Assembly: GCF_029813115.1 (NCBI RefSeq)
Contig: NZ_JAPZDS010000009.1
Coordinates: forward strand, 1 to 64,000
Source of the DNA: Aureimonas sp. SK2
GTDB taxonomy: Bacteria > Pseudomonadota > Alphaproteobacteria > Rhizobiales > Rhizobiaceae
Direction: 5' to 3'
Length of the DNA stretch: 64,000 bases
The translations under genes and the position numbers were made by a program. The notes beneath the pieces are model-generated. The model was not told where the DNA came from, made no database searches, and worked only from the letters and a program-made list of their open reading frames with translations. Shown in pieces: positions 1 through 64,000 of this stretch. Positions within the stretch are counted from its first letter, which is position 1. Each line of letters begins with the position of its first letter.

Positions 1-1131
1 AAGGCTTGCCGCCTGCTGCTCGGTGCGCTGGGAGAGGTCGCCGGCGGCCACCGTGATCTCGGAGAGGCCCGACCGCATGGCGCCGACGGCGGAGACGACC
101 TGTCCGATCGTGTCCTCGAGCTGGGCGACGGACTGGTTGAACTGGGCGCGGATGGGTTCGAACTCGGGCGCGACGGCCCGGTCCATGCGGGCGGTGAGGT
201 CGCCGGCGGCGAGCCTGGTGAAGCCGGCCTCGACGGCATGGACGAAGGCGCGCAGGTCCTCCGCCTTGGCGCTGTCGATCGCCGACTGGCGGTCGCGCTG
301 CTCGGTCTCGCTCCGCCGCCTGGCATCCGCCGCGGCGGCCTCGTTGCGCGCCTTCTCGCCGAGGAAGGTTTGGAAGTCGCCGACCGCCCGGGCGATCTCG
401 CCGACCTCGTCGCGGCGCGCCGCGCCCTGCAGGCGGACGTCGAGATCGCCCTGGGCGAGGGCGCGCATGTTGCTGGACAGGACGCGGATCGGGCGCGACA
501 CGGAGAGGACCACGAAGGCGGCGAGCCCGGCCGAGAAGAGGACCCCGACCCCCATCAGCGCCACGAGGATGTGCGTGCTGAAGGCCTCGATGCCGTCCGC
601 CGTCCCGTTCTCCAGCGCGACCGACCGGTCGATCGCCTCCGAGGCGGCTTCCATGCGGCCGGCGAGGACGTCGAAGCGCTGGAGGAAGTCGTCGAGCACG
701 GCCTGCGCCACCGTCTCGCCCCGGCCGATGCGATCGACGATCGCCTCCGCCGCCGCGATATAGTCCTGGAGCGGCGCGACGAGCTCGCCGAGAACGGCCT
801 GGATCTCGGGTTCGGTGGCCAGCCGGCGGTTGGTCTCGATCGCCGACCGGAACTCGGCGGCATGTTCGGCGGTCTCCGCGCGGACCTTGGCGATGTCGAT
901 GCCGTATCCGCCGGTCCGGCCGACGATCGCGGACAGGGCATCGGCGCGCAGCGCGTCGTGCATCATGTCGGCCTGCATGTGGTTCTGCAGGATCCGGCCC
1001 GCCGCATCCGACCGGTCGAGCGCGGCGCCGAGCCGGCCCATCGACCAGAGGCCCATGCCGATGCCGCCGACCAGGAGGATCAGAACGGCGACGCTCGCCG
1101 CCAGAAGCTTCTGCCGAATGGTGTGCAACAC
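1..1131 (-). CDS. Methyl-accepting chemotaxis protein, C-terminus beyond the window
   Basis: Membrane chemoreceptor that passes ligand binding to CheA. Reading leftward from a GTG at 1131, preceded by GAGGGA, gives 377 codons open to the window edge. One membrane segment lies near residues 10-30. A roughly 155-residue periplasmic region follows, then a second membrane segment near 186-206. HAMP sequence follows directly (RPIRVLSSNM, then a GDL step), and a second HAMP-like GDL block lies near residue 310. The last visible residues (LSQRTEQQAASL) are the usual beginning of the signalling helix. The signalling tip and methylation sites are outside the window. The ligand cannot be inferred. The family call is secure. 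Confidence 0.92.
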   Translation of the reverse strand, partial: MLHTIRQKLLAASVAVLILLVGGIGMGLWSMGRLGAALDRSDAAGRILQNHMQADMMHDALRADALSAIVGRTGGYGIDIAKVRAETAEHAAEFRSAIETNRRLATEPEIQAVLGELVAPLQDYIAAAEAIVDRIGRGETVAQAVLDDFLQRFDVLAGRMEAASEAIDRSVALENGTADGIEAFSTHILVALMGVGVLFSAGLAAFVVLSVSRPIRVLSSNMRALAQGDLDVRLQGAARRDEVGEIARAVGDFQTFLGEKARNEAAAADARRRSETEQRDRQSAIDSAKAEDLRAFVHAVEAGFTRLAAGDLTARMDRAVAPEFEPIRAQFNQSVAQLEDTIGQVVSAVGAMRSGLSEITVAAGDLSQRTEQQAASL

Positions 1132-1238
1132 GGAGATCCCTCGCAGTCCGACGATGAAGGATCAACGGTAAGCACGATGTGGTTAATCATTTAGATAGCC
1201 ACCGGTTGCTGCGGGTGCGCGGTGGGGTTTGTGCGGGT

Positions 1239-1526
1239 ATGACGGTGGTGGGGATGGGCGTTGTGTTTGTGCTGACGCTGACCGCGCTGCTCGCGCCGGC
1301 GTAGGCGATCATGCTGCCCTCCGGCCCGCCGCGCAACGCGCTGGAACAGCGGTTGCAGGACCGCGTGGACACGCAGATCCAGATCAACCGCGAGCGCGGC
1401 TTCTACAGCCCCGGCCAGATCCGCCGCCAGGAGCGCTACGAGCGCCGCCAGCGCGCGGAGCGGCGCTGGGAGCGGGAGGAGAGGCGTCGGTGGGAGCGGG
1501 AGGAGCGGCGGCGGGAGGTGTGGTAG
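1239..1526 (+). pseudogene. Small secreted Arg/Glu-rich protein interrupted by one in-frame TAG
   Basis: An ATG at 1239 opens a 21-codon stretch that reads as a signal peptide (hydrophobic core, then LLAPA) and stops at TAG 1302-1304. In the same frame the next codons read A-I-M and continue for 71 codons to 1526. That part is rich in Arg, Glu and Trp, with two near-copies of RRWEREE. A change from CAG to TAG would restore a typical APA-QA cleavage site, so this looks like a gene with a single nonsense mutation or a base-call error. No convincing ribosome site is visible before 1239. The protein family is unknown; it belongs to the class of small charged periplasmic proteins. Confidence 0.5.
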
Positions 1527-1573
1527 ATCGAGTTTACAAAGTTGAACCACCGTACAAAAATGGAAGTTTACTT

Positions 1574-2569
1574 CTAATCGGATTTCTGAGCGCGAAGTGC
1601 GGCAGGCAAAAGACGAGAGGACGGACCCTTCCACTTTTGTCGGGGCTTGATCCTTAATGTATCGTCTATAAATTCTTCGCCATAGTCTTTCTTGAGTTTG
1701 TCTAGGTATGCTGGCTCGACACCGTTTGCGAACGCTAGAAGCCCAGATAATCTTTCACGATCGGATAGCGATATTGTGCCAATTGACAGGTGATGCAATG
1801 CGGATCGTATCCAACGCTTTCTTTCGCTTCCGATTGTGACACGCCCATCATTGGCTAGGGTTAGTCCAGTAACGCGTCGGGAGAAACGAGTTGTTACGAG
1901 CGTCGTTTTTTCTTTGTTCAACTGCAGCTTTGGGAAGCCAGCTTCTTTAACTGCTTGACGAATATATTTTTCGATATTCCGCAAATGCCCAGCACGCGGA
2001 GCAGAAAACGTCATGTCGTCAGCGTAACGTGTGTACGTCACCTCATCGCGGGAAGCATGTTCCGCTAGTATGGAATCAAAATTATACATAATGACGTTTG
2101 AGAGGATAGGTGACGATGGCGCTCCTATCGACAACCGTAAAATTCGGCCGCCAGGTTGCCGCATAAACAAAAGGCGCCTTGTTAAATCGATGTCAAGTTT
2201 ATCGAGATCAGTAAATTTCCTGCAGTATGTAATCCAGTCGTTCTCTGTTATACTCGGGAAGAAATCTTTGAAATCGAACTTGGCAATTGGAGTATGTCCA
2301 GCATGAGGAGTAGCGTTGTCTTTTAAGGATAAGCCAGAGCGGTAAGCGGTAGCCGCCGGATGGCAAGGAAGGAATACGAGGTATTCGCTCACAAGTGCTC
2401 GTTGGACAATTTTCAACTCAGCGGATGGCTGCGCAATTTCTCGGGAATCGCCATTCTTTTTAGGAATATAGAATATCTTGTAGCTTTTAGGCGCATCTCT
2501 GATAATTCTGAGCAGATTGAGTGGCCCAATGCCTGTAGATTGCGATAGTAAGCCTAGAATCTTAGACAT
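1574..2569 (-). CDS. Retron reverse transcriptase
   Basis: Makes msDNA from the msr-msd RNA of a retron anti-phage system. The family motifs are visible: YADD catalytic box at residues 182-185, retron region X motif NAxxH (NATPH, 85-89) and region Y motif VTG (233-235). The ATG at 2569 lies inside the end of the effector gene (AATGTCTAA), overlapping its stop by 8 bases, which suggests translational coupling. An in-frame TTG at 2608 would add 13 residues and is less likely. The resulting 331 residues fit retron RTs and lack a group II intron maturase domain. Base composition is clearly AT-richer than the flanks, pointing to horizontal acquisition. Confidence 0.93.
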   Translation of the reverse strand: MSKILGLLSQSTGIGPLNLLRIIRDAPKSYKIFYIPKKNGDSREIAQPSAELKIVQRALVSEYLVFLPCHPAATAYRSGLSLKDNATPHAGHTPIAKFDFKDFFPSITENDWITYCRKFTDLDKLDIDLTRRLLFMRQPGGRILRLSIGAPSSPILSNVIMYNFDSILAEHASRDEVTYTRYADDMTFSAPRAGHLRNIEKYIRQAVKEAGFPKLQLNKEKTTLVTTRFSRRVTGLTLANDGRVTIGSERKRWIRSALHHLSIGTISLSDRERLSGLLAFANGVEPAYLDKLKKDYGEEFIDDTLRIKPRQKWKGPSSRLLPAALRAQKSD

Positions 2570-3518
2570 TTTGATCAAAGCCTGCTGCAGCTCGTGAGAT
2601 GCACCCAAATCTCACGGCATCCGTGTCCTTCCAAAAGGCTCTAGTAATCAACTCAAATTCTTTCCTCCTAATTGACTGGTTGTTAAATGGTAGGCTGGCG
2701 GCTTTCTTTTCTATATTTGCAACAAAGAACGTCCTCGTCCCAAGTTTCTCTATGGCAATCCAGCCGATGATCTTTGCGCAATGAAGCAGGTTATGAAGAT
2801 CGTTCGTCGAGATGTCGACTTGGAAATCCATTAGTATTATATGTAGCTCATCGAAATCCAGCGCCCCGTACAGCTGAATGATGCCGACTGAGAACCTTAG
2901 AATATGGCCGTTGACATTTTTTGAGAAAGTAGATTTTTCTTTTATATTTCGTCTTCTATCGACCATGCTGTGATTTACAAGGTCGGTAAAGTTGTTTATA
3001 TTTATACCGGAGAAGTCGCGAGCATTTTCCATTTCCAGATGTGCGAGATGGAGGACGCAAATCGCGCTGTCTCCATACCTCTCAGCCAAAATCTGAAGTG
3101 GCCCAAGTTTTACGAAGGAGTTGTCATTGAAATTCTTATCGTCCACCAAGACGATAAGTCTCTCGGCGATTTCTTCTGAAATTGCGAAAGCGCCAAGTTC
3201 CGCAGCGCTTCCATAACTCTCGGAAAACAATAGTATCAAATCTGACAACTGCGCCAAGTCTCTCTCTAGCGAGAGGATGTCGCGATAGTTTGCTGCGGGG
3301 AAAAATGCATTAATATCCTCAGCCATTAAGTAGTGAGCTGGAGGAAAAATGCGATCCGCTTCGAGACGCATGAATAAGTCACGAAACGACAGCGGCAGAA
3401 TGCTTTGCACATCACAAGGCCCTCCGCAGACGAAAATAACGTCCGAAGGGTTGTGGACGCGGACATTGTCCGCATCCACGATTTTATGAAGCGAAGGCAG
3501 TAAGTCTTCGCCAATCAC
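2562..3518 (-). CDS. Retron effector, St85/Sen2 (RcaT) type with NDT-like domain
   Basis: Predicted toxin of a type II-A retron, held inactive by RT plus msDNA until a phage disturbs the complex. The N-terminal half resembles a nucleoside deoxyribosyltransferase-like fold: a beta strand VIFVCGGP near 27-34, and SYGSAAELGAF at 101-111 carrying the expected catalytic-type Glu107. The C-terminal part (about 200-318) fits the small winged-helix-like regulatory segment of this family but I see no clear motif. Translation starts at GTG 3518 with AGGT upstream; no ATG is nearby. The gene lies between the predicted msr-msd RNA and the RT, the order known for Sen2/Ec86-type retrons. Assignment rests on context plus the N-terminal motif. 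Confidence 0.85.
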   Translation of the reverse strand: MIGEDLLPSLHKIVDADNVRVHNPSDVIFVCGGPCDVQSILPLSFRDLFMRLEADRIFPPAHYLMAEDINAFFPAANYRDILSLERDLAQLSDLILLFSESYGSAAELGAFAISEEIAERLIVLVDDKNFNDNSFVKLGPLQILAERYGDSAICVLHLAHLEMENARDFSGININNFTDLVNHSMVDRRRNIKEKSTFSKNVNGHILRFSVGIIQLYGALDFDELHIILMDFQVDISTNDLHNLLHCAKIIGWIAIEKLGTRTFFVANIEKKAASLPFNNQSIRRKEFELITRAFWKDTDAVRFGCISRAAAGFDQNV

Positions 3519-3697
3519 TTACCTAGAGGGCTCCGAAGAGTGTGGAGCCTTAAAAAGCAGCGCGGCCCGAAGGGTTTTAAGGATGCACACTCTTCGGAGC
3601 CGACCAGAAATTAACCAGTATGGTGATGTCAGACGAAGCATCTGACCATTCATTCGCGTAAGCCTGCCAAACATAGTGCTTGGGTCGTTAATGGTCA
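3505..3697 (-). ncRNA. Predicted retron msr-msd RNA
   Basis: The gap between uvrB and the effector holds the expected retron RNA. The msd part is a long hairpin: 16-bp perfect outer arms (3529-3544 with 3586-3601), a 3x3 internal loop, and 8-bp perfect inner arms (3548-3555 with 3575-3582). The msr part contains a 6-bp stem (3628-3633 with 3641-3646) and a 4-bp stem (3614-3624). A candidate branching guanosine sits in CCAAGCACT (minus strand, 3683-3675). Its flanks can pair with AGTGATTGG (3519-3511), which overlaps the effector GTG. The a1/a2 pairing is short and the exact ends are inferred. Confidence 0.75.
3529..3601. repeat. 24-bp msd hairpin (inverted repeat)
   Basis: Perfect 16-bp outer arms separated by an internal loop from perfect 8-bp inner arms, with a 19-base GC-rich loop (3556-3574). 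No U-tract follows on either side, so it is not a simple terminator. In a retron this would be the reverse-transcribed DNA stem. Confidence 0.9.
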
Positions 3698-3698
3698 A

Positions 3699-6680
<2,982 letters not shown>

Positions 6681-6912
6681 GGGGCCGAATATGGGCCGGG
6701 AGAGGGGCGGAATAAAGGGGGAACGAAGGGGCGGATGTCCCGCCTGGGATGTCTGCGGATTTCCCTCGCGCCGGTGATGGGCGAAACCCGGAGTGAGACG
6801 TTCGTTGTTCGACAAAAGAGATTTGAACTGCCCCTGTTCATCATTCGCTTACCAAGCCGCCCCTATCCTCCCTTTCATCCGCTCGAGTTTCGCGGAACTG
6901 AGGGCCAGCCGG

Positions 6913-8106
6913 ATGGTACCGAGTCGAACCGGATGGCGTATCGTCACGCTCGCCGTCGCCGTGTATGCGGCGGCGAGCGCCGACCGCCCGCTCCTCGCCA
7001 TGGACTTCAAGCCCGTGCCGCCCGCCGACATCCCCGGCGAAGGGATGGTCGCGCGCGACGCGCGGACCGGCGCCCGGCTGGTCTGGGGCGCGCCGGTGCC
7101 GCCGGCCTATATCCCGAGCCCTTCGGCGGTGGACGCGGCGCCCGCCTATGCCGCGCCCGAGCCCGTGCAGCCCATGCCCGAACCCGTTCTCGCCGCGCCC
7201 GCGCCCGTGCCGGCCGCGCTGCCCGAGCCAGGTCCGGGCGACTACGGCCGGACCTACCCCGTTCAGGAGGCCGCGCCGCCCGCCCTTCAGGAGGCGGCGC
7301 TGGAGCCGCTCGGCGCACCGCGCGTGATCGACGACGGCGGTGCGCTGCCGGAGGAGGAGCTGCCCGACAGCGGCTTCGACCCCTGGGAGGGCTTGACCGA
7401 GCCAGAGGTGGAGCCGCCGCCGGAGCCCGCGCCCGCTCGCCCGGCCCAGCGCCGGAGCACGGTGCCGAGCTGGGCGTCGCTCGGCGGCGACCGGCCGCTC
7501 TCGCCCATCGCCCGGCCGCCACGCGGCGCCCTGGAAAGGGAGACGCCGGACGGCTATCGCCCGATCGCGAAATCCGAGGCCATGTGCCGGCGCGAGCTGA
7601 AGAAACTCGGCGTGCGCTTCACCGACATCTCCCCGCTCTCCTCGGGCCGCTCCTGCGGCATCGACGATCCCGTGCGCGTGACGGAGGCCCTGAAGGGCAT
7701 CGCCATGTTGCCGCCGGCCACGCTGAACTGCCAGACCGCGCTCAACGTCGCCCGCTGGCTGCGCGACGACGTGAAGCCGGCTGCGCGCTGGAAGCTGTGG
7801 AAGCAGCCGACCGCGCTGATCAACCTCTCGTCCTATCGCTGCTCGCGCATCGCGGGCTCGCGCACCATCTCCGAGCATGCCGGCGGCAACGCTCTGGATG
7901 TCGGCGGCTTCCGCTTCGCGGACGGCTCGGTGGTCAAGGTGGAGCCGAAAGGGCCCTTCGCCTGGCGCGAGAAGCCGTTCCAGAACGAGATCCGGCGCGC
8001 GAGCTGCCGGCACTTCGGCACGGTGCTGGGACCCGGCTACAACCGCGCGCACCGCGACCATCTCCACCTCGATTCCAAGGTGCGGCTGCGCCCGGTCTGC
8101 AAGTAG
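6913..8106 (+). CDS. Secreted protein with C-terminal extensin-like domain
   Basis: Starting at ATG 6913 the protein has a signal peptide (hydrophobic TLAVAVYAAASA, about residues 9-22). A Pro/Ala-rich linker rich in PEP and PVP repeats follows to about 180. The extensin-like C-terminal domain occupies the rest. That domain shows the conserved cysteines (MCRREL, SCGIDDP, NCQTA, YRCSR, ASCRHF) and the motifs SEHAGGNALDVGGF and HRDHLHLD, which resemble a D-Ala-D-Ala peptidase-like metal site. A role at the cell wall is likely but unproved. A longer start at 6793 would bury the signal peptide, so I reject it. Confidence 0.9.
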   Translation: MVPSRTGWRIVTLAVAVYAAASADRPLLAMDFKPVPPADIPGEGMVARDARTGARLVWGAPVPPAYIPSPSAVDAAPAYAAPEPVQPMPEPVLAAPAPVPAALPEPGPGDYGRTYPVQEAAPPALQEAALEPLGAPRVIDDGGALPEEELPDSGFDPWEGLTEPEVEPPPEPAPARPAQRRSTVPSWASLGGDRPLSPIARPPRGALERETPDGYRPIAKSEAMCRRELKKLGVRFTDISPLSSGRSCGIDDPVRVTEALKGIAMLPPATLNCQTALNVARWLRDDVKPAARWKLWKQPTALINLSSYRCSRIAGSRTISEHAGGNALDVGGFRFADGSVVKVEPKGPFAWREKPFQNEIRRASCRHFGTVLGPGYNRAHRDHLHLDSKVRLRPVCK

Positions 8107-8213
8107 GGCGGACCCGGCCGAAGAGCCCGGTTCGGTCCCAGGCAACGAAACGCGTCGCGGCACGTTTTGCGCGGCGTGCGGTATGCCGCCGTACGCCTGC
8201 ATAGGACACGCTG

Positions 8214-8888
8214 ATGCTGAAGCCCCTGACCCTCGTGGCCGTTCTCATGGCCACAACGGCGCCGATGGCGCACGCGCAGGACTCCGACGACTACGGCGAC
8301 CGTCTCGAACGGGTCGAGCGAGGCGACGACCGCGGCGATCCGCCGATGCGCGATGTCCGCCGCGGCGACCGCTGGGCGATGGACCGCTACGACCGCGACG
8401 AGGATCGCGGCTCGCGCGACTGGGACCGCGATCGCGACGACGACCGCGACCGGAAGGACGACGACCGCGACCGCAAGAAGGACGAGGACAGGGAGCGCGA
8501 CAAGGATCGTGACCGGGCCGAGATGCGGGACCGCGACGACCGCGGGCCGCGGGATCGCGACGACGACCGGGGGCCGCGCCGCGGCGGGCCGGAAGGTCGG
8601 GAAGGCCGCCGCGGGCCGCCGCCCCCGCCGCCGCCGCGCGCCGGCTTCGAGATCAATCTCGGCCCCGGCCAGACCATCCGCGTCGACTGCGGCGACGAGG
8701 CCTTCGCCCGCTGCATCGAGGCGGCCAAGCCGATCATCGACGCGGCCCGCGACATGCGGCCCGGCGGCCCGGCCGCCGCGGGCGGGCCGGAAGCGCAGGT
8801 GAGGCAGGTTCCGCCGCCGCCGGCCGATCTCGTGGCCCCGCCGGCCGGCGACGCGCCGCCTCCGCCGCCGCAGGCTCCGGCCAACTGA
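8214..8888 (+). CDS. Secreted low-complexity Asp/Arg-repeat protein
   Basis: A signal peptide ending MAHAQ is followed by about 110 residues dominated by D-R, R-D-D and D-R-D-R runs. Next come a polyproline block and a short ordered region (GFEINLGPGQTIRVDCGDEAF) with two cysteines (DCGDEAFARCIEA). A Pro/Ala tail ends the protein. No enzymatic motif is visible. The charged repeat suggests a disordered periplasmic or surface protein. A terminator follows directly, so it is probably monocistronic. Function unknown. Confidence 0.8.
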   Translation: MLKPLTLVAVLMATTAPMAHAQDSDDYGDRLERVERGDDRGDPPMRDVRRGDRWAMDRYDRDEDRGSRDWDRDRDDDRDRKDDDRDRKKDEDRERDKDRDRAEMRDRDDRGPRDRDDDRGPRRGGPEGREGRRGPPPPPPPRAGFEINLGPGQTIRVDCGDEAFARCIEAAKPIIDAARDMRPGGPAAAGGPEAQVRQVPPPPADLVAPPAGDAPPPPPQAPAN

Positions 8889-8895
8889 CGCACGG

Positions 8896-8927
8896 AACGC
8901 CCTCTCTCCATGGGAGGGCGTTTTCGT
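8896..8927 (+). terminator. Rho-independent terminator after the Asp/Arg-repeat gene
   Basis: Perfect 9-bp arms (8896-8904 with 8914-8922) followed by TTTTCGTTT. It also separates this gene from the convergent thioesterase gene. Confidence 0.85.
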
Positions 8928-8933
8928 TTCCGG

Positions 8934-9329
8934 TCAGGCGGGGTGCGGCGGCACCGGGGTCGGCTGCCCGGCCTCGTCCAGCGCCACCATCACGAAGCTG
9001 CCCTCGGTGACGAGCTCGCGGTGGTCCGAAAGATAGCGGCGCGCCCAAGCTTCCACATGCAGCGTAATCGAGGTGTTGCCCACCTTCTCGATGCGCGCGT
9101 AGACGCAGAGCGTGTCGCCGATTTTCACCGGCTTGCGGAAGGCGAGCGACTGGACGGCCGCCGTCACGACCCGCCCGCCGGCCCGCTCGGCGCCCCGGAC
9201 GCCGGCGGCCAAGTCCATCTGCGACATGACCCAGCCGCCGAAGATGTCGCCCGCCGCATTGCTGTCGGCCGGCATGGCCTGCACGCGGATGATGAGGTCG
9301 CCCGTGGGCTGAGAGGCGGAATCGGACAT
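8934..9329 (-). CDS. Acyl-CoA thioesterase, hotdog fold (YciA-like)
   Basis: Hydrolyses acyl-CoA to free acid and CoA in the cytoplasm. The 131 residues show the family features: NAAGDIFGGWVMSQMD near 23-38 with the catalytic Asp region, then a VGDTLCV-type strand (KIGDTLCVYARIEKVG) and a beta strand carrying HVEAWARR. ATG 9329 has AGGGAA nine bases upstream; a longer reading to 9563 overlaps the divergent gene and lacks homology-like sequence. Substrate preference cannot be read from the sequence. Confidence 0.92.
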   Translation of the reverse strand: MSDSASQPTGDLIIRVQAMPADSNAAGDIFGGWVMSQMDLAAGVRGAERAGGRVVTAAVQSLAFRKPVKIGDTLCVYARIEKVGNTSITLHVEAWARRYLSDHRELVTEGSFVMVALDEAGQPTPVPPHPA

Positions 9330-9444
9330 CGGCAAGGTTCCCTGTGGCGGATCCATCCTACAGCGGCCGGCCCGCCTTGCCGACCGGCTTGCCAAACGGC
9401 CGGGGACCGGCACACCATGGCCCATGCCGCTTGGGGGACGTAAG

Positions 9445-10461
9445 ATGAAACTGCGCATTCTGGCCGGTGCCGCGCTTCTGGCCGCCCTGTCGCCCGCCGC
9501 TGCCGAGAGGGGCGGGTCGTTTCGCGACTGGACCCTGTCCTGCACGCCGGGCCTCCTCTGCACCGCCGCGACCTTTCCGCAGGGTGGCAGGGAGCTGACC
9601 AGCTTCGGGCTGGAGCGGGGCGCGTCGGAGGATGCCCCGGTGCGGCTGCTGCTCGGCCTCGGCGAGGATCACGCCCTCTCCGGCGACGTCGCCGTCAAGG
9701 TCGATGGGGCGGACACGCTGACCCTGCCGGCATCGGCCTTTACCAAGGACACGGAGACGCAGCTCTCCGCGCGGCACGAGGGAATCCGCGCGATCCTCGT
9801 GCCGCGCTTCAAGAACGGGACCAGCGTGGAGGTGACCGCCCGGCTCGGCGGCCGGGACGTCTCGCAGGTCTTCTCCTTGTCGGGCGTCGTCGCCACCTTG
9901 CGCAAGATGGACGACGACCAGCGGCGGATCGGCACGCAGACTGCGCTGGTGGACCGCGGCGACAAGCCTTTGCCCGACCGGTCGGCCCTGCCGCAGGACG
10001 TCGCGGCGCCGGACGATCTGCCCGCGCCCGTGCGCGCGCTCTGGGAGGGCGCGGGCGGCTGCTCCGACAGGGATCCCGACGCGTTCGGCGACCTCGGCTT
10101 CTCCGTTCCCTTCGGCACGGACGCGCGCCTCTTCGTTCTCGCCTGCGGGATGCCGGGTGCCTACAACGCTCCCTCGCGCCTGTTCAGCCTGTCGGGCGAC
10201 GCGGCGGACATCGTGCCGCTTGCGACGATGACCGCCGACGGGCCGGCCGCCGACCTCATGGCCTGGAACGTCGATCTCCAGGGCGACCGCCTGTCGTCCT
10301 TCTTCAAGGGGCGGGGCATCGGCGACTGCGGGCAGACCGCGACCTGGCGGATCGACACGGAGGCGGGCGCCGTAATCCTCACGGAAGCGCGCGAGAAAGC
10401 GGACTGCGACGGCGAAGGCGGCGATCCGGCCGAGTGGCCGCTGCTCTGGCCCAAGCGCTGA
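9445..10461 (+). CDS. DUF1176 domain secreted protein
   Basis: A signal peptide (LAGAALLAALSPAAA) and 338 residues with the DUF1176 pattern: an early FRDWTLSC segment, a domain similar to invasion-associated proteins (ARLG..VSQVFSLSG), and a later half with CGMPGAYN and GDCGQTATWR. The paired cysteines imply a periplasmic protein. ATG 9445 follows GGGGGA. Function of the family is not established. It is divergent from the thioesterase gene. Confidence 0.85.
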   Translation: MKLRILAGAALLAALSPAAAERGGSFRDWTLSCTPGLLCTAATFPQGGRELTSFGLERGASEDAPVRLLLGLGEDHALSGDVAVKVDGADTLTLPASAFTKDTETQLSARHEGIRAILVPRFKNGTSVEVTARLGGRDVSQVFSLSGVVATLRKMDDDQRRIGTQTALVDRGDKPLPDRSALPQDVAAPDDLPAPVRALWEGAGGCSDRDPDAFGDLGFSVPFGTDARLFVLACGMPGAYNAPSRLFSLSGDAADIVPLATMTADGPAADLMAWNVDLQGDRLSSFFKGRGIGDCGQTATWRIDTEAGAVILTEAREKADCDGEGGDPAEWPLLWPKR

Positions 10462-10567
10462 CGAGGCGGTCGGGTCGGTGGAACCGATCGGCGGGAGCGG
10501 GCTTTAGCTGACATCGTGACGCACCCGATGGCGGAGCGTCGCAGACATCAGCCAAGAGGTTTGTTCC

Positions 10568-11047
10568 ATGAAGTCCTTCGTTCTCGCCGCCGGCCTTGCC
10601 ACGCTCCTGAGCGGCGCCGCTCTCGCGCAGACCTCCACGACCCCTGCGACGGACGGTGCCATGGCGCCCGCGACGACGGCGACGACGCCCGCCACGGCCG
10701 CGGCCGGCGGACCGTTCTACACCGTGCAGCCGCCCGCCGCCGGCCAGATGGCGATGAGCCACCTCGCCAGCGACCTCGACGACAAGGACGTCTACGGCGC
10801 CAACAACGAGAAGATCGGCGAGATCGAGGACTTCGTGATCAATTCCGACGGTACGGTCGCCGCGGCGGTGATCGAGGTCGGTGGCTTCCTCGGCATCGGC
10901 GAGAAGGACGTGCTCGTGAACTTCTCCGAGCTGCAGATGGCCATGGACGGCAACAAGATGCGCATCAACGCCCCGACGCTGACGCGCGAAATCCTGACTT
11001 CGGCGCCGGACACCGATCTCGACACGCTGTTCCCCGACCACGACTGA
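10568..11047 (+). CDS. Secreted PRC-barrel domain protein
   Basis: A signal peptide (ending SGAALAQ) and a Thr/Ala-rich linker precede a PRC-barrel domain from about residue 58: ASDLDDKDVYGANNEKIGEI, then DFVINSDGTVAAAVIEVGG. Such secreted PRC-barrel proteins are common in Rhizobiales and are probably stress- or envelope-related, without a defined activity. Good ribosome site (AAGAGG) before ATG 10568. A strong terminator follows. Confidence 0.9.
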   Translation: MKSFVLAAGLATLLSGAALAQTSTTPATDGAMAPATTATTPATAAAGGPFYTVQPPAAGQMAMSHLASDLDDKDVYGANNEKIGEIEDFVINSDGTVAAAVIEVGGFLGIGEKDVLVNFSELQMAMDGNKMRINAPTLTREILTSAPDTDLDTLFPDHD

Positions 11048-11069
11048 TCGATCCCGCATCGAACGCAGG

Positions 11070-11104
11070 AAGGCCCTCGCCGAGAACGGCGAGGGCCTTT
11101 TCGT
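11070..11104. terminator. Bidirectional terminator between PRC-barrel and GST genes
   Basis: Perfect 13-bp arms (11070-11082 with 11087-11099), 4-base loop, then TTTTCG on the plus strand. It lies between two convergent genes. Confidence 0.9.
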
Positions 11105-11107
11105 ATC

Positions 11108-11725
11108 TCACGCCGCCGGCAGCCAGTCGCGCGGGCGAAAGCCCGGCAGCGACTCGATCCGGGCGAGCCAGGACTGAACGGCCGGGAAGGCGGCGAGGTC
11201 GAAGCCGCCTTCGGGCGCACTGGCGGTGTAGGGATAGAGCGCGATGTCGGCGACGGTGGGCGCCATGCCGCCGAAGAAGGGGGCGCCGGTCAGATGCGTC
11301 TCCATGACGCCGAGGGCGCGGTTGCCGCTCTCCAGCGTCAGCGCCATCCGCTCGGGCGTCGCCGCGGCGGCGCGCTCGGGATAGACGGTGAGGGAGCGGC
11401 GCCCGGCGATGTTCAACTCGTGCTGGTTCTGCTCGAAGAACATCCAGCGCAGCGTCTGCGCCCGCGCGAACGGGTCGGCGGGCAGGAACGGCGAGCCCTC
11501 CCCCAGGAACACGAGGATGGCGTTGGATTCGGCGAGAACCCGGCCGTCCTCGAGTTCGAGCAGCGGGCACTGGCCGACGGGGTTGCGCGCCAGAAAGTCC
11601 GGCGTGCGGGTCGATCCGTCGCGCGTCGAGACCTCGTTGTGGCGGAAGGGGCGGCCGAGAAGGGCCATCATGAGGCGCGGCTTGTAGCAGTTGCCGCTGT
11701 CCTGCATGCCGTGGATCGTGATCAT
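11108..11725 (-). CDS. Glutathione S-transferase family protein
   Basis: Cytosolic detoxification or reductase-type GST, 205 residues. The N-terminal thioredoxin-like domain reads MQDSGNCYKPRLMMALLG with an NCYK active-site segment. RVLAESNAILVFLGEG is the glutathione-binding ES motif near 66-67. The alpha-helical C-terminal domain carries PTVADIALYPY, the usual conserved Asp helix. The substrate is unknown. Confidence 0.93.
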   Translation of the reverse strand: MITIHGMQDSGNCYKPRLMMALLGRPFRHNEVSTRDGSTRTPDFLARNPVGQCPLLELEDGRVLAESNAILVFLGEGSPFLPADPFARAQTLRWMFFEQNQHELNIAGRRSLTVYPERAAAATPERMALTLESGNRALGVMETHLTGAPFFGGMAPTVADIALYPYTASAPEGGFDLAAFPAVQSWLARIESLPGFRPRDWLPAA

Positions 11726-12067
11726 GGCGGGTCTCCCGTGTCGTGTGCCCGGTACCTGTGCCGCTTCGGGACGCGAAAGACCAATTCCAAATCTGCAACA
11801 GATCCATCAGACGGTTCTATCGATCGGGTCGAACGGAAGGCCGCTAAATACTCGATACGATTGGCTCGAGACCGGTTTCGGAAAGCGCCAAAAGCGGCCC
11901 TGAGGGACGAAACCATCTAGCGAGACAAAGTCATCGTCATGGGTGATGCGCCGACGAAGACTGGACTCCTGACCGTAGGTCGCTAGGCCCAGTTGGCGAA
12001 CATATTGCGCCAACTGGTTGTGCAAGATATTTAGGCATCTAGTAGGTCTCGTGTTGAAGAGGATGGA
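11726..12067. other. Intergenic stretch, no supported gene
   Basis: About 340 bases of noticeably lower GC than the flanks between divergent genes. Short open frames exist on both strands but lack ribosome sites and protein-like composition. A GAAGAGG ribosome site for the PAS gene lies at its right end. Confidence 0.5.
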
Positions 12068-12571
12068 ATGGACGGGCGCTCGATCTCCCTTGAAAGCGAG
12101 ACTGTGATCGACGGCGGTTTGACTTGGACCCCAGCAACCGACTCATTTCATCTCGACGCCAACCTCGCAGTCATCCTGGGTTTCTCCGATCGGGGGCTGG
12201 TCGTCGATGGGCCAGTGTTTCGCGCTTGCATTCACCCTGCAGACCGGGAGCGACTTCGAGAACTCGGCAAATCTAGTTTGATATCCCGGAGGCCGGTGAA
12301 GACAACCTACGCTTTACGTGATCGATATGGGACTTATCGTGATGTTCGATCGGATGGATTCTGGATCGAAAACGAATCGGGCGAGGTTATTGCTACGTGT
12401 CAGCGGATCGTAGAAATCGACTACGCAAACGAGGCCAGAGCCGATCAAGTCGCTGATCTCGCTATCCACATCGTCAAGTTAGTTGCTGGGGCCGAAGGGC
12501 AGTCAGCCAAGGCGGTGAGTGAGCAAATCCAAATCCATCTACTTCGCCTGGATGCTGAGGGCAAACCTTAG
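12068..12571 (+). CDS. Single PAS-domain protein
   Basis: The 167 residues contain one PAS fold (PAS_3-like). Cues are the LTWTPATDSFHLDANLAVILGF start, the IHPADRERL segment, then the beta strands TTYALRDRYGTYRDVRSDGFWIENESGEVIAT near 78-110. A C-terminal helix follows, with no kinase, GGDEF or HTH output domain. The product may be a stand-alone sensor. Lower GC and different codon use from the neighbours suggest recent acquisition or an orphan fragment. ATG 12068 follows GAAGAGG. Confidence 0.75.
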   Translation: MDGRSISLESETVIDGGLTWTPATDSFHLDANLAVILGFSDRGLVVDGPVFRACIHPADRERLRELGKSSLISRRPVKTTYALRDRYGTYRDVRSDGFWIENESGEVIATCQRIVEIDYANEARADQVADLAIHIVKLVAGAEGQSAKAVSEQIQIHLLRLDAEGKP

Positions 12572-14071
<1,500 letters not shown>

Positions 14072-14094
14072 CGCTTCGACACGGACATCGGGAA

Positions 14095-14125
14095 GGGCGG
14101 CGGAGCGATCCGCCGCCCTTTTTTC
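14095..14125. terminator. Terminator between aatA and the chromate transporter gene
   Basis: 9-bp arms GGGCGGCGG and CCGCCGCCC followed by TTTTTT on the plus strand; shared by two convergent genes. Confidence 0.9.
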
Positions 14126-15329
14126 ATGCGAAGGACCAGACGGCGAGGCTGGCCACGGCCGACCCAGCCACGACGAGGAGCGGCGGCGCCTTGGCGAAGC
14201 GAAGGGCACCGAAGGCCGCCGCGACGATCAGGGCGTCGAACGCCGAGCCGATCGTGCCGGACAGGCCGAGACCGACGAGGGCTGCGGCCAGGAGGCCGAC
14301 CACGGCGGCGTTGGCGCCCGTGAGCGCCAGGCGCGCCCCCGCCGACGCGCCGAGCCGCGCCCAGGCGGGAAGGGCCGCGACGAGAAGCAGGAAGCCCGGC
14401 AGGAAGATCGCCAGAAGCGCCACGGCCGCCCCGACGAGGGGCGTCGGGGCGGGCGCGGCGAGGGCGCCGAGAAAGGACGCGACGGTGAAGAGCGGGCCGG
14501 GCATGGCCTGCGCCGCGCCGTAGCCGGCGAGAAAGGTCGGCATGTCGAGCCAGCCCGGCGCGACGAGTTCAGCCTCCAGCAGCGGCAGCACGACATGGCC
14601 CCCGCCGAACACCAGCGCGCCGCTGCGGAAGAAGGCCGCAAACAAGGAGAGAACCGAGCCGGCCGAGGCGAGGAGCGGTGGAAGGAGGGCGAGGATCGCG
14701 AAGATGCCGAGCGCGATCCAGCCGGCACGGGCCGACACTGCCAAGCCTGGCGCCGCCGGCGGGGCGCCCGGCGCGGTGCGCCGGCCGAGCATGCGGAAGA
14801 GGAGGGCGCCGAGGGCGATGGCCAGGATCTGCGCGAAGGCGCCGGGCAGAAGAAGCACCACGGCGGCGGCGAGGAGCGCAATCGCGGCGCGCGGCAGGTC
14901 CGGCGTCAGCGTCCGCGCCATGCCGAGCACCGCGTCGGCCACGACTGCGACGGCCGCAAGCTTCAGGCCGTGGAGAAGCGCCGCGCTCGCCGGGCCGTCG
15001 AGACCGGCCGTACCGAGCGCGAAGGCGAGCATGAGGACGGCGGAGGGGAAGGTGAAGCCCGCAAAGGCCGCCAGCGCTCCGAGCGGGCCGGCCCGCGTCA
15101 GGCCGATCGCGAAGCCGACCTGGCTGGAGGTCGGGCCTGGCAGGAACTGGCACAGCGCCACGAGGTCGGCATAGGCCGCGTCGTCCAGCCAGCGGCGCTT
15201 CTCGACGAAGGCGCGTCGGAAATAGCCGAGATGGGCGATCGGCCCGCCGAACGAGGTCAGGCCGAGCGCCAGGAAGGCGAGGAAGACGGCTCCGGCGCCG
15301 TTCGGCCGGTCTGGGGCTCTCATCGTCAT
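14124..15329 (-). CDS. chrA: Chromate transporter, CHR family
   Basis: Inner-membrane protein of 401 residues with two homologous CHR halves. Each half begins with the family motif: FLALGLTSFGGPIAHLGYF near 15-33 and SGALVFGGGHVVLPLLE near 240. LPGPTSSQVGFAIG and QAMPGPLFTVASFLG are the matching repeat motifs, and about ten hydrophobic segments are visible. The family exports chromate and gives resistance in some bacteria; many homologues have other or unknown anion substrates. No chrB-type regulator is adjacent. Confidence 0.92.
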   Translation of the reverse strand: MTMRAPDRPNGAGAVFLAFLALGLTSFGGPIAHLGYFRRAFVEKRRWLDDAAYADLVALCQFLPGPTSSQVGFAIGLTRAGPLGALAAFAGFTFPSAVLMLAFALGTAGLDGPASAALLHGLKLAAVAVVADAVLGMARTLTPDLPRAAIALLAAAVVLLLPGAFAQILAIALGALLFRMLGRRTAPGAPPAAPGLAVSARAGWIALGIFAILALLPPLLASAGSVLSLFAAFFRSGALVFGGGHVVLPLLEAELVAPGWLDMPTFLAGYGAAQAMPGPLFTVASFLGALAAPAPTPLVGAAVALLAIFLPGFLLLVAALPAWARLGASAGARLALTGANAAVVGLLAAALVGLGLSGTIGSAFDALIVAAAFGALRFAKAPPLLVVAGSAVASLAVWSFA

Positions 15330-15388
15330 TCCGGTCTCATATGTCGATTCGATGAGAGACGGATGACAGGCGGACGTGCCGGGGCGGC

Positions 15389-15518
15389 CGCAAGAAAAAA
15401 GCCGGGCTCACGAAGAACCCGGCCGAAAAATAAGGGGCTTTCGAAAAAGCAAACCCTTGGGAGGAAACGGTCGGGAGCGAAGCAGCTTGGGAGGAGGTAA
15501 GCCCTCCGCGACCCGACT
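15389..15518 (-). ncRNA. Candidate trans-acting sRNA with anti-Shine-Dalgarno loops (mmgR/suhB-like)
   Basis: The minus strand between the LysR and chrA genes can fold as a stem GTCGGG...CCCGAC enclosing a loop with CCTCCTCCC. A second exposed TTTCCTCCCAAG, a small GCTTTTTCGAAAGC hairpin, and a final GC hairpin with TTTTTT (15390-15423) follow. Repeated CCTCCTCCC loops plus a terminator are typical of alphaproteobacterial sRNAs that pair with ribosome binding sites. A TATATT element lies just upstream (minus strand, near 15529). The family name is by pattern only; the 5' end is estimated. Confidence 0.65.
15390..15424. terminator. GC hairpin with T-tract, end of the candidate sRNA
   Basis: GCCGGGCTC pairs with GAACCCGGC with one G-T-type mismatch region, flanked on the minus strand by TTTTTTC. 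A-rich sequence on the other side could let it work in both directions. Confidence 0.8.
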
Positions 15519-15646
15519 GATAATGAATATATATCGCGAATGACGGCGGACCAGCGTTCAAAGGGCATGTCTGCCATGCAGTGAGCGCATGCAACATTTG
15601 CGTGTGCGAAAGGGTGTCGCCCACGATCCGTCGATATGCGACTCGC

Positions 15647-16543
15647 TTAGTAGGACCAGGTCCGCGCCTTGCCGATCAGGAAGTCGCGGAACACCTTGAG
15701 CTTGGCCGCGTCGCGCAGCTGCTCGGGATAGCAGAGGTAGGTGTCGAAGGACGCGAGATCGAGGTCGGGCAGGACCTGGACGAGCTTGGTGTCCTTGTCG
15801 ATCATGTAGTCCGGCAGGAGGGCGAGGCCGATGCCGCGCTCGATGGCCGAGCGCATGGCCATGAGATTGTTGATCTGCAGGATCGAGGAGCGGCTCTGCC
15901 CCTCGGGCAGGCCCGCCGTTTCCAGCGCGTTGAGGTTGCGCAGATAGTTCGGGGCCGGCTCGCCGAAGGTGATGATCCGGTGCCGGTCGAGGTCCTCCAC
16001 CGTCTCCGGCGTGCCGTGGCGCGCGAGATAGGAGGGCGCTGCATAGACGTGGAGATGCACGGTGAAGAGCCGGCGCTGGATGAGGTCCGGCTGCTGGGGC
16101 TGGCGCAGGCGGATGGCCGCGTCCGCCTTTCGCATCGTGAGGTCGATCTCCTCGTTGTCGAAGACGAGCTGGAGTTCGAGTTCGGGATAGAGCTCGAGGA
16201 ACTCCTGGGCGCGCTGGGTCAGCCAGCCGGAGCCGAGGCCGACGGTGGTCGTCACCCGCAACTTGCCCTGCGGCTTCTCGCGCGTCTCGGTGAGCTGCAT
16301 GCGCACCGTTTCCAGCCGTTTCAGGACGTCGGTCGCGGTCTCGTAGAGGAGTTCTCCGGGTTCGGACAGGACAAGGCCGCGCGCATGCCGGTGGAAGAGC
16401 GGCGCGCCGATCTCCTGCTCCAGCGCGGCCACCTGACGCGAGATGGCCGACTGCGACAGGTTCAGCGTGTTCGCGGCATGGGTGAACGACCCGGCTTCGG
16501 CGGCTGCGTGAAAGATCCGCAGCTTGTCCCAGTCGAGCGCCAT
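15647..16543 (-). CDS. LysR-family transcriptional regulator
   Basis: The 298 residues start with a typical LysR winged helix: MALDWDKLRIFHAAAEAGSFTHAANTLNLS, then the recognition segment QSAISRQVAALEQEIG (about 31-46). The rest is the periplasmic-binding-like effector domain. It follows trxB on the same strand with a gap of 36 bases, an arrangement common in Rhizobiales. The target genes and effector are not evident from the sequence. Confidence 0.93.
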   Translation of the reverse strand: MALDWDKLRIFHAAAEAGSFTHAANTLNLSQSAISRQVAALEQEIGAPLFHRHARGLVLSEPGELLYETATDVLKRLETVRMQLTETREKPQGKLRVTTTVGLGSGWLTQRAQEFLELYPELELQLVFDNEEIDLTMRKADAAIRLRQPQQPDLIQRRLFTVHLHVYAAPSYLARHGTPETVEDLDRHRIITFGEPAPNYLRNLNALETAGLPEGQSRSSILQINNLMAMRSAIERGIGLALLPDYMIDKDTKLVQVLPDLDLASFDTYLCYPEQLRDAAKLKVFRDFLIGKARTWSY

Positions 16544-16579
16544 CGTCTTCCCAGCCTCCCCCGAAGCGTTGAACGGTTT

Positions 16580-17551
16580 TTATTCGGCAGCCTGCCGTGT
16601 GTCGGAGACGGCCTGCGCGGTGAGCCAGCGCTCAGCCTCCAGCGCGGCCATGCAGCCGAGGCCGGCGGCCGTGACCGCCTGGCGGAAGACGTCGTCCGCC
16701 ACGTCGCCGGCGGCGAACACGCCCTCGATCGAGGTGCGCGTGGTGCCGGGCTCGACCCAGAGGTAGCCGCCGTCCTTCTGGCGGAGCTGCGTGCCGAACA
16801 CTTCCGTCGCCGGCGCATGGCCGATGGCCACGAAGACCCCGTCGGTGGAGACGTCCTGCGTCGATCCGTCGATCCGGCTCTTGAGGCGCACACCCGTCAC
16901 CGACTTCATCGGCTTGGTGCTTCCGAGGATCTCGGCGACCTCGGAGTTCCAGATCACCTTGACGTTGTCCTTGGCGAAGAGGCGGTTCTGCAGGATGCGC
17001 TCGGCGCGGAACCCGTCGCGGCGATGCACCACCGTCACGGAGCGCGCGATGTTGGACAGGTAGAGCGCTTCTTCGACGGCCGTGTTGCCGCCGCCGACCA
17101 CGACCACGTCCTTGCCGCGGTAGAAGAAGCCGTCGCAGGTGGCGCAGGCCGAGACGCCGAAGCCCTGGAAGGCGGCCTCCGATTCGAGGCCGAGCCAGCG
17201 CGCCTGGGCGCCCGTCGCGATGATCACGGCGTCGGCGGTGTAGGTCGTGCCGGAATCGCCGCGGAAGGTGAAGGGCCGGCGCGACAGGTCGGCCTCCACG
17301 ATCAGGTCGGCCGCCATCTCGGCGCCGACGTTGAGCGCCTGCTGCTTCATCTCCTCCATCAGGAACGGGCCGGCGATCGGGTCGCGGTAGCCGGGATAGT
17401 TCTCGACGTCGGAGGTGATGGTGAGCTGGCCGCCTTCCTGGAGCCCAGCGACGAGGAGCGGCTTCATCATGGCGCGCGCGGCGTAGATCGCGGCCGTGTA
17501 TCCGGCCGGGCCGGAGCCGATGACGAGGATTTCCGCGTGGCGCTGGGTCAT
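16580..17551 (-). CDS. trxB: Thioredoxin-disulfide reductase
   Basis: NADPH-dependent flavoenzyme that keeps thioredoxin reduced. The 323 residues show the FAD motif GSGPAGYTAAIYAARA near 11-26 and the redox pair CATC (Cys136 and Cys139) followed by DG. The NADPH motif VGGGNTAVEEALYL and the C-terminal FAD motif VFAAGDVADDVFRQA are also present. I place the start at ATG 17551 (MTQRHAEILVIGSG); the 16 upstream codons do not fit the family. It is probably co-transcribed with the LysR gene. Confidence 0.97.
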   Translation of the reverse strand: MTQRHAEILVIGSGPAGYTAAIYAARAMMKPLLVAGLQEGGQLTITSDVENYPGYRDPIAGPFLMEEMKQQALNVGAEMAADLIVEADLSRRPFTFRGDSGTTYTADAVIIATGAQARWLGLESEAAFQGFGVSACATCDGFFYRGKDVVVVGGGNTAVEEALYLSNIARSVTVVHRRDGFRAERILQNRLFAKDNVKVIWNSEVAEILGSTKPMKSVTGVRLKSRIDGSTQDVSTDGVFVAIGHAPATEVFGTQLRQKDGGYLWVEPGTTRTSIEGVFAAGDVADDVFRQAVTAAGLGCMAALEAERWLTAQAVSDTRQAAE

Positions 17552-17936
17552 GACGAGACTCTGGGCTATCCGATACCGAGCCGGACATGGCCCCGGCACT
17601 CCCCCTCTTCAATAGATCACCCAAGGCACGGCCACAACACGATCCGTTGCCTCCATGCAACAGGTGCCGGCCGAACGCCGGGCGGGGTGGACGGGATTCG
17701 GGGCGGTCGCTATGGTCCGCCCTCTTTCAGCGACGAACCCGAGGGAGGGCGCATGAAGATCCAGTCATCGATCCGTCCCCCCGCAGGACTGCGACCGCTC
17801 GCGCCCTCGGCCTGAGCCCGTCCCAGCCTCCCTTCGTCGCCGGCTCTCCCGGCTCCGCTCCGATTCGTTGATGGCCCGTCCGCGCCCTTGAAAGGGTGCC
17901 CGCGGGCAGGGACGGCGCTCGTCGCCGTGTTGATCC
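17552..17936. other. Intergenic region between trxB and the ABC exporter
   Basis: About 385 bases between divergent genes, so it must hold both promoters. The only notable item is a short open frame at 17753 with a strong ribosome site, listed separately. Confidence 0.5.
17753..17815 (+). CDS. Possible 20-residue leader peptide
   Basis: ATG 17753 has a near-ideal GGGAGGG ribosome site and encodes MKIQSSIRPPAGLRPLAPSA before TGA. It lies 121 bases upstream of the ABC exporter gene. There is no run of a regulatory amino acid and no obvious attenuator hairpin, so a leader role is only a guess. Confidence 0.3.
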   Translation: MKIQSSIRPPAGLRPLAPSA

Positions 17937-19727
17937 ATGTCCGAGATACATCCGAAGGATCGCGCCGGCGCGATCCGCAGAACGTTGCGCTTCACTGTTT
18001 CCAACTGGCGGGACGAGCGCCCGCTCGCCTTCTCCGTGGCCGGCTGCATCACGCTGGCGACGCTCGCCGACATCCTGATCCCGTTCTATGCCGGGCGCCT
18101 CGTCGACGCGCTGGCGGTGACCGGCGGGGAGCGGACCCTGGCGCCCGCTCTAGAGGCCTTGGGGGCGATGGCCGTTCTCGGCGCCGTCTTCGTGGTTGCG
18201 CGCCATTGCGCCTGGGCGAGCGTCGTCCCGATGACGCTGCGCATCATGTCCAGGGTCGGACAGGGCACGTTCGGCCGTGTGCAGCACTTCTCCGCGAGCT
18301 GGCACGCCAACAGCTTCTCCGGCTCGGTGGTGCGCCAGATCACGCGCGGCATGTGGGCGCTCGACCTCCTGCACGACATCCTGCTCCTGGCCCTGCTCCC
18401 CTCCGTGGTGGTGCTGGTTGGCACGGTGGCGCTCCTCAGCGTCCAATGGCCGGTGATGGGTCTCGCCATGGGCGTCGGCGCGCTGGTCTATGTCGGGATG
18501 ACGATCCTACTCTCGACGCGCTGGGTCGCGCCCATGTCGCGCATCTCCAACCGGCTGGACACGCGGGTCGGCGGCGTGATCGCCGATGCGCTCGCCTGCA
18601 ACGGCGTCGTCAAGGCGTTCGGGGCGGAGGCGCGCGAGGAGGCGCGGCTGGGCGAGGCGCTGGGCGCCTGGGCGGTCGGCACTCGCCGCACCTGGATGCG
18701 GGGCACATGGCTCGGCACGCTCCAGACGGTCGTGCTCTGGGCCATCCGCATCGGGATCGCGGGCGTCGCGGTTCTCCTGTGGTGGCGCGGCCAGGCCTCG
18801 CCCGGCGACGTGACCTATATCCTGACGACCTACTTCGTGCTGCACGGATACCTCCGCGACATCGGCATGCATGTCAGCAACCTCCAGCGCTCGGTGAACG
18901 AGCTGGAGGAACTGGTGGACCTGCACGACGAGCGGCCAGAAATCCGGGACGTGCCGAACGCGCCGGCCATCGCGGCCGGACCGGGCGAGATCCGCTTCGA
19001 GAACGTGCGCTTCCACTACGGCAAGCACGCGGTGCCGCTCTACGACGGCCTGTCGGTGACGATCCCGGCGGGTCAGCGCGTCGGTCTGGTCGGCCCGTCG
19101 GGCTCCGGCAAGACGACCTTCGTCAAGCTGATCCAGCGCCTGCACGACGTGGCGGGCGGACGGGTGATGCTGGACGGGCAGGACGTCGCCTCCGTCGCCC
19201 AGGTCTCGCTGCGGCGGCGGATCGCGGTGGTGCCGCAGGAATCGATCCTGTTCCACCGGACGCTCGCCGAGAACATCGCCTATGGCCGCCCCGAGGCGAG
19301 CCGGGACGAGATCGAGGCGGCGGCGCGGCTCGCCCATGCCGACGCCTTCATCGCGCGCATGCCGGAGGGCTACGACACGCTGGTCGGCGAGCGGGGCGTG
19401 AAGCTGTCGGGCGGCGAGCGCCAGCGGATCGCGCTGGCCCGCGCCTTCCTCGCGGACGCACCGATCCTGGTCCTGGACGAGGCGACCTCGGCGCTGGATT
19501 CCCAGTCCGAGCACCTGATCCAGGCGGCCACCGAGCGGCTGATGGCGGGGCGCACGGCCCTCGTCATCGCGCATCGCCTCTCGACGGTGCGTGCGCTCGA
19601 CCGGATCCTCGTCTTCGACCGCGGGCGGATCGTCGAGGACGGAGCGCCGGGCGAGCTGATGCTCAAATCCGGTGGTCTCTACCGCGCGTTGGTCGAGCAG
19701 CAGTCGGCGGGCATGATCGGCGGGTAG
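17937..19727 (+). CDS. ABC exporter, fused permease and ATPase
   Basis: Half-size ABCB/MsbA-type exporter of 596 residues that would work as a homodimer in the inner membrane. The N-terminal 330 residues carry about six membrane helices. The ATPase follows, with Walker A GPSGSGKTTF near 385, Q-loop VVPQESILF, signature LSGGERQR near 490, and Walker B ILVLDEATSALDS with the H-loop HRLSTV. The substrate is unknown: lipids, peptides and drugs are all possible. TrkH follows 65 bases later. Confidence 0.93.
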   Translation: MSEIHPKDRAGAIRRTLRFTVSNWRDERPLAFSVAGCITLATLADILIPFYAGRLVDALAVTGGERTLAPALEALGAMAVLGAVFVVARHCAWASVVPMTLRIMSRVGQGTFGRVQHFSASWHANSFSGSVVRQITRGMWALDLLHDILLLALLPSVVVLVGTVALLSVQWPVMGLAMGVGALVYVGMTILLSTRWVAPMSRISNRLDTRVGGVIADALACNGVVKAFGAEAREEARLGEALGAWAVGTRRTWMRGTWLGTLQTVVLWAIRIGIAGVAVLLWWRGQASPGDVTYILTTYFVLHGYLRDIGMHVSNLQRSVNELEELVDLHDERPEIRDVPNAPAIAAGPGEIRFENVRFHYGKHAVPLYDGLSVTIPAGQRVGLVGPSGSGKTTFVKLIQRLHDVAGGRVMLDGQDVASVAQVSLRRRIAVVPQESILFHRTLAENIAYGRPEASRDEIEAAARLAHADAFIARMPEGYDTLVGERGVKLSGGERQRIALARAFLADAPILVLDEATSALDSQSEHLIQAATERLMAGRTALVIAHRLSTVRALDRILVFDRGRIVEDGAPGELMLKSGGLYRALVEQQSAGMIGG

Positions 19728-19743
19728 GGCATAACCGGCAGCC

Positions 19744-19774
19744 GGCGCGGGGGAAGACTTGTGTCCCCCGCGCC
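19744..19774. repeat. 10-bp inverted repeat between the ABC exporter and trkH
   Basis: GGCGCGGGGG (19744-19753) pairs with CCCCCGCGCC (19765-19774) over an 11-base loop. No T-tract follows, so it may only reduce read-through or stabilise the mRNA. Confidence 0.6.
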
Positions 19775-19792
19775 GCCCCCTCTAGAAGCAAC

Positions 19793-21286
19793 ATGGGGTC
19801 GGCCGGCGGGGGCGGCGCGACCGCTTTTTGGGGACGTCGCGCCATCTTCAGGACCATCAGCCACGTGGCCGCGATCTTCGGGTTGATCCTGGCAGGAACC
19901 ATGATTCTGCCCGCCTTGGTGGATCTGTCGGACGGCAACCCGGACTGGGTCGTGTTTGTCGGGACAGGTGGCGTGGTCGCGGCCGTCTGCACGCTCATCG
20001 CGGTGGCGACGCGCGGGGCGAGCGTGCGCTCGACGCCGCGCGTCGGCTTTCTTCTCGTCACCACGATCTGGCTGGTCGGCGCGGTCATCGGGGCGCTGCC
20101 GCTCTACTTCGCGGAAGCCGATCGCCCCTTCGCGGCCGCCGTCTTCGAGGCGATATCGGGCCTGACCACCACCGGCGCAACGACGATCTCGGGGCTCGAC
20201 GCCCTGCCGCGCGGGCTGCTTCTCTGGCGCTCGCTGCTCAACTTCATCGGTGGCGTCGGGATCGTCGTGATGGCGCTCCTGATCCTGCCGTCGTTGCGGG
20301 TCGGCGGCATGGCGCTGTTCCAGATGGAAAGCTCGGATCGGTCCAGCAAGCTCCTGCCGCGCATCAGTCAGCTCGCCTCCGGGATCGTCGCGGTCTACGG
20401 ATCCATGACGCTGGTCTGCGCGCTGCTCTACTACACGTTCGGCATGAGCCTCTTCGATGCCTTCAACCACGCCATGTCGACGCTGGCGACGGGTGGCTTC
20501 TCCACGCATGACGAGAGTATCGGCTTCTTCCAAAGCGACGCAATCCTGCTCGTGTCGACCGTCTTTATGATCGCGGGATCGCTACCCTTCGTGCTCTACA
20601 TCCGCATCTTCCTGCCCCGGCGGTTTCAGAGGTGGCGCGATCCACAGGTGGTGCTGTTTCTCGCGCTCTGCGTGGTGCTGACGCTCTCGCTCGCGGTGAC
20701 GCGGGTCGTCATCAACGAGGTGCCGGTACGCGAGGCGCTCATCTCCTCCGCGTTCAACCTCGTTTCCATCATCACCACGACCGGCTACGTCTCGGAGGAT
20801 TTCACCCTCTGGTCGAACGCGGCCATCGGCATCTTCTTCCTCGCCATGTTTATCGGGGGCTGCGCGGGATCGACGGCGGGCGGTATCAAGGTCAACCGCA
20901 TCATTATCCTCTACGCGCTGGTAAGCGCGAATTTCGCGCGCGTGATCCGGCCCCATTCGGTGCAGCGTCTGAAATACGGGCACGACGACATCTCGATCGA
21001 GACGCTGCAGAGCGTGACGATCTTTATCTTCCTGTTCTTCCTGTCGCTGCTTCTCGGCACCACGGCGCTTTCGATCTGCGGGCTGGAGCTTCTGACGGCG
21101 TTCTCGGCCGCGCTGACCGCCATCGGCAACGTCGGACCGGGGTTCGGGCAGGTCGTCGGTCCGGCCGGCAACTTCTCCACCCTTTCCGATCCCGCGCTCT
21201 GGATCCTCTCCTTCCTGATGCTGATCGGGCGACTGGAGATCGTCACCGTGCTGGTGATCCTGTCGCCCGGCTTCTGGAGGGATTAG
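19793..21286 (+). CDS. TrkH-family potassium uptake protein
   Basis: Inner-membrane K+ channel subunit that works with a TrkA-type gating protein. The 497 residues show the four selectivity-filter loops of the family: SGLTTTGATTISG, STLATGGFSTHD, SIITTTGYVSED and AIGNVGPGFGQV, each after a hydrophobic helix. I chose ATG 19793, preceded by AGAAG, because upstream sequence belongs to the ABC gene in another frame. No trkA gene is adjacent. Confidence 0.94.
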   Translation: MGSAGGGGATAFWGRRAIFRTISHVAAIFGLILAGTMILPALVDLSDGNPDWVVFVGTGGVVAAVCTLIAVATRGASVRSTPRVGFLLVTTIWLVGAVIGALPLYFAEADRPFAAAVFEAISGLTTTGATTISGLDALPRGLLLWRSLLNFIGGVGIVVMALLILPSLRVGGMALFQMESSDRSSKLLPRISQLASGIVAVYGSMTLVCALLYYTFGMSLFDAFNHAMSTLATGGFSTHDESIGFFQSDAILLVSTVFMIAGSLPFVLYIRIFLPRRFQRWRDPQVVLFLALCVVLTLSLAVTRVVINEVPVREALISSAFNLVSIITTTGYVSEDFTLWSNAAIGIFFLAMFIGGCAGSTAGGIKVNRIIILYALVSANFARVIRPHSVQRLKYGHDDISIETLQSVTIFIFLFFLSLLLGTTALSICGLELLTAFSAALTAIGNVGPGFGQVVGPAGNFSTLSDPALWILSFLMLIGRLEIVTVLVILSPGFWRD

Positions 21287-21448
21287 AGAATGTCCCGCCG
21301 GATTCCCGGGTCGGCTGGCCGGTCCCTGCCAACGCCGGACTTCGTTGCCGAACCTCGCCGCTGCCCCCGGCATCGACTGCGTTCGTCGCCTCGCCGACGC
21401 CGGCCGGTCCTCGTCCAGCCTCAACCGATAATCCGGTAGGACACTCTC

Positions 21449-22231
21449 ATGCGAGCGGTCTTCGTCAATCTCGACCGGGCGGCAGAGCGCCGGGCCTTCA
21501 TGGAGGGGCAGGGGGAGCGGCTCGGCGTGCCGCTCGAACGCGTTCGGGCGGTGGAGACGGGGGATATCTCCGCCGATTTGGACGCGCGGCTTAACGGGCG
21601 CTGGGAGCGGCCGCTCAGCGGCCCGGAACTCGGCTGCTTCCTGTCTCACCATGCGATCTGGGAGGACGTGGCGCGAGCGGACGGCCCGGTGCTGGTGCTG
21701 GAGGACGACGCGGTTCTGTCGCGGCGTCTGCCGGACGCACTCCCCGTGCTTGGGGGGTTCGGGGAGGCGGACTTCCTCAACCTGGAGAGCTTCGACCGCA
21801 AGCGGTTCGCGTCGCGACGAACGCGTGATCTCGGCGGAATCGCGGTGCGGCGGATGTATCGCGACAAGTCGGGCTCGGCCGGCTACCTCCTCTGGCCCTC
21901 AGGGGCACGCAAGCTCCTCCTGCGGACGGAGCGGCGCGGCGCGGCGCCGGTGGACGCGTTCCTGCACGGCTTTGCGGGGCTCGCGTCCTGGCAGGCGGAG
22001 CCGGCGCTGGTGGTGCAGGCGCATATCCTTGAAGCGCGGGGGCTAGCGGCGGGCATCGATCCTGCGACCTCGATCCAGGCGGTGCGGACGCGGCCGCCGC
22101 TCACCCGCGCCAACCTGCCCTTCGCGCTGCGCCGCCTCGCGACGCAGGTCGGCCTCCTGCGCTACCACCTGATGCGGCTGGGACCGGCGCGCTATGCGCG
22201 CACGCCGATCGTGGACGAGGACTTCGGCTGA
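21449..22231 (+). CDS. Glycosyltransferase family 25 protein
   Basis: The 260 residues match the LPS-biosynthesis GT25 family: MRAVFVNLDRAAERRAFM at the start, then SGPELGCFLSHHAIWED, followed by LVLEDDAVL, the acidic metal-binding motif, near 88-96. The family adds galactose or related sugars to lipooligosaccharide or glycoprotein. Its 3' end overlaps the convergent GT4 gene by 40 bases. The acceptor is unknown. Confidence 0.9.
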   Translation: MRAVFVNLDRAAERRAFMEGQGERLGVPLERVRAVETGDISADLDARLNGRWERPLSGPELGCFLSHHAIWEDVARADGPVLVLEDDAVLSRRLPDALPVLGGFGEADFLNLESFDRKRFASRRTRDLGGIAVRRMYRDKSGSAGYLLWPSGARKLLLRTERRGAAPVDAFLHGFAGLASWQAEPALVVQAHILEARGLAAGIDPATSIQAVRTRPPLTRANLPFALRRLATQVGLLRYHLMRLGPARYARTPIVDEDFG

Positions 22232-23292
22232 GCCTCGGCCCAGAGGCGCTCGTAGACGGCGATGATCTCGTCGGCTTCGCGGGCGAGCGGGAACTCGGCC
22301 CGGGCCTTGACGAGCGCGGCCTCGGCGGCCGCGGCGCGGCGCGGCTCGTCGGCGAGGAAAGGCTCGATCGCGGCCGTCAGGGCGGGCAGGTCGTCCGGCG
22401 GCACGATCGCGCCGCAGCCGTGCGTCACGACGTCCGAGAAGACGCCGACATTGGCGGCGACCACGGGCACGCCGCAGGACATCGCCTCCAGCGGCGTCAG
22501 GCCGAAACCTTCCCACCGCTGGGGCGCGATGAAAAGGTCGAGCGCTCGGTACCAGTACTCGATGTCGCGGTGCTCGCCGACGAAGAGGATGCGGTCCTGG
22601 AGGCCTGCGCTCGCGACCTTCGCCTTCAATTCGGTCTCAAACCCCTGATGCTCGGCCGTCGCGCGGCCGGCGACGATGGCCTGCCAGCCGGGATGATGGG
22701 GAAGAAGGGTGATCATCGCCTCGACGAAGAGATCGGTGCCCTTCTGGTGGCGCACGCGACCGAAGCAGCCGACGGTGCGCTTCGTCGGATCGAGGCGGAG
22801 TTCGGAACGCGCGGCTTCTGCTCCCTTGGGATGGGGCCGGAAGCGGTCGAGGTCGATGCCGTGGTGGATCACCATGTGGGGCACGGTGAGATAGGCGCCG
22901 GAGCGCGCGGAGGTCGCGATCACGGCGTCCATCCGACCGATCAGCCAGCTTGTGTATCCGGTGTGGCGGCGCTGCGAGGCGGAGGTGAAGACGAGGCGCA
23001 GCGGCATGCGCAGCACGTCGCGCAGGAGGATGCCGGGCAGCATTTCTACATTGCGCCGCGCGTGCCAGATGCGGAAGGGCTTGGCCGCAGGGCGCCTCCA
23101 GAAATAGAGGAGGTCGCGCCAGCGCAGCTTCGGCAGATGGGACGGCAGGCCGGGTCCGAGCGCAGCGATCGGCAGGCGTTTGGCCTGCTCGGGCACGAGC
23201 TGGACGATGGTCGAGGTCACGCCGGACAGCCGGCGCTTGAAGTTGGGTGCGACGACGAGGAGATCGCGGACGGGCGGAAGGTGCAAAGACAA
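22192..23292 (-). CDS. Glycosyltransferase family 4 protein
   Basis: Retaining GT-B glycosyltransferase, 366 residues, probably for LPS core or surface polysaccharide. Visible motifs are SGVTSTIVQLVP near the N-terminus, VGCFGRVRHQKGTDLFVEA in the donor domain, and the E-x7-E motif GFGLTPLEAMSCGVPVVA near 280. It overlaps the convergent GT25 gene by 40 bases, so the pair is likely a small envelope-sugar locus. Rhizobial homologues in the LpcC/mannosyltransferase group look similar, but I cannot assign the sugar. Confidence 0.9.
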   Translation of the reverse strand: MSLHLPPVRDLLVVAPNFKRRLSGVTSTIVQLVPEQAKRLPIAALGPGLPSHLPKLRWRDLLYFWRRPAAKPFRIWHARRNVEMLPGILLRDVLRMPLRLVFTSASQRRHTGYTSWLIGRMDAVIATSARSGAYLTVPHMVIHHGIDLDRFRPHPKGAEAARSELRLDPTKRTVGCFGRVRHQKGTDLFVEAMITLLPHHPGWQAIVAGRATAEHQGFETELKAKVASAGLQDRILFVGEHRDIEYWYRALDLFIAPQRWEGFGLTPLEAMSCGVPVVAANVGVFSDVVTHGCGAIVPPDDLPALTAAIEPFLADEPRRAAAAEAALVKARAEFPLAREADEIIAVYERLWAEAQPKSSSTIGVRA

Positions 23293-23297
23293 GTGGC

Positions 23298-23882
23298 TCA
23301 GACCGCCGGCGCTGCCGGCGTCAGACCCGTTCCGTCATAGATATCGGTCAACGGCAAGACGAGGGGGGGCGGGCCGAGGTCGATCGCGAGATTTCCGCGC
23401 AGGATGTCGTCTTGGGACACGAGGCGCCCGCCGTCGTCGCGAAGCCACAGGCTGACCCGCACTTCCGATTGCGAGACGCAGACATATTGGCGGATGGAGG
23501 CGACCCCCTCGTAGTCCCGCAGCTTGCGGGTCTGGTCGTACCAGCCCGTCGATTGCGAAAGGACCTCGAAAACGACGCGGGGCTCCGAGGCGTCGTGCGC
23601 CTCGGGCCGGAACGGACCGCAATCGATGGTCACGTCGGGGTAGCGTACGTTTCCGGTCTTGACGATCGGAATGCGCAGATCCGAGCCGCTCGGGCGGCAG
23701 GGCGAATTGCGCAGAAGCGGGCGCAGACTGGAAACGAGGTTGGCGGCGATGAGCGCATGGGCCTGGGTACCGCCGGCCATGAGGATCGCCTGACCCTCGA
23801 CCAACTCGTAGCGCCGCTCTTGATCCCGCTCCCAAAGGAGGAAGTCGGGGAAGCTCCAGACCCTGGCTCTCGCCTCGCTCAT
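23298..23882 (-). CDS. Uma2-family endonuclease-like protein
   Basis: The 194 residues follow the Uma2 (DUF820) pattern: YELVEGQAILMAGGT near the N-terminus, then DLRIPIVKTGNVRYPDVTIDCG. PRVVFEVLSQSTGWYDQTRKLRDYEGVASIRQYVCVS carries the D, E-x-L nuclease-like core. The family has a PD-(D/E)XK fold but no settled biological role. It lies six bases downstream of the GT4 gene start and thirteen bases from greA on the same strand. Confidence 0.9.
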   Translation of the reverse strand: MSEARARVWSFPDFLLWERDQERRYELVEGQAILMAGGTQAHALIAANLVSSLRPLLRNSPCRPSGSDLRIPIVKTGNVRYPDVTIDCGPFRPEAHDASEPRVVFEVLSQSTGWYDQTRKLRDYEGVASIRQYVCVSQSEVRVSLWLRDDGGRLVSQDDILRGNLAIDLGPPPLVLPLTDIYDGTGLTPAAPAV

Positions 23883-23895
23883 CGCCTTCCGCCGT

Positions 23896-24369
23896 TCAAA
23901 CCCAGCGCAGTTCCAGAATCTCGTAGGACCGCGCGCCGCCGGGTGCGGCGACTTCCACCGTATCGCCTTCGCCCTTGCCGATCAGGGCGCGGGCGATGGG
24001 GGAGGAGATCGAGATGCGGCCCTGCTTCACGTCGGCTTCCTGGTCGCCGACGATCTGGTAGACCTTCTCCTCCTCGGTGTCCTCGTCCACGAGCTTGACC
24101 GTCGCGCCGAACTTGACGCGGTCGCCGGAGAGCTTCGAGACGTCGATCACCTCGGCGCGGGCCGTCAGGTCCTCGAGCTCGGCGATGCGGCCCTCGTTGA
24201 GGCTCTGCGCTTCCTTGGCGGAATGATACTCGGCGTTTTCCGACAGGTCGCCATGGGCGCGGGCCTCGGAGATCGCCTCGACGATCCGCGGGCGTTCCTC
24301 CTGCTGGCGGCGGCGGAGCTCCTCCTTCAGGGACTCGAAGCCGGCACTCGTCATCGGGACCTTTTCCAT
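23896..24369 (-). CDS. greA: Transcription elongation factor GreA
   Basis: Rescues backtracked RNA polymerase by stimulating transcript cleavage. The 157 residues have the N-terminal coiled coil with the acidic tip ([19 protein letters not shown]). The C-terminal globular domain carries [21 protein letters not shown] 24369 gives [18 protein letters not shown], the usual rhizobial start; the 30 codons upstream are not family-like. It lies downstream of carB in the same direction. Confidence 0.97.
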
Positions 24370-24540
24370 GTCCTCAACCCTTACCTGTCGCGGCATCCGG
24401 CTTGCGGGCCGGAGGCTCTCTCGTGGAGTCCGCCCAGCGCAAGAGGCCGAGCCGGACATAAGAAGGGCCGGCCCCCGGCGGGGACCAGCCGCAATTCATT
24501 CGCGAGGCCCGAACGGGAAGGCCGGAGCCTTCCCTGGAAA

Positions 24541-27972
<3,432 letters not shown>

Positions 27973-28103
27973 GGCGGTCCGTCTTCGTTTCGTGCGCGCG
28001 GATGGCCTCGGCCGCTTGAGGCGGACGAGGGTCAGAGGCGAGGCATTCTTCAGGCTAAGGCCGGCTTATAGGGAAAGCCGTGCCAAGGCGAAAGGGTGAA
28101 CCG

Positions 28104-28397
28104 TCAGTCGAGCGCGGCTATTGTGGATGGATCGGCCGCCGGTCCGGCCCGGCCGAGGATGTCGGCGGCACTTCGCGGCACCGGACGCCCGTCGTAACGC
28201 CGTACGCCGAGCGACAGGGCGAGGCAGGCGAGTTCCACCGATCGGGGTATCTCGACGCGCTTACCGTCGCGGTCGCCCTTCTCGTAATATTGGATCACCC
28301 GCTTCTTCAGCCCCAGCCGGTCGGCCGCGTCCTTCTGCTTCCATCCGAGAGAACGTCGCCATTGCCGGAAGGCGTCGGAATCCATCGTCGAACTCAT
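28104..28397 (-). CDS. Small XRE-type helix-turn-helix protein
   Basis: The 97 residues begin with a Cro/C1-type HTH: FRQWRRSLGWKQKDAADRLGL, then KKRVIQYYEKGDRDG (about 9-45). SVELACLALSLGVRRYDG follows, a helix often seen in small rhizobial regulators that resemble the antitoxin half of plasmid or phage control modules. It is divergent from the 45-codon frame at 28616. The region between them has inverted repeats that could be its operator. Confidence 0.85.
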   Translation of the reverse strand: MSSTMDSDAFRQWRRSLGWKQKDAADRLGLKKRVIQYYEKGDRDGKRVEIPRSVELACLALSLGVRRYDGRPVPRSAADILGRAGPAADPSTIAALD

Positions 28398-28493
28398 TCG
28401 CTCGTTGTCGTTCAGGCCGGCTTAAACTTCGCGGCGCAAGCTGTTTGCGTGCCGGATCGAACCCGATACCAGATCGATGAGACGGGACAAGAA

Positions 28494-28545
28494 AAATGCA
28501 CACTGTGCGCCACGACGGCATTGCCAAGGCGCACGATGTGCACAT
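28494..28545. promoter_or_regulatory. Inverted repeats, candidate operator of the HTH protein
   Basis: Two overlapping symmetrical elements lie between the divergent HTH gene and the 45-codon frame: GCACACTGTGC near 28499, and GTGCGCC (28506-28512) pairing with GGCGCAC about 15 bases later. A TATAGT element at 28549-28554 may be a -10 box for the rightward frame. Binding is inferred from symmetry only. Confidence 0.4.
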
Positions 28546-28615
28546 CTTATAGTCGTGAGGGTCCGGCCGACCTTCGATCAACGAGGACCGAAAACCCGAA
28601 AGGAAACACACGCCA

Positions 28616-28752
28616 TGCTTGCCGACCTCATCGTCAGCCGCTCCGCTCTGGGCGCCGACCGCGGCCGGGACGATCTCCACCGCCATGCCACGTTCTCGTG
28701 CGCCATCCGAGCGATGGTGCGCCGCGTGCTCCACTTGTTCAAGGCCGTATGA
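28616..28752 (+). CDS. 45-residue protein of unknown function
   Basis: ATG 28616 is preceded by GAAAGGAAA and followed by 45 codons rich in His, Arg and Ala (MLADLIVSRSAL at the start, RRVLHLFKAV at the end). It is flanked by a possible -10 element and a very strong terminator, so a short transcript is likely. I recognise no family; the transcript could also act as RNA. Confidence 0.5.
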
Positions 28753-28786
28753 CAGTTCCCAAGACACCCGGATTCCCAGGGGGTGA

Positions 28787-28831
28787 AAACGAATAAGGGC
28801 GCCGGATACACTCCGGCGCCCTTATTCGTTT
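28787..28831. terminator. 20-bp perfect bidirectional terminator
   Basis: Arms 28787-28806 and 28812-28831 are perfect over 20 bp with a 5-base loop. The outer parts are A- or T-rich in both directions. It separates the small frame at 28616 from the convergent carA. Confidence 0.93.
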
Positions 28832-28850
28832 CAGACAAGGGAAGGCCGCC

Positions 28851-30035
28851 TCAGGCCGCCTTCTTGGCCCGGTGCCCGTCGATCATCTCGAAGAAGCGGG
28901 CGAACAGGTAGTGCGAGTCCTGCGGGCCGGGCGAGGCTTCCGGGTGGTGCTGCACCGAGAAGACCGGCGCGTCCTTCATGCGCAGGCCGCAGTTCGTGCC
29001 GTCGAACAGCGAGACATGCGTCTCCTCGACGCCGGCGGGCAGCGAGTCGGCCGCGACCGCGAAGCCGTGGTTCATCGACACGATCTCGACCTTGCCGGTG
29101 GTGAAGTCCTTCACGGGATGGTTCGCGCCGTGATGGCCCTGGTGCATCTTCTCCGTGCGTCCGCCGAGCGCCAGGGCCAGGAGCTGGTGGCCGAGGCAGA
29201 TGCCGAACATGGGAATGCCGGTCTTGGAGAGTTCGCGGATGACGGCGACGGCATATTCGCCCGTCGCCGCCGGATCGCCCGGTCCGTTGGACAGGAAGAT
29301 GCCGTCGGGCTCGTGCTTCAGCACGTCGGCGGCACTGGCCGTCGGCGGCACGATGACGACGCGCGCGCCGTGGCCCGACATGAGGCGCAGGATGTTGCGC
29401 TTGGCGCCGTAGTCGATGGCGACGATCGTATAGGCGGGCTCCTGGCCCGAGCCGTAGCCGGCGTTCCAGACCCAGGGGCCTTCGGTCCAGACCTCCGTGC
29501 GTTCGGAGGCGGCGTCCTTGGCGAGGTCGAGGCCTTCGAGGCCGCTCCAGGCGGCGGCCTTGGCGCGCAGGGCCTCGATGTCGAAGACGCCGTCCGGATT
29601 GTGGGCGATCACGGCGTTGGGCATGCCCTTCTCGCGGATCAGGGCGGTGAGGGCGCGCGTGTCGACGCCCGAGAGCGCCACGACGCCCCGCTTCTTCAGC
29701 CAGGCGTCGAGGCCTCCGGCCGAGCGGTAGTTCGAGGGCGCCGAGACCTCGGCGCGGAAGATCGCGCCGACCGCGCCGACATTGTTGTCGGGCACGAGAT
29801 CCTCGATGTCCTCGTCGTTGGCGCCGACATTGCCGATATGCGGGAAGGTGAAGGTGACGATCTGCTTGGCGTAGGAGGGATCGGTCAGGATTTCCTGGTA
29901 GCCGGTCAGCGACGTGTTGAAACAGACCTCGCCGAGCGCCTCTCCGATGGCGCCGATGCCGTCGCCTTCGATCACCGTGCCGTCGGCCAGCACGAGCAGG
30001 GCCGTGGGCTTTCTCTGCGTCCAGGCGTCGCTCAT
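28851..30035 (-). CDS. carA: Carbamoyl-phosphate synthase small subunit
   Basis: Glutamine amidotransferase that feeds ammonia to CarB. The 394 residues show the N-terminal domain (ALLVLADGTVIEGDGIGA, then CFNTSLTGYQEILTDPSY). The class I GATase domain has catalytic Cys280 in FGICLGHQ and the His-Glu pair in HHPEASPG near the end. ATG 30035 (MSDAWTQRKPT) is the start that fits the family; an upstream ATG would add 33 unrelated residues. Separated from carB by the HTH module. Confidence 0.97.
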   Translation of the reverse strand: MSDAWTQRKPTALLVLADGTVIEGDGIGAIGEALGEVCFNTSLTGYQEILTDPSYAKQIVTFTFPHIGNVGANDEDIEDLVPDNNVGAVGAIFRAEVSAPSNYRSAGGLDAWLKKRGVVALSGVDTRALTALIREKGMPNAVIAHNPDGVFDIEALRAKAAAWSGLEGLDLAKDAASERTEVWTEGPWVWNAGYGSGQEPAYTIVAIDYGAKRNILRLMSGHGARVVIVPPTASAADVLKHEPDGIFLSNGPGDPAATGEYAVAVIRELSKTGIPMFGICLGHQLLALALGGRTEKMHQGHHGANHPVKDFTTGKVEIVSMNHGFAVAADSLPAGVEETHVSLFDGTNCGLRMKDAPVFSVQHHPEASPGPQDSHYLFARFFEMIDGHRAKKAA

Positions 30036-30424
30036 CGTCTCTACTCCTAGGATTCCATCGGGGGCCGTCGGCACACGGAGCGCGGGCGCACCCTTCCGGA
30101 GCGTCCATATCGCGCCATCGGCGCCCGCGCGCAACCCTCCTGCGATGCATGCCTGTGGAGCATGACACGCATGCGCTTGCCAAAGCGCGGAAGCGTCATT
30201 AATCGTTCATCAACCTTTTCGAGGGGCGCCGGCAGGCAGAACCGGTGGACGCACGAGTTATCCACGGGATTCCACAGGCGCAAAGCTCCGGACCGCTTCC
30301 GGTCATCCGAAACATCACCATCTTCCCACAAGCTGACACGGCCATTGTCGTCCTTCCTGGACGGGGGCCGGCTCGCGATCCGGCGTGACAGACGGGCCCG
30401 AGTGGACGAACAGGACGAGTTGGA
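30036..30424. other. Divergent promoter region of carA and the YqeY gene
   Basis: About 390 bases without a supported gene. It contains AT-richer patches near 30195-30215 and one DnaA-box-like TTATCCACG at 30258. A single box without AT-rich unwinding repeats is not an origin. Confidence 0.5.
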
Positions 30425-30874
30425 ATGCGCGATCAGATCGCAGACGCATTGCAGGCGGCCATGGCAAGCGGCGACAAACGCCGGATCGCGACGCTTCGCC
30501 TCGTCGCCGCCGCGCTGAAGGACAAGGAAATCGCCTATCGCGAGGCTGGAAAGGGCCGGCCGGAAGATGCCGACATCGCCTCGCTCCTTCAATGCATGTT
30601 GCGCCATCGAGAGGCGGCCGAGACCAAGCTTCGCGAAGAGGGTCGCGTCGACGAGGCGGCCGCCGAGCGCGAGATCATGGACGTGATCCGCAGCCTTATG
30701 CCCGCACCCGTGTCGACCGGCGAGATCGAGGCCGCCTGCCGGCAGATCGTCTCGGACACCGGCTCCAAGGGCCTGCGCGACGTCGGCCGCTGCATGAACG
30801 CGCTGAAGGAGCGCTACCAGGACAAGCTCAACCTCATCGAGGCCGGCAGCGTGATGCGCGGCCTCCTGAGCTAG
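30425..30874 (+). CDS. GatB/YqeY domain protein
   Basis: The 149-residue stand-alone YqeY domain begins MRDQIADALQAAMASGDKRR and has the family segments TLRLVAAALKDKEIAYREAGKGR and LMPAPVSTGEIEA. It is related to the tRNA-binding tail of GatB and may assist tRNA amidation, but its role is unproved. Its position between carA and dnaG is the normal Rhizobiales order. Its stop overlaps the end of the convergent GNAT gene by 4 bases. Confidence 0.93.
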   Translation: MRDQIADALQAAMASGDKRRIATLRLVAAALKDKEIAYREAGKGRPEDADIASLLQCMLRHREAAETKLREEGRVDEAAAEREIMDVIRSLMPAPVSTGEIEAACRQIVSDTGSKGLRDVGRCMNALKERYQDKLNLIEAGSVMRGLLS

Positions 30875-31428
30875 GCCGCCCGGCCCGCCAGGACCGCCTC
30901 CCAATCCGCCTTGGCGAGGCGGAAGCACTGCCAGTCCGTCGGCGTGCCCGCGAGATCGAGCCGGGCGTCATAGGCGTGGACGGCGCCGAGCTTTGCCGTC
31001 GCCTTCTGCGAGCGGATGTTGCTCGGGGCGATGTGAAACCAGACCTCGCCGAAATGGGCGAAGGCGTGCGTCAGCATCAGCGACTTCATCTCGAAATTCG
31101 CGACGCCGCCCCAATGCGTCCTGTCGAGGAACGTGAAGCCGATGGAGATCGCGTCGCGTTGGTCGGGCGCGACGTAGAAGCGCGAAGCGCCGACGATCCG
31201 CCCCTCCGATCGATCCTCCACCGCCACGGCGCCGCCGAGGTCGATCAGCATGCGGAAATAGGGCTCGAAGACCTCGCGCTGCCAACGGGTCGTCGCGGGA
31301 TGGCCGGCCCAGATCTCCGGGTCGGACGCCGCCGCATGAAGCCCGTCGAGATCGGCGCTCACAAGCTTGCGCACGGTCAGCTTCGGGCCGACGAGCGTGG
31401 CCCCGGGATCGAAGCCGGGCGCGGTCAT
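30871..31428 (-). CDS. GNAT-family N-acetyltransferase
   Basis: The 185 residues follow the RimJ/RimL-type pattern: LTVRKLVSADLDGLHAAASDP at the start, then IVGASRFYV and a central strand ISIGFTFLDRTHWGG. SNIRSQKATAKLGAVHA is the acetyl-CoA binding segment. It probably acetylates a small molecule or a protein N-terminus; no substrate can be read. ATG 31428 overlaps the chorismate mutase stop (ATGA), so the two genes are translationally coupled. Confidence 0.92.
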   Translation of the reverse strand: MTAPGFDPGATLVGPKLTVRKLVSADLDGLHAAASDPEIWAGHPATTRWQREVFEPYFRMLIDLGGAVAVEDRSEGRIVGASRFYVAPDQRDAISIGFTFLDRTHWGGVANFEMKSLMLTHAFAHFGEVWFHIAPSNIRSQKATAKLGAVHAYDARLDLAGTPTDWQCFRLAKADWEAVLAGRAA

Positions 31429-31742
31429 CCCGCCGTCCGTTCCGCCAGTTCGCGCGCGGCCGCCTCGTGGTAGCGGATCACCTCGCGCACCACGAAGGCG
31501 AGGTACTTCTCGGCGAAATCCGGGTCGAGCTGGGCAGCGGCCGCCAGCTCCCGCAGGCGCGCGACCTGGCGCTTCTCGCGCGCGGGGTCGGCGGGGGGCA
31601 GGTCGTTCTCGGCCTTGAGCACGCCGACGCGCTGCGTGCAGCGGAAGCGCTCGGCCAGCATGTGGATGATCGCCGCGTCGATGTTGTCGATCGAGTTCCG
31701 CAACGACTGCAGCTCGGGCAGGATGGCGGGGGTCTGGTCCAT
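31425..31742 (-). CDS. Chorismate mutase, AroQ type
   Basis: Converts chorismate to prephenate for phenylalanine and tyrosine. The 105 residues are all helical, as in AroQ: LQSLRNSIDNIDAAIIHMLAERFRCTQRVGVLK with the conserved Arg, Asp and Lys. A second helix runs from REKRQVARLRELA, and the C-terminal helix is AFVVREVIRYHEA. ATG 31742 (MDQTPAILP) fits the family better than the ATG 11 codons upstream. It heads a two-gene unit with the GNAT gene. Confidence 0.94.
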   Translation of the reverse strand: MDQTPAILPELQSLRNSIDNIDAAIIHMLAERFRCTQRVGVLKAENDLPPADPAREKRQVARLRELAAAAQLDPDFAEKYLAFVVREVIRYHEAAARELAERTAG

Positions 31743-31887
31743 GGCGTTCCGGTATCCGGCGTTTCTCTCCGACACCCGGCTTAAGCGTCCAAGCCCGATC
31801 CGTCAAAGCGTGCCGCCGCCTGTGGAACGGGTGGACAAGCGGCACTGGATTGGAAAAACTGTGGCATTCGTCCGGCCGGATGACGAT

Positions 31888-33858
31888 ATGTCCGCCATGC
31901 GCTTTCCACCCCAGTTCCTCGACGAGATCCGTGCCCGCGTTCCCATCTCGGACGTCATCGGCAGACGCGTGGTCTGGGACCGGCGCAAGACTCAAAGCTC
32001 CAAGGGCGACTGGTGGGCCTGCTGTCCGTTCCACGGCGAGAAGTCTCCGTCCTTCCACTGCGAGGACGCCAAGGGCCGCTACCATTGCTTCGGCTGCGGC
32101 GTGTCGGGCGACCATTTCCGCTTCCTCACCGAGCTCGAAGGCATGAGCTTTCCGGAGGCCGTGGAGAAGCTGGCGGCCGAAGCCGGGCTCCCCATGCCGG
32201 CGCGAGACCGCGACGAGGAGCGGCGGCAGGAAACGCAGGCGACGCTGATCGACGCCCTGCGCCTTGCCGCCGAGTTCTTCCGCCAGACCTTGCAGGAAGC
32301 CGACGGCGCCAAGGCGCGGGCCTACCTACGCGATCGCGGCATCAATCCGATCGTGCAGAAGGCCTTCGGCCTCGGCTTCGCGCCCGACAGCCGCAACCGG
32401 CTGAAGGAATTCCTGGCGGCCAAGGGCGTCGGCAAGGCGGAGATCGAAGGTGCGGGGCTCGTGGTCCACGGCGAGGGGATCGCCGTCTCCTACGACCGGT
32501 TCCGCGACCGGGTGATGTTCCCGATCCTCGACATCCGCGAGCGTCCGATCGCCTTCGGCGGGCGCGCCATGGCGCCGGGCGTGCCGGCCAAGTACCTGAA
32601 CTCGCCGGAAACCGACGTCTTCCACAAGGGGCAGGTGCTCTACAACCTCGCCTCCGCCCGCCGGGCGGCGAAGGGCTCCAACACGCTTATAGTCGCCGAA
32701 GGCTACATGGACGTGATCGCCCTCCACCAGGGCGGCTTCGAGAACGCCGTCGCGCCGCTCGGCACGGCACTGACCGAACGCCAGCTCGACCTCCTGTGGC
32801 GCACGGTGCCCGAACCCATCCTCTGCTTCGACGGCGACGCGGCGGGCCTGAAGGCGGCCAACCGCGCGGCCGAACTCGCCTTGCCGCTGCTGCGTCCCGG
32901 CCGTTCCCTGCGCTTCGCGCTTCTGCCGGAGGGCAAGGATCCCGACGATCTCCTGCGCGCCTCCGGAGCGGAGGCGATGCGCGAGGTGCTGGACCGCGCG
33001 CGTCCGCTCGCCGACCTCGTGTGGATGCGCGAGACGGGCGGCGGCAGCTTCGACACGCCGGAGCGCCGCGCCGAGCTGGAAGGGCGCCTCAAGGGCCTGA
33101 TGCGCCAGATCGGCGACGAGAGCGTGCGCCGCCACTATCTCCAGGACGTGGAGGAGCGTTTGGCCGGCTTCTTCGGCCCGGCGCCGGCGCGCGGCGGCGG
33201 AAGAGGCGGATGGAACGGCAAGCGAGGCGAGGAGGGCCGGGGCGGCGGCGGGTTCTCCGGGCGGCGCGGCGCAGCGCCGGGCGCCGGGCGACGCTCGCCC
33301 GTGTCCGACCGGCTGGCGCGCAGCGCGCTTCTCGGCGGCGGAGCCAAGGCGAGCGCGGCGCCGATGCGCGAGATGTCGATCCTGGTCGGCTTCGTGAACC
33401 ACCCGCTGCTGCTGCGCGAGGCCTTCGACTATTTCGCGGACCTCGAGCTCACGAGCCCCGAGCTGGAGCGCCTGCGCTCGGCGGTGATCGACGTCTATGC
33501 CGACGGCCAGCCTCATTCGCGCGACGAGATCCTCGCCGAGCTCGACCGCCGGATGCTTCTGGAGCCCTTCCAGGCCTGCGAGGCGAAGCTCCAGGGGGTG
33601 CGGCTGTGGAGCTTCCTGGCGAGCGCCGCACTGGAAGACGCGCGCGAAGCCGTGCGCCAGGCCCTGCACTTGCAGCACCGATACCTGTCACTACATAGGG
33701 AGCTCCGGGCGGCCGAGGCCGCGCTGGCCACCGAAGGCGACAACGTCGCGCATGCGCAGCTCGTCGAGATCCACCGGGAAATCAACAATTTGGCGGGAAC
33801 CGAGGCGCTGATAGACGGGTTTGGACTGCTGTCTGGCCGGCCGGCCAAGGGTATCTGA
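31888..33858 (+). CDS. dnaG: DNA primase
   Basis: Synthesises RNA primers at the replication fork. The 656 residues contain the N-terminal CHC2 zinc finger (CCPFHGEKSPSFH, then CFGCG, near 43-70). The Toprim catalytic core (VAEGYMDVIALHQ, then CFDGDAAGLKAANRA) and a C-terminal DnaB-binding helical domain follow. A Gly/Arg-rich linker lies near 430-470. Start could be ATG 31888 or 31897; I give the first. The upstream extension to 31615 overlaps the divergent chorismate mutase gene and is rejected. Confidence 0.97.
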   Translation: MSAMRFPPQFLDEIRARVPISDVIGRRVVWDRRKTQSSKGDWWACCPFHGEKSPSFHCEDAKGRYHCFGCGVSGDHFRFLTELEGMSFPEAVEKLAAEAGLPMPARDRDEERRQETQATLIDALRLAAEFFRQTLQEADGAKARAYLRDRGINPIVQKAFGLGFAPDSRNRLKEFLAAKGVGKAEIEGAGLVVHGEGIAVSYDRFRDRVMFPILDIRERPIAFGGRAMAPGVPAKYLNSPETDVFHKGQVLYNLASARRAAKGSNTLIVAEGYMDVIALHQGGFENAVAPLGTALTERQLDLLWRTVPEPILCFDGDAAGLKAANRAAELALPLLRPGRSLRFALLPEGKDPDDLLRASGAEAMREVLDRARPLADLVWMRETGGGSFDTPERRAELEGRLKGLMRQIGDESVRRHYLQDVEERLAGFFGPAPARGGGRGGWNGKRGEEGRGGGGFSGRRGAAPGAGRRSPVSDRLARSALLGGGAKASAAPMREMSILVGFVNHPLLLREAFDYFADLELTSPELERLRSAVIDVYADGQPHSRDEILAELDRRMLLEPFQACEAKLQGVRLWSFLASAALEDAREAVRQALHLQHRYLSLHRELRAAEAALATEGDNVAHAQLVEIHREINNLAGTEALIDGFGLLSGRPAKGI

Positions 33859-34152
33859 GTTCCGTTGGCGCACCGTCTGGCACGGGAGCGTCGAGCCCGC
33901 GAATCGAGCTGCGTCGCGTCAAGCCCTTGACTTCGCGGCGGATAAGAAGAAACACGCATCGGCCGGACGCCGGTGCCGGTCCATGCCGGACCGGTCGGAT
34001 CCGCCGGTTGGAATGGGAATGAACCGACCGATCGACCCTGACCACGTTTCGGTCATGGTTAATCGATCATTCACGGCCGGCGGTTAAGGCTGGCGGAATG
34101 GCGCGCGGGAGGCGCCGCTTTCCGCGAGCCGCACCGCGCCAGATGGAGACGA
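33859..34152. promoter_or_regulatory. dnaG-rpoD intergenic region, rpoD promoter
   Basis: About 290 bases with no gene. An AT-richer patch with two ATCGATCATT-like half-repeats lies at 34053-34075, just before the start of rpoD. I see no clear -35/-10 pair. Confidence 0.4.
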
Positions 34153-36135
<1,983 letters not shown>

Positions 36136-36154
36136 CCGAAGTCGATAGACGCAC

Positions 36155-36190
36155 AAAAAAGGGCGCTCCCGAGGGAGCGCCCTTTTTCGT
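36155..36190 (+). terminator. rpoD terminator
   Basis: 9-bp arms (36161-36169 with 36174-36182), preceded by AAAAAA and followed by TTTTTCG; works for rpoD and perhaps for the convergent DoxX gene. Confidence 0.93.
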
Positions 36191-36203
36191 TGGATGGAGG
36201 GGC

Positions 36204-36644
36204 TCAGGCCGTGGCGGCGTGCGTGCGCTCGGCGGTGCGCACGGAGCGGGTGCGGCGCGACAGGAGCGCGGCCACCATCATGGCGCCGATCACGGTGACA
36301 TGCTCCGTGGCGGTATGGAAATGGCCGACGGCGTCGGGGCCGGTCATGTTCCAGAAGTCGTGGACGAGGAGGATCGTCAGGCCGGTGAAGGTGGCCAGCA
36401 TCCCCGCACCGAGCCACGCGGCGCGGTCGATAATGATGAGCGCGGAGCCGACGATCTGCACGAGAGCGACGAGGATCGCGACCAGCATGGGCGGCGAGAA
36501 GCCGAAGTAAGCCATTTCGGCCGAGGCCGCGTCGAGGTCGGCGAGCTTGGCGAGGCCGCTGCCCCAGAAGCAGAAGGTGAGGATCACCCGCGCGAAGGGC
36601 GGAAACCAGCGGGTGTCGAGAAGCTGGGCGATGGCGGACGGCAT
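36204..36644 (-). CDS. DoxX-family membrane protein
   Basis: The 146 residues have four hydrophobic segments, the DoxX pattern: FARVILTFCFWGSGLAKLAD at the N-terminus, LVAILVALVQIVGSALIII, a middle helix LATFTGLTILLVHDFW, and HVTVIGAMMVAALL. The family is linked to quinone or redox functions but most members are uncharacterised. ATG 36644 follows GGGAAA; upstream extension lies in the intergenic space. Confidence 0.88.
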   Translation of the reverse strand: MPSAIAQLLDTRWFPPFARVILTFCFWGSGLAKLADLDAASAEMAYFGFSPPMLVAILVALVQIVGSALIIIDRAAWLGAGMLATFTGLTILLVHDFWNMTGPDAVGHFHTATEHVTVIGAMMVAALLSRRTRSVRTAERTHAATA

Positions 36645-36711
36645 GATGGCGTTTCCCGTTGCGGCCGGCACCGTGCGGCCGGGTCGCAAGGAGCCATAGG
36701 CCCTGCGCGTT

Positions 36712-38250
36712 TCACGCGCATTTCCTGGCTTGCGGGTTGTGTGTCTTGAGGAGGTCGTCCTTGGGCATCGGCCGTGCGAGATGGTAGCCTTGGAACTGCG
36801 TGCAGCCCGCGGCCTTGGCGAGGAGAAGCTGCCGCTCGGTCTCGATGCCCTCGGCCACCACCGCGAGGCGCATGGCGTTGGCAAGGCTGGCCAGCGCCGA
36901 GACGAAGACGTTGTCCGTCTCGCTTTCGCCGAGGCGCGCGATGTAGCTGCGGTCGATCTTGATCGAGTCCACCGGCAGATGCCGGAGGTAGTCGAAGCCG
37001 GAGAAGCCGGTGCCGAAGTCGTCCAACGCGATGCGGATGCCCATGTCGCGCAGCGCCTGGAGGCGGCGGCAAATGTCGGGCGTCGCCTGCACGGCGGCCG
37101 ATTCGGTGAGTTCCAGCGTCAGGAGGCGGGACGGGTGGCCGGTTTCCTCCAGCACCCGCGCCACCATGGCGACGACGTCGTCGCGCCGTAGCTGGTTGGC
37201 CGAGACGTTGACGGAGATGCGCAGGCCCGGGAACGCCCGTGCGTCGGCGAGCGCCCGGCGCAGCACCCACTCGCCGAGCTGGTCGATCAGCGCCGTGCTT
37301 TCGGCGATCGGAATGAAGCGGGCGGGCGAGATGTTGCCGCGCGACGGGCTCTGCCAGCGCAGGAGCGCCTCCGCGGCCACGATCTGGCCGTCCGGCCCGG
37401 TGATGGGCTGGTAGTGGAGGTCGAGCTCGTTAAGCAGGATCGCGGCGCGCAGTTCGCGCTCGATCAACCGGCGGTGCTTGAGCTCCGCCAGCATCTCGGC
37501 GTCGAACACGGCGGTCTGGTTGCGCCCCGCGCTCTTCGCGACATACAGCGCGACGTCGGCGAACTGCATGGCTTCCGTGAGGTAGACCGTGCGCAGCGGG
37601 ATCATGACCGCGCCGAGGCTCGCCGACAGGGACAGGTGCCGTCCGCCCGCCATCACGGGCTTGTTCAGCGCGGCGCAGAAGGCGCTGCCGAAGGCGATGG
37701 CCGCCTCCTCGCCGGCACAGGGCATGACCAAGGCGAACTCGTCGCCGCCAAGTCGTCCGATCACGGCGTTCGGTGCGAGCCCTACAAGGGTTTGCGCGAG
37801 ATGGGACAGGGCGAAGTCGCCCGCCCGATGGCCGAAGCTGTCGTTCAGGGTCTTCAGGTTGTCCATGTCGATCGCGAAGAAGGCGAGGGGGGCGCCCGCG
37901 CTGCGGTTCTTCACGATCTCGCCCGCCGCCTCCAGAAAGGCGCGGCGCGTCAGGACGCCGGTGATCTCGTCCATCACGTGGCGCTGGACGAGGGCTTCCT
38001 GGTCGGCGTGGAGATCGGCGAGTTCGCGGCGTAGCGTGTCCGCCCTGCCGCGAAGACCGAGGGTCTGGCCGTAGGAGAGCGCAAGCGCGGCCAGGACGAC
38101 CGGCACGAGGGTTGGCTTCAGCGACAGGCACCCGACGAGAAGGGCAATCCAGACGAACGCGACGGGAGCCGCGCCGCGGCCGGAGCCGAGCGCAAGGCCC
38201 ATTCGAGCGTTCCAGAACGACGTGATCCGACCCATGCAGAGCTTCACCAA
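36712..38250 (-). CDS. GGDEF-EAL bifunctional cyclic-di-GMP protein
   Basis: Two N-terminal hydrophobic segments (about 27-62) anchor the 512-residue protein in the membrane. A GGDEF domain follows with an intact GGDEF active site (168-172) and AIDMDNLKTLNDSFGHRAGD before it. The EAL domain has AAEALLRW (EAL at 294-296), then DDFGTGFSGFDYL and KIDRSYIA. All key residues for both synthesis and hydrolysis of c-di-GMP are present, so either activity is possible. No sensory domain is seen. Confidence 0.95.
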   Translation of the reverse strand: MVKLCMGRITSFWNARMGLALGSGRGAAPVAFVWIALLVGCLSLKPTLVPVVLAALALSYGQTLGLRGRADTLRRELADLHADQEALVQRHVMDEITGVLTRRAFLEAAGEIVKNRSAGAPLAFFAIDMDNLKTLNDSFGHRAGDFALSHLAQTLVGLAPNAVIGRLGGDEFALVMPCAGEEAAIAFGSAFCAALNKPVMAGGRHLSLSASLGAVMIPLRTVYLTEAMQFADVALYVAKSAGRNQTAVFDAEMLAELKHRRLIERELRAAILLNELDLHYQPITGPDGQIVAAEALLRWQSPSRGNISPARFIPIAESTALIDQLGEWVLRRALADARAFPGLRISVNVSANQLRRDDVVAMVARVLEETGHPSRLLTLELTESAAVQATPDICRRLQALRDMGIRIALDDFGTGFSGFDYLRHLPVDSIKIDRSYIARLGESETDNVFVSALASLANAMRLAVVAEGIETERQLLLAKAAGCTQFQGYHLARPMPKDDLLKTHNPQARKCA

Positions 38251-38423
38251 TGGAATCGGCGGCAGACTACAGGCGTTTGGTGAACGCCTTTCGACGGACC
38301 AGGCTCATCTTCCCTTAGGATGAACGAGGGATGAACGGGGCGAACGGGCGCAGTTCAGATGGGCGGGCCTATCCCTTGTCCCACGACGCGCCACCGGCGC
38401 GGGCCATTTACGGGAGACATCCG

Positions 38424-38816
38424 ATGCTGTCCTGCCTTCTGCGTTCCACGCTTGTCGCAGCCACGCTGCTCGGCTCGCTCGGCGCCGCTTCGGCCGCCCC
38501 GCGCGAGGCGGCCGGCGCCGTGACCCTCGTCGACCATCGCGGCGAGCGCCACGATCGCTGGGACCGCCACGACCGGCGAGACCGCTGGGAGCACCGCGGT
38601 CCGCATCGCGGCGACCGCTGGCATCGCGAGGCGCGCCGTGGGCCGGGCTGCGCTCCGGGCCTCGCCCTGCGCAAGGCGCGCGATCTCGGCGTCCGCAGTG
38701 CCGACATCGTGCGCGTCGGCCGCAATTCGGTGGTCGTCGCCGGCTTCAAGCGCGGCTACCCGACCTTGCTCCGCTTCGCCCAGGAGCGCGGCTGCCCGGT
38801 GATCGGCTACCGCTGA
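38424..38816 (+). CDS. Small secreted His/Arg-rich protein
   Basis: A signal peptide (LVAATLLGSLGAASA) leads 130 residues. The first half of the mature part is a run of D-R-W, H-D-R and H-R-G repeats. The second half is ordered (CAPGLALRKARDLGVRSADIVRVG, then VVVAGFKRGYPTLLRFAQERGCPVIGYR) with two cysteines. This C-terminal pattern recurs in small rhizobial secreted proteins of unknown function. GGGAGA precedes ATG 38424. Confidence 0.85.
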   Translation: MLSCLLRSTLVAATLLGSLGAASAAPREAAGAVTLVDHRGERHDRWDRHDRRDRWEHRGPHRGDRWHREARRGPGCAPGLALRKARDLGVRSADIVRVGRNSVVVAGFKRGYPTLLRFAQERGCPVIGYR

Positions 38817-38843
38817 CGGGCGTGCGATCGCGGCATCAAAAGA

Positions 38844-38875
38844 GGGGGCGGCCCGTTGGCCGCCCCCTTTTTCGT
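38844..38875 (+). terminator. Terminator between the small secreted protein and SIMPL genes
   Basis: 10-bp perfect arms (38844-38853 with 38858-38867) and TTTTTCG. Confidence 0.92.
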
Positions 38876-38877
38876 TT

Positions 38878-39627
38878 TCAGGGCTGGAGTTCGTAGACGA
38901 TCCGCACGTCGCTCGTGACCATGCTCTCGCCGACCTCCACCGGCACCTTCGATGCGCTTGCGGGCGCGGCCATGCGCAGCTCGCCGAAGGGCATGGGCGG
39001 CGGCGGGGGGAAGGCCGAGCCCGCCACGTCCTCGATCGTCACGACGCGCCCGAGCTTCAGGCCGGCCGCTTCCGCGAGCGTCTCGGCGCTGGCCCGCGCC
39101 TCGCGCACGGCCTCGCGCCGCGCCTCGTTGCGCAGGCCCGAATCGTCCTCGATCTGGAAGGCGATCGAGCCGCCCTCGTTGACGCCGAGCTGCACGGCCT
39201 TGTCGAGGAGTTCGCCGAGCCGTGCGAGATCGCGGACCTTGACCGACAAGGTGTTGCGCACCTCGTAGCCGGTCACGACCGGCGGGGCCTGCGTGCCGTC
39301 GCTCCGGTTCTCGTAGCGGTACTGCGGGGCGATCTGGAAGCCCGACGTCTGCAGGTCTCGCGCCTCGACGCCGAAGCCGGACATCGCGCCGCGCACGGCC
39401 TCCATCGCGTCGTTGGCCTGCGCCAGAGCCTCGGCGGCCGTCGGCGCCGAGCGCATCACGGTGAGCTGCGTCACCGCGAGGTCGGGCGTCCCGCTGGCGT
39501 GGCCCTCGCCCGTGACGCTGATGCGGGCGGGCGCGGGGGGCGCGGCCGGCGGCTCGCCTTGAGCGAAGGCGCGGCCGGACAGGGCGAGGCCGAAGGCGAG
39601 CGGGGCGAGAAGGCGGACTGCGGACAA
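38878..39627 (-). CDS. SIMPL-domain periplasmic protein
   Basis: A signal peptide (LAPLAFGLALSGRAFAQ) precedes a DUF541/SIMPL domain: ISVTGEGHASGTPDLAVTQL, then QTSGFQIAPQYRYENR and TGYEVRNTLSVKVRDL. ESEMV-type C-terminal residues (GESMVTSDVRIVYEL) end the protein. The 249 residues match the YggE/BP26 family. Brucella BP26 is a periplasmic antigen of this family that forms ring-like oligomers. The exact role, perhaps oxidative-stress defence, is uncertain. Confidence 0.93.
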   Translation of the reverse strand: MSAVRLLAPLAFGLALSGRAFAQGEPPAAPPAPARISVTGEGHASGTPDLAVTQLTVMRSAPTAAEALAQANDAMEAVRGAMSGFGVEARDLQTSGFQIAPQYRYENRSDGTQAPPVVTGYEVRNTLSVKVRDLARLGELLDKAVQLGVNEGGSIAFQIEDDSGLRNEARREAVREARASAETLAEAAGLKLGRVVTIEDVAGSAFPPPPPMPFGELRMAAPASASKVPVEVGESMVTSDVRIVYELQP

Positions 39628-39706
39628 GGGCCGATTCTCCTGATTGAGGATTCGATGCCCCGCGTCTGTCGCCGACGAATGCGGCGAAACGCCAGCGGCC
39701 GCCCCC

Positions 39707-40210
39707 TCAACGCTCGGCCATCAGGCTCCGAAGCTCGGTCGCGCCGTCGTTGGCGGCGCAGAGATTGAGGAGATTGGCGTGGCGAAAGCGCGGATTGCCT
39801 GTGACCTCGCGGCCGACCCAGTCCGGCACGGCGAAGGGCTGGTCGGGATGGTCGAGCTCGACCTCGGCCCAGACGAGGCCGGCGAGCGGCCCCTTGAAGA
39901 CGTCGACCTCCCAGGTTCGACCCTCGTGCGGGACGATGTGCCGATCCTTCTCGATGATCTGGCCGGTGCAGACGTCGGTCATCAGGCGCTCGGCGTCACA
40001 CAGGGGGATCTCGTATTCGAACTCGGGGCGCGAGATGCCGGAACGTGCGCCCTTCACAGTCAGCCAGGCCCGTTCGCCGTCCTGGCGCACGCGCACCTTG
40101 CCATTGGCGCCCTGGCTGACGAGGCCGTCGCGAAAGGAGCGGACGCGCACCGTCCGCTCGCGCCAGGCATTGCCGATCACGAGAAACTTGCGCTCGATTT
40201 CGAGATGCAT
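39707..40210 (-). CDS. CYTH-domain protein
   Basis: The 167 residues start MHLEIERKFLV with the E-x-E-x-K signature of the CYTH triphosphate tunnel fold. Charged strands follow: KVRVRQDGERAWLTVKG, RPEFEYEIPL, EVDVFKGPLAGLVWAEVEL. Such bacterial proteins hydrolyse inorganic triphosphate or nucleoside triphosphates, or bind polyphosphate. The start at 40210 is set by the signature; the frame is open further upstream but not homologous. Confidence 0.92.
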   Translation of the reverse strand: MHLEIERKFLVIGNAWRERTVRVRSFRDGLVSQGANGKVRVRQDGERAWLTVKGARSGISRPEFEYEIPLCDAERLMTDVCTGQIIEKDRHIVPHEGRTWEVDVFKGPLAGLVWAEVELDHPDQPFAVPDWVGREVTGNPRFRHANLLNLCAANDGATELRSLMAER

Positions 40211-40591
40211 GCGGTTCCTTCGTGCGCTTCGGACCGCCTCGCGATCCTCGGCCTCCCTGGAGACAGTCCAAGGTCCCCTGTCGTCTCGCGGCTCCTTGTC
40301 ATCAACCGCGCGGGAAGGCAATTCCTTAGAGGCGACGGCGTTCCCGTTTCTCCACCCCGCGATCCTGCCGCACCGCGCCGGAGGACATCGCGCATCCGGT
40401 TTCGGGGAAGGGCCGTGAGCCTGGGTTCCGGGCCTCGAGCCCGAGAGCGAGCGATCCCCGCAATTCACAGGCTCGTCGCACCATCGGTCCGATCCACCGG
40501 CTCTGGACAGGCGGGCGGTCCGGAGGGCATCACAAGCCGATCGGTAGTCCTGCCTGACGATCGACGGGCAGACCGGACGGAGGGAAGACGG
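40211..40591. other. Divergent promoter region, no supported gene
   Basis: About 380 bases between the CYTH gene and the phospholipid cassette. Open frames cross it on both strands but show no family-like sequence; a GGAGGGAAG ribosome site lies at its right end. Confidence 0.4.
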
Positions 40592-41212
40592 TTGGCGGAT
40601 CGACGACCCCTTGCATCGCGCGACACCGGCTGGGCGCGCCGGATCGCGCAGGGCCTGTCGCGCAGCGGTATGACGCCGAACGCGATCTCGGCGGCGGGTA
40701 TTCCCTTCGCGGCGCTCGGCGGCCTCGCCTTCGCCTTCGCGCCCGAGCGGCCCCTCCTGTTCCTGGCGGGCGCGCTCCTCGTGCAGCTTCGGCTCCTGTG
40801 CAATCTCTTCGACGGGATGGTCGCGGTGGAAGGCGGCCGGGGCGGGCCGACGGGCGTCCTGTTCAACGAGATCCCCGACCGGTTCGAGGACAGTTTCATC
40901 CTGATCGGCTTCGGATACGCTTCGGGCTTTCCCGAGCTCGGCTTCGCGGCGGCGCTCCTGGCGGTGCTGACCGCCTATCTCAGGGTTATGGGCGCCTCGC
41001 TCGGGCTCGGTCAGGACTTCTCCGGACCCATGGCCAAGCCCCAGCGTATGGCGGCGGTGACGATCGGGGCCGTCCTCGCCTTCGCCGAAGCGCTCGCATT
41101 CGGCACGCTCCGGGTGCCGGTCGTGGTGCTCGCCGTCGTCGTGCTCGGCACGGCCTGGACGGCGGGAGCGCGCATCGCGCGCATGGCGGCGCGGCTGCGG
41201 GAGAGCGCATGA
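40592..41212 (+). CDS. CDP-alcohol phosphatidyltransferase family protein
   Basis: Membrane enzyme family that joins a CDP-activated lipid to an alcohol. TTG 40592 has a strong GGAGGGAAG site and gives 206 residues with about five hydrophobic helices. The family box D-G-x2-A-R-x8-G-x3-D-x3-D is present in register but altered: FDGMVAVEGG replaces the Arg by Val, and GVLFNEIPDRFED replaces the second Asp by Asn. This altered box is probably a subfamily trait with a different alcohol or activity. It overlaps the acyltransferase start by ATGA coupling. Confidence 0.82.
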   Translation: MADRRPLASRDTGWARRIAQGLSRSGMTPNAISAAGIPFAALGGLAFAFAPERPLLFLAGALLVQLRLLCNLFDGMVAVEGGRGGPTGVLFNEIPDRFEDSFILIGFGYASGFPELGFAAALLAVLTAYLRVMGASLGLGQDFSGPMAKPQRMAAVTIGAVLAFAEALAFGTLRVPVVVLAVVVLGTAWTAGARIARMAARLRESA

Positions 41213-41805
41213 TCGACCATCTTCTCGTCGGCTTGACGCGCTTCCTCGTCGGCGGGCGGCCGGAATGGCGGGGCACGCAGCCCGCCACCCGCCAGCGCAT
41301 CTACTTCGCCAACCACGGCAGCCATCTCGACACGATCCTGATCTGGGCGGCGCTGCCGAAACCATTGCGGGCCACGACCCATCCCGTCGCCGCCGCCGAC
41401 TATTGGGGGCGCGGCGCCCTGCGGCGGCAGATCGCGATCGGCCTTCTCAACTCCGTGCTGGTCGACCGGTCCGGGACCGCCGACAAGGTGAGCCTGATGG
41501 CGCCGCTGGAGGCGGAACTCGCGCGCGGCCATTCGCTGGTGATCTTTCCCGAAGGCACGCGCGGCGAGAGCGCCCTGCCGGGGCCGTTCAAGTCCGGCCT
41601 CTACTGGCTCGCGCGAGCGCACCCACGGGCGGAACTCGTGCCGGTCTATCTCGGCAATCTCAGCCGAGCCTTTCCGCGCGGCGCCTTCCTGCCGGTGCCG
41701 ATCTCCTGCCACGTCCGCTTCGGCGCGCCGATCCGGCTGGAGGAGGGCGAGGCGAAGGAGAGCTTTCTCGAGCGCGCCCGCGTCGCCGTGACCGATCTCG
41801 CATGA
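41209..41805 (+). CDS. Lysophospholipid acyltransferase (PlsC-like)
   Basis: Adds an acyl group to lysophosphatidate or a related lysolipid. The 198 residues show the four PlsC blocks: FANHGSHLDT (NHx4D motif near 34-40), VLVDRSG, VIFPEGTRGES (FPEGTR near 108) and LVPVYLGNL. ATG 41209 overlaps the stop of the gene before (ATGA), and cdsA-like gene follows after 7 bases. The three genes are certainly one operon. Confidence 0.93.
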   Translation: MIDHLLVGLTRFLVGGRPEWRGTQPATRQRIYFANHGSHLDTILIWAALPKPLRATTHPVAAADYWGRGALRRQIAIGLLNSVLVDRSGTADKVSLMAPLEAELARGHSLVIFPEGTRGESALPGPFKSGLYWLARAHPRAELVPVYLGNLSRAFPRGAFLPVPISCHVRFGAPIRLEEGEAKESFLERARVAVTDLA

Positions 41806-41812
41806 GGCCGTG

Positions 41813-42751
41813 ATGGATCCGCAACTTCTCACGCTCTTCGCCGGGCTCGTCGTCGTTCTCGGGGTTGCCTCGGCGGTCGGACACGTCCTGCGCCGCCGCG
41901 TTCGCTCGCCCGAGGCCCACGCTACCGTCGAAAACCTCAACGCGCGTATCCGCGCCTGGTGGCTGATGGTGGCGATCTTCGCGCTCGCCTTCACCTTCGG
42001 ACCGGCGGTGACGCTGATCCTCTTCGCGCTGACGTCGTTCTACTGCCTGCGCGAGTTCATCTCGCTCACCCCCACCCGCGCGGCCGACCACAGGGCGCTC
42101 GCCTTCGCCTTTTACGTCTTCCTGCCGCTGCAATACGGGCTGATCTGGGTGGACTGGCAGTCGCTCTTCTCGATCGCCATCCCCGTCTACGCCTTTCTGC
42201 TCCTCCCCGTTCTGGCGGTGCTCCGGCACGAGACGGACGAATTCCTCGGTCGCACCGCTCGCGTGCAATGGGCGCTGATGCTCACCGTCTACTGCATCAG
42301 CCACGCGCCGGCGCTCCTGATCCTCGACATTCCCGGCTTCAAGGGCCGCAACGTCCTGCTCCTGTTCTTCTTGGTGACGGTGGTCCAGGCGAGCGACGTC
42401 CTGCAATACGTCTTCGGCAAGCTGTTCGGGCGGCGCAAGATCGCGCCGGTGGTCAGCCCCAACAAGACTTGGGAAGGGTTCCTCGGCGGCGGCGCGTCGG
42501 CGGTGCTGCTCGGCGCGGCCCTGTCCTTCGCCACGCCCTTCACGCCGCTCCAGGCGGCCGGCATGGCGGCGGCCATCGTCCTCGCCGGCTTCTGCGGCGG
42601 TCTGGTGCTCTCAGCGGTCAAGCGCTCGATGGGCGCCAAGGACTGGGGCACCATGATCTCGGGCCATGGCGGGGCGCTGGACCGGATGGATTCCGTGTCC
42701 TACGCCGCGCCGCTCTTCTTCCACCTGACGAACTACTACTTCGCCACGTGA
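41813..42751 (+). CDS. Phosphatidate cytidylyltransferase (CdsA-like)
   Basis: Makes CDP-diacylglycerol from phosphatidate and CTP. The 312 residues are highly hydrophobic with about eight helices and carry the family C-terminal signature (SPNKTWEGFLGG, then LVLSAVKRSMGAKDWGTMISGHGGALDRMDS). It is third in the cassette with acyltransferase and phosphatidyltransferase. It is not in the usual cdsA context (uppS/dxr/bamA), so it is probably a second, specialised copy. GTG 41810 is an alternative start. Confidence 0.92.
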   Translation: MDPQLLTLFAGLVVVLGVASAVGHVLRRRVRSPEAHATVENLNARIRAWWLMVAIFALAFTFGPAVTLILFALTSFYCLREFISLTPTRAADHRALAFAFYVFLPLQYGLIWVDWQSLFSIAIPVYAFLLLPVLAVLRHETDEFLGRTARVQWALMLTVYCISHAPALLILDIPGFKGRNVLLLFFLVTVVQASDVLQYVFGKLFGRRKIAPVVSPNKTWEGFLGGGASAVLLGAALSFATPFTPLQAAGMAAAIVLAGFCGGLVLSAVKRSMGAKDWGTMISGHGGALDRMDSVSYAAPLFFHLTNYYFAT

Positions 42752-42755
42752 CCCC

Positions 42756-44183
42756 TCACGCGCCCCATCCGACGACGCCCTTGATCTCGAGGAACTCGTC
42801 GAGGCCGAACTCGGCATATTCGCGCCCGTTGCCGGACTGCTTGTAGCCGCCGAAGGGGGCGCCGGCGTCCCAGGCGGGGTAGTTGAGGTAGACGTTGCCC
42901 GAGCGCATCCGCCGCGCCACGGAGCGGGCGCGTTCCGGATCGGCCGACTGGACATAGGAGGCAAGGCCGTAGACCGTGTCGTTGGCGAGCTCCACCGCCT
43001 CGTCCTCGCTCCCGTAGGAGAGGATCGACAGGACCGGGCCGAAGATCTCCTCGCGGGCGATTGTCATGTCGGGCGTGACGTCGGCGAACACGGTCGGGCG
43101 AACGAAGTAGCCGCGGTTGAGCCCGTCCGGGCGGCCGGGGCCGCCGGCGACGAGGCGCGCGCCCTCGCGGATGCCGGTCTCGATCAGCCCTTGGATCTTG
43201 TCGTACTGCGCCTGGCTGACCACGGGTCCGAGCTGCGTCGCCGGGGCGTCGGCCGGGCCGACCTTGAAGGCGCCGGCGGCGCGCGCGGCGATATCGGCCG
43301 CCTCGTCGTGGCGGTCGGCCGGCACGAACATGCGTGTCGGCGCGTTGCAGCTCTGGCCCGAATTGCCGAAGCAGCCCTGGACGCCCCTCGTCACCGCCGT
43401 CTCCAGATCGACGTCGGGCAGGAGGATGTTGGCGGACTTGCCGCCGAGTTCCTGGTGGACGCGCTTGATCGTGTCGGCGGCCGACTTGGCGACAGCCACG
43501 CCGGCGCGGGTCGAGCCGGTAAAGGACATCATGTCGATGCCGGGATGGCGCGACATGGCGTCGCCCACCGTCGGCCCGTCGCCGTTGACGAGGTTGAAAA
43601 CGCCCTTCGGCAAGCCCGCCTCGTCGCAGATTTCGGCGAAGAGCAGGCCGCTCATCGGCGCGATCTCGGAGGGCTTCAGCACCATGGTGCAGCCGGCGGC
43701 GAGCGCGGGCGCCACCTTGCACATGATCTGGTTCATCGGCCAGTTCCACGGCGTGATCATGCCGACGACGCCGATGGGCTCGCGCGCGATCAGCGTCGTG
43801 CCGCGCATCTCCTCGAAGACGTGGGTCTCCAGCGTCTCGATCATCTTGGAAAGGTGCGCCGTGCCGATGCCAGCCTGGGACGCGAGAGCGAAGGGCAGGG
43901 GCGCGCCCATCTCGCGGCTGATCGCCTCGGCCATCTCCGGCAGGCGCGCCTTGTAGGCGGCGAGGAGCCGGCGCATCAGGGCGAGGCGCTCCTCGCGGGA
44001 CGTCTGCGAATAGGTGTCGAAGGCGCGGCGGGCGGCGGCCACGGCCCGATCGACGTCGGCGGGCGTGCCCAGCGCGATCTCGGCAAAGGCCTCCTCGGTG
44101 GACGGGTCGATCACGGGAAGCCGTGTGCCTCCGGCCGGGTCCACCCAGGCGCCGTCGATGTAGAACTGCAGGGCGTGGGTCAT
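42756..44183 (-). CDS. NAD(P)-dependent aldehyde dehydrogenase
   Basis: Oxidises an aldehyde to the acid. The 475 residues contain the family motifs: GMITPWNWPMNQI near 143, SFTGSTRAGVAVAKSA (nucleotide binding), ELGGKSANILL with the general-base Glu, and the catalytic cysteine in FGNSGQSCNAPTRM. GPVLSILSYGSEDEAV is the C-terminal block. It lies downstream of the sugar ABC genes but behind a terminator, so it may have its own promoter. The substrate could be a catabolic aldehyde from the neighbouring operon; this is a guess. Confidence 0.93.
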   Translation of the reverse strand: MTHALQFYIDGAWVDPAGGTRLPVIDPSTEEAFAEIALGTPADVDRAVAAARRAFDTYSQTSREERLALMRRLLAAYKARLPEMAEAISREMGAPLPFALASQAGIGTAHLSKMIETLETHVFEEMRGTTLIAREPIGVVGMITPWNWPMNQIMCKVAPALAAGCTMVLKPSEIAPMSGLLFAEICDEAGLPKGVFNLVNGDGPTVGDAMSRHPGIDMMSFTGSTRAGVAVAKSAADTIKRVHQELGGKSANILLPDVDLETAVTRGVQGCFGNSGQSCNAPTRMFVPADRHDEAADIAARAAGAFKVGPADAPATQLGPVVSQAQYDKIQGLIETGIREGARLVAGGPGRPDGLNRGYFVRPTVFADVTPDMTIAREEIFGPVLSILSYGSEDEAVELANDTVYGLASYVQSADPERARSVARRMRSGNVYLNYPAWDAGAPFGGYKQSGNGREYAEFGLDEFLEIKGVVGWGA

Positions 44184-44222
44184 GCATGAGTCTCCCGGTC
44201 GCGTCGCCCGAGACTTGGCGCA

Positions 44223-44251
44223 GAAAAGCCCGGCGGTCCAGCCGCCGGGCC
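44223..44251 (-). terminator. Terminator after the sugar ABC permease gene
   Basis: 9-bp perfect arms GCCCGGCGG and CCGCCGGGC (44228-44236 with 44242-44250) followed on the minus strand by TTTTCTG. It separates the ABC operon from the aldehyde dehydrogenase gene. Confidence 0.85.
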
Positions 44252-44272
44252 TTTCACAGACCGGGGAGCGGC

Positions 44273-45265
44273 TCAGCGGCGATGGCGTCGGGCGAGGTCC
44301 ACGAGGATGGCGACAAGCACGACGAGACCGACGATCACCCGCTGCCAGAAGCCGGAGACGTTGAGAAGCACGGTGCCGTTGGCGAGCATGGCGAGGAGCA
44401 GAGCGCCGAGCGCGGTGCCGACGATGGTGCCCTGGCCGCCGCGAAGGCTGGTGCCGCCGATGATGGCCGCCGTGATCGCCTGGAGCATCCAGCCTTCGCC
44501 GACCGACGGCTGGCCGGCGTCCATGCGGCTGGCATAGAGCATGCCGGCCATGGCCGCGAACATGCCGGCAAGCCCGTAGACCATAAACTCGACCCGGCGG
44601 ATGCGGATGCCGACGAGGACGGCCGCGTCGCGGTTGCCGCCGATGGCGAAGATGTTGCGGCCGAACTTGGTGTTGCGCAGCACCCAGATCAGGATGGCCG
44701 CCGAGACGAGGAAGAACCAGACCGGAACGGGAAGGCCGAGGAATTCGCCCTGGCCGAAGACGCGGAAACCCGCGCCCAGCGGTCGGATCGGATAGCCCTC
44801 GGTGATGACCAGCGTCATGCCGGCGAAGATCTCGCCGGAGGCCAGCGTCACGATGAACGGATTGAGCTTCAGGTAGGCGATGAAGAAGCCGTTGACGAGG
44901 CCGAGGCACAGGCCGAACAGGCAGGCGAGGGGGATCACCAGCCAGGGATGGACGCCGAGCGAGGTGAGAAGCAGCGAGCCGACGATGGCCGACAGGCCGG
45001 CCGCGGCGCCCACCGACAGGTCGATGCCCCCGAGGAGAAGCACCAGCGTCTGGCCCAGCGCCACGAGGCCGACGAAGGCGGCCGCGCGGGCGACCACCGT
45101 CAGGTTGTAGGCCGAGAGGAAGTTCGGCGCGGCGATCGACAGGATGATGGCGAAGAGGCCGAGCGCGATCAGGATGCCACTGGCCTCCCAGCCCTTGAAG
45201 CGGGACCAGATGGAGGGCGAAGCGGCGCGGGCCCGCGCGGGAGACCCAAGAGCGGCGTTGGTCAT
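44273..45265 (-). CDS. Sugar ABC transporter permease, RbsC type
   Basis: Membrane channel of a CUT2-class carbohydrate importer. The 330 residues have about ten hydrophobic helices and the family motif ITAAIIGGTSLRGGQGTIVGTALGALLL near the C-terminus. The GGIDLSVGAAAGLSAIVG block lies near 85. It lies 46 bases downstream of the ATPase gene and ends before the terminator at 44251. CUT2 systems import ribose, xylose, erythritol and related small sugars or polyols. Confidence 0.95.
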   Translation of the reverse strand: MTNAALGSPARARAASPSIWSRFKGWEASGILIALGLFAIILSIAAPNFLSAYNLTVVARAAAFVGLVALGQTLVLLLGGIDLSVGAAAGLSAIVGSLLLTSLGVHPWLVIPLACLFGLCLGLVNGFFIAYLKLNPFIVTLASGEIFAGMTLVITEGYPIRPLGAGFRVFGQGEFLGLPVPVWFFLVSAAILIWVLRNTKFGRNIFAIGGNRDAAVLVGIRIRRVEFMVYGLAGMFAAMAGMLYASRMDAGQPSVGEGWMLQAITAAIIGGTSLRGGQGTIVGTALGALLLAMLANGTVLLNVSGFWQRVIVGLVVLVAILVDLARRHRR

Positions 45266-45311
45266 GGCTCGGGGTGCCTTTCGGTCGGGAAGGGTGGGGC
45301 GCTTCGGCGCG

Positions 45312-46802
45312 TCAGCTCATGGCGAGGCGCAGGAGAGCTTCCTGCGTCATATCCTCGGTACGCGGGGTGCCTTTGACGCGGCCCTCGTGCATCACGAGGA
45401 TGCGGTCGGAGACATTCAGCACCTCCTCCAGCTCGGACGAGATGTAGACGATGGAGAGACCTGCCGACGTCAGGCTGTCGAGCACGCCCTGGATCTCGGA
45501 CTTGGCGGCGACGTCGATGCCGCGGGTCGGCTCGTCGAGGATCAGGATCTTCGCGTTCTTGGCGAGCCAGCGGCCCAGGATGACCTTCTGCTGGTTGCCG
45601 CCCGACAGCGAGGTGATCGGGTCGGAGGCCGAGCCGATCTTGATGCGCAGACGATCGACATAGTTGTCCACCGTGCGTGCCATGCCGCGGAAGTCCATCC
45701 AGGCCGGGCCGCGGAAGCGGTCGAGCGTGGCGATGGTCAGGTTCTCGGCGATCGAGAGGAGCGGGAAGATGCCCTCCTGCTTGCGCTCCTCGGGCAGATA
45801 GACGAGGCCGCGGGCGATCGCGTCCGTCGGGTCGGCGACGGGCCGCGCGTCTCCGAAGATCTCGACCGTGCCCGACTTCGCCCTGGTCAGGCCGAAGATG
45901 CACTTGGCGACCTCCGTGCGTCCGGCGCCGACAAGACCGGAGACGCCGAGCACCTCGCCCTCGTGCAAGGTGAACGAGACGTCCTCGAACTCGCCGGGAC
46001 GCGTCAGGCCGCTGACCTTCAAGACCACCGGTCGGTCGTCGAGGCGCCGGGGCGTGTGGGTGGAGAGCGCGACCTCGCGGCCCGCCATCATGGCGACCAT
46101 CTCGTGCTTGGAGGTCCGCTTCGGAACGAGTTCGCCGACATAGGCGCCGTCGCGCAGGACCGAAATGCGGTCCGACAGGTCGAGGATCTCGTCCAGGCGA
46201 TGGGAAATGTAGAAGGCCGAGCCGCCCCCGTCGCGGAAGCGGCGGATGAAGGCGTAGAGCTTTTCGGTCTCGCGCGTCGTCAGCGCCGCCGTCGGCTCGT
46301 CGAAGATCAGGATCCGGGCCTTGGTGGCGACGGCCCGGGCGATCTGGACGAGCTGCTGCTGCGCCTTCGACAGCTCGCCCGCCCGCGCGTCTCCCGCGAT
46401 CGTGTCGTCCACGGCGTGAAGGTGGGTGAGGGCTTCCTCGCGCGTCGCCTTCCAGTCGATGGCGGGGCCGCGCGTAATCTCGGCGCCGAGCATGATGTTC
46501 TCGGCAACGGTGAGCGCGGGGACGAGGTTGATCTCCTGCGGGGCGATGGCGATCCCTGCGTCCTGCGCCTCGCCCGGCGAATGGAAGTGTACCTCCGCGC
46601 CGCCGACGAGGAGCTGGCCGGCGGTCGGGCGAAGGCGGCCGCAGATGATGTTCATCAGGGTCGACTTGCCGGCGCCGTTTTCGCCGATGATCGCATGGAC
46701 CTCGCCGGGGCGGATCGAGACGGATACGCCCTTGAGAGCCTGCACGACGCCGAAGCTCTTCGATACGTTTCTCGCCTCGAAGGCGGTGGCCATCGCGTCC
46801 AT
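45312..46802 (-). CDS. Sugar ABC transporter ATP-binding protein, RbsA type
   Basis: Duplicated ATPase of a CUT2 importer, 496 residues. The first half has Walker A GENGAGKST near 38 and Walker B ILIFDEPTAAL. The second half has the degenerate Walker A VGAGRTEV, normal in this family, the signature LSGGNQQKV and ILILDEPTRGIDV. Start is ATG 46802 or the ATG three codons later. It is co-transcribed with the binding protein and the permease, in the order binding protein, ATPase, permease. Confidence 0.96.
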   Translation of the reverse strand: MDAMATAFEARNVSKSFGVVQALKGVSVSIRPGEVHAIIGENGAGKSTLMNIICGRLRPTAGQLLVGGAEVHFHSPGEAQDAGIAIAPQEINLVPALTVAENIMLGAEITRGPAIDWKATREEALTHLHAVDDTIAGDARAGELSKAQQQLVQIARAVATKARILIFDEPTAALTTRETEKLYAFIRRFRDGGGSAFYISHRLDEILDLSDRISVLRDGAYVGELVPKRTSKHEMVAMMAGREVALSTHTPRRLDDRPVVLKVSGLTRPGEFEDVSFTLHEGEVLGVSGLVGAGRTEVAKCIFGLTRAKSGTVEIFGDARPVADPTDAIARGLVYLPEERKQEGIFPLLSIAENLTIATLDRFRGPAWMDFRGMARTVDNYVDRLRIKIGSASDPITSLSGGNQQKVILGRWLAKNAKILILDEPTRGIDVAAKSEIQGVLDSLTSAGLSIVYISSELEEVLNVSDRILVMHEGRVKGTPRTEDMTQEALLRLAMS

Positions 46803-46863
46803 CTCAACCTCCTGCTTCCTCCAGATGGAAGGGGCCGATGGTCCGGCCCCACCCTTCCCGATC

Positions 46864-47811
46864 TCAGAGATTGTCCTTGGTGATGAGGCGCGAGCCCGTA
46901 TTGTGATCCATCGGGATCGTATGGTTCTGGTTCATTGCGACCAGATACTTCACGGCCGAGTAGCCGATGTCCCACTGGCGCTGGGCCTTGAGCGCGGTGA
47001 TGACGCCTTCCTTCACGAAGTCCACGGCCTCGGGGAGGTCGTCCATGCCCACGATCGCCACATCTCCCGCCTTTCCGGCGTTCTGAACGGCGCGGGCGAT
47101 GCCGATCGGGTTCGAGGCGTTGGAGCCGAAGAAGCCCTTGATGTCCGGATGAGCCTGGAGGGCGTTCTCGGTCAGCGAGACGGCCTCCTCGAGGACGTCG
47201 TTGTCGGGCTGCTCGAACACGATCTTGACGTTCGGGAAGTCCTCCAGCGCCTTCTTGAAGCCCTTGATGCGCTCGACGTGGTCGGTGGCGGTCAGCGATC
47301 CGGACAGGATGCCCACCTCGCCCTCGCCGCCGATATGCTCGGCCAGGTACTTGCCGAGGTCGTAGCCGTCGCCATAGCTGTCCTTCTGGCCGACGAAGGC
47401 GAAGTCCGGCGAGCAGAAGGAGTTGAAGGTGATCGTGTTGACGCCGGCTTCCTTGGCTTCGGTCAGGAGCTGGACGTTGGTCGCCTGATCGAGGCAGGCG
47501 ACGGCGAGGCCGTCGGGGGCGCGGCCGATATTGGCCTCGATGCGCTGGTTCTGGTCGGCGACGTCGGCCTGCGGCGGCTGGTCCCAGATCATGTTGATCT
47601 TGATGCCCTGCTTGGCGAGCTCGTCCACCGCGTACTGGCCGCCCTGGCGCACGACGTCGTACCAGGGATGGATCACCTTCGGGATGAAGACGAAGGTCAG
47701 TTCCTTGTCGATCGGCTTGATGAGGTCTTCCTGCCCCTCAGCCAGGGCGGGCGCGGCGGCGCCGACCAGCATGGAGCCGAGAACGAGGGCGGACCAGAAT
47801 CCGTTGCGCAT
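46864..47811 (-). CDS. Sugar ABC transporter substrate-binding protein, RbsB type
   Basis: Periplasmic binding protein of the CUT2 importer. A signal peptide (LVLGSMLVGAAAPALA) precedes a type I periplasmic-binding fold: LTFVFIPKVIHPWYDVVRQGG, IRSIMW-type strand NMIWDQPPQ, GRAPDGLAVACLDQ, then DIKGFFGSNASNPIG and VAIVGMDDLPEA. ATG 47811 (MRNGFW) starts the signal peptide; earlier in-frame starts run into the promoter. Its ligand is the likely inducer of the divergent operon but cannot be identified from sequence. Confidence 0.95.
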   Translation of the reverse strand: MRNGFWSALVLGSMLVGAAAPALAEGQEDLIKPIDKELTFVFIPKVIHPWYDVVRQGGQYAVDELAKQGIKINMIWDQPPQADVADQNQRIEANIGRAPDGLAVACLDQATNVQLLTEAKEAGVNTITFNSFCSPDFAFVGQKDSYGDGYDLGKYLAEHIGGEGEVGILSGSLTATDHVERIKGFKKALEDFPNVKIVFEQPDNDVLEEAVSLTENALQAHPDIKGFFGSNASNPIGIARAVQNAGKAGDVAIVGMDDLPEAVDFVKEGVITALKAQRQWDIGYSAVKYLVAMNQNHTIPMDHNTGSRLITKDNL

Positions 47812-48159
47812 GTCGTCTTCCTCCCGAAAGGGGCGCCTCCCGCCCCGAAACCTGCGATCCGCAGGCCACGCGACGCGGCCCGTCTCTCCCGAGGCCCGCG
47901 CGTTCCCATTGGTCTCGCGCACTTTTGGATCGGCGTCAATACATTTGAACTGCGATGTGCCAAATGTTCATCTTGCCAACTTTGCTCGGGACTCTGTTCG
48001 TCCGTTCCGGTAAGGCCGGTTTTGCTGAGCCTTCGGCAGTGCATGTCGTGTCGGACCGAAGCTTACCACAATTCGGGTGGCGCTAAACTTTTGGTGTTTA
48101 CAAAACACAAATATGCAAGGTAGATCGAAGCCAACTTTGGCTCCATCGGATGGTTCGTC
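47812..48159. promoter_or_regulatory. Divergent control region of the catabolic locus
   Basis: About 350 bases between the leftward ABC operon and the rightward dehydrogenase operon. It contains two inverted repeats: ACATTTG (47941-47947) with CAAATGT (47961-47967), and GTGTTT-aca-AAACAC (48094-48108). A leftward -35/-10 pair (TTGGCA, 16 bases, TATTGA; minus strand, 47963 to 47936) overlaps the first repeat. Part of this motif recurs before the DXR-like gene at 52941-52967. SorC regulation is a reasonable inference. Confidence 0.6.
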
Positions 48160-49194
48160 ATGAAAGCTGCCCTCCTGCGCGCTCCCAACGACGTCCTGTT
48201 CGGCGACGTCGCCGACCCGGCCCCGGAGCGCGGCGACCTCGTCCTCAAGGTGCGCGCCGCCACCATCTGCGGCACCGACATCCGCATCGTCAGCGGGCGC
48301 AAGACCATGGGCGTGCGCTACCCGTCGGTTCTCGGCCACGAATTTTCCGGCGAGATCGTTGATGCCGGCGGCTCCTCCCGCTTCAAGGCGGGCGACGCCG
48401 TCTGCGTCGATCCCGCCATCGCCTGCGGCCACTGCGCCTATTGCCGACGCGGCCTGGAGAACGTCTGCGAGAATCTCACCGCCATCGGCTACGAGGTGGA
48501 CGGGGCCTTCGCCGAATACATCCGCATTCCCGGCCGCGCGCTGGAGACGGGGAACGTCTTCGCGATGCCGGACGGCGTCTCCTTCGAGGAGGCGGCGCTC
48601 GCCGAGCCGCTGGCCTGCGTCATCAACGGGCAGGAGAAGGTCGGTGTCGAGCGCGGCGACGTCGTCGCCATCCTCGGCTCGGGGCCGATCGGGCTCCTCC
48701 ACGTCAAGGTCGCGCGCCTGTCCGGCGCCCGCCGCATCATCGTGTCGGAGCCGAATGCGGCACGCCGCGATGCGGCGCTGAACGCCGGGGCCGACGTCGT
48801 GGTCGATCCGGCAAACGAAGACCTGAAAGCCATCGTAAGGGCCGAATCGGGCGGCATCGGCGCCGATGCCGTGATCGTCGCCATCGGTGTGCCTTCGCTC
48901 GCCAACGACGCGCTGGGCCTCGCGCGCCCGCGCGGCCGCGTGTCGCTCTTCGCCGGCTTCGACAAGGGCGAGATGGCGCCGCTCGACGTCAACGCCATCC
49001 ACTACAACGAGCTGATCGTCACCGGCTCCTTCGGCCTGACGCGCCTCCAGTTCGAGAAGTCGCTGAACCTGATCGCGTCCGGACAGCTCGACACCAAGCC
49101 GTTCCTGACGCATCGTTTCGCTCTTCCGGCGATCGGCGAGGCGCTGGAAACCGCCGCGCGCGGCGATGCCATCAAGGTCGCCATCGTATCCTGA
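48160..49194 (+). CDS. Zinc-dependent polyol/sugar-alcohol dehydrogenase (MDR family)
   Basis: Medium-chain NAD(P)-linked dehydrogenase, 344 residues, resembling sorbitol and threonine dehydrogenases. Catalytic-zinc ligands Cys37 (ICGTD) and His60-Glu61 (LGHEFSG) are present, as are all four structural-zinc cysteines (89, 92, 95, 103). The nucleotide motif is LGSGPIGLLHVKVAR near 171. First gene of the rightward operon, it overlaps nothing and is followed after 2 bases by the GlpD-like gene. The substrate is probably the polyol imported by the ABC system or its oxidised product. Confidence 0.94.
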   Translation: MKAALLRAPNDVLFGDVADPAPERGDLVLKVRAATICGTDIRIVSGRKTMGVRYPSVLGHEFSGEIVDAGGSSRFKAGDAVCVDPAIACGHCAYCRRGLENVCENLTAIGYEVDGAFAEYIRIPGRALETGNVFAMPDGVSFEEAALAEPLACVINGQEKVGVERGDVVAILGSGPIGLLHVKVARLSGARRIIVSEPNAARRDAALNAGADVVVDPANEDLKAIVRAESGGIGADAVIVAIGVPSLANDALGLARPRGRVSLFAGFDKGEMAPLDVNAIHYNELIVTGSFGLTRLQFEKSLNLIASGQLDTKPFLTHRFALPAIGEALETAARGDAIKVAIVS

Positions 49195-49196
49195 TC

Positions 49197-50792
49197 ATGA
49201 GCTTGAATGCCCCCAAAGCCACCCGCCACTTCCCGGTCGTCGTCATCGGCGCCGGCATCAACGGCATCGGCACCTTCCGCGATCTCTGCCTGCAGGGCGT
49301 GGACTGCCTGCTGATCGACCGCGGCGACTTCTGCTCGGGCGCGAGCGAGGCGTCCTCGCGCCTGATGCATGGCGGGCTGAAATATCTGGAGACCGGCGAG
49401 TTCCGGCTGGTGCGCCAGTCGGCGGAGGAGCGCAACATCCTCCTTCGCAACGCGCCGCACTTCGTGACGCCCCTGGAAACCGCACTGCCCGTCCGCTCCT
49501 GGTTCGGCGGCATCGTACCGTCGATCAAGCGGTTCCTGGGGCTCAAGGCCAGGCTCAACGACCGCGGCGCGATCATCACCAAGCTCGGCCTCACGATGTA
49601 CGACGCCTTCGGCCGGCGCTTCCGCACCATGCCGGTGCATCGTTTCATCGGCGGCGCCCGTGCACGCCGGGAACTCGAGGGCCTCGATCCCGCGATCACC
49701 GCCGTCGGCCTCTACTACGAGGCCCGCCTCGACCATGCCGAGCGGCTGGGGCTGGAACTCGTCCTCGACGCGCTGTCCGACAATCCCCGCAGCGAGGCCC
49801 GCAGCTACACCACGGTGCGCTCGGCTGCCGGGGGCGCGGTCGAGATCGAGGACGTTCTGACCGGCGCGCGCGAATGGGTGCGCGCCGACCTCGTCGTCAA
49901 CGCCGGCGGCGCCTGGATCGACGGCGTCAATGCCGCGCTCGGGCTCAACACGCGCCACATGGGCGGCACCAAGGGCAGCCACGTCGTCGTGGAGCATCCT
50001 GAGCTCCTCGAAGCGCTGGGCGGGCGCATGGTCTATTTCGGTTCTGCCGACGGCCGCGTGAACCTCCTCTACCCGTTCAAGGGCCGGGTACTGATCGGCT
50101 CGACCGATATTCCGATCAGTCATCCCGACGAGGCCCGCGTGAGCGAGGCGGAGATCGCCTACATGATCGGCGTCGTCTCGGAGGTCTTCCCGCGTATCGC
50201 GATCCGCCGCGAGGACGTGGTCTACGCCTTCTGCGGTGTGCGCCCGCTGCCCAATGCCGATGTCGACGATCCCGGCGCGATCAGCCGCGACCACTCGATC
50301 GCCGAGGAGCGCCTGCCTGGAACCGACGTGCCCGTCCTCTCGCTGATCGGCGGCAAGTGGACGACCTATCGCGGCTTCTCGGAAGAGGTGACGGACAAGG
50401 TGCTCGCCCGGCTCGGGCGCGCCCGCCGCGCCTCGACGGCCGAGCTCGCCATCGGGGGCGGCCGCGGGTTCCCGGTGGACGAGGGCGGACGCCGCGCGCT
50501 GGTGCACGAACTTGCGACACTCGCCGGCTCGCCCGAGCCCGTGGGCGAACGCCTCCTGCGGCGCTACGGCACCAGGGCCGGCGCCATCGCCGCCGCGATC
50601 GGCGGCTCGGACGGCCGAACGCTCGGAGCCGCGCCCGACCACCATGTCGCCGAGATCGCCTGGATCGCGGCCAACGAGAGGGTCCGCACCGCGGACGACA
50701 TCCTGCGCCGGCGCACGGACCTCGCTCTGTCGGGGGCGGTGACGCCGGCGCTTCGCGACGAGGTGGAGGCGATCCGCCTCGCCGCCGCCTGA
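49197..50792 (+). CDS. FAD-dependent glycerol-3-phosphate dehydrogenase-like enzyme
   Basis: Flavoprotein of the GlpD/EryB family that oxidises a polyol phosphate and passes electrons to the quinone pool. The 531 residues start with the FAD motif VIGAGINGIGTFRDL (18-32) and contain MHGGLKYLETGEFRLVRQ, GGTKGSHVVVEHPE and the C-terminal block FCGVRPL and LIGGKWTTYRGFSEEV. In erythritol catabolism a member of this family, EryB, oxidises erythritol phosphate. Here it sits with a kinase and a SorC regulator, which favours a polyol phosphate over glycerol 3-phosphate. Confidence 0.92.
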   Translation: MSLNAPKATRHFPVVVIGAGINGIGTFRDLCLQGVDCLLIDRGDFCSGASEASSRLMHGGLKYLETGEFRLVRQSAEERNILLRNAPHFVTPLETALPVRSWFGGIVPSIKRFLGLKARLNDRGAIITKLGLTMYDAFGRRFRTMPVHRFIGGARARRELEGLDPAITAVGLYYEARLDHAERLGLELVLDALSDNPRSEARSYTTVRSAAGGAVEIEDVLTGAREWVRADLVVNAGGAWIDGVNAALGLNTRHMGGTKGSHVVVEHPELLEALGGRMVYFGSADGRVNLLYPFKGRVLIGSTDIPISHPDEARVSEAEIAYMIGVVSEVFPRIAIRREDVVYAFCGVRPLPNADVDDPGAISRDHSIAEERLPGTDVPVLSLIGGKWTTYRGFSEEVTDKVLARLGRARRASTAELAIGGGRGFPVDEGGRRALVHELATLAGSPEPVGERLLRRYGTRAGAIAAAIGGSDGRTLGAAPDHHVAEIAWIAANERVRTADDILRRRTDLALSGAVTPALRDEVEAIRLAAA

Positions 50793-50845
50793 ACCATCAT
50801 CCGCCGGATCGGGAAGGGATCCGTCATTCCTGGGAGGAGAGCGCG

Positions 50846-51826
50846 ATGCGCTACGATTATTCGTCGATCGGCTTCTACACGTTCGACTGCCTGGGCCGCC
50901 CCGTCGGCACGATCCCGGCGGGCGGGGGCACGCAGTTCATCGAGGAGATCGACCTCGCCGTCTCGGGGGCGGCGGGCGCGGCCGTCGTCGCGGCCGCCAA
51001 GCACGGGCTGAAGTGCCTCGCGGTCGGCGGCGTCGGCGACGACCTGATGGCCGGCTGGGTGCTCGATCGGATGGCCCATTTCGGCGTCGACATCTCCACC
51101 ATGCAGCGTCTCGAGGGCGTCGGTACCTCGACCTCCATCGTTCTGACGCGTGCCGACGGCTCGCGCCCGGCGCTCCACATGAAGGGCGCGACCGGCGCCT
51201 TCGTGATCACCGAGGACATGTGGGACCAGGTCCTCGACGCGACCGTCGTCCATATCGGCGGCGTCGGCCTGATGGACCGGATGGACGGGCCCCCAAGCGC
51301 CCGTCTCTTCGCGGAAGCCAAGCGGCGCGGTGCAATCACGACGGTGGACGTCTTCGCGGCCGCCGAGAAGGATCTCGCCAACGTCGTCGGTCTCCTGCCG
51401 CATACGGACTACTTCCTGCCCTCGATCGAGGAAGCGCGTGTCCTGTCGGGGCTGGAGGACATCGAGGACGTGTCGCGCTTCTTCCTCGACAAGGGCGTGG
51501 CGTGCTGCATCCTGACGCTCGGCGAGAACGGCGCCTATTATCGCCATGCCAACGGCGACCGCTTCCTGATGCCGGCCTTCGACATCGAGATGGTGTGTTC
51601 CTGCGGCTGCGGCGACGCGTTCAACGCCGGCATCGCCACGGGCCTCGTGCGCGGTATGGACCCCGAATCCATGGTCCGCTTCGCCCAGGCGACCTCGGCG
51701 CAGAACGCGCTCGGCCTCGGCAGCCAGGCGGGCGTCACCTCCTTCGAGAAGACGCTGGAGTTCACCAGGCGCCCGACCCGGCCGGCGGAGATCGAGATCC
51801 AAGGCCTGGACCGCACGGCGGCCTGA
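50846..51826 (+). CDS. PfkB-family carbohydrate kinase
   Basis: Ribokinase-type kinase of 326 residues, with GGGTQFIEEIDLAVSGAAGAAV near 27-48 and GVGDDLMAGWVLDRM in the N-terminal half. The C-terminal anion-hole motif reads CSCGCGDAFNAG (251-262), with catalytic Asp257. Its preceding residues Cys-Ser-Cys replace the usual Asp-Thr-x, and Cys replaces the Ala of GAGD. GGGAGGAGA precedes ATG 50846. The likely substrate is a sugar or polyol of this pathway. It follows the GlpD-like gene after 53 bases. Confidence 0.92.
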   Translation: MRYDYSSIGFYTFDCLGRPVGTIPAGGGTQFIEEIDLAVSGAAGAAVVAAAKHGLKCLAVGGVGDDLMAGWVLDRMAHFGVDISTMQRLEGVGTSTSIVLTRADGSRPALHMKGATGAFVITEDMWDQVLDATVVHIGGVGLMDRMDGPPSARLFAEAKRRGAITTVDVFAAAEKDLANVVGLLPHTDYFLPSIEEARVLSGLEDIEDVSRFFLDKGVACCILTLGENGAYYRHANGDRFLMPAFDIEMVCSCGCGDAFNAGIATGLVRGMDPESMVRFAQATSAQNALGLGSQAGVTSFEKTLEFTRRPTRPAEIEIQGLDRTAA

Positions 51827-51979
51827 GCGCGGACGATGGCGCAGGGCGCTCTCCTCCCGCCGATCCCAAGGGGCTGACCGGTGGGCTGGCGCGCACGCGG
51901 CGGCTCGCCTGGGCTGTCCGGACAGGCGGGGGAGGGGGTAGACCCGAAGGAGACGATTTCCTCGGGCGAAAGTCAGGCC

Positions 51980-52942
51980 GTGTCCACCACCGACAGCGAC
52001 GACATCAAGGCGCGCGCCGCCTGGCTCTACTACATGGAGGGCCTGACCCAGGATCAGGTCGCCAAGATCCTGGGCCTCACCCGCACGCGCGTCCTGCGCA
52101 TGCTGGCGGCCGCGCGGGAGGACGGCACGGTGCAGATCCGCGTGACCGCGCCGATCGCCCGCTGCGCGCGGCTGGAACGGGAGGTCCGCGCCCGTTTCGA
52201 CATGGAGCGCGTGGTGGTGGTGCCCGATCCGCAGGACGAGGCGCGACTGCCGGCCATGATCGGCGCGGCGCTCGGCCAGCTCCTGCCCGACCTCGTCGCC
52301 GACGGCATGACGATCGGGCTCGGCTGGGGACGCACGCTCTCCACTTCTCTGCCCTTCGTGGAGCCGATGGACTACGCGCGCTCCACCACGATCTCGATGC
52401 TGGGCGGGCTGACGCATGTCAGCCTGTCCAACCCGTCCGAGTTCGCCTGGCGTTTCGCCGACCGGATCGGCGGCGACTGCTACATGCTGGCCTGCCCGGT
52501 CTTCGCGCCGGACAAGGCGACACGCGACGCGCTCCTCGCCCATCGCGGGATCGCCGAGGTGTTCCGGCGCACCGACCGGATGGACCTCGCGATTCTCTCG
52601 GTCGGCGACTTCACGCGCGATTCGATCTTCGTCCACTACGGGCTTCTGGAACGCGCCGATCTCGACAGCCTGGAGCGGGCAGGGGCGGTCGGCGACATTC
52701 TCTGCCGCTTCATCGACGCGGAAGGGCGCGTCCTCGACCATTCGGTCAACGACCGGGTCCTGGCCGTCGATCCCCGCCGGCTCGTGGACGCGCGCCGCAC
52801 GGTGCTCGCCAGCGGCGGCTGGTCGAAGTTCCCCGCGATCCGAGCGGCCATGAAGCTGCTGACGCCCGAAATCCTCGTGACCGACGAGCGAACGGCCGAA
52901 CGCCTGCTCGACGGCAGAAAATCCGTCGGCGAACGATTTTGA
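51980..52942 (+). CDS. SorC/EryD-family transcriptional regulator
   Basis: DNA-binding repressor or activator of polyol catabolism. The N-terminal HTH is ARAAWLYYMEGLTQDQVAKILGLTRTRVLRMLAAARE. It is followed by the sugar-binding SorC domain: GLGWGRTLSTSLPFVEP, then ISMLGGLTHVS, LSVGDFTRDSIF and VLDHSVNDRVLAVDPRRL. GTG 51980 is my choice; the frame is open from 51881 and an AAGGAG at 51946 lies too far upstream, so the start is uncertain. It is in the operon it probably controls. Confidence 0.93.
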   Translation: MSTTDSDDIKARAAWLYYMEGLTQDQVAKILGLTRTRVLRMLAAAREDGTVQIRVTAPIARCARLEREVRARFDMERVVVVPDPQDEARLPAMIGAALGQLLPDLVADGMTIGLGWGRTLSTSLPFVEPMDYARSTTISMLGGLTHVSLSNPSEFAWRFADRIGGDCYMLACPVFAPDKATRDALLAHRGIAEVFRRTDRMDLAILSVGDFTRDSIFVHYGLLERADLDSLERAGAVGDILCRFIDAEGRVLDHSVNDRVLAVDPRRLVDARRTVLASGGWSKFPAIRAAMKLLTPEILVTDERTAERLLDGRKSVGERF

Positions 52943-52976
52943 ACTCTTGTCTTTATAAAGAGACAAATGTACTTTG
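52935..52976 (+). promoter_or_regulatory. Candidate internal promoter and operator before the DXR-like gene
   Basis: TTGAACT (52940-52946) and CAAATGT (52964-52970) flank a near-palindrome TTGTCTTTATAAAGAGACAA (52947-52966). A -35 TTGTCT (52947-52952) and -10 TACTTT (52970-52975) are 17 bases apart. TTTGAACT...CAAATGT also occurs at 47943-47967. The resulting leader is short, so the promoter is tentative. Confidence 0.45.
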
Positions 52977-52997
52977 CTTCCCATGGGAGGAACAGCG

Positions 52998-54317
52998 ATG
53001 ATGATTCTTCAGGTTGGCCTCGCGGCCGAGCTCCAGGCCTATGCCGACAAGAACGGCCCGGTGACCGTGGGCCTCGCGGGCTCCGGCCAGATGGGCACCG
53101 ACATGGTCGTGCAGCTCACCCTGATGCCGGGCGTGCGCCTCGGCGCCCTGTCCGAGCTGAACGTCGCGGGGGCGGAAGCCGCGCTGCGCATGGCAGGCAC
53201 CGAGTTCGTCCATGCCGCGGGCGTCAACGACATCGACCGTGCCATCGAGGGCGGCAAGGTCGCGCTGACCGAGGACTTTAAGGCGCTCTGCGCCTCCGGC
53301 CATATCGATGTCATCATCGACGCGACCGGCAACCCGAACGTCGGCACGTTGATCGCGCTGGAGGCGTTCCGGAACGGCAAGCATGTCGTGATGCTCAACG
53401 TCGAGGCCGACATCACGATCGGCCGGTTCCTGCGCGAGGAAGCCGCCAAGGCCGGCGTCGTCTACACGGGCGCGGCGGGCGACGAGCCGGCGGCGACGAT
53501 CGAGATCATCGGTTTCGCCCAGTCGCTGGGCTTCGACATCGTCTGCGCCGGCAAGGGCAAGAACAACCCCCTGAAGTTCGACGCGACACCGGACGCCTAC
53601 GAGGACGAGGCGCGCCGGCGCAATATGAACGCCCGCATGCTGGTCGAGTTCGTGGACGGCTCCAAGACCATGATCGAGATGGTCGCGGTCGCCAACGCGA
53701 CGGGGCTCGTGCCGGATGTTCCGGGGATGCATGGGCCTGCCGCCACGCGTGACGAGCTGGCCTCGGTGCTCTGCACCAGGGAGGACGGCGGCGTCCTCTC
53801 GGGCACGGGCAAGGTCGACTACTCCATCGGCAAGGGCGTCGCGCCCGGCGTCTTCTGCATCGTGAAGCCCAGGCACGATCGCGTGCTCGAGCGCATGAGC
53901 GATCTCAAGATGGGTCCCGGCCCGAACTACACGATCTTCCGCCCCTATCACCTGACCTCGCTGGAAGTGCCGCTTTCCGCGGTGCGCGCGGTGATGAAGG
54001 GCGCGCCAGACCTCATCCCCGCCGATCGCCCGGTCGCCGAGTGCGTCACGCTCGCCAAGCGCGACCTCAACCCCGGCGATACGCTCGGCAAGATCGGCGA
54101 GTACGACTATCGCGGCTTCGCAATGACCTGGGAAGGCGCCCGCGACGAGGGCGCCCTGCCGCTGGGGCTGGCGGAGCGGGCGCGTGTCATCAAGCCGATC
54201 AAGGCCGGCGAGAAGCTGACCTATGCCAATTGCGAGCCGGACGACAGCCTGGTGATCACCCAGATCCGCCGACGTCTCGACCAGGCCGACGGGCGCTTCG
54301 CCACGGCCGCCGAATAA
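52998..54317 (+). CDS. SAF-domain NAD(P) oxidoreductase, DXR-like (DRL/COG4091) family
   Basis: The 439 residues open with a Rossmann fold ([13 protein letters not shown], 24-36, glycine motif 28-33). A homoserine-dehydrogenase-like catalytic domain with GKGKNNPL near 184-191 follows. The end is a SAF domain (about 340-430, with [18 protein letters not shown]). Brucella DRL, from this family, converts 1-deoxyxylulose 5-phosphate to 2-C-methylerythritol 4-phosphate in place of DXR. Other members are annotated as homoserine dehydrogenase-like and are uncharacterised. GGGAGG precedes ATG 52998. Position before acetoin-dehydrogenase genes suggests a catabolic, reverse-direction role. Confidence 0.85.
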
Positions 54318-54338
54318 CCGGATCAGGAGACAGGTCGC

Positions 54339-55391
54339 ATGTCCGCCATCCCCAAGGCTGCCGATGTCGCCGAGGCCGCGCCGCAGGCAAGCGGCGGGCG
54401 CGAGGGCGACAACCGCCCCTTCGCCTTCCGCCATTTCGAGCCGGCCGTCCTCAAGGACGCGCTGCGCCAGATGCACCTGATCCGCCGCTTCGAGGAAGGC
54501 GCGGAGGAAAGCTACATGCGCGGCCTGATCCACGGCACGATGCACCTGTCGATCGGCCAGGAGGCCTCGGCGGTCGGGATCTGCCTGCCCCTGACGGATA
54601 CCGACCAGATCACCTCGACCCATCGCGGCCATGGGCATTGCATCGCCAAGGGCGCGGAGGTCGGGCGGATGTTCGCCGAGTTCTTCGGCAAGGAGACCGG
54701 ATATTGCCGCGGCCGCGGCGGCTCCATGCACATCGCGGACGTGACCAAAGGCAATCTCGGCGCCAATGGCATCGTCGGCGGCGGCCTGCCCATCGCGGTG
54801 GGCGCGGCGCTCTCCATGAAGATGCAGAAGCGTCCCGACGTCGTCGTCTCCTTCTTCGGCGACGGCGCCAACAACGAGGGCGCCTTCCACGAGGCGCTCA
54901 ACATGGCCTCGATCTGGAAGCTGCCGGTCGTTTTCGTCTGCGAGAACAACAAGTACGGCATGTCGGTCTCGACCGAACGCTCCACGGCGGTCAAGAACAT
55001 CGCCGACCGCGCCGTGGCCTATTCGATGCCGGGCGTGACGGTGGACGGCAATTCGCTGTCGGACGTCTCGGAAGCCTCCGTCACCGCCATCGAGCGGGCG
55101 CGGCGCGGCGAGGGGCCGACCCTCATCGAGTGCAAGACCTATCGCCACCGCGGCCACTCCAAGAGCGACCGCAATCGCTATCGCACGAAGGAAGAGATCG
55201 ACGACTGGATCTCCAAGGATCCGATCGGCCGCTTCGAGGCCGAACTGATCCAGTACGGCATCGTGACCGACGGCGAGGTCGAAGGCATCCGCGCCGATGT
55301 CGAGCGCGAGATCGCGGAAGGGATCGAGTTCGCCAAGAACTCCCCGTCGCCCGACCCATCCGACGCGACCCGTTTCGTCTACACCGCCTGA
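54339..55391 (+). CDS. Thiamine-diphosphate-dependent dehydrogenase E1 alpha (acetoin-dehydrogenase type)
   Basis: Alpha subunit of a 2-oxoacid or acetoin dehydrogenase E1, 350 residues. The ThDP motif runs from [20 protein letters not shown] (GDG at about 174) to ENN near 203. [28 protein letters not shown] near the start is the typical E1alpha segment. [14 protein letters not shown] carries the phosphorylation-loop-type residues. The next genes give E1beta and E2. Pairing with a hydrolase-type E2 points to an acetoin-like alpha-hydroxyketone substrate rather than pyruvate. Confidence 0.93.
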
Positions 55392-55417
55392 CCGGCGACC
55401 CCCAAGGAATCCCCCGG

Positions 55418-56431
55418 ATGAGCGAACTTGCGAACGCGGCTGGCGGCCGCGAGCTTTCCTATGCCCAGGCGATCCAGGAAGCGATCGCCATCGCTATGGA
55501 GGAGGACCCTCGTGTCTTCATCATGGGCGAGGATATCGGCGTCTACGGCGGCGCCTTCCAGGTGACGGGCGACCTCGTCCATCGCTTCGGCGCCGATCGC
55601 GTGATCGACACGCCGATCGCCGAACTCGGCGGCGCGGGCGTTGCGGTGGGGGCGGCGCTCACAGGCATGAAGCCGATCTACGAGTTCCAGTTCTCCGATT
55701 TCGCGACGCTGGCGATGGAGCAGATCGTCAACCAGGCGGCCAAGCTCCGCTTCATGCTGGGCGGCAACGTCTCGGTGCCGCTGGTCATGCGCTTTCCGGC
55801 GGGCTCGGGCACGGGCGCGGCCGCCCAGCACTCCCAGAGCCTCGAGGCCTGGCTCGGCCACGTCCCCGGCCTGAAGGTGCTCCAGCCCTCCACCCCGCAC
55901 GATGCCAAGGGCATGCTGCTCGCCGCGATCGACGATCCCGATCCGGTGATGATCTTCGAGCACAAGATTCTCTACAAGTCGAAGGGCATCGTCCCCGAGG
56001 GCCGTTACACCGTGCCGATCGGCAAGGCGGCGGTGGTGCGCGAGGGCAGGGACCTGACGATCGTCGCGTCCGCCATCATGGTCCACAAGGCGCTGGCGGC
56101 GGCCGAGGAACTGGCCAAGGACGGCATCGACGTCGAGGTCGTGGACCTTCGCACCGTGCGCCCGATGGACCGCGAGACCATCATCGCGAGCGTGATGAAG
56201 ACCGGCCGCCTCGTCTGCGTCTACGAGGGCGTCAAGACGCTCGGCGTCGGCGCCGAGATCTCGGCGATGATCGCCGAGTCGGAAGCCTTCGACTATCTCG
56301 ACGCGCCGATCCTGCGGCTCGGCGGCGCGGAGGCGCCGATCCCCTACAACCCCGAGCTCGAGAAGGCGGTCGTGCCGCAGGTCGAGGGCATCGTCGCGGC
56401 CGTGCGCAAGCTGGCCCGCCGGGAGCGCTGA
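55418..56431 (+). CDS. Thiamine-diphosphate-dependent dehydrogenase E1 beta
   Basis: Beta subunit, 337 residues, of the same E1. Conserved segments are [32 protein letters not shown] (with Glu/Asp contacts to ThDP), [20 protein letters not shown], and [45 protein letters not shown] and [18 protein letters not shown] close the C-terminal domain. Start is ATG 55418. A 26-base gap from E1alpha and 3 bases to E2 show one operon. Confidence 0.93.
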
Positions 56432-56434
56432 GCC

Positions 56435-57832
56435 ATGCCGACCGAAGTGATCCTGCCCAAGGTCGATATGGACATGGCGACCGGCCAGATCTCGCGCTGG
56501 TTCTACAAGGAAGGCGACACCATCAAGAAGGGCGAGCCGCTCTTCGAGATCGAGACCGACAAGGCGGCCATGGAAGTGGATGCGCCTGCCAGCGGAACGC
56601 TGCGCAACGTCACCGGCACGGAAGGTGTCGACATCGCCGTCGGTGCGCCGGTCGCCTGGATCTTCGCCGAAGGCGAGGCCTTCGACGGGCGGCCCACCGG
56701 GGCAGCGTCCGAGGTCAAGGGCGGGCCCGATCCGGATGTCGAGACGGATTCCAAACCCGCCTCGACGGACATTGCCACGGCAGCGGCCAACGGCGGGAAG
56801 TCATGCTGCGCCAAACCCGCCGAGGGCGAGCGCCGGGGCGTTCGTGCGACGCCGCTCGCCCGCCGCATCGCCCGCGAACGCGGCATCGACCTCGCTTCGG
56901 TGTCCGGCACGGGACCGCTTGGCCGCATCGGCCGCGAGGACGTGGAACAGGCCGCCTCGTCGCGCGGCGGGGCGCCGGCCGCGCCCGCACCGGCCGGCGA
57001 GCGGCCCCAGCCCGTCGCCGCCCGCGCGCCCGAACCTGTCCCGGCGCCACGCCAGACGGCGTCCATGGCGGATGCCGCGACGCCGCTTGCGGTCGTGCGC
57101 CTGCGCGAAGGGCAGGGCGTGCCCGTCGTGATGATCCACGGTTTCGGCTCGGAATCGGCGAGCTGGCGTCCGCTGCTCGGCGAGATGACGGAAGGCGGAC
57201 CGGTTCTCGGCATCGACCTCGCCGGCCACGGCGGTTCGCTGGCCCAGGAAGCGGACGGGTTCGACGCGCTGGTCTCCGGCGTCGAGGAGACGCTGATCGC
57301 GCTCGGCGTCGGGACCTGCCACCTCGTCGGCCACTCCCTCGGCGGTGCCGTCGCGGCAGCCGTGGCCTCGGGCACGGCGACCGACGTCCGCTCGCTCATG
57401 CTCCTGTCGCCGGCCGGCTTCGGCCCGGACATCGACACCGGCTTCACCGAAGGCTTCGCCCGCGCGACCGACGAGGCGCCGGTCCGCGCCTGGCTGCGCC
57501 ATCTGGTGGCCGACCCCGCGGTCCTCTCCGACGGCCTCGTGCGGGCGACCGCGCGCGGGCGCGCCGACGGCCGCCAGGCGGAGGCGCAGACCAAGCTGGG
57601 CTCGACGCTCTTCTCCAACGGCGCGCAATACGTGTCGGTCCGCGACCTCCTCGCCGGCCTGTCCATGCCGGTGAAGATCGTCGCGGGCACCGAAGATCGT
57701 GTGGTGCCGGCACGTCACTTTGCCGGCCTGCCCGGGCGGATCGCCTTGCATCTCTTCCCGCGCACGGGACATATGCCGCAGATCGAGCAGAAGGGCGACG
57801 TCGCCCGCCTGCTGCGCGAGCTGACACGCTGA
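56435..57832 (+). CDS. E2 component with lipoyl, binding and alpha/beta-hydrolase domains (AcoC type)
   Basis: Lipoyl-bearing component of the acetoin-type dehydrogenase complex, 465 residues. The N-terminal lipoyl domain carries the lipoylated lysine Lys43 (EIETDKAAMEV). A peripheral-subunit-binding domain follows (RATPLARRIARERGIDL, about 136-172) after a linker. The usual acyltransferase catalytic domain is replaced by an alpha/beta hydrolase from about 218: VPVVMIHGFG, nucleophile GHSLGG (Ser301), GTEDRVV and RTGHMPQIE. AcoC of acetoin dehydrogenase has this hydrolase arrangement. No E3 gene is in the window. Confidence 0.93.
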   Translation: MPTEVILPKVDMDMATGQISRWFYKEGDTIKKGEPLFEIETDKAAMEVDAPASGTLRNVTGTEGVDIAVGAPVAWIFAEGEAFDGRPTGAASEVKGGPDPDVETDSKPASTDIATAAANGGKSCCAKPAEGERRGVRATPLARRIARERGIDLASVSGTGPLGRIGREDVEQAASSRGGAPAAPAPAGERPQPVAARAPEPVPAPRQTASMADAATPLAVVRLREGQGVPVVMIHGFGSESASWRPLLGEMTEGGPVLGIDLAGHGGSLAQEADGFDALVSGVEETLIALGVGTCHLVGHSLGGAVAAAVASGTATDVRSLMLLSPAGFGPDIDTGFTEGFARATDEAPVRAWLRHLVADPAVLSDGLVRATARGRADGRQAEAQTKLGSTLFSNGAQYVSVRDLLAGLSMPVKIVAGTEDRVVPARHFAGLPGRIALHLFPRTGHMPQIEQKGDVARLLRELTR

Positions 57833-57949
57833 CGGCTTGGGCGGGGACGGTTCCGTCCCGACCCGAAGGACCGTCCTTCCGGCCGGTTCGGGCGACCGGG
57901 CCGGCCGGAAGCGCGTTCGGCTCTGGAATGGACCTGCGGGGAGGCCGGC

Positions 57950-58651
57950 ATGGCGGAATTCGACGGCATCATCTTCGACTGCGACGGCGTTCTGGTCGAC
58001 AGCGAGGTCCTCGCCCGCCGGGCCATGCAGTCGGTCTACCGCCAGGCCGGCATCGACGTCTCGGCCGACATGGTCAATGCCGTTGTCGGCATGAAGTTCG
58101 CCGACATCCTAGCCTCCATCGAGACCCGGACCGGGCGCTCGCTGGCGAAGGAATACCACCCGCAGTTCTGGACGGAGACCAAGGCACTCTTCACGGCCGA
58201 ACTCGCCCCGACCCCCGGCATCGTCGCCTTCCTGGAAGCCTCGACGCTGCCGCGCTGCGTTGCGTCCTCCTCCGACCACGAGCGCATCCGCCACAGCCTC
58301 AAGGTGACCGGGCTCGACCGCTTCTTTTCCGACGATGCGATCTTCTCCTCGCACGACGTGAAGCGCGGCAAGCCGGAGCCCGACCTCGTGCTTCACGCGG
58401 CGAGCCGCATGGGCTTCGACCCTGCGCGCTCGCTGGTGATCGAGGATTCGCGCTTCGGCATCATGGGCGCCAAGGCCGCCGGCATGGTCGCCTACGGCTT
58501 TCTCGGCGGCGCCCATCTCCTCGCCAACACTGGCGATGCGCTTCGCGATGCCGGCGCCGATTTCGTGGCCCGTACCTACGACGAGATCGCCGCGGAAATG
58601 GTGCGCGGAGGCCGCCGGATGGAGATTCAACGAGATCCGTCTCGGGGTTAA
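57950..58651 (+). CDS. HAD-family phosphatase (beta-phosphoglucomutase-like)
   Basis: Haloacid-dehalogenase fold hydrolase, 233 residues, with FDCDGVLVDSE (nucleophile Asp10 and Asp12), SSSDHERIRHSLKVTGLDRFF (motif II Ser), KRGKPEPDL (motif III Lys) and VIEDSRFGIMGAKAAGM (motif IV). It lies 117 bases downstream of the E2 gene and may be the last gene of the operon. It could dephosphorylate a sugar phosphate of the pathway, either productively or as a repair step. The substrate is open. Confidence 0.93.
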   Translation: MAEFDGIIFDCDGVLVDSEVLARRAMQSVYRQAGIDVSADMVNAVVGMKFADILASIETRTGRSLAKEYHPQFWTETKALFTAELAPTPGIVAFLEASTLPRCVASSSDHERIRHSLKVTGLDRFFSDDAIFSSHDVKRGKPEPDLVLHAASRMGFDPARSLVIEDSRFGIMGAKAAGMVAYGFLGGAHLLANTGDALRDAGADFVARTYDEIAAEMVRGGRRMEIQRDPSRG

Positions 58652-58795
58652 TTCCGCTCCGCCCGCAGGTTTTTCTCCAACCGCCCATACGGACTAGAGC
58701 TTTGTTGCGATCCGTCGCTGTCACGCCGCGCACCATGGTCTCGGCGGCACGTCGTCGCGATCATCGGCGGACAAGCTCGACCGCGAGGCGCAATC

Positions 58796-58945
58796 TCAGA
58801 TGCGCCGGCGGCCCGTGACCAACTGGTAGACCACGACGATCACGGCGATCACCAGCAGGAGATGAATAAGCCCTCCGGCAACATGGAAGACAAATCCCCC
58901 AAGGATCCAGAGGACGAAGAGAATGACGGCGATCGTCCACAGCAT
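58796..58945 (-). CDS. 49-residue Lmo0937-family membrane protein
   Basis: Small hydrophobic protein, two helices: MLWTIAVILFVLWILGGF and a second IHLLLVIAVIVVVYQLVTG, with RRR-I at the end. This is the short Lmo0937-family pattern, found widely and of unknown function. GAGGAA precedes ATG 58945. Confidence 0.85.
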   Translation of the reverse strand: MLWTIAVILFVLWILGGFVFHVAGGLIHLLLVIAVIVVVYQLVTGRRRI

Positions 58946-59559
58946 GACAGTTCCTCGATTGCGACCTCAGCAGTCTCTCGAAAACGTGAGGTGACCGGGT
59001 TGCGTTCCCGCCGATCCTAATCGTCGGCCGAAATCCAACGCGCCGATCCGGCGGACAAGGCGCATGATCTGCCGCCACCGGGCGGCGACCCACGTCCGGC
59101 GCCCGGTGGCCGCTTCTTCCGACTCGTCGACCTCCGGAGAGCGTGTTCCGGCCGCGACCCGAGCGCGACGACGTCCACGGCGAAGGAAGCCCGGCCCTTC
59201 CGGTGGGCCTTGGCTCCGTTTCGGCGGGTGTCGCCACGCTGGGACGTGCCGCCGGCGCGCCGCTTCTACCCGAAACGCCGCCAAGGGCCACGAAGCAGGT
59301 CACTTCAAAGGCTCGTCGATACCGGAGGGAAAGCGCGACGAGGCGCAAGGGGCGCGGCAAGCGGAGACGCACGGTGGCGGGGCCTCTCGCGTCCTGCCCT
59401 GCCGACAACACCGCGCGGGTCGCCTGAGGCGGGGCACCTTCCGCTCGTCCACGGAGGGTCGCCTCCGGCGGCCCGATGCGTGGTTTCCACCAAGGGGGCA
59501 CAAGTCCCGGCCGCTCGAAGCGGGGCTCTATTTTCCGGCGTGCCGGATCGCTCGCCTCC
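58946..59559. other. 614-base stretch without a supported gene
   Basis: Between the Lmo0937 gene and the PTS operon. It has normal GC but no frame with a family-like protein. A rightward frame at 59143-59427 (94 codons, Arg-rich) and a leftward one at 58967-59284 both have atypical composition. No hairpin or repeat stands out. Confidence 0.5.
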
Positions 59560-61494
59560 TCAGATCTCCGTCACGCATTTCTTGGCGCGGGGGATCGAGG
59601 CGGCGCTCATGGAGAGCTCGGTGACGCCGTTCTCGACGAAGAAGGGGATGAGGTCGGGGCGGGCGGCGGCCTCGCCGCACACGCCGATCCAGATGCCGGC
59701 CTCGCGCGCGGCGCCCGCCGCCATGCGGATCGCGGCCAGCACCGCCGGATGCTCCGTGCGGTTGAGCTTGGCGACACGCGGGTTCAGGCGGTCGGCGGCC
59801 ATGACGTACTGGGTGAGGTCGTTGGTGCCGACGGAAAAGAAGTCCACCTCGCGCGCGATCTCGGCGGCGACGAACACCGCCGCGGGGGTCTCGATCATCA
59901 CGCCCAGCTCGAACGCGCCGTGGGCTTGGCCGCCGGCGTCGAGTTCCGCGCGGCATTCGTCGAGCAGCGCGCGCACCGCCCGCACTTCGCCGACATCGGC
60001 GATCATCGGCAGGAGAATCTTGACGTTGCCGACGATGCTGGCGCGCAGGAGCGCGCGAAGCTGCGGCTTGAAGACGTCCGGCCGCTCCAGGCACATGCGC
60101 ACGCCGCGCCAGCCGAGGAACGGGTTGTCCTCGTGCTCGAAGTCGATGCCGGCGACCGGCTTGTCGCCGCCGATGTCGAGCGTCCGGATCACCACCGGGT
60201 GCGGCGCGAAGGCCTGCGCAAGCGTCGTGTAGGTCTCGGCCTGCTCGTCTTCGCCGGGCAGGGTCCGGCGTTCCATGAACAGGAACTCCGTGCGGAACAG
60301 GCCGACGCCCATGGCGCCCGCCTTCTGCGCGGCCTCGATCTCGGCGAGCGAGCCGAGATTGGCGGCGATCTCGATGCGCCGGCCGTCGCGGGTCGTCGGC
60401 TCGACCGTGCGATAGGCTTCCAGTGCGGTGCGCTCGGCGGCTTCGCGGGCGATCGCGCCCCGGAAACGCTCGGCCTCAGCAGCGTCGGGGTCGAGCGCGA
60501 CCGCGCCGGTGGAGCCGTCGAGGGCGATCGTCCGGACCGCCTTCAGGCGCGCCTCGTCGGCCGAAAACCCGAGAACGGCGGGAATGCCGTGGGCGCGGGC
60601 CATGATCGCGACATGGCTCGTCGCCGCGCCCTTGCGGCAGACGATCCCGCCGATGTCGGCGAGCGTCGCCTTGGCGAGGTCGAGCGCGGCGATCTCGTCC
60701 GCCACGATGACCGAACCCCTTGGCATGTCCGCGAGCGTCATGTCGCGCCGGCCGAGAAGGGTGAGCGTGATGGCGCGCGTGACCGAGCGGATGTCCTCGG
60801 CGCGGGCGCGAAGATACGGGTCGGCCAGCGCCTCGAAGCTCGCCGCGATCGTCCGGCCGGCCTCCGACACGGCGCTCGCCGCATCCTGCCCCGCCGCGAT
60901 CCCGCTTTCGACGGAACCGATGAACTCGGCGTCCTCGGCCACTTCCACCAGCGCATCGATGATGGCCGCGTCGTCGCGCTTGAGGCCGGGCCGCGCCTTG
61001 GCGTCGCGGAAGGACTGGACGGTGCCGGCGAGGGCTTGGCGGTAGCGCCGGCGTTCGGCCTCGCGCTCTTCCGGCGGGACCGTGCAGGGCTGGATGTCGA
61101 GCGCGGCGGGAAAGAAGGCGAAGGCCGGCCCGATCGCCGTCCCCTCGCTGGCCGGCACGCCGCGATCGGGCGAGGCGCACGCCGGAGTCACGGCGGGGGC
61201 CGCGGGCTTGCCGGTGGCCGTCAAGTCGATGTCGCCGGCGTCCGGCGTCTGGAGAAAGGTCGCGAGCGCCGAGACGGCGTCGGCGGCGTCCTCGCCCTCG
61301 GCGCGAAGTGTCGCCTCGTCGTTCTCCTTCACGCCGAGCAGCATCAGCTTGACCGCGCTCGTGGCGCTGGCGCCGCGCCCGTTGCAGCGGATCTCGACCT
61401 CGCAGGAAAAGCTCTTGGCCAGCTTCACGAACTGCGTCGCCGGGCGGGCATGGAGACCGTCGTGCACGCGCACGACGACGGAGCGCTCGATCAT
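59560..61494 (-). CDS. HPr-enzyme I fusion phosphotransferase of the PTS
   Basis: General PTS protein that takes phosphate from phosphoenolpyruvate. The 644 residues carry an N-terminal HPr domain with His15 in HDGLHARPATQFVKLA and a Ser46-like residue in ASATSAVKLMLLGV. The enzyme I part starts near residue 110. It has active-site His294 in GAATSHVAIMAR, the PEP-binding GLFRTEFLFM motif and, near the end, the catalytic Cys in WIGVCGEAAARPDLIPFFV. An HPr-EI fusion without a IIA-type extension is unusual. It lies 32 bases downstream of IIA and probably serves this PTS. Confidence 0.93.
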   Translation of the reverse strand: MIERSVVVRVHDGLHARPATQFVKLAKSFSCEVEIRCNGRGASATSAVKLMLLGVKENDEATLRAEGEDAADAVSALATFLQTPDAGDIDLTATGKPAAPAVTPACASPDRGVPASEGTAIGPAFAFFPAALDIQPCTVPPEEREAERRRYRQALAGTVQSFRDAKARPGLKRDDAAIIDALVEVAEDAEFIGSVESGIAAGQDAASAVSEAGRTIAASFEALADPYLRARAEDIRSVTRAITLTLLGRRDMTLADMPRGSVIVADEIAALDLAKATLADIGGIVCRKGAATSHVAIMARAHGIPAVLGFSADEARLKAVRTIALDGSTGAVALDPDAAEAERFRGAIAREAAERTALEAYRTVEPTTRDGRRIEIAANLGSLAEIEAAQKAGAMGVGLFRTEFLFMERRTLPGEDEQAETYTTLAQAFAPHPVVIRTLDIGGDKPVAGIDFEHEDNPFLGWRGVRMCLERPDVFKPQLRALLRASIVGNVKILLPMIADVGEVRAVRALLDECRAELDAGGQAHGAFELGVMIETPAAVFVAAEIAREVDFFSVGTNDLTQYVMAADRLNPRVAKLNRTEHPAVLAAIRMAAGAAREAGIWIGVCGEAAARPDLIPFFVENGVTELSMSAASIPRAKKCVTEI

Positions 61495-61526
61495 GGCTCG
61501 AAATCCGGTGTCGAAGGTCTTTGGGG

Positions 61527-61907
61527 TCAGTCGCCGATGGCGATGGTCGCGCCGGGCTGAAGCGCTCGGGCCAGCATCTCGCCGTCGACCGGGCTCGCGG
61601 TCAGCTCGCCGGGGCGCTCGGGCGCGGCCGCGCCGTTGAAGTTGATGACGACATGGCCGATGTCGCGCACCTTGGCCCAGGCGAGCTCGCCGATGCCGGT
61701 GAGGCGGGCTTCCACGGAGCCGATACGGATCGGCACGCCGGGCGCGGGCGCTCCGGTCGACGGCTCGCCCTCGACGGCGTGCATCACCGACACCTCGGCG
61801 AGCTCCGGCGGCGCGCCGTCCGCGAACAGGATCAGCACGCCGCCTTCCAGAAGGTCGGGAACGTCGGGACCGACGGCGGTGACGCGGGTGCGGAGGTATT
61901 GGGTCAT
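61527..61907 (-). CDS. srlB: PTS glucitol/sorbitol-specific IIA component
   Basis: Phosphoryl carrier between HPr and IIB, 126 residues. The alignable segments to E. coli SrlB are LLEGGVLILFADGAPPELAEVSVMHAV, containing the phosphorylated His43 in the same position, and DIGHVVINFNG. VDGEMLARALQPGATIAI ends the protein. The gene sits between IIB (srlE) and the HPr-EI gene on the minus strand. Confidence 0.9.
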   Translation of the reverse strand: MTQYLRTRVTAVGPDVPDLLEGGVLILFADGAPPELAEVSVMHAVEGEPSTGAPAPGVPIRIGSVEARLTGIGELAWAKVRDIGHVVINFNGAAAPERPGELTASPVDGEMLARALQPGATIAIGD

Positions 61908-61974
61908 GGAAATCCTCGGGCGGACGATGGCCGCTGGAAAGGGGCCGGGCGGGCGGGCCGCCCGGCCGGAGCGA

Positions 61975-63018
61975 TCAGAGGAGGAAGCTCGCGCCCCAGG
62001 CGATCAGCACAGCGATCGGACCGGTGATCTGGCGGCTGATCAGGACGGCCGGCACTCCGATCTCGATCGTCTTGGGCTTCGCCTCGCCGAGCGCGAGGCC
62101 GACGGGCACGAAGTCGCAGCCGACCTGTGCGTTGTAGGCGAACAGCGCCGGCAGGGCCATCGCCGGGGCGATGGTGCCGTTGGCGATCTGCGGGCCGATG
62201 ATCGCGACGCCGATGACCTGCGCGATGACGGCGCCCGGTCCGAGGATCGGCGACAGGAAGGGCAGGGCGCAGATGGCCGACAGGACCACGAGGCCGAGGA
62301 TGTTGTTGGCGAGCGGCCCGAGCGGCGCGGCGAGGAGATCGCCGATGCCGGTGTAGAGGATGATGCCGATCAGCATGGTCACGAAGGCCATGAACGGCAG
62401 GACGTTGCGCACCACCATGTCGATCGTGCGCCGGCCGGCATTGAAGAAGATGCCGACCGCCCGGCCCATGACGCGGCCGACGGAGGTGATCGCGCCGATC
62501 AGCCCGCCCTGGTTGGAGGCCGGCATCGCGCCGCCGAGGGCTGCCGTCGCTTCGGCAGGCGAGGCGAACGAGCGCGGCGCGGCGGTCGGCTGGCCCATGG
62601 CGGCGGGCGAGGCGGTCTGCTGGCCGGCCGGGGCGGCGGAACCGTCGGCGGGCGCCATGTCGTCCGGCGTCACGCCGGAGACGTAGATGTCCTCGGTGAT
62701 GAACTGGGCGAGCGGACCCGACTGGCCGACCGGCATGATGTTGATGGTGGGAATGCGCTTGCGGGCATAGACGCCGCAGCGGGCGGTGCCGCCGCAGTCG
62801 ATCACGACGGCGGCCATCTCCGATTCCAGCGGCGGGTTGCGGAAGCCGTCGACGACGGTCGCGCCGGTCAGCTCGGCGAGGCGCTGGGCGACGGGCGGGA
62901 TGCCGCCGCCGGTCACCGCCACGATCTTGTCGCGTTCGGGCGTCGGCTGGATCACCAGCGGGCCGCCCCAGCCGCCCTTGCCCTGCGAGACGCGAATGGC
63001 CTTGAAGGTCTTGTTCAT
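61975..63018 (-). CDS. srlE: PTS glucitol/sorbitol-specific IIBC component (SrlE)
   Basis: Membrane-bound IIB domain plus part of the IIC channel, 347 residues. The N-terminal IIB domain has the likely phosphorylated Cys75 in [15 protein letters not shown] roughly 45-residue Ala/Gln-rich linker (about 125-170) leads to four or more helices with the glucitol signature [23 protein letters not shown], then [17 protein letters not shown] and [22 protein letters not shown] 63018 gives [20 protein letters not shown], the usual start. Upstream IIC and downstream IIA are spaced 23 and 67 bases away. Confidence 0.94.
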
Positions 63019-63041
63019 CGGTCGATCTCCCCCCAAAGGCC

Positions 63042-63893
63042 TTAGAGCGTCACGCCTTCGCGCGCGGCGAGGAAGCGCGTGACGCGCTCGGTGACGATGC
63101 CGCGCAGGAGGATCACCACCACGCCGACGAGGAAGTAGTAGATCGCGAGATTGATGTGGTAGCCGGCCGGGATGACGCCCCGGTTTTCGAGTTCCAGAAG
63201 CGCCACCAGCACGCCGCCCCACACGAAGTACTCGCCGGCATTGGCGTGCGGGAAGAGGCCGAGGATCGGGTGGCAGAAGGAGACGGCCGAATCGTAGAAG
63301 GCCGGCTTGTGCTTCTCCTCCAGGAAGGTCCCGAAGGTATAAGCCATCGGGTTGGTGAGGAAGAACATGGAAAGCACGGGCAGCACGGTGTAGCGCGTCA
63401 GGGCGATGCGGCCTGCCTTCTGGGCGAGCCCGTGGACGCGCTCCTCACCGATCATGCCGGTGAGGGCGTAGAAGGCGGTCATCAGCACGACCAGCGTCGG
63501 GATGATGCCGGTGACGAAGCCGAGAAAGACCTCGCCGCCCTTCTGGAAGACGCCGATGAAGTGGCGGCCGATCGTCGCCAGCCAGCCGAGCTGCTCTTCC
63601 TGGTTGCCGGACGCGGAGAGCTGCTGCACGCGCCGGGCGTATTCGTCGGCCGAGATCGCACCACCGCCCGAGGCCGGAGCGGTGGCGGCCGCCGTGCCGG
63701 CGGCGCCCGGATCGGTCGCCTGGGCCAGAAGGGACGCGCCCGCGTGGGCCGCGTCCGCGGCACCCCCGCCGTGATGGGCGGCGAGATCGGCCAGCGGGGC
63801 GACCAGCGCCGTGTCGCCCAGGGTCTGGGCGTGGACGGCGCCGTGCGCGGCGAGGTCCGCCGCTCCTTGCGCCAGCATCATCATCGTCAGCAT
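63042..63893 (-). CDS. srlA: PTS glucitol/sorbitol-specific IIC component (SrlA)
   Basis: Channel subunit, 283 residues. Residues 107-283 match E. coli SrlA (187 residues): [64 protein letters not shown] and [15 protein letters not shown]. The first 106 residues are an unusual Ala/Gly/His-rich extension (runs of AAHHGGG and [11 protein letters not shown]). The start could be a few codons later (several Met in the first seven residues), but the extension remains. It begins the PTS operon, or follows another gene beyond the edge. Confidence 0.92.
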
Positions 63894-63966
63894 GCTCGGC
63901 CCTCCCAGCCGTGCCCGAACGGGCGTTGCGACGTTTCGGTTGTCTGGAAAATCGAAGGCCCGCCGA

Positions 63967-63999
63967 TCAGGCGGGCAGGGCGCCGCCGAGGCCAGGCTC
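63967..63999 (-). CDS. Possible 3' end of an upstream gene, cut by the window edge
   Basis: In the frame ending at TGA 63967-63969 the minus strand reads E-P-G-L-G-G-A-L-P-A before the stop. Only ten codons are visible. A PTS regulator or sorbitol-6-phosphate dehydrogenase would fit the context, but nothing in the sequence identifies it. Confidence 0.25.
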   Translation of the reverse strand, partial: EPGLGGALPA

Positions 64000-64000
64000 C

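Follow-up and report, generated by a model that had tools for sequence, protein, structure and literature searches.

The locus of Aureimonas sp. SK2 considered here (assembly GCF_029813115.1, contig NZ_JAPZDS010000009.1, positions 1-64,000; this whole stretch of 64,000 nucleotides is called the window) raises the question why an oxidoreductase of the DRL type should be lined up with E1 and E2 genes of a dehydrogenase complex between transport systems for sugars. Its preliminary description had proposed degradation of a methyl-branched or 1-deoxy polyol, and domain search found all genes named there in the order and orientation described. On the plus strand these are a zinc-dependent polyol dehydrogenase of the MDR kind (48160..49194; ADH_N PF08240, ADH_zinc_N PF00107), a GlpD/EryB-like FAD polyol-phosphate dehydrogenase (49197..50792; DAO PF01266, DAO_C PF16901), a PfkB kinase proposed to be a methylerythritol 4-kinase (50846..51826; PF00294), a regulator (51881..52942), DRL, or DXR type II (DXR-II), as the proposed dehydrogenase of 2-C-methylerythritol 4-phosphate (MEP) to 1-deoxyxylulose 5-phosphate (DXP) (52998..54317; PF21135 DRL_cat, E 4.2e-66), ThDP-dependent E1alpha (54339..55391; PF00676, E 1.4e-91), E1beta (about 55418..56431; PF02779/PF02780), an AcoC-type E2 with lipoyl, E3-binding and alpha/beta-hydrolase domains (56435..57832; PF00364, PF02817, PF12697) and a HAD phosphatase (57950..58651; PF13419). 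The regulator does possess a sugar-binding domain (PF04198, E 1e-54), but it is of the SorC kind, reducing its former label “EryD-type” to mere resemblance. The divergent sugar ABC importer is equally real and occupies 44273-47811 of the minus strand, with genes for the substrate-binding protein (46864..47811; PF13407), ribose-type ATPase (45312..46802; PF00005) and permease (44273..45265; PF02653), followed on the same strand by aldehyde dehydrogenase (42756..44189; PF00171). The preliminary description goes no further than 58651 and overlooks a glucitol-type PTS downstream (59560-63893, minus strand), consisting of an HPr-enzyme I fusion (59560..61494; PF00381, PF05524, PF00391, PF02896), IIA (61527..61907; PF03829), IIBC (61975..63018; PF03612, PF07663) and IIC (63042..63893; PF03608), so that all Gut-family IIA, IIBC and IIC domains are present in the window; past IIC, mostly outside the window (about 63967-65480 of the contig, C89), lie GutM (PF06923) and a second PF04198 regulator. 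Scanning for promoters gave 1 site against a shuffled mean of 0.7, and scanning for terminators gave 7 against 4.8.

The product of the central gene is a DXR-II type enzyme as judged from its sequence: it scores 222 bits on the DRL catalytic domain (cut-off 27), and its sole PDB sequence matches are the Brucella DRL entries 3upl and 3upy (E about 1e-141; 476 bits to 3upl). Residues given as key for DXR-II in a passage of PMC3847144 (K191, K193, T229, E174, F178, R320 and Y322, in Brucella numbering transferred via alignment of the window DRL to its PDB match) are all kept in it, and equivalents of these seven and of H250 are identical in 56 of 56 loci labelled as linked to E1/E2, V351 being variable in 10 of the 56. 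The same residues are, however, kept in unlinked DRLs; thus they mark the family rather than the direction of the reaction.

The preliminary description had suggested a search for DRL beside aco-type E1/E2 genes in other genomes, and such arrangement is indeed found in 30 of 115 DXR-II loci from one order (396 genomes). Initially 31 loci had both E1 genes within 7.5 kb of DXR-II, which places the linkage far above chance; one of them (L208) was rejected because its unrelated E1beta falls far outside the clade described below, and another locus (L207) was left uncounted, as its stretch stops beside an E1alpha 77% identical and contains no E1beta match. The 115 loci were hand-picked among the matches listed for the order, using a short span (about 492 bases) only, so weaker DXR-II matches were possibly missed. 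Rates are taken from this set because the larger collection of 208 DRL-family loci (203 distinct proteins) is a mixture of samples that includes the distant DLO-like L237 and some genomes twice (L015/L212, L017/L175). The succession DRL-E1alpha-E1beta-E2 occurs in Aureimonas, Jiella, Mesorhizobium ephedrae, Microvirga, Lichenifustis, Alsobacter and Acetobacteraceae, usually adjoining a glucitol-type PTS or a PfkB-type kinase with an ABC importer, and the firmicute Priestia combines PTS, E1-E2-E3 and DRL. On plasmids, DRL lies within 8 kb in 33 of 34 records carrying E1beta of at least 60% identity, in 32 cases at no more than about 2.5 kb, the records being partly near-copies of one another; on one Rhizobium plasmid a thiamine operon follows the cluster. 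The gene linkage is strong, and it is not universal in either direction. Six of the 38 best DRL-bearing plasmid records from alphaproteobacteria are devoid of cluster-type E1; plasmid L260 and C. difficile plasmid L252 bear cluster-type or near E1/E2 with no DRL in the stretch examined; and three plasmid loci combine an EIIC-GAT PTS with E1/E2 of this kind, the stretch being without DRL in two of them. DRL is tied to a glucitol-type PTS elsewhere too: in Listeria it resides within a glucitol-PTS operon with no E1/E2 in the flank, and in Ligilactobacillus such operon also contains transketolase and an FSA-type aldolase. Finally, 47 of the 208 DRL-family loci, many from near-kin Mesorhizobium, have no E1/E2 but an FGGY kinase and ABC genes as neighbours, one type of them having a FucA-like aldolase, which implies that other substrates or fates exist.

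What the E1/E2 complex acts upon can be approached from its relationships. E2 exceeds the cut-off of the acetoin dehydrogenase E2 model (NCBIfam PRK14875; 366 bits against 307). E1alpha remains slightly under the cut-off of the PDH E1alpha model TIGR03182 (384 against 394 bits), and E1beta does not reach that of the PDH equivalog PRK11892 (395 against 454), passing the broader PDH subfamily model PRK09212 (401 against 321). In the phylogenetic tree the 45 linked E1beta come together in a single clade (SH-aLRT 99), separate both from two PDH E1beta taken as comparators (the own copy on contig C1 and that of S. meliloti) and from the single acetoin-operon E1beta included (Caballeronia). The C1 copy, the next E1beta of the genome (47% identity), belongs to the PDH clade, which rules out the cluster E1/E2 as the housekeeping PDH. 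Neither AcoR- nor AcoX-like genes were seen among the identified or annotated genes of the clusters examined. Two basic residues specific for the clade, K191 and K277 of E1beta, might bind the phosphate of DXP. The model scores of E2 and E1beta would, taken by themselves, suit a quite different reading, in which the cluster DRL is a plain DXR of the MEP pathway that happens to neighbour an acetoin or pyruvate dehydrogenase; it is opposed by the position of the linked E1beta outside PDH and acetoin branches and by conserved PTS or ABC and kinase genes with sugar-binding regulators, a setting that hardly befits a housekeeping gene.

The same reading can be confronted with the inventory of DXR enzymes. 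According to the preliminary description, DRL would have to be regarded as biosynthetic if it were the only DXR of the genome. This is not the case in Aureimonas sp. SK2: class I DXR was not found there by either domain, but a second DXR-II, unlinked and falling in a different, unlinked clade, is present on contig C45 and speaks, together with the PDH-clade E1beta, against the plain-DXR reading. A further DXR was likewise detected in 21 genomes out of the 30 of the order that carry the cluster, although in three of these 21 (G198, G228 and G410) the other DXR-II is itself accompanied by FGGY kinase and ABC genes. In the remaining 9 of 30, as in the MAG genomes G016 and G017, no other DXR was found despite the presence of IspG; an additional role of DRL in supplying MEP for isoprenoids is therefore probable in these genomes, where the enzyme presumably works both ways. 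The nine genomes argue for DRL as a plain DXR, and with all the above considered we regard that explanation as very unlikely. Whether cluster genomes keep a normal dxr had also been asked. Among 18 searched, drawn from 21 linked loci, eight have class I DXR (one match being weak and partial) and seven further possess at least two strong DXR-II. Across the order, with class I status read by hand from the match list, a catabolic-looking setting was assigned to 9 of 12 DXR-II loci of class I genomes versus 10 of 67 single DXR-II of genomes lacking class I (Fisher p 6.5e-5, kinship being ignored). Altogether, comparative data favour a catabolic function.

Entry into such a pathway had been attributed to import with subsequent phosphorylation by the kinase. 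PfkB and ABC genes do recur, but the commonest module is the glucitol-type PTS (30 of 55 linked loci, against 16 with a PfkB-type kinase and no PTS): 25 loci have PTS alone, five have both and nine have neither in the flank covered, four of these nine with 10 kb of flank available on both sides. Such distribution fits with PTS and kinase plus ABC importer as interchangeable entries. Kinases 60-65% identical to the window PfkB stand behind E2 in clusters of the arrangement DRL-E1-E2-PfkB that also have ABC genes, and the kinase of a Sinorhizobium-type cluster is 56% identical to it. A relative of the HAD enzyme is present in 20 of the 30 linked loci that have the PTS, in 1 of the 16 that have the kinase but no PTS and in 2 of the 9 that have neither. 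MDR, GlpD, PfkB and a ribose-type ABC importer occur together in L006, L009 and L014, and partially in L007 and L008, whose contigs stop early; some clusters lack this set. On S. meliloti pRM41A a gene 58.5% identical to the GlpD-like one adjoins DRL-E1-E2-lpdA-lipA and is itself adjoined by a gene 69% identical to MDR, lpdA and lipA standing in line with cluster genes in some of the clusters; aldehyde dehydrogenase takes the equivalent position in L006 and L009. The simple route offers no step for MDR, GlpD and aldehyde dehydrogenase, and MDR and GlpD are nonetheless recurrent. Their recurrence would suit stereoisomers or upstream oxidation steps, and hence the same pathway logic applied to another substrate (2-methylthreitol, 1-deoxyxylitol or 1-deoxyxylulose, for example), with the specificity of DRL shifted and E1/E2 attacking another 1-deoxyketose phosphate; the EIIC-GAT loci mentioned above point the same way. 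The substrate-site residues of linked DRLs are, however, unaltered, and two paralogues from M. loti and two from O. anthropi are given as functional DXR-II in a passage of PMC3847144, though these may not be the linked ones. We consider this variant unlikely.

The reading best fitting the DRL-tied E1 clade, the interchangeable entry and the separate DXR in this and most cluster genomes is that of DRL running backwards and E1/E2 cleaving its product. We infer, and this applies to substrate, direction, cleavage and regulation alike, that the cluster probably serves catabolism of 2-C-methyl-D-erythritol or of a 2-methyltetrol close to it. Uptake of the polyol and its phosphorylation to MEP would fall to the glucitol-type PTS, or to the ABC importer together with the PfkB kinase, and DRL would oxidize MEP to DXP; the CH3-CO-CHOH motif of DXP would then be split by the dedicated ThDP-dependent E1, AcoC-type E2 and a shared E3, yielding acetyl-CoA, NADH and glyceraldehyde 3-phosphate. 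The DXR reaction is reversible, with an equilibrium unfavourable for the reverse direction of DRL, and the pull of DXP cleavage would offset it. Sugar-binding regulators would respond to a sugar phosphate; for the HAD enzyme, a possible task is to relieve dead-end sugar phosphates or a build-up of phosphate. The opposite assignment, by which E1 subunits make DXP in the manner of DXS and the cluster boosts supply of isoprenoids, thiamine or pyridoxal, could appeal to the thiamine operon on the Rhizobium plasmid and to E. coli mutants in PDH E1 (aceE), which permit DXP formation as stated in part of PMC3424233; the same mutants equally provide the cleavage reading with a chemical precedent. The DXS-like assignment is nevertheless highly improbable, because lipoyl E2 here and lpdA with lipA in some clusters serve formation of acyl-CoA, not synthesis of DXP, and a polyol importer would be useless.

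Among the matches listed for openly licensed PMC literature there was no article on methylerythritol catabolism. If true, the degradative reading would provide a biological sink for 2-C-methylerythritol, a compound that plants are able to produce both as the free polyol and in glucosides (a passage of PMC11192765), and possibly for 2-methylerythritol and 2-methylthreitol, isoprene aerosol markers according to an excerpt of PMC4740749; the cleavage of DXP to acetyl-CoA would moreover be a new enzyme activity, and the dedicated E1 clade would gain a function. Distribution of DXR-II is described as sporadic in a part of PMC13001223, and PMC3847144, in one passage, asks how this class evolves beside class I DXR, redundancy not being favoured. 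A direct answer, which we offer tentatively and hold for somewhat less than an even chance, would be that DXR-II is catabolic at its root: it might have arisen in, and still be widely kept by, operons that take up 2-methyltetrols or related polyols and degrade them by way of DXP, which a specialised acetyl-transferring dehydrogenase would cleave, while biosynthetic use in Brucella, Bartonella and many Rhizobiales would be later recruitment after loss of class I DXR. Firmicutes would have the same gateway with other outlets (transketolase in Ligilactobacillus), and related E1/E2 with GAT-type PTS but no DRL would serve uptake of 1-deoxyketoses. A catabolic role could thus explain the seemingly redundant DXR version kept by many bacteria, and the presence of DXR-II alone would be no proof of a biosynthetic role.

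Several known systems share components with this cluster. Genes of erythritol catabolism (ery) resemble it in the GlpD/EryB-like enzyme, the regulator with a sugar-binding domain and the ribose-type ABC importer; the cluster kinase is, however, PfkB, and tblastn with one Priestia FGGY query, which is not a true EryA, gave no match in the window. The ery pathway is not known to include DRL or E1/E2. Like srl/gut operons, the cluster encodes glucitol-family IIA, IIBC, IIC and GutM, but its PTS comes with an HPr-EI fusion of its own and is found repeatedly beside DRL and E1/E2. AcoABC is approached by the type of E2 and by the proposed cleavage of CH3-CO-CHOH to acetyl-CoA and an aldehyde, while the cluster E1beta belongs to a clade other than the single acetoin-operon E1beta tested. 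Finally, Brucella DRL (3UPL/3UPY; PMC3847144, in part) is of the same family with the same substrate-site residues, but its known role is forward and biosynthetic, whereas the enzyme described here adjoins sugar importers and a candidate cleaving complex in a genome equipped with a second DXR-II.

Gene and domain annotation confirmed the gene set which the preliminary description had placed at 48160-58651; it lies on the plus strand of the window and runs from the MDR, GlpD-like and PfkB genes through the PF04198 regulator, DRL, E1alpha, E1beta and E2 to the HAD phosphatase, with a divergent ABC importer; the inventory holds for the listed genes but had overlooked a downstream glucitol-type PTS (HPr-enzyme I fusion, IIA, IIBC and IIC; 59560-63893, minus strand), convergent with the operon and adjoined, at and past the window end, by GutM and a second PF04198 regulator. 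The DRL, an oxidoreductase of the DXR-II family proposed to convert 2-C-methylerythritol 4-phosphate (MEP) into 1-deoxyxylulose 5-phosphate (DXP), carries the PF21135 DRL catalytic domain (E 4.2e-66), and a PDB sequence comparison at E 0.001 matches it to Brucella DRL (3UPL and 3UPY) and to nothing else. It is directly followed by E1alpha, E1beta and E2, the last combining lipoyl, E3-binding and alpha/beta-hydrolase domains and exceeding the threshold score for acetoin dehydrogenase E2. DRLs 95-97% identical to it occur in several Aureimonas genomes. Beyond the window, at about 67000-71650 of the same contig (about 5000-9650 of the stretch L243), lie genes named by eye from translations as a GntR regulator and PdxA-like, TIM-barrel isomerase-like and DhaK/DhaL-like genes, which perhaps belong to another tetrose or sugar-acid pathway.

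With the window DRL as query, 208 relatives were found on genome contigs; the best 80 were kept, and 21 of these belong to a DRL-E1alpha-E1beta-E2 cluster (Aureimonas, Jiella, Mesorhizobium ephedrae, Microvirga, Lichenifustis, Alsobacter, Acetobacteraceae and MAGs). The glucitol-type PTS adjoins most of these 21 clusters, distant relatives included; where it recurs with DRL-E1-E2, any of MDR, GlpD, PfkB and ABC importer is frequently missing. On annotated plasmids the four-gene set is accompanied by the PTS in some cases and by an ABC importer in others; two of three clusters of the latter kind have a sugar or PfkB kinase adjoining (the third stretch ends inside the ABC genes), and such clusters carry lpdA in line and, in two, lipA as well. 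The stretch examined around the Aminobacter cluster contains neither PTS nor ABC importer, and in the firmicute Priestia one region unites PTS, E1-E2-E3, DRL and an FGGY kinase. A sample at the level of the order (396 genomes, 218 matching PF21135) supplied 114 DXR-II-type loci among the matches listed, 115 with the window; E1alpha and E1beta lie within 7.5 kb of DRL in 31 of these 115, or in 30 once L208, whose E1 is unrelated, was dropped. Among all 208 annotated DRL-family loci, drawn from mixed samples, 55 are linked in this sense, and 25 of these have the PTS, 16 a PfkB-type kinase, five both and nine neither in the examined flank, the two kinase queries being related (Sinorhizobium-type kinase 56% identical to the window PfkB). 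These counts indicate that phosphorylation by PTS and by kinase can stand in for each other, which would be expected of a substrate entering as free polyol. Relatives of the HAD phosphatase (57950-58651) were found in 20/30 linked loci with the PTS versus 1/16 with the kinase only. MDR and GlpD look like an accessory module since they recur at S. meliloti pRM41A, where genes 69% and 58.5% identical, respectively, adjoin DRL-E1-E2-lpdA-lipA, and at L014, a linked-type locus possessing both; as a guess, GlpD might oxidise and MDR re-reduce carbon 3 of a stereoisomer, for example turning 2-methylthreitol phosphate into MEP.

The E1 component appears as a distinct lineage. An E1beta tree of 55 proteins, obtained by a quick search and with several long branches meeting, groups 45 linked sequences in a single clade (SH-aLRT 99), separate from two PDH E1beta and one acetoin-operon E1beta, with Priestia and C. 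difficile plasmid sequences beside it. Of 34 plasmid records with E1beta of at least 60% identity, 32 have DRL at about 2.5 kb or less and Priestia within 8 kb, the lone exception being Rhizobium SSA_523, where the plasmid stretch examined contained EIIC-GAT PTS, enzyme I and transposase genes and no DRL. Conversely, the best 38 alphaproteobacterial plasmid DRL records include 32 with E1 of the DRL-linked type and six lacking it. On a C. difficile plasmid (L252, 7014-18583) a sugar-binding regulator and E1-E2-E3 near the DRL-linked clade adjoin an EIIC-GAT PTS, and DRL was not found in this stretch; the combination of such a PTS with E1/E2 in the absence of DRL fits, only as a suggestion, direct delivery of the ketose phosphate by the PTS. 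DXP is a precursor of thiamine, and thiamine diphosphate is the cofactor of E1; one Rhizobium plasmid carries an operon for thiamine biosynthesis, from thiC to thiD (L256, 13445-18672), behind its DRL-E1-E2 cluster.

The preliminary description would have taken DRL as biosynthetic if it were the sole DXR of the genome, which it is not here. Neither of the two domain models found class I DXR in the source genome (4.56 Mb, 99.96% complete), where IspG is present, but a second full DXR-II gene, 67% identical to the window copy, lies on another contig (C45:27004-27495). In the DRL tree it falls into an unlinked clade with other Aureimonas second copies, and the window copy groups with the Aureimonas linked copies. 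Besides these two the genome has a weak relative, a third and distant DRL-like gene (L237, C45 6595-7176; about 30% identical) that differs at the K193 and T229 positions. DXRs were also searched in 18 cluster genomes, which account for all but three of the 21 linked loci in the best-80 set: class I DXR was matched in eight, in one of them (G012) by a weak partial match without the C-terminal domain, a further seven gave two or more strong matches to DXR-II, and the MAGs G015, G016 and G017 yielded one DXR-II and no class I DXR. The N-terminal domain model of class I DXR, and not the C-terminal one, also reports Methanocaldococcus jannaschii among control genomes, so that a weak match to it alone is poor evidence. 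As for whether genomes with DRL and E1/E2 keep a normal DXR, the answer from the order set is divided: another DXR occurs in 21/30 linked genomes (in three of them a DXR-II that in its turn lies beside an FGGY kinase and ABC genes), but none was found in 9/30, IspG being present and six of the nine sharing one family code (f20); in these nine the linked DRL presumably works both ways, in breakdown and in synthesis. A catabolic-looking setting, defined as E1/E2, PTS, or kinase plus ABC near DXR-II, was seen in 9/12 cases in class I genomes versus 10/67 in genomes with a single DXR-II and lacking class I (Fisher p 6.5e-5, kinship not corrected for).

Such settings extend beyond E1/E2. In Listeria DRL lies inside a glucitol-PTS operon with no E1/E2 in the flank, and in Ligilactobacillus (L245, 8995-16566) it accompanies PTS, GutM, a sugar-binding-domain protein, FSA-type aldolase and transketolase, E1/E2 not being found in that stretch. 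Mesorhizobium-type loci (detailed for one, L040) combine DRL with FGGY kinase, PF04198 regulator, ribose-type ABC importer and two SDRs, and at L226 (2865-12298) the neighbours of DRL encode a FucA-like aldolase, ABC components, an FGGY kinase and a protein resembling glycerol-1-phosphate dehydrogenase; these two types of loci imply that DXR-II often has a sugar-catabolic context also where E1/E2 is absent. The DLO-like L237 is outermost in the DRL tree, and the two large alphaproteobacterial groups are preceded by the branches of Listeria (with PTS), Priestia (with PTS, kinase and E1/E2) and L206 (with kinase and ABC genes). This order suits a catabolic start, but the branches are long and the root was placed only at the midpoint. 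PMC3847144 describes DXR-II in bacteria without the MEP pathway (Finegoldia, Anaerococcus and two Chloroflexus), an occurrence likewise in keeping with a catabolic origin; the discussion of that paper does not settle how a redundant DXR-II came about.

The core of the preliminary reading, methylerythritol catabolism with DRL run backwards, is supported; PTS, E1 clade and the survey of other DXRs refine it, and substrate, direction and cleavage remain proposed. DXR is reversible, with an equilibrium favouring MEP, and DXP contains the acetoin motif; oxidation of its acetyl group to acetyl-CoA would pull the DRL reaction. K191, K193, T229, E174, F178, R320 and Y322, named as substrate and dimer contacts in PMC3847144, are, together with H250, identical across all 56 loci labelled linked, making DXP/MEP chemistry plausible for linked DRLs; nearly all unlinked DRLs keep these DXR-II residues too, so the residues are silent on reaction direction. 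For the cleavage itself there is a parallel in E1 of E. coli PDH, mutants of which, according to PMC3424233, allow DXP formation, a reaction close to the reverse of the one proposed here.
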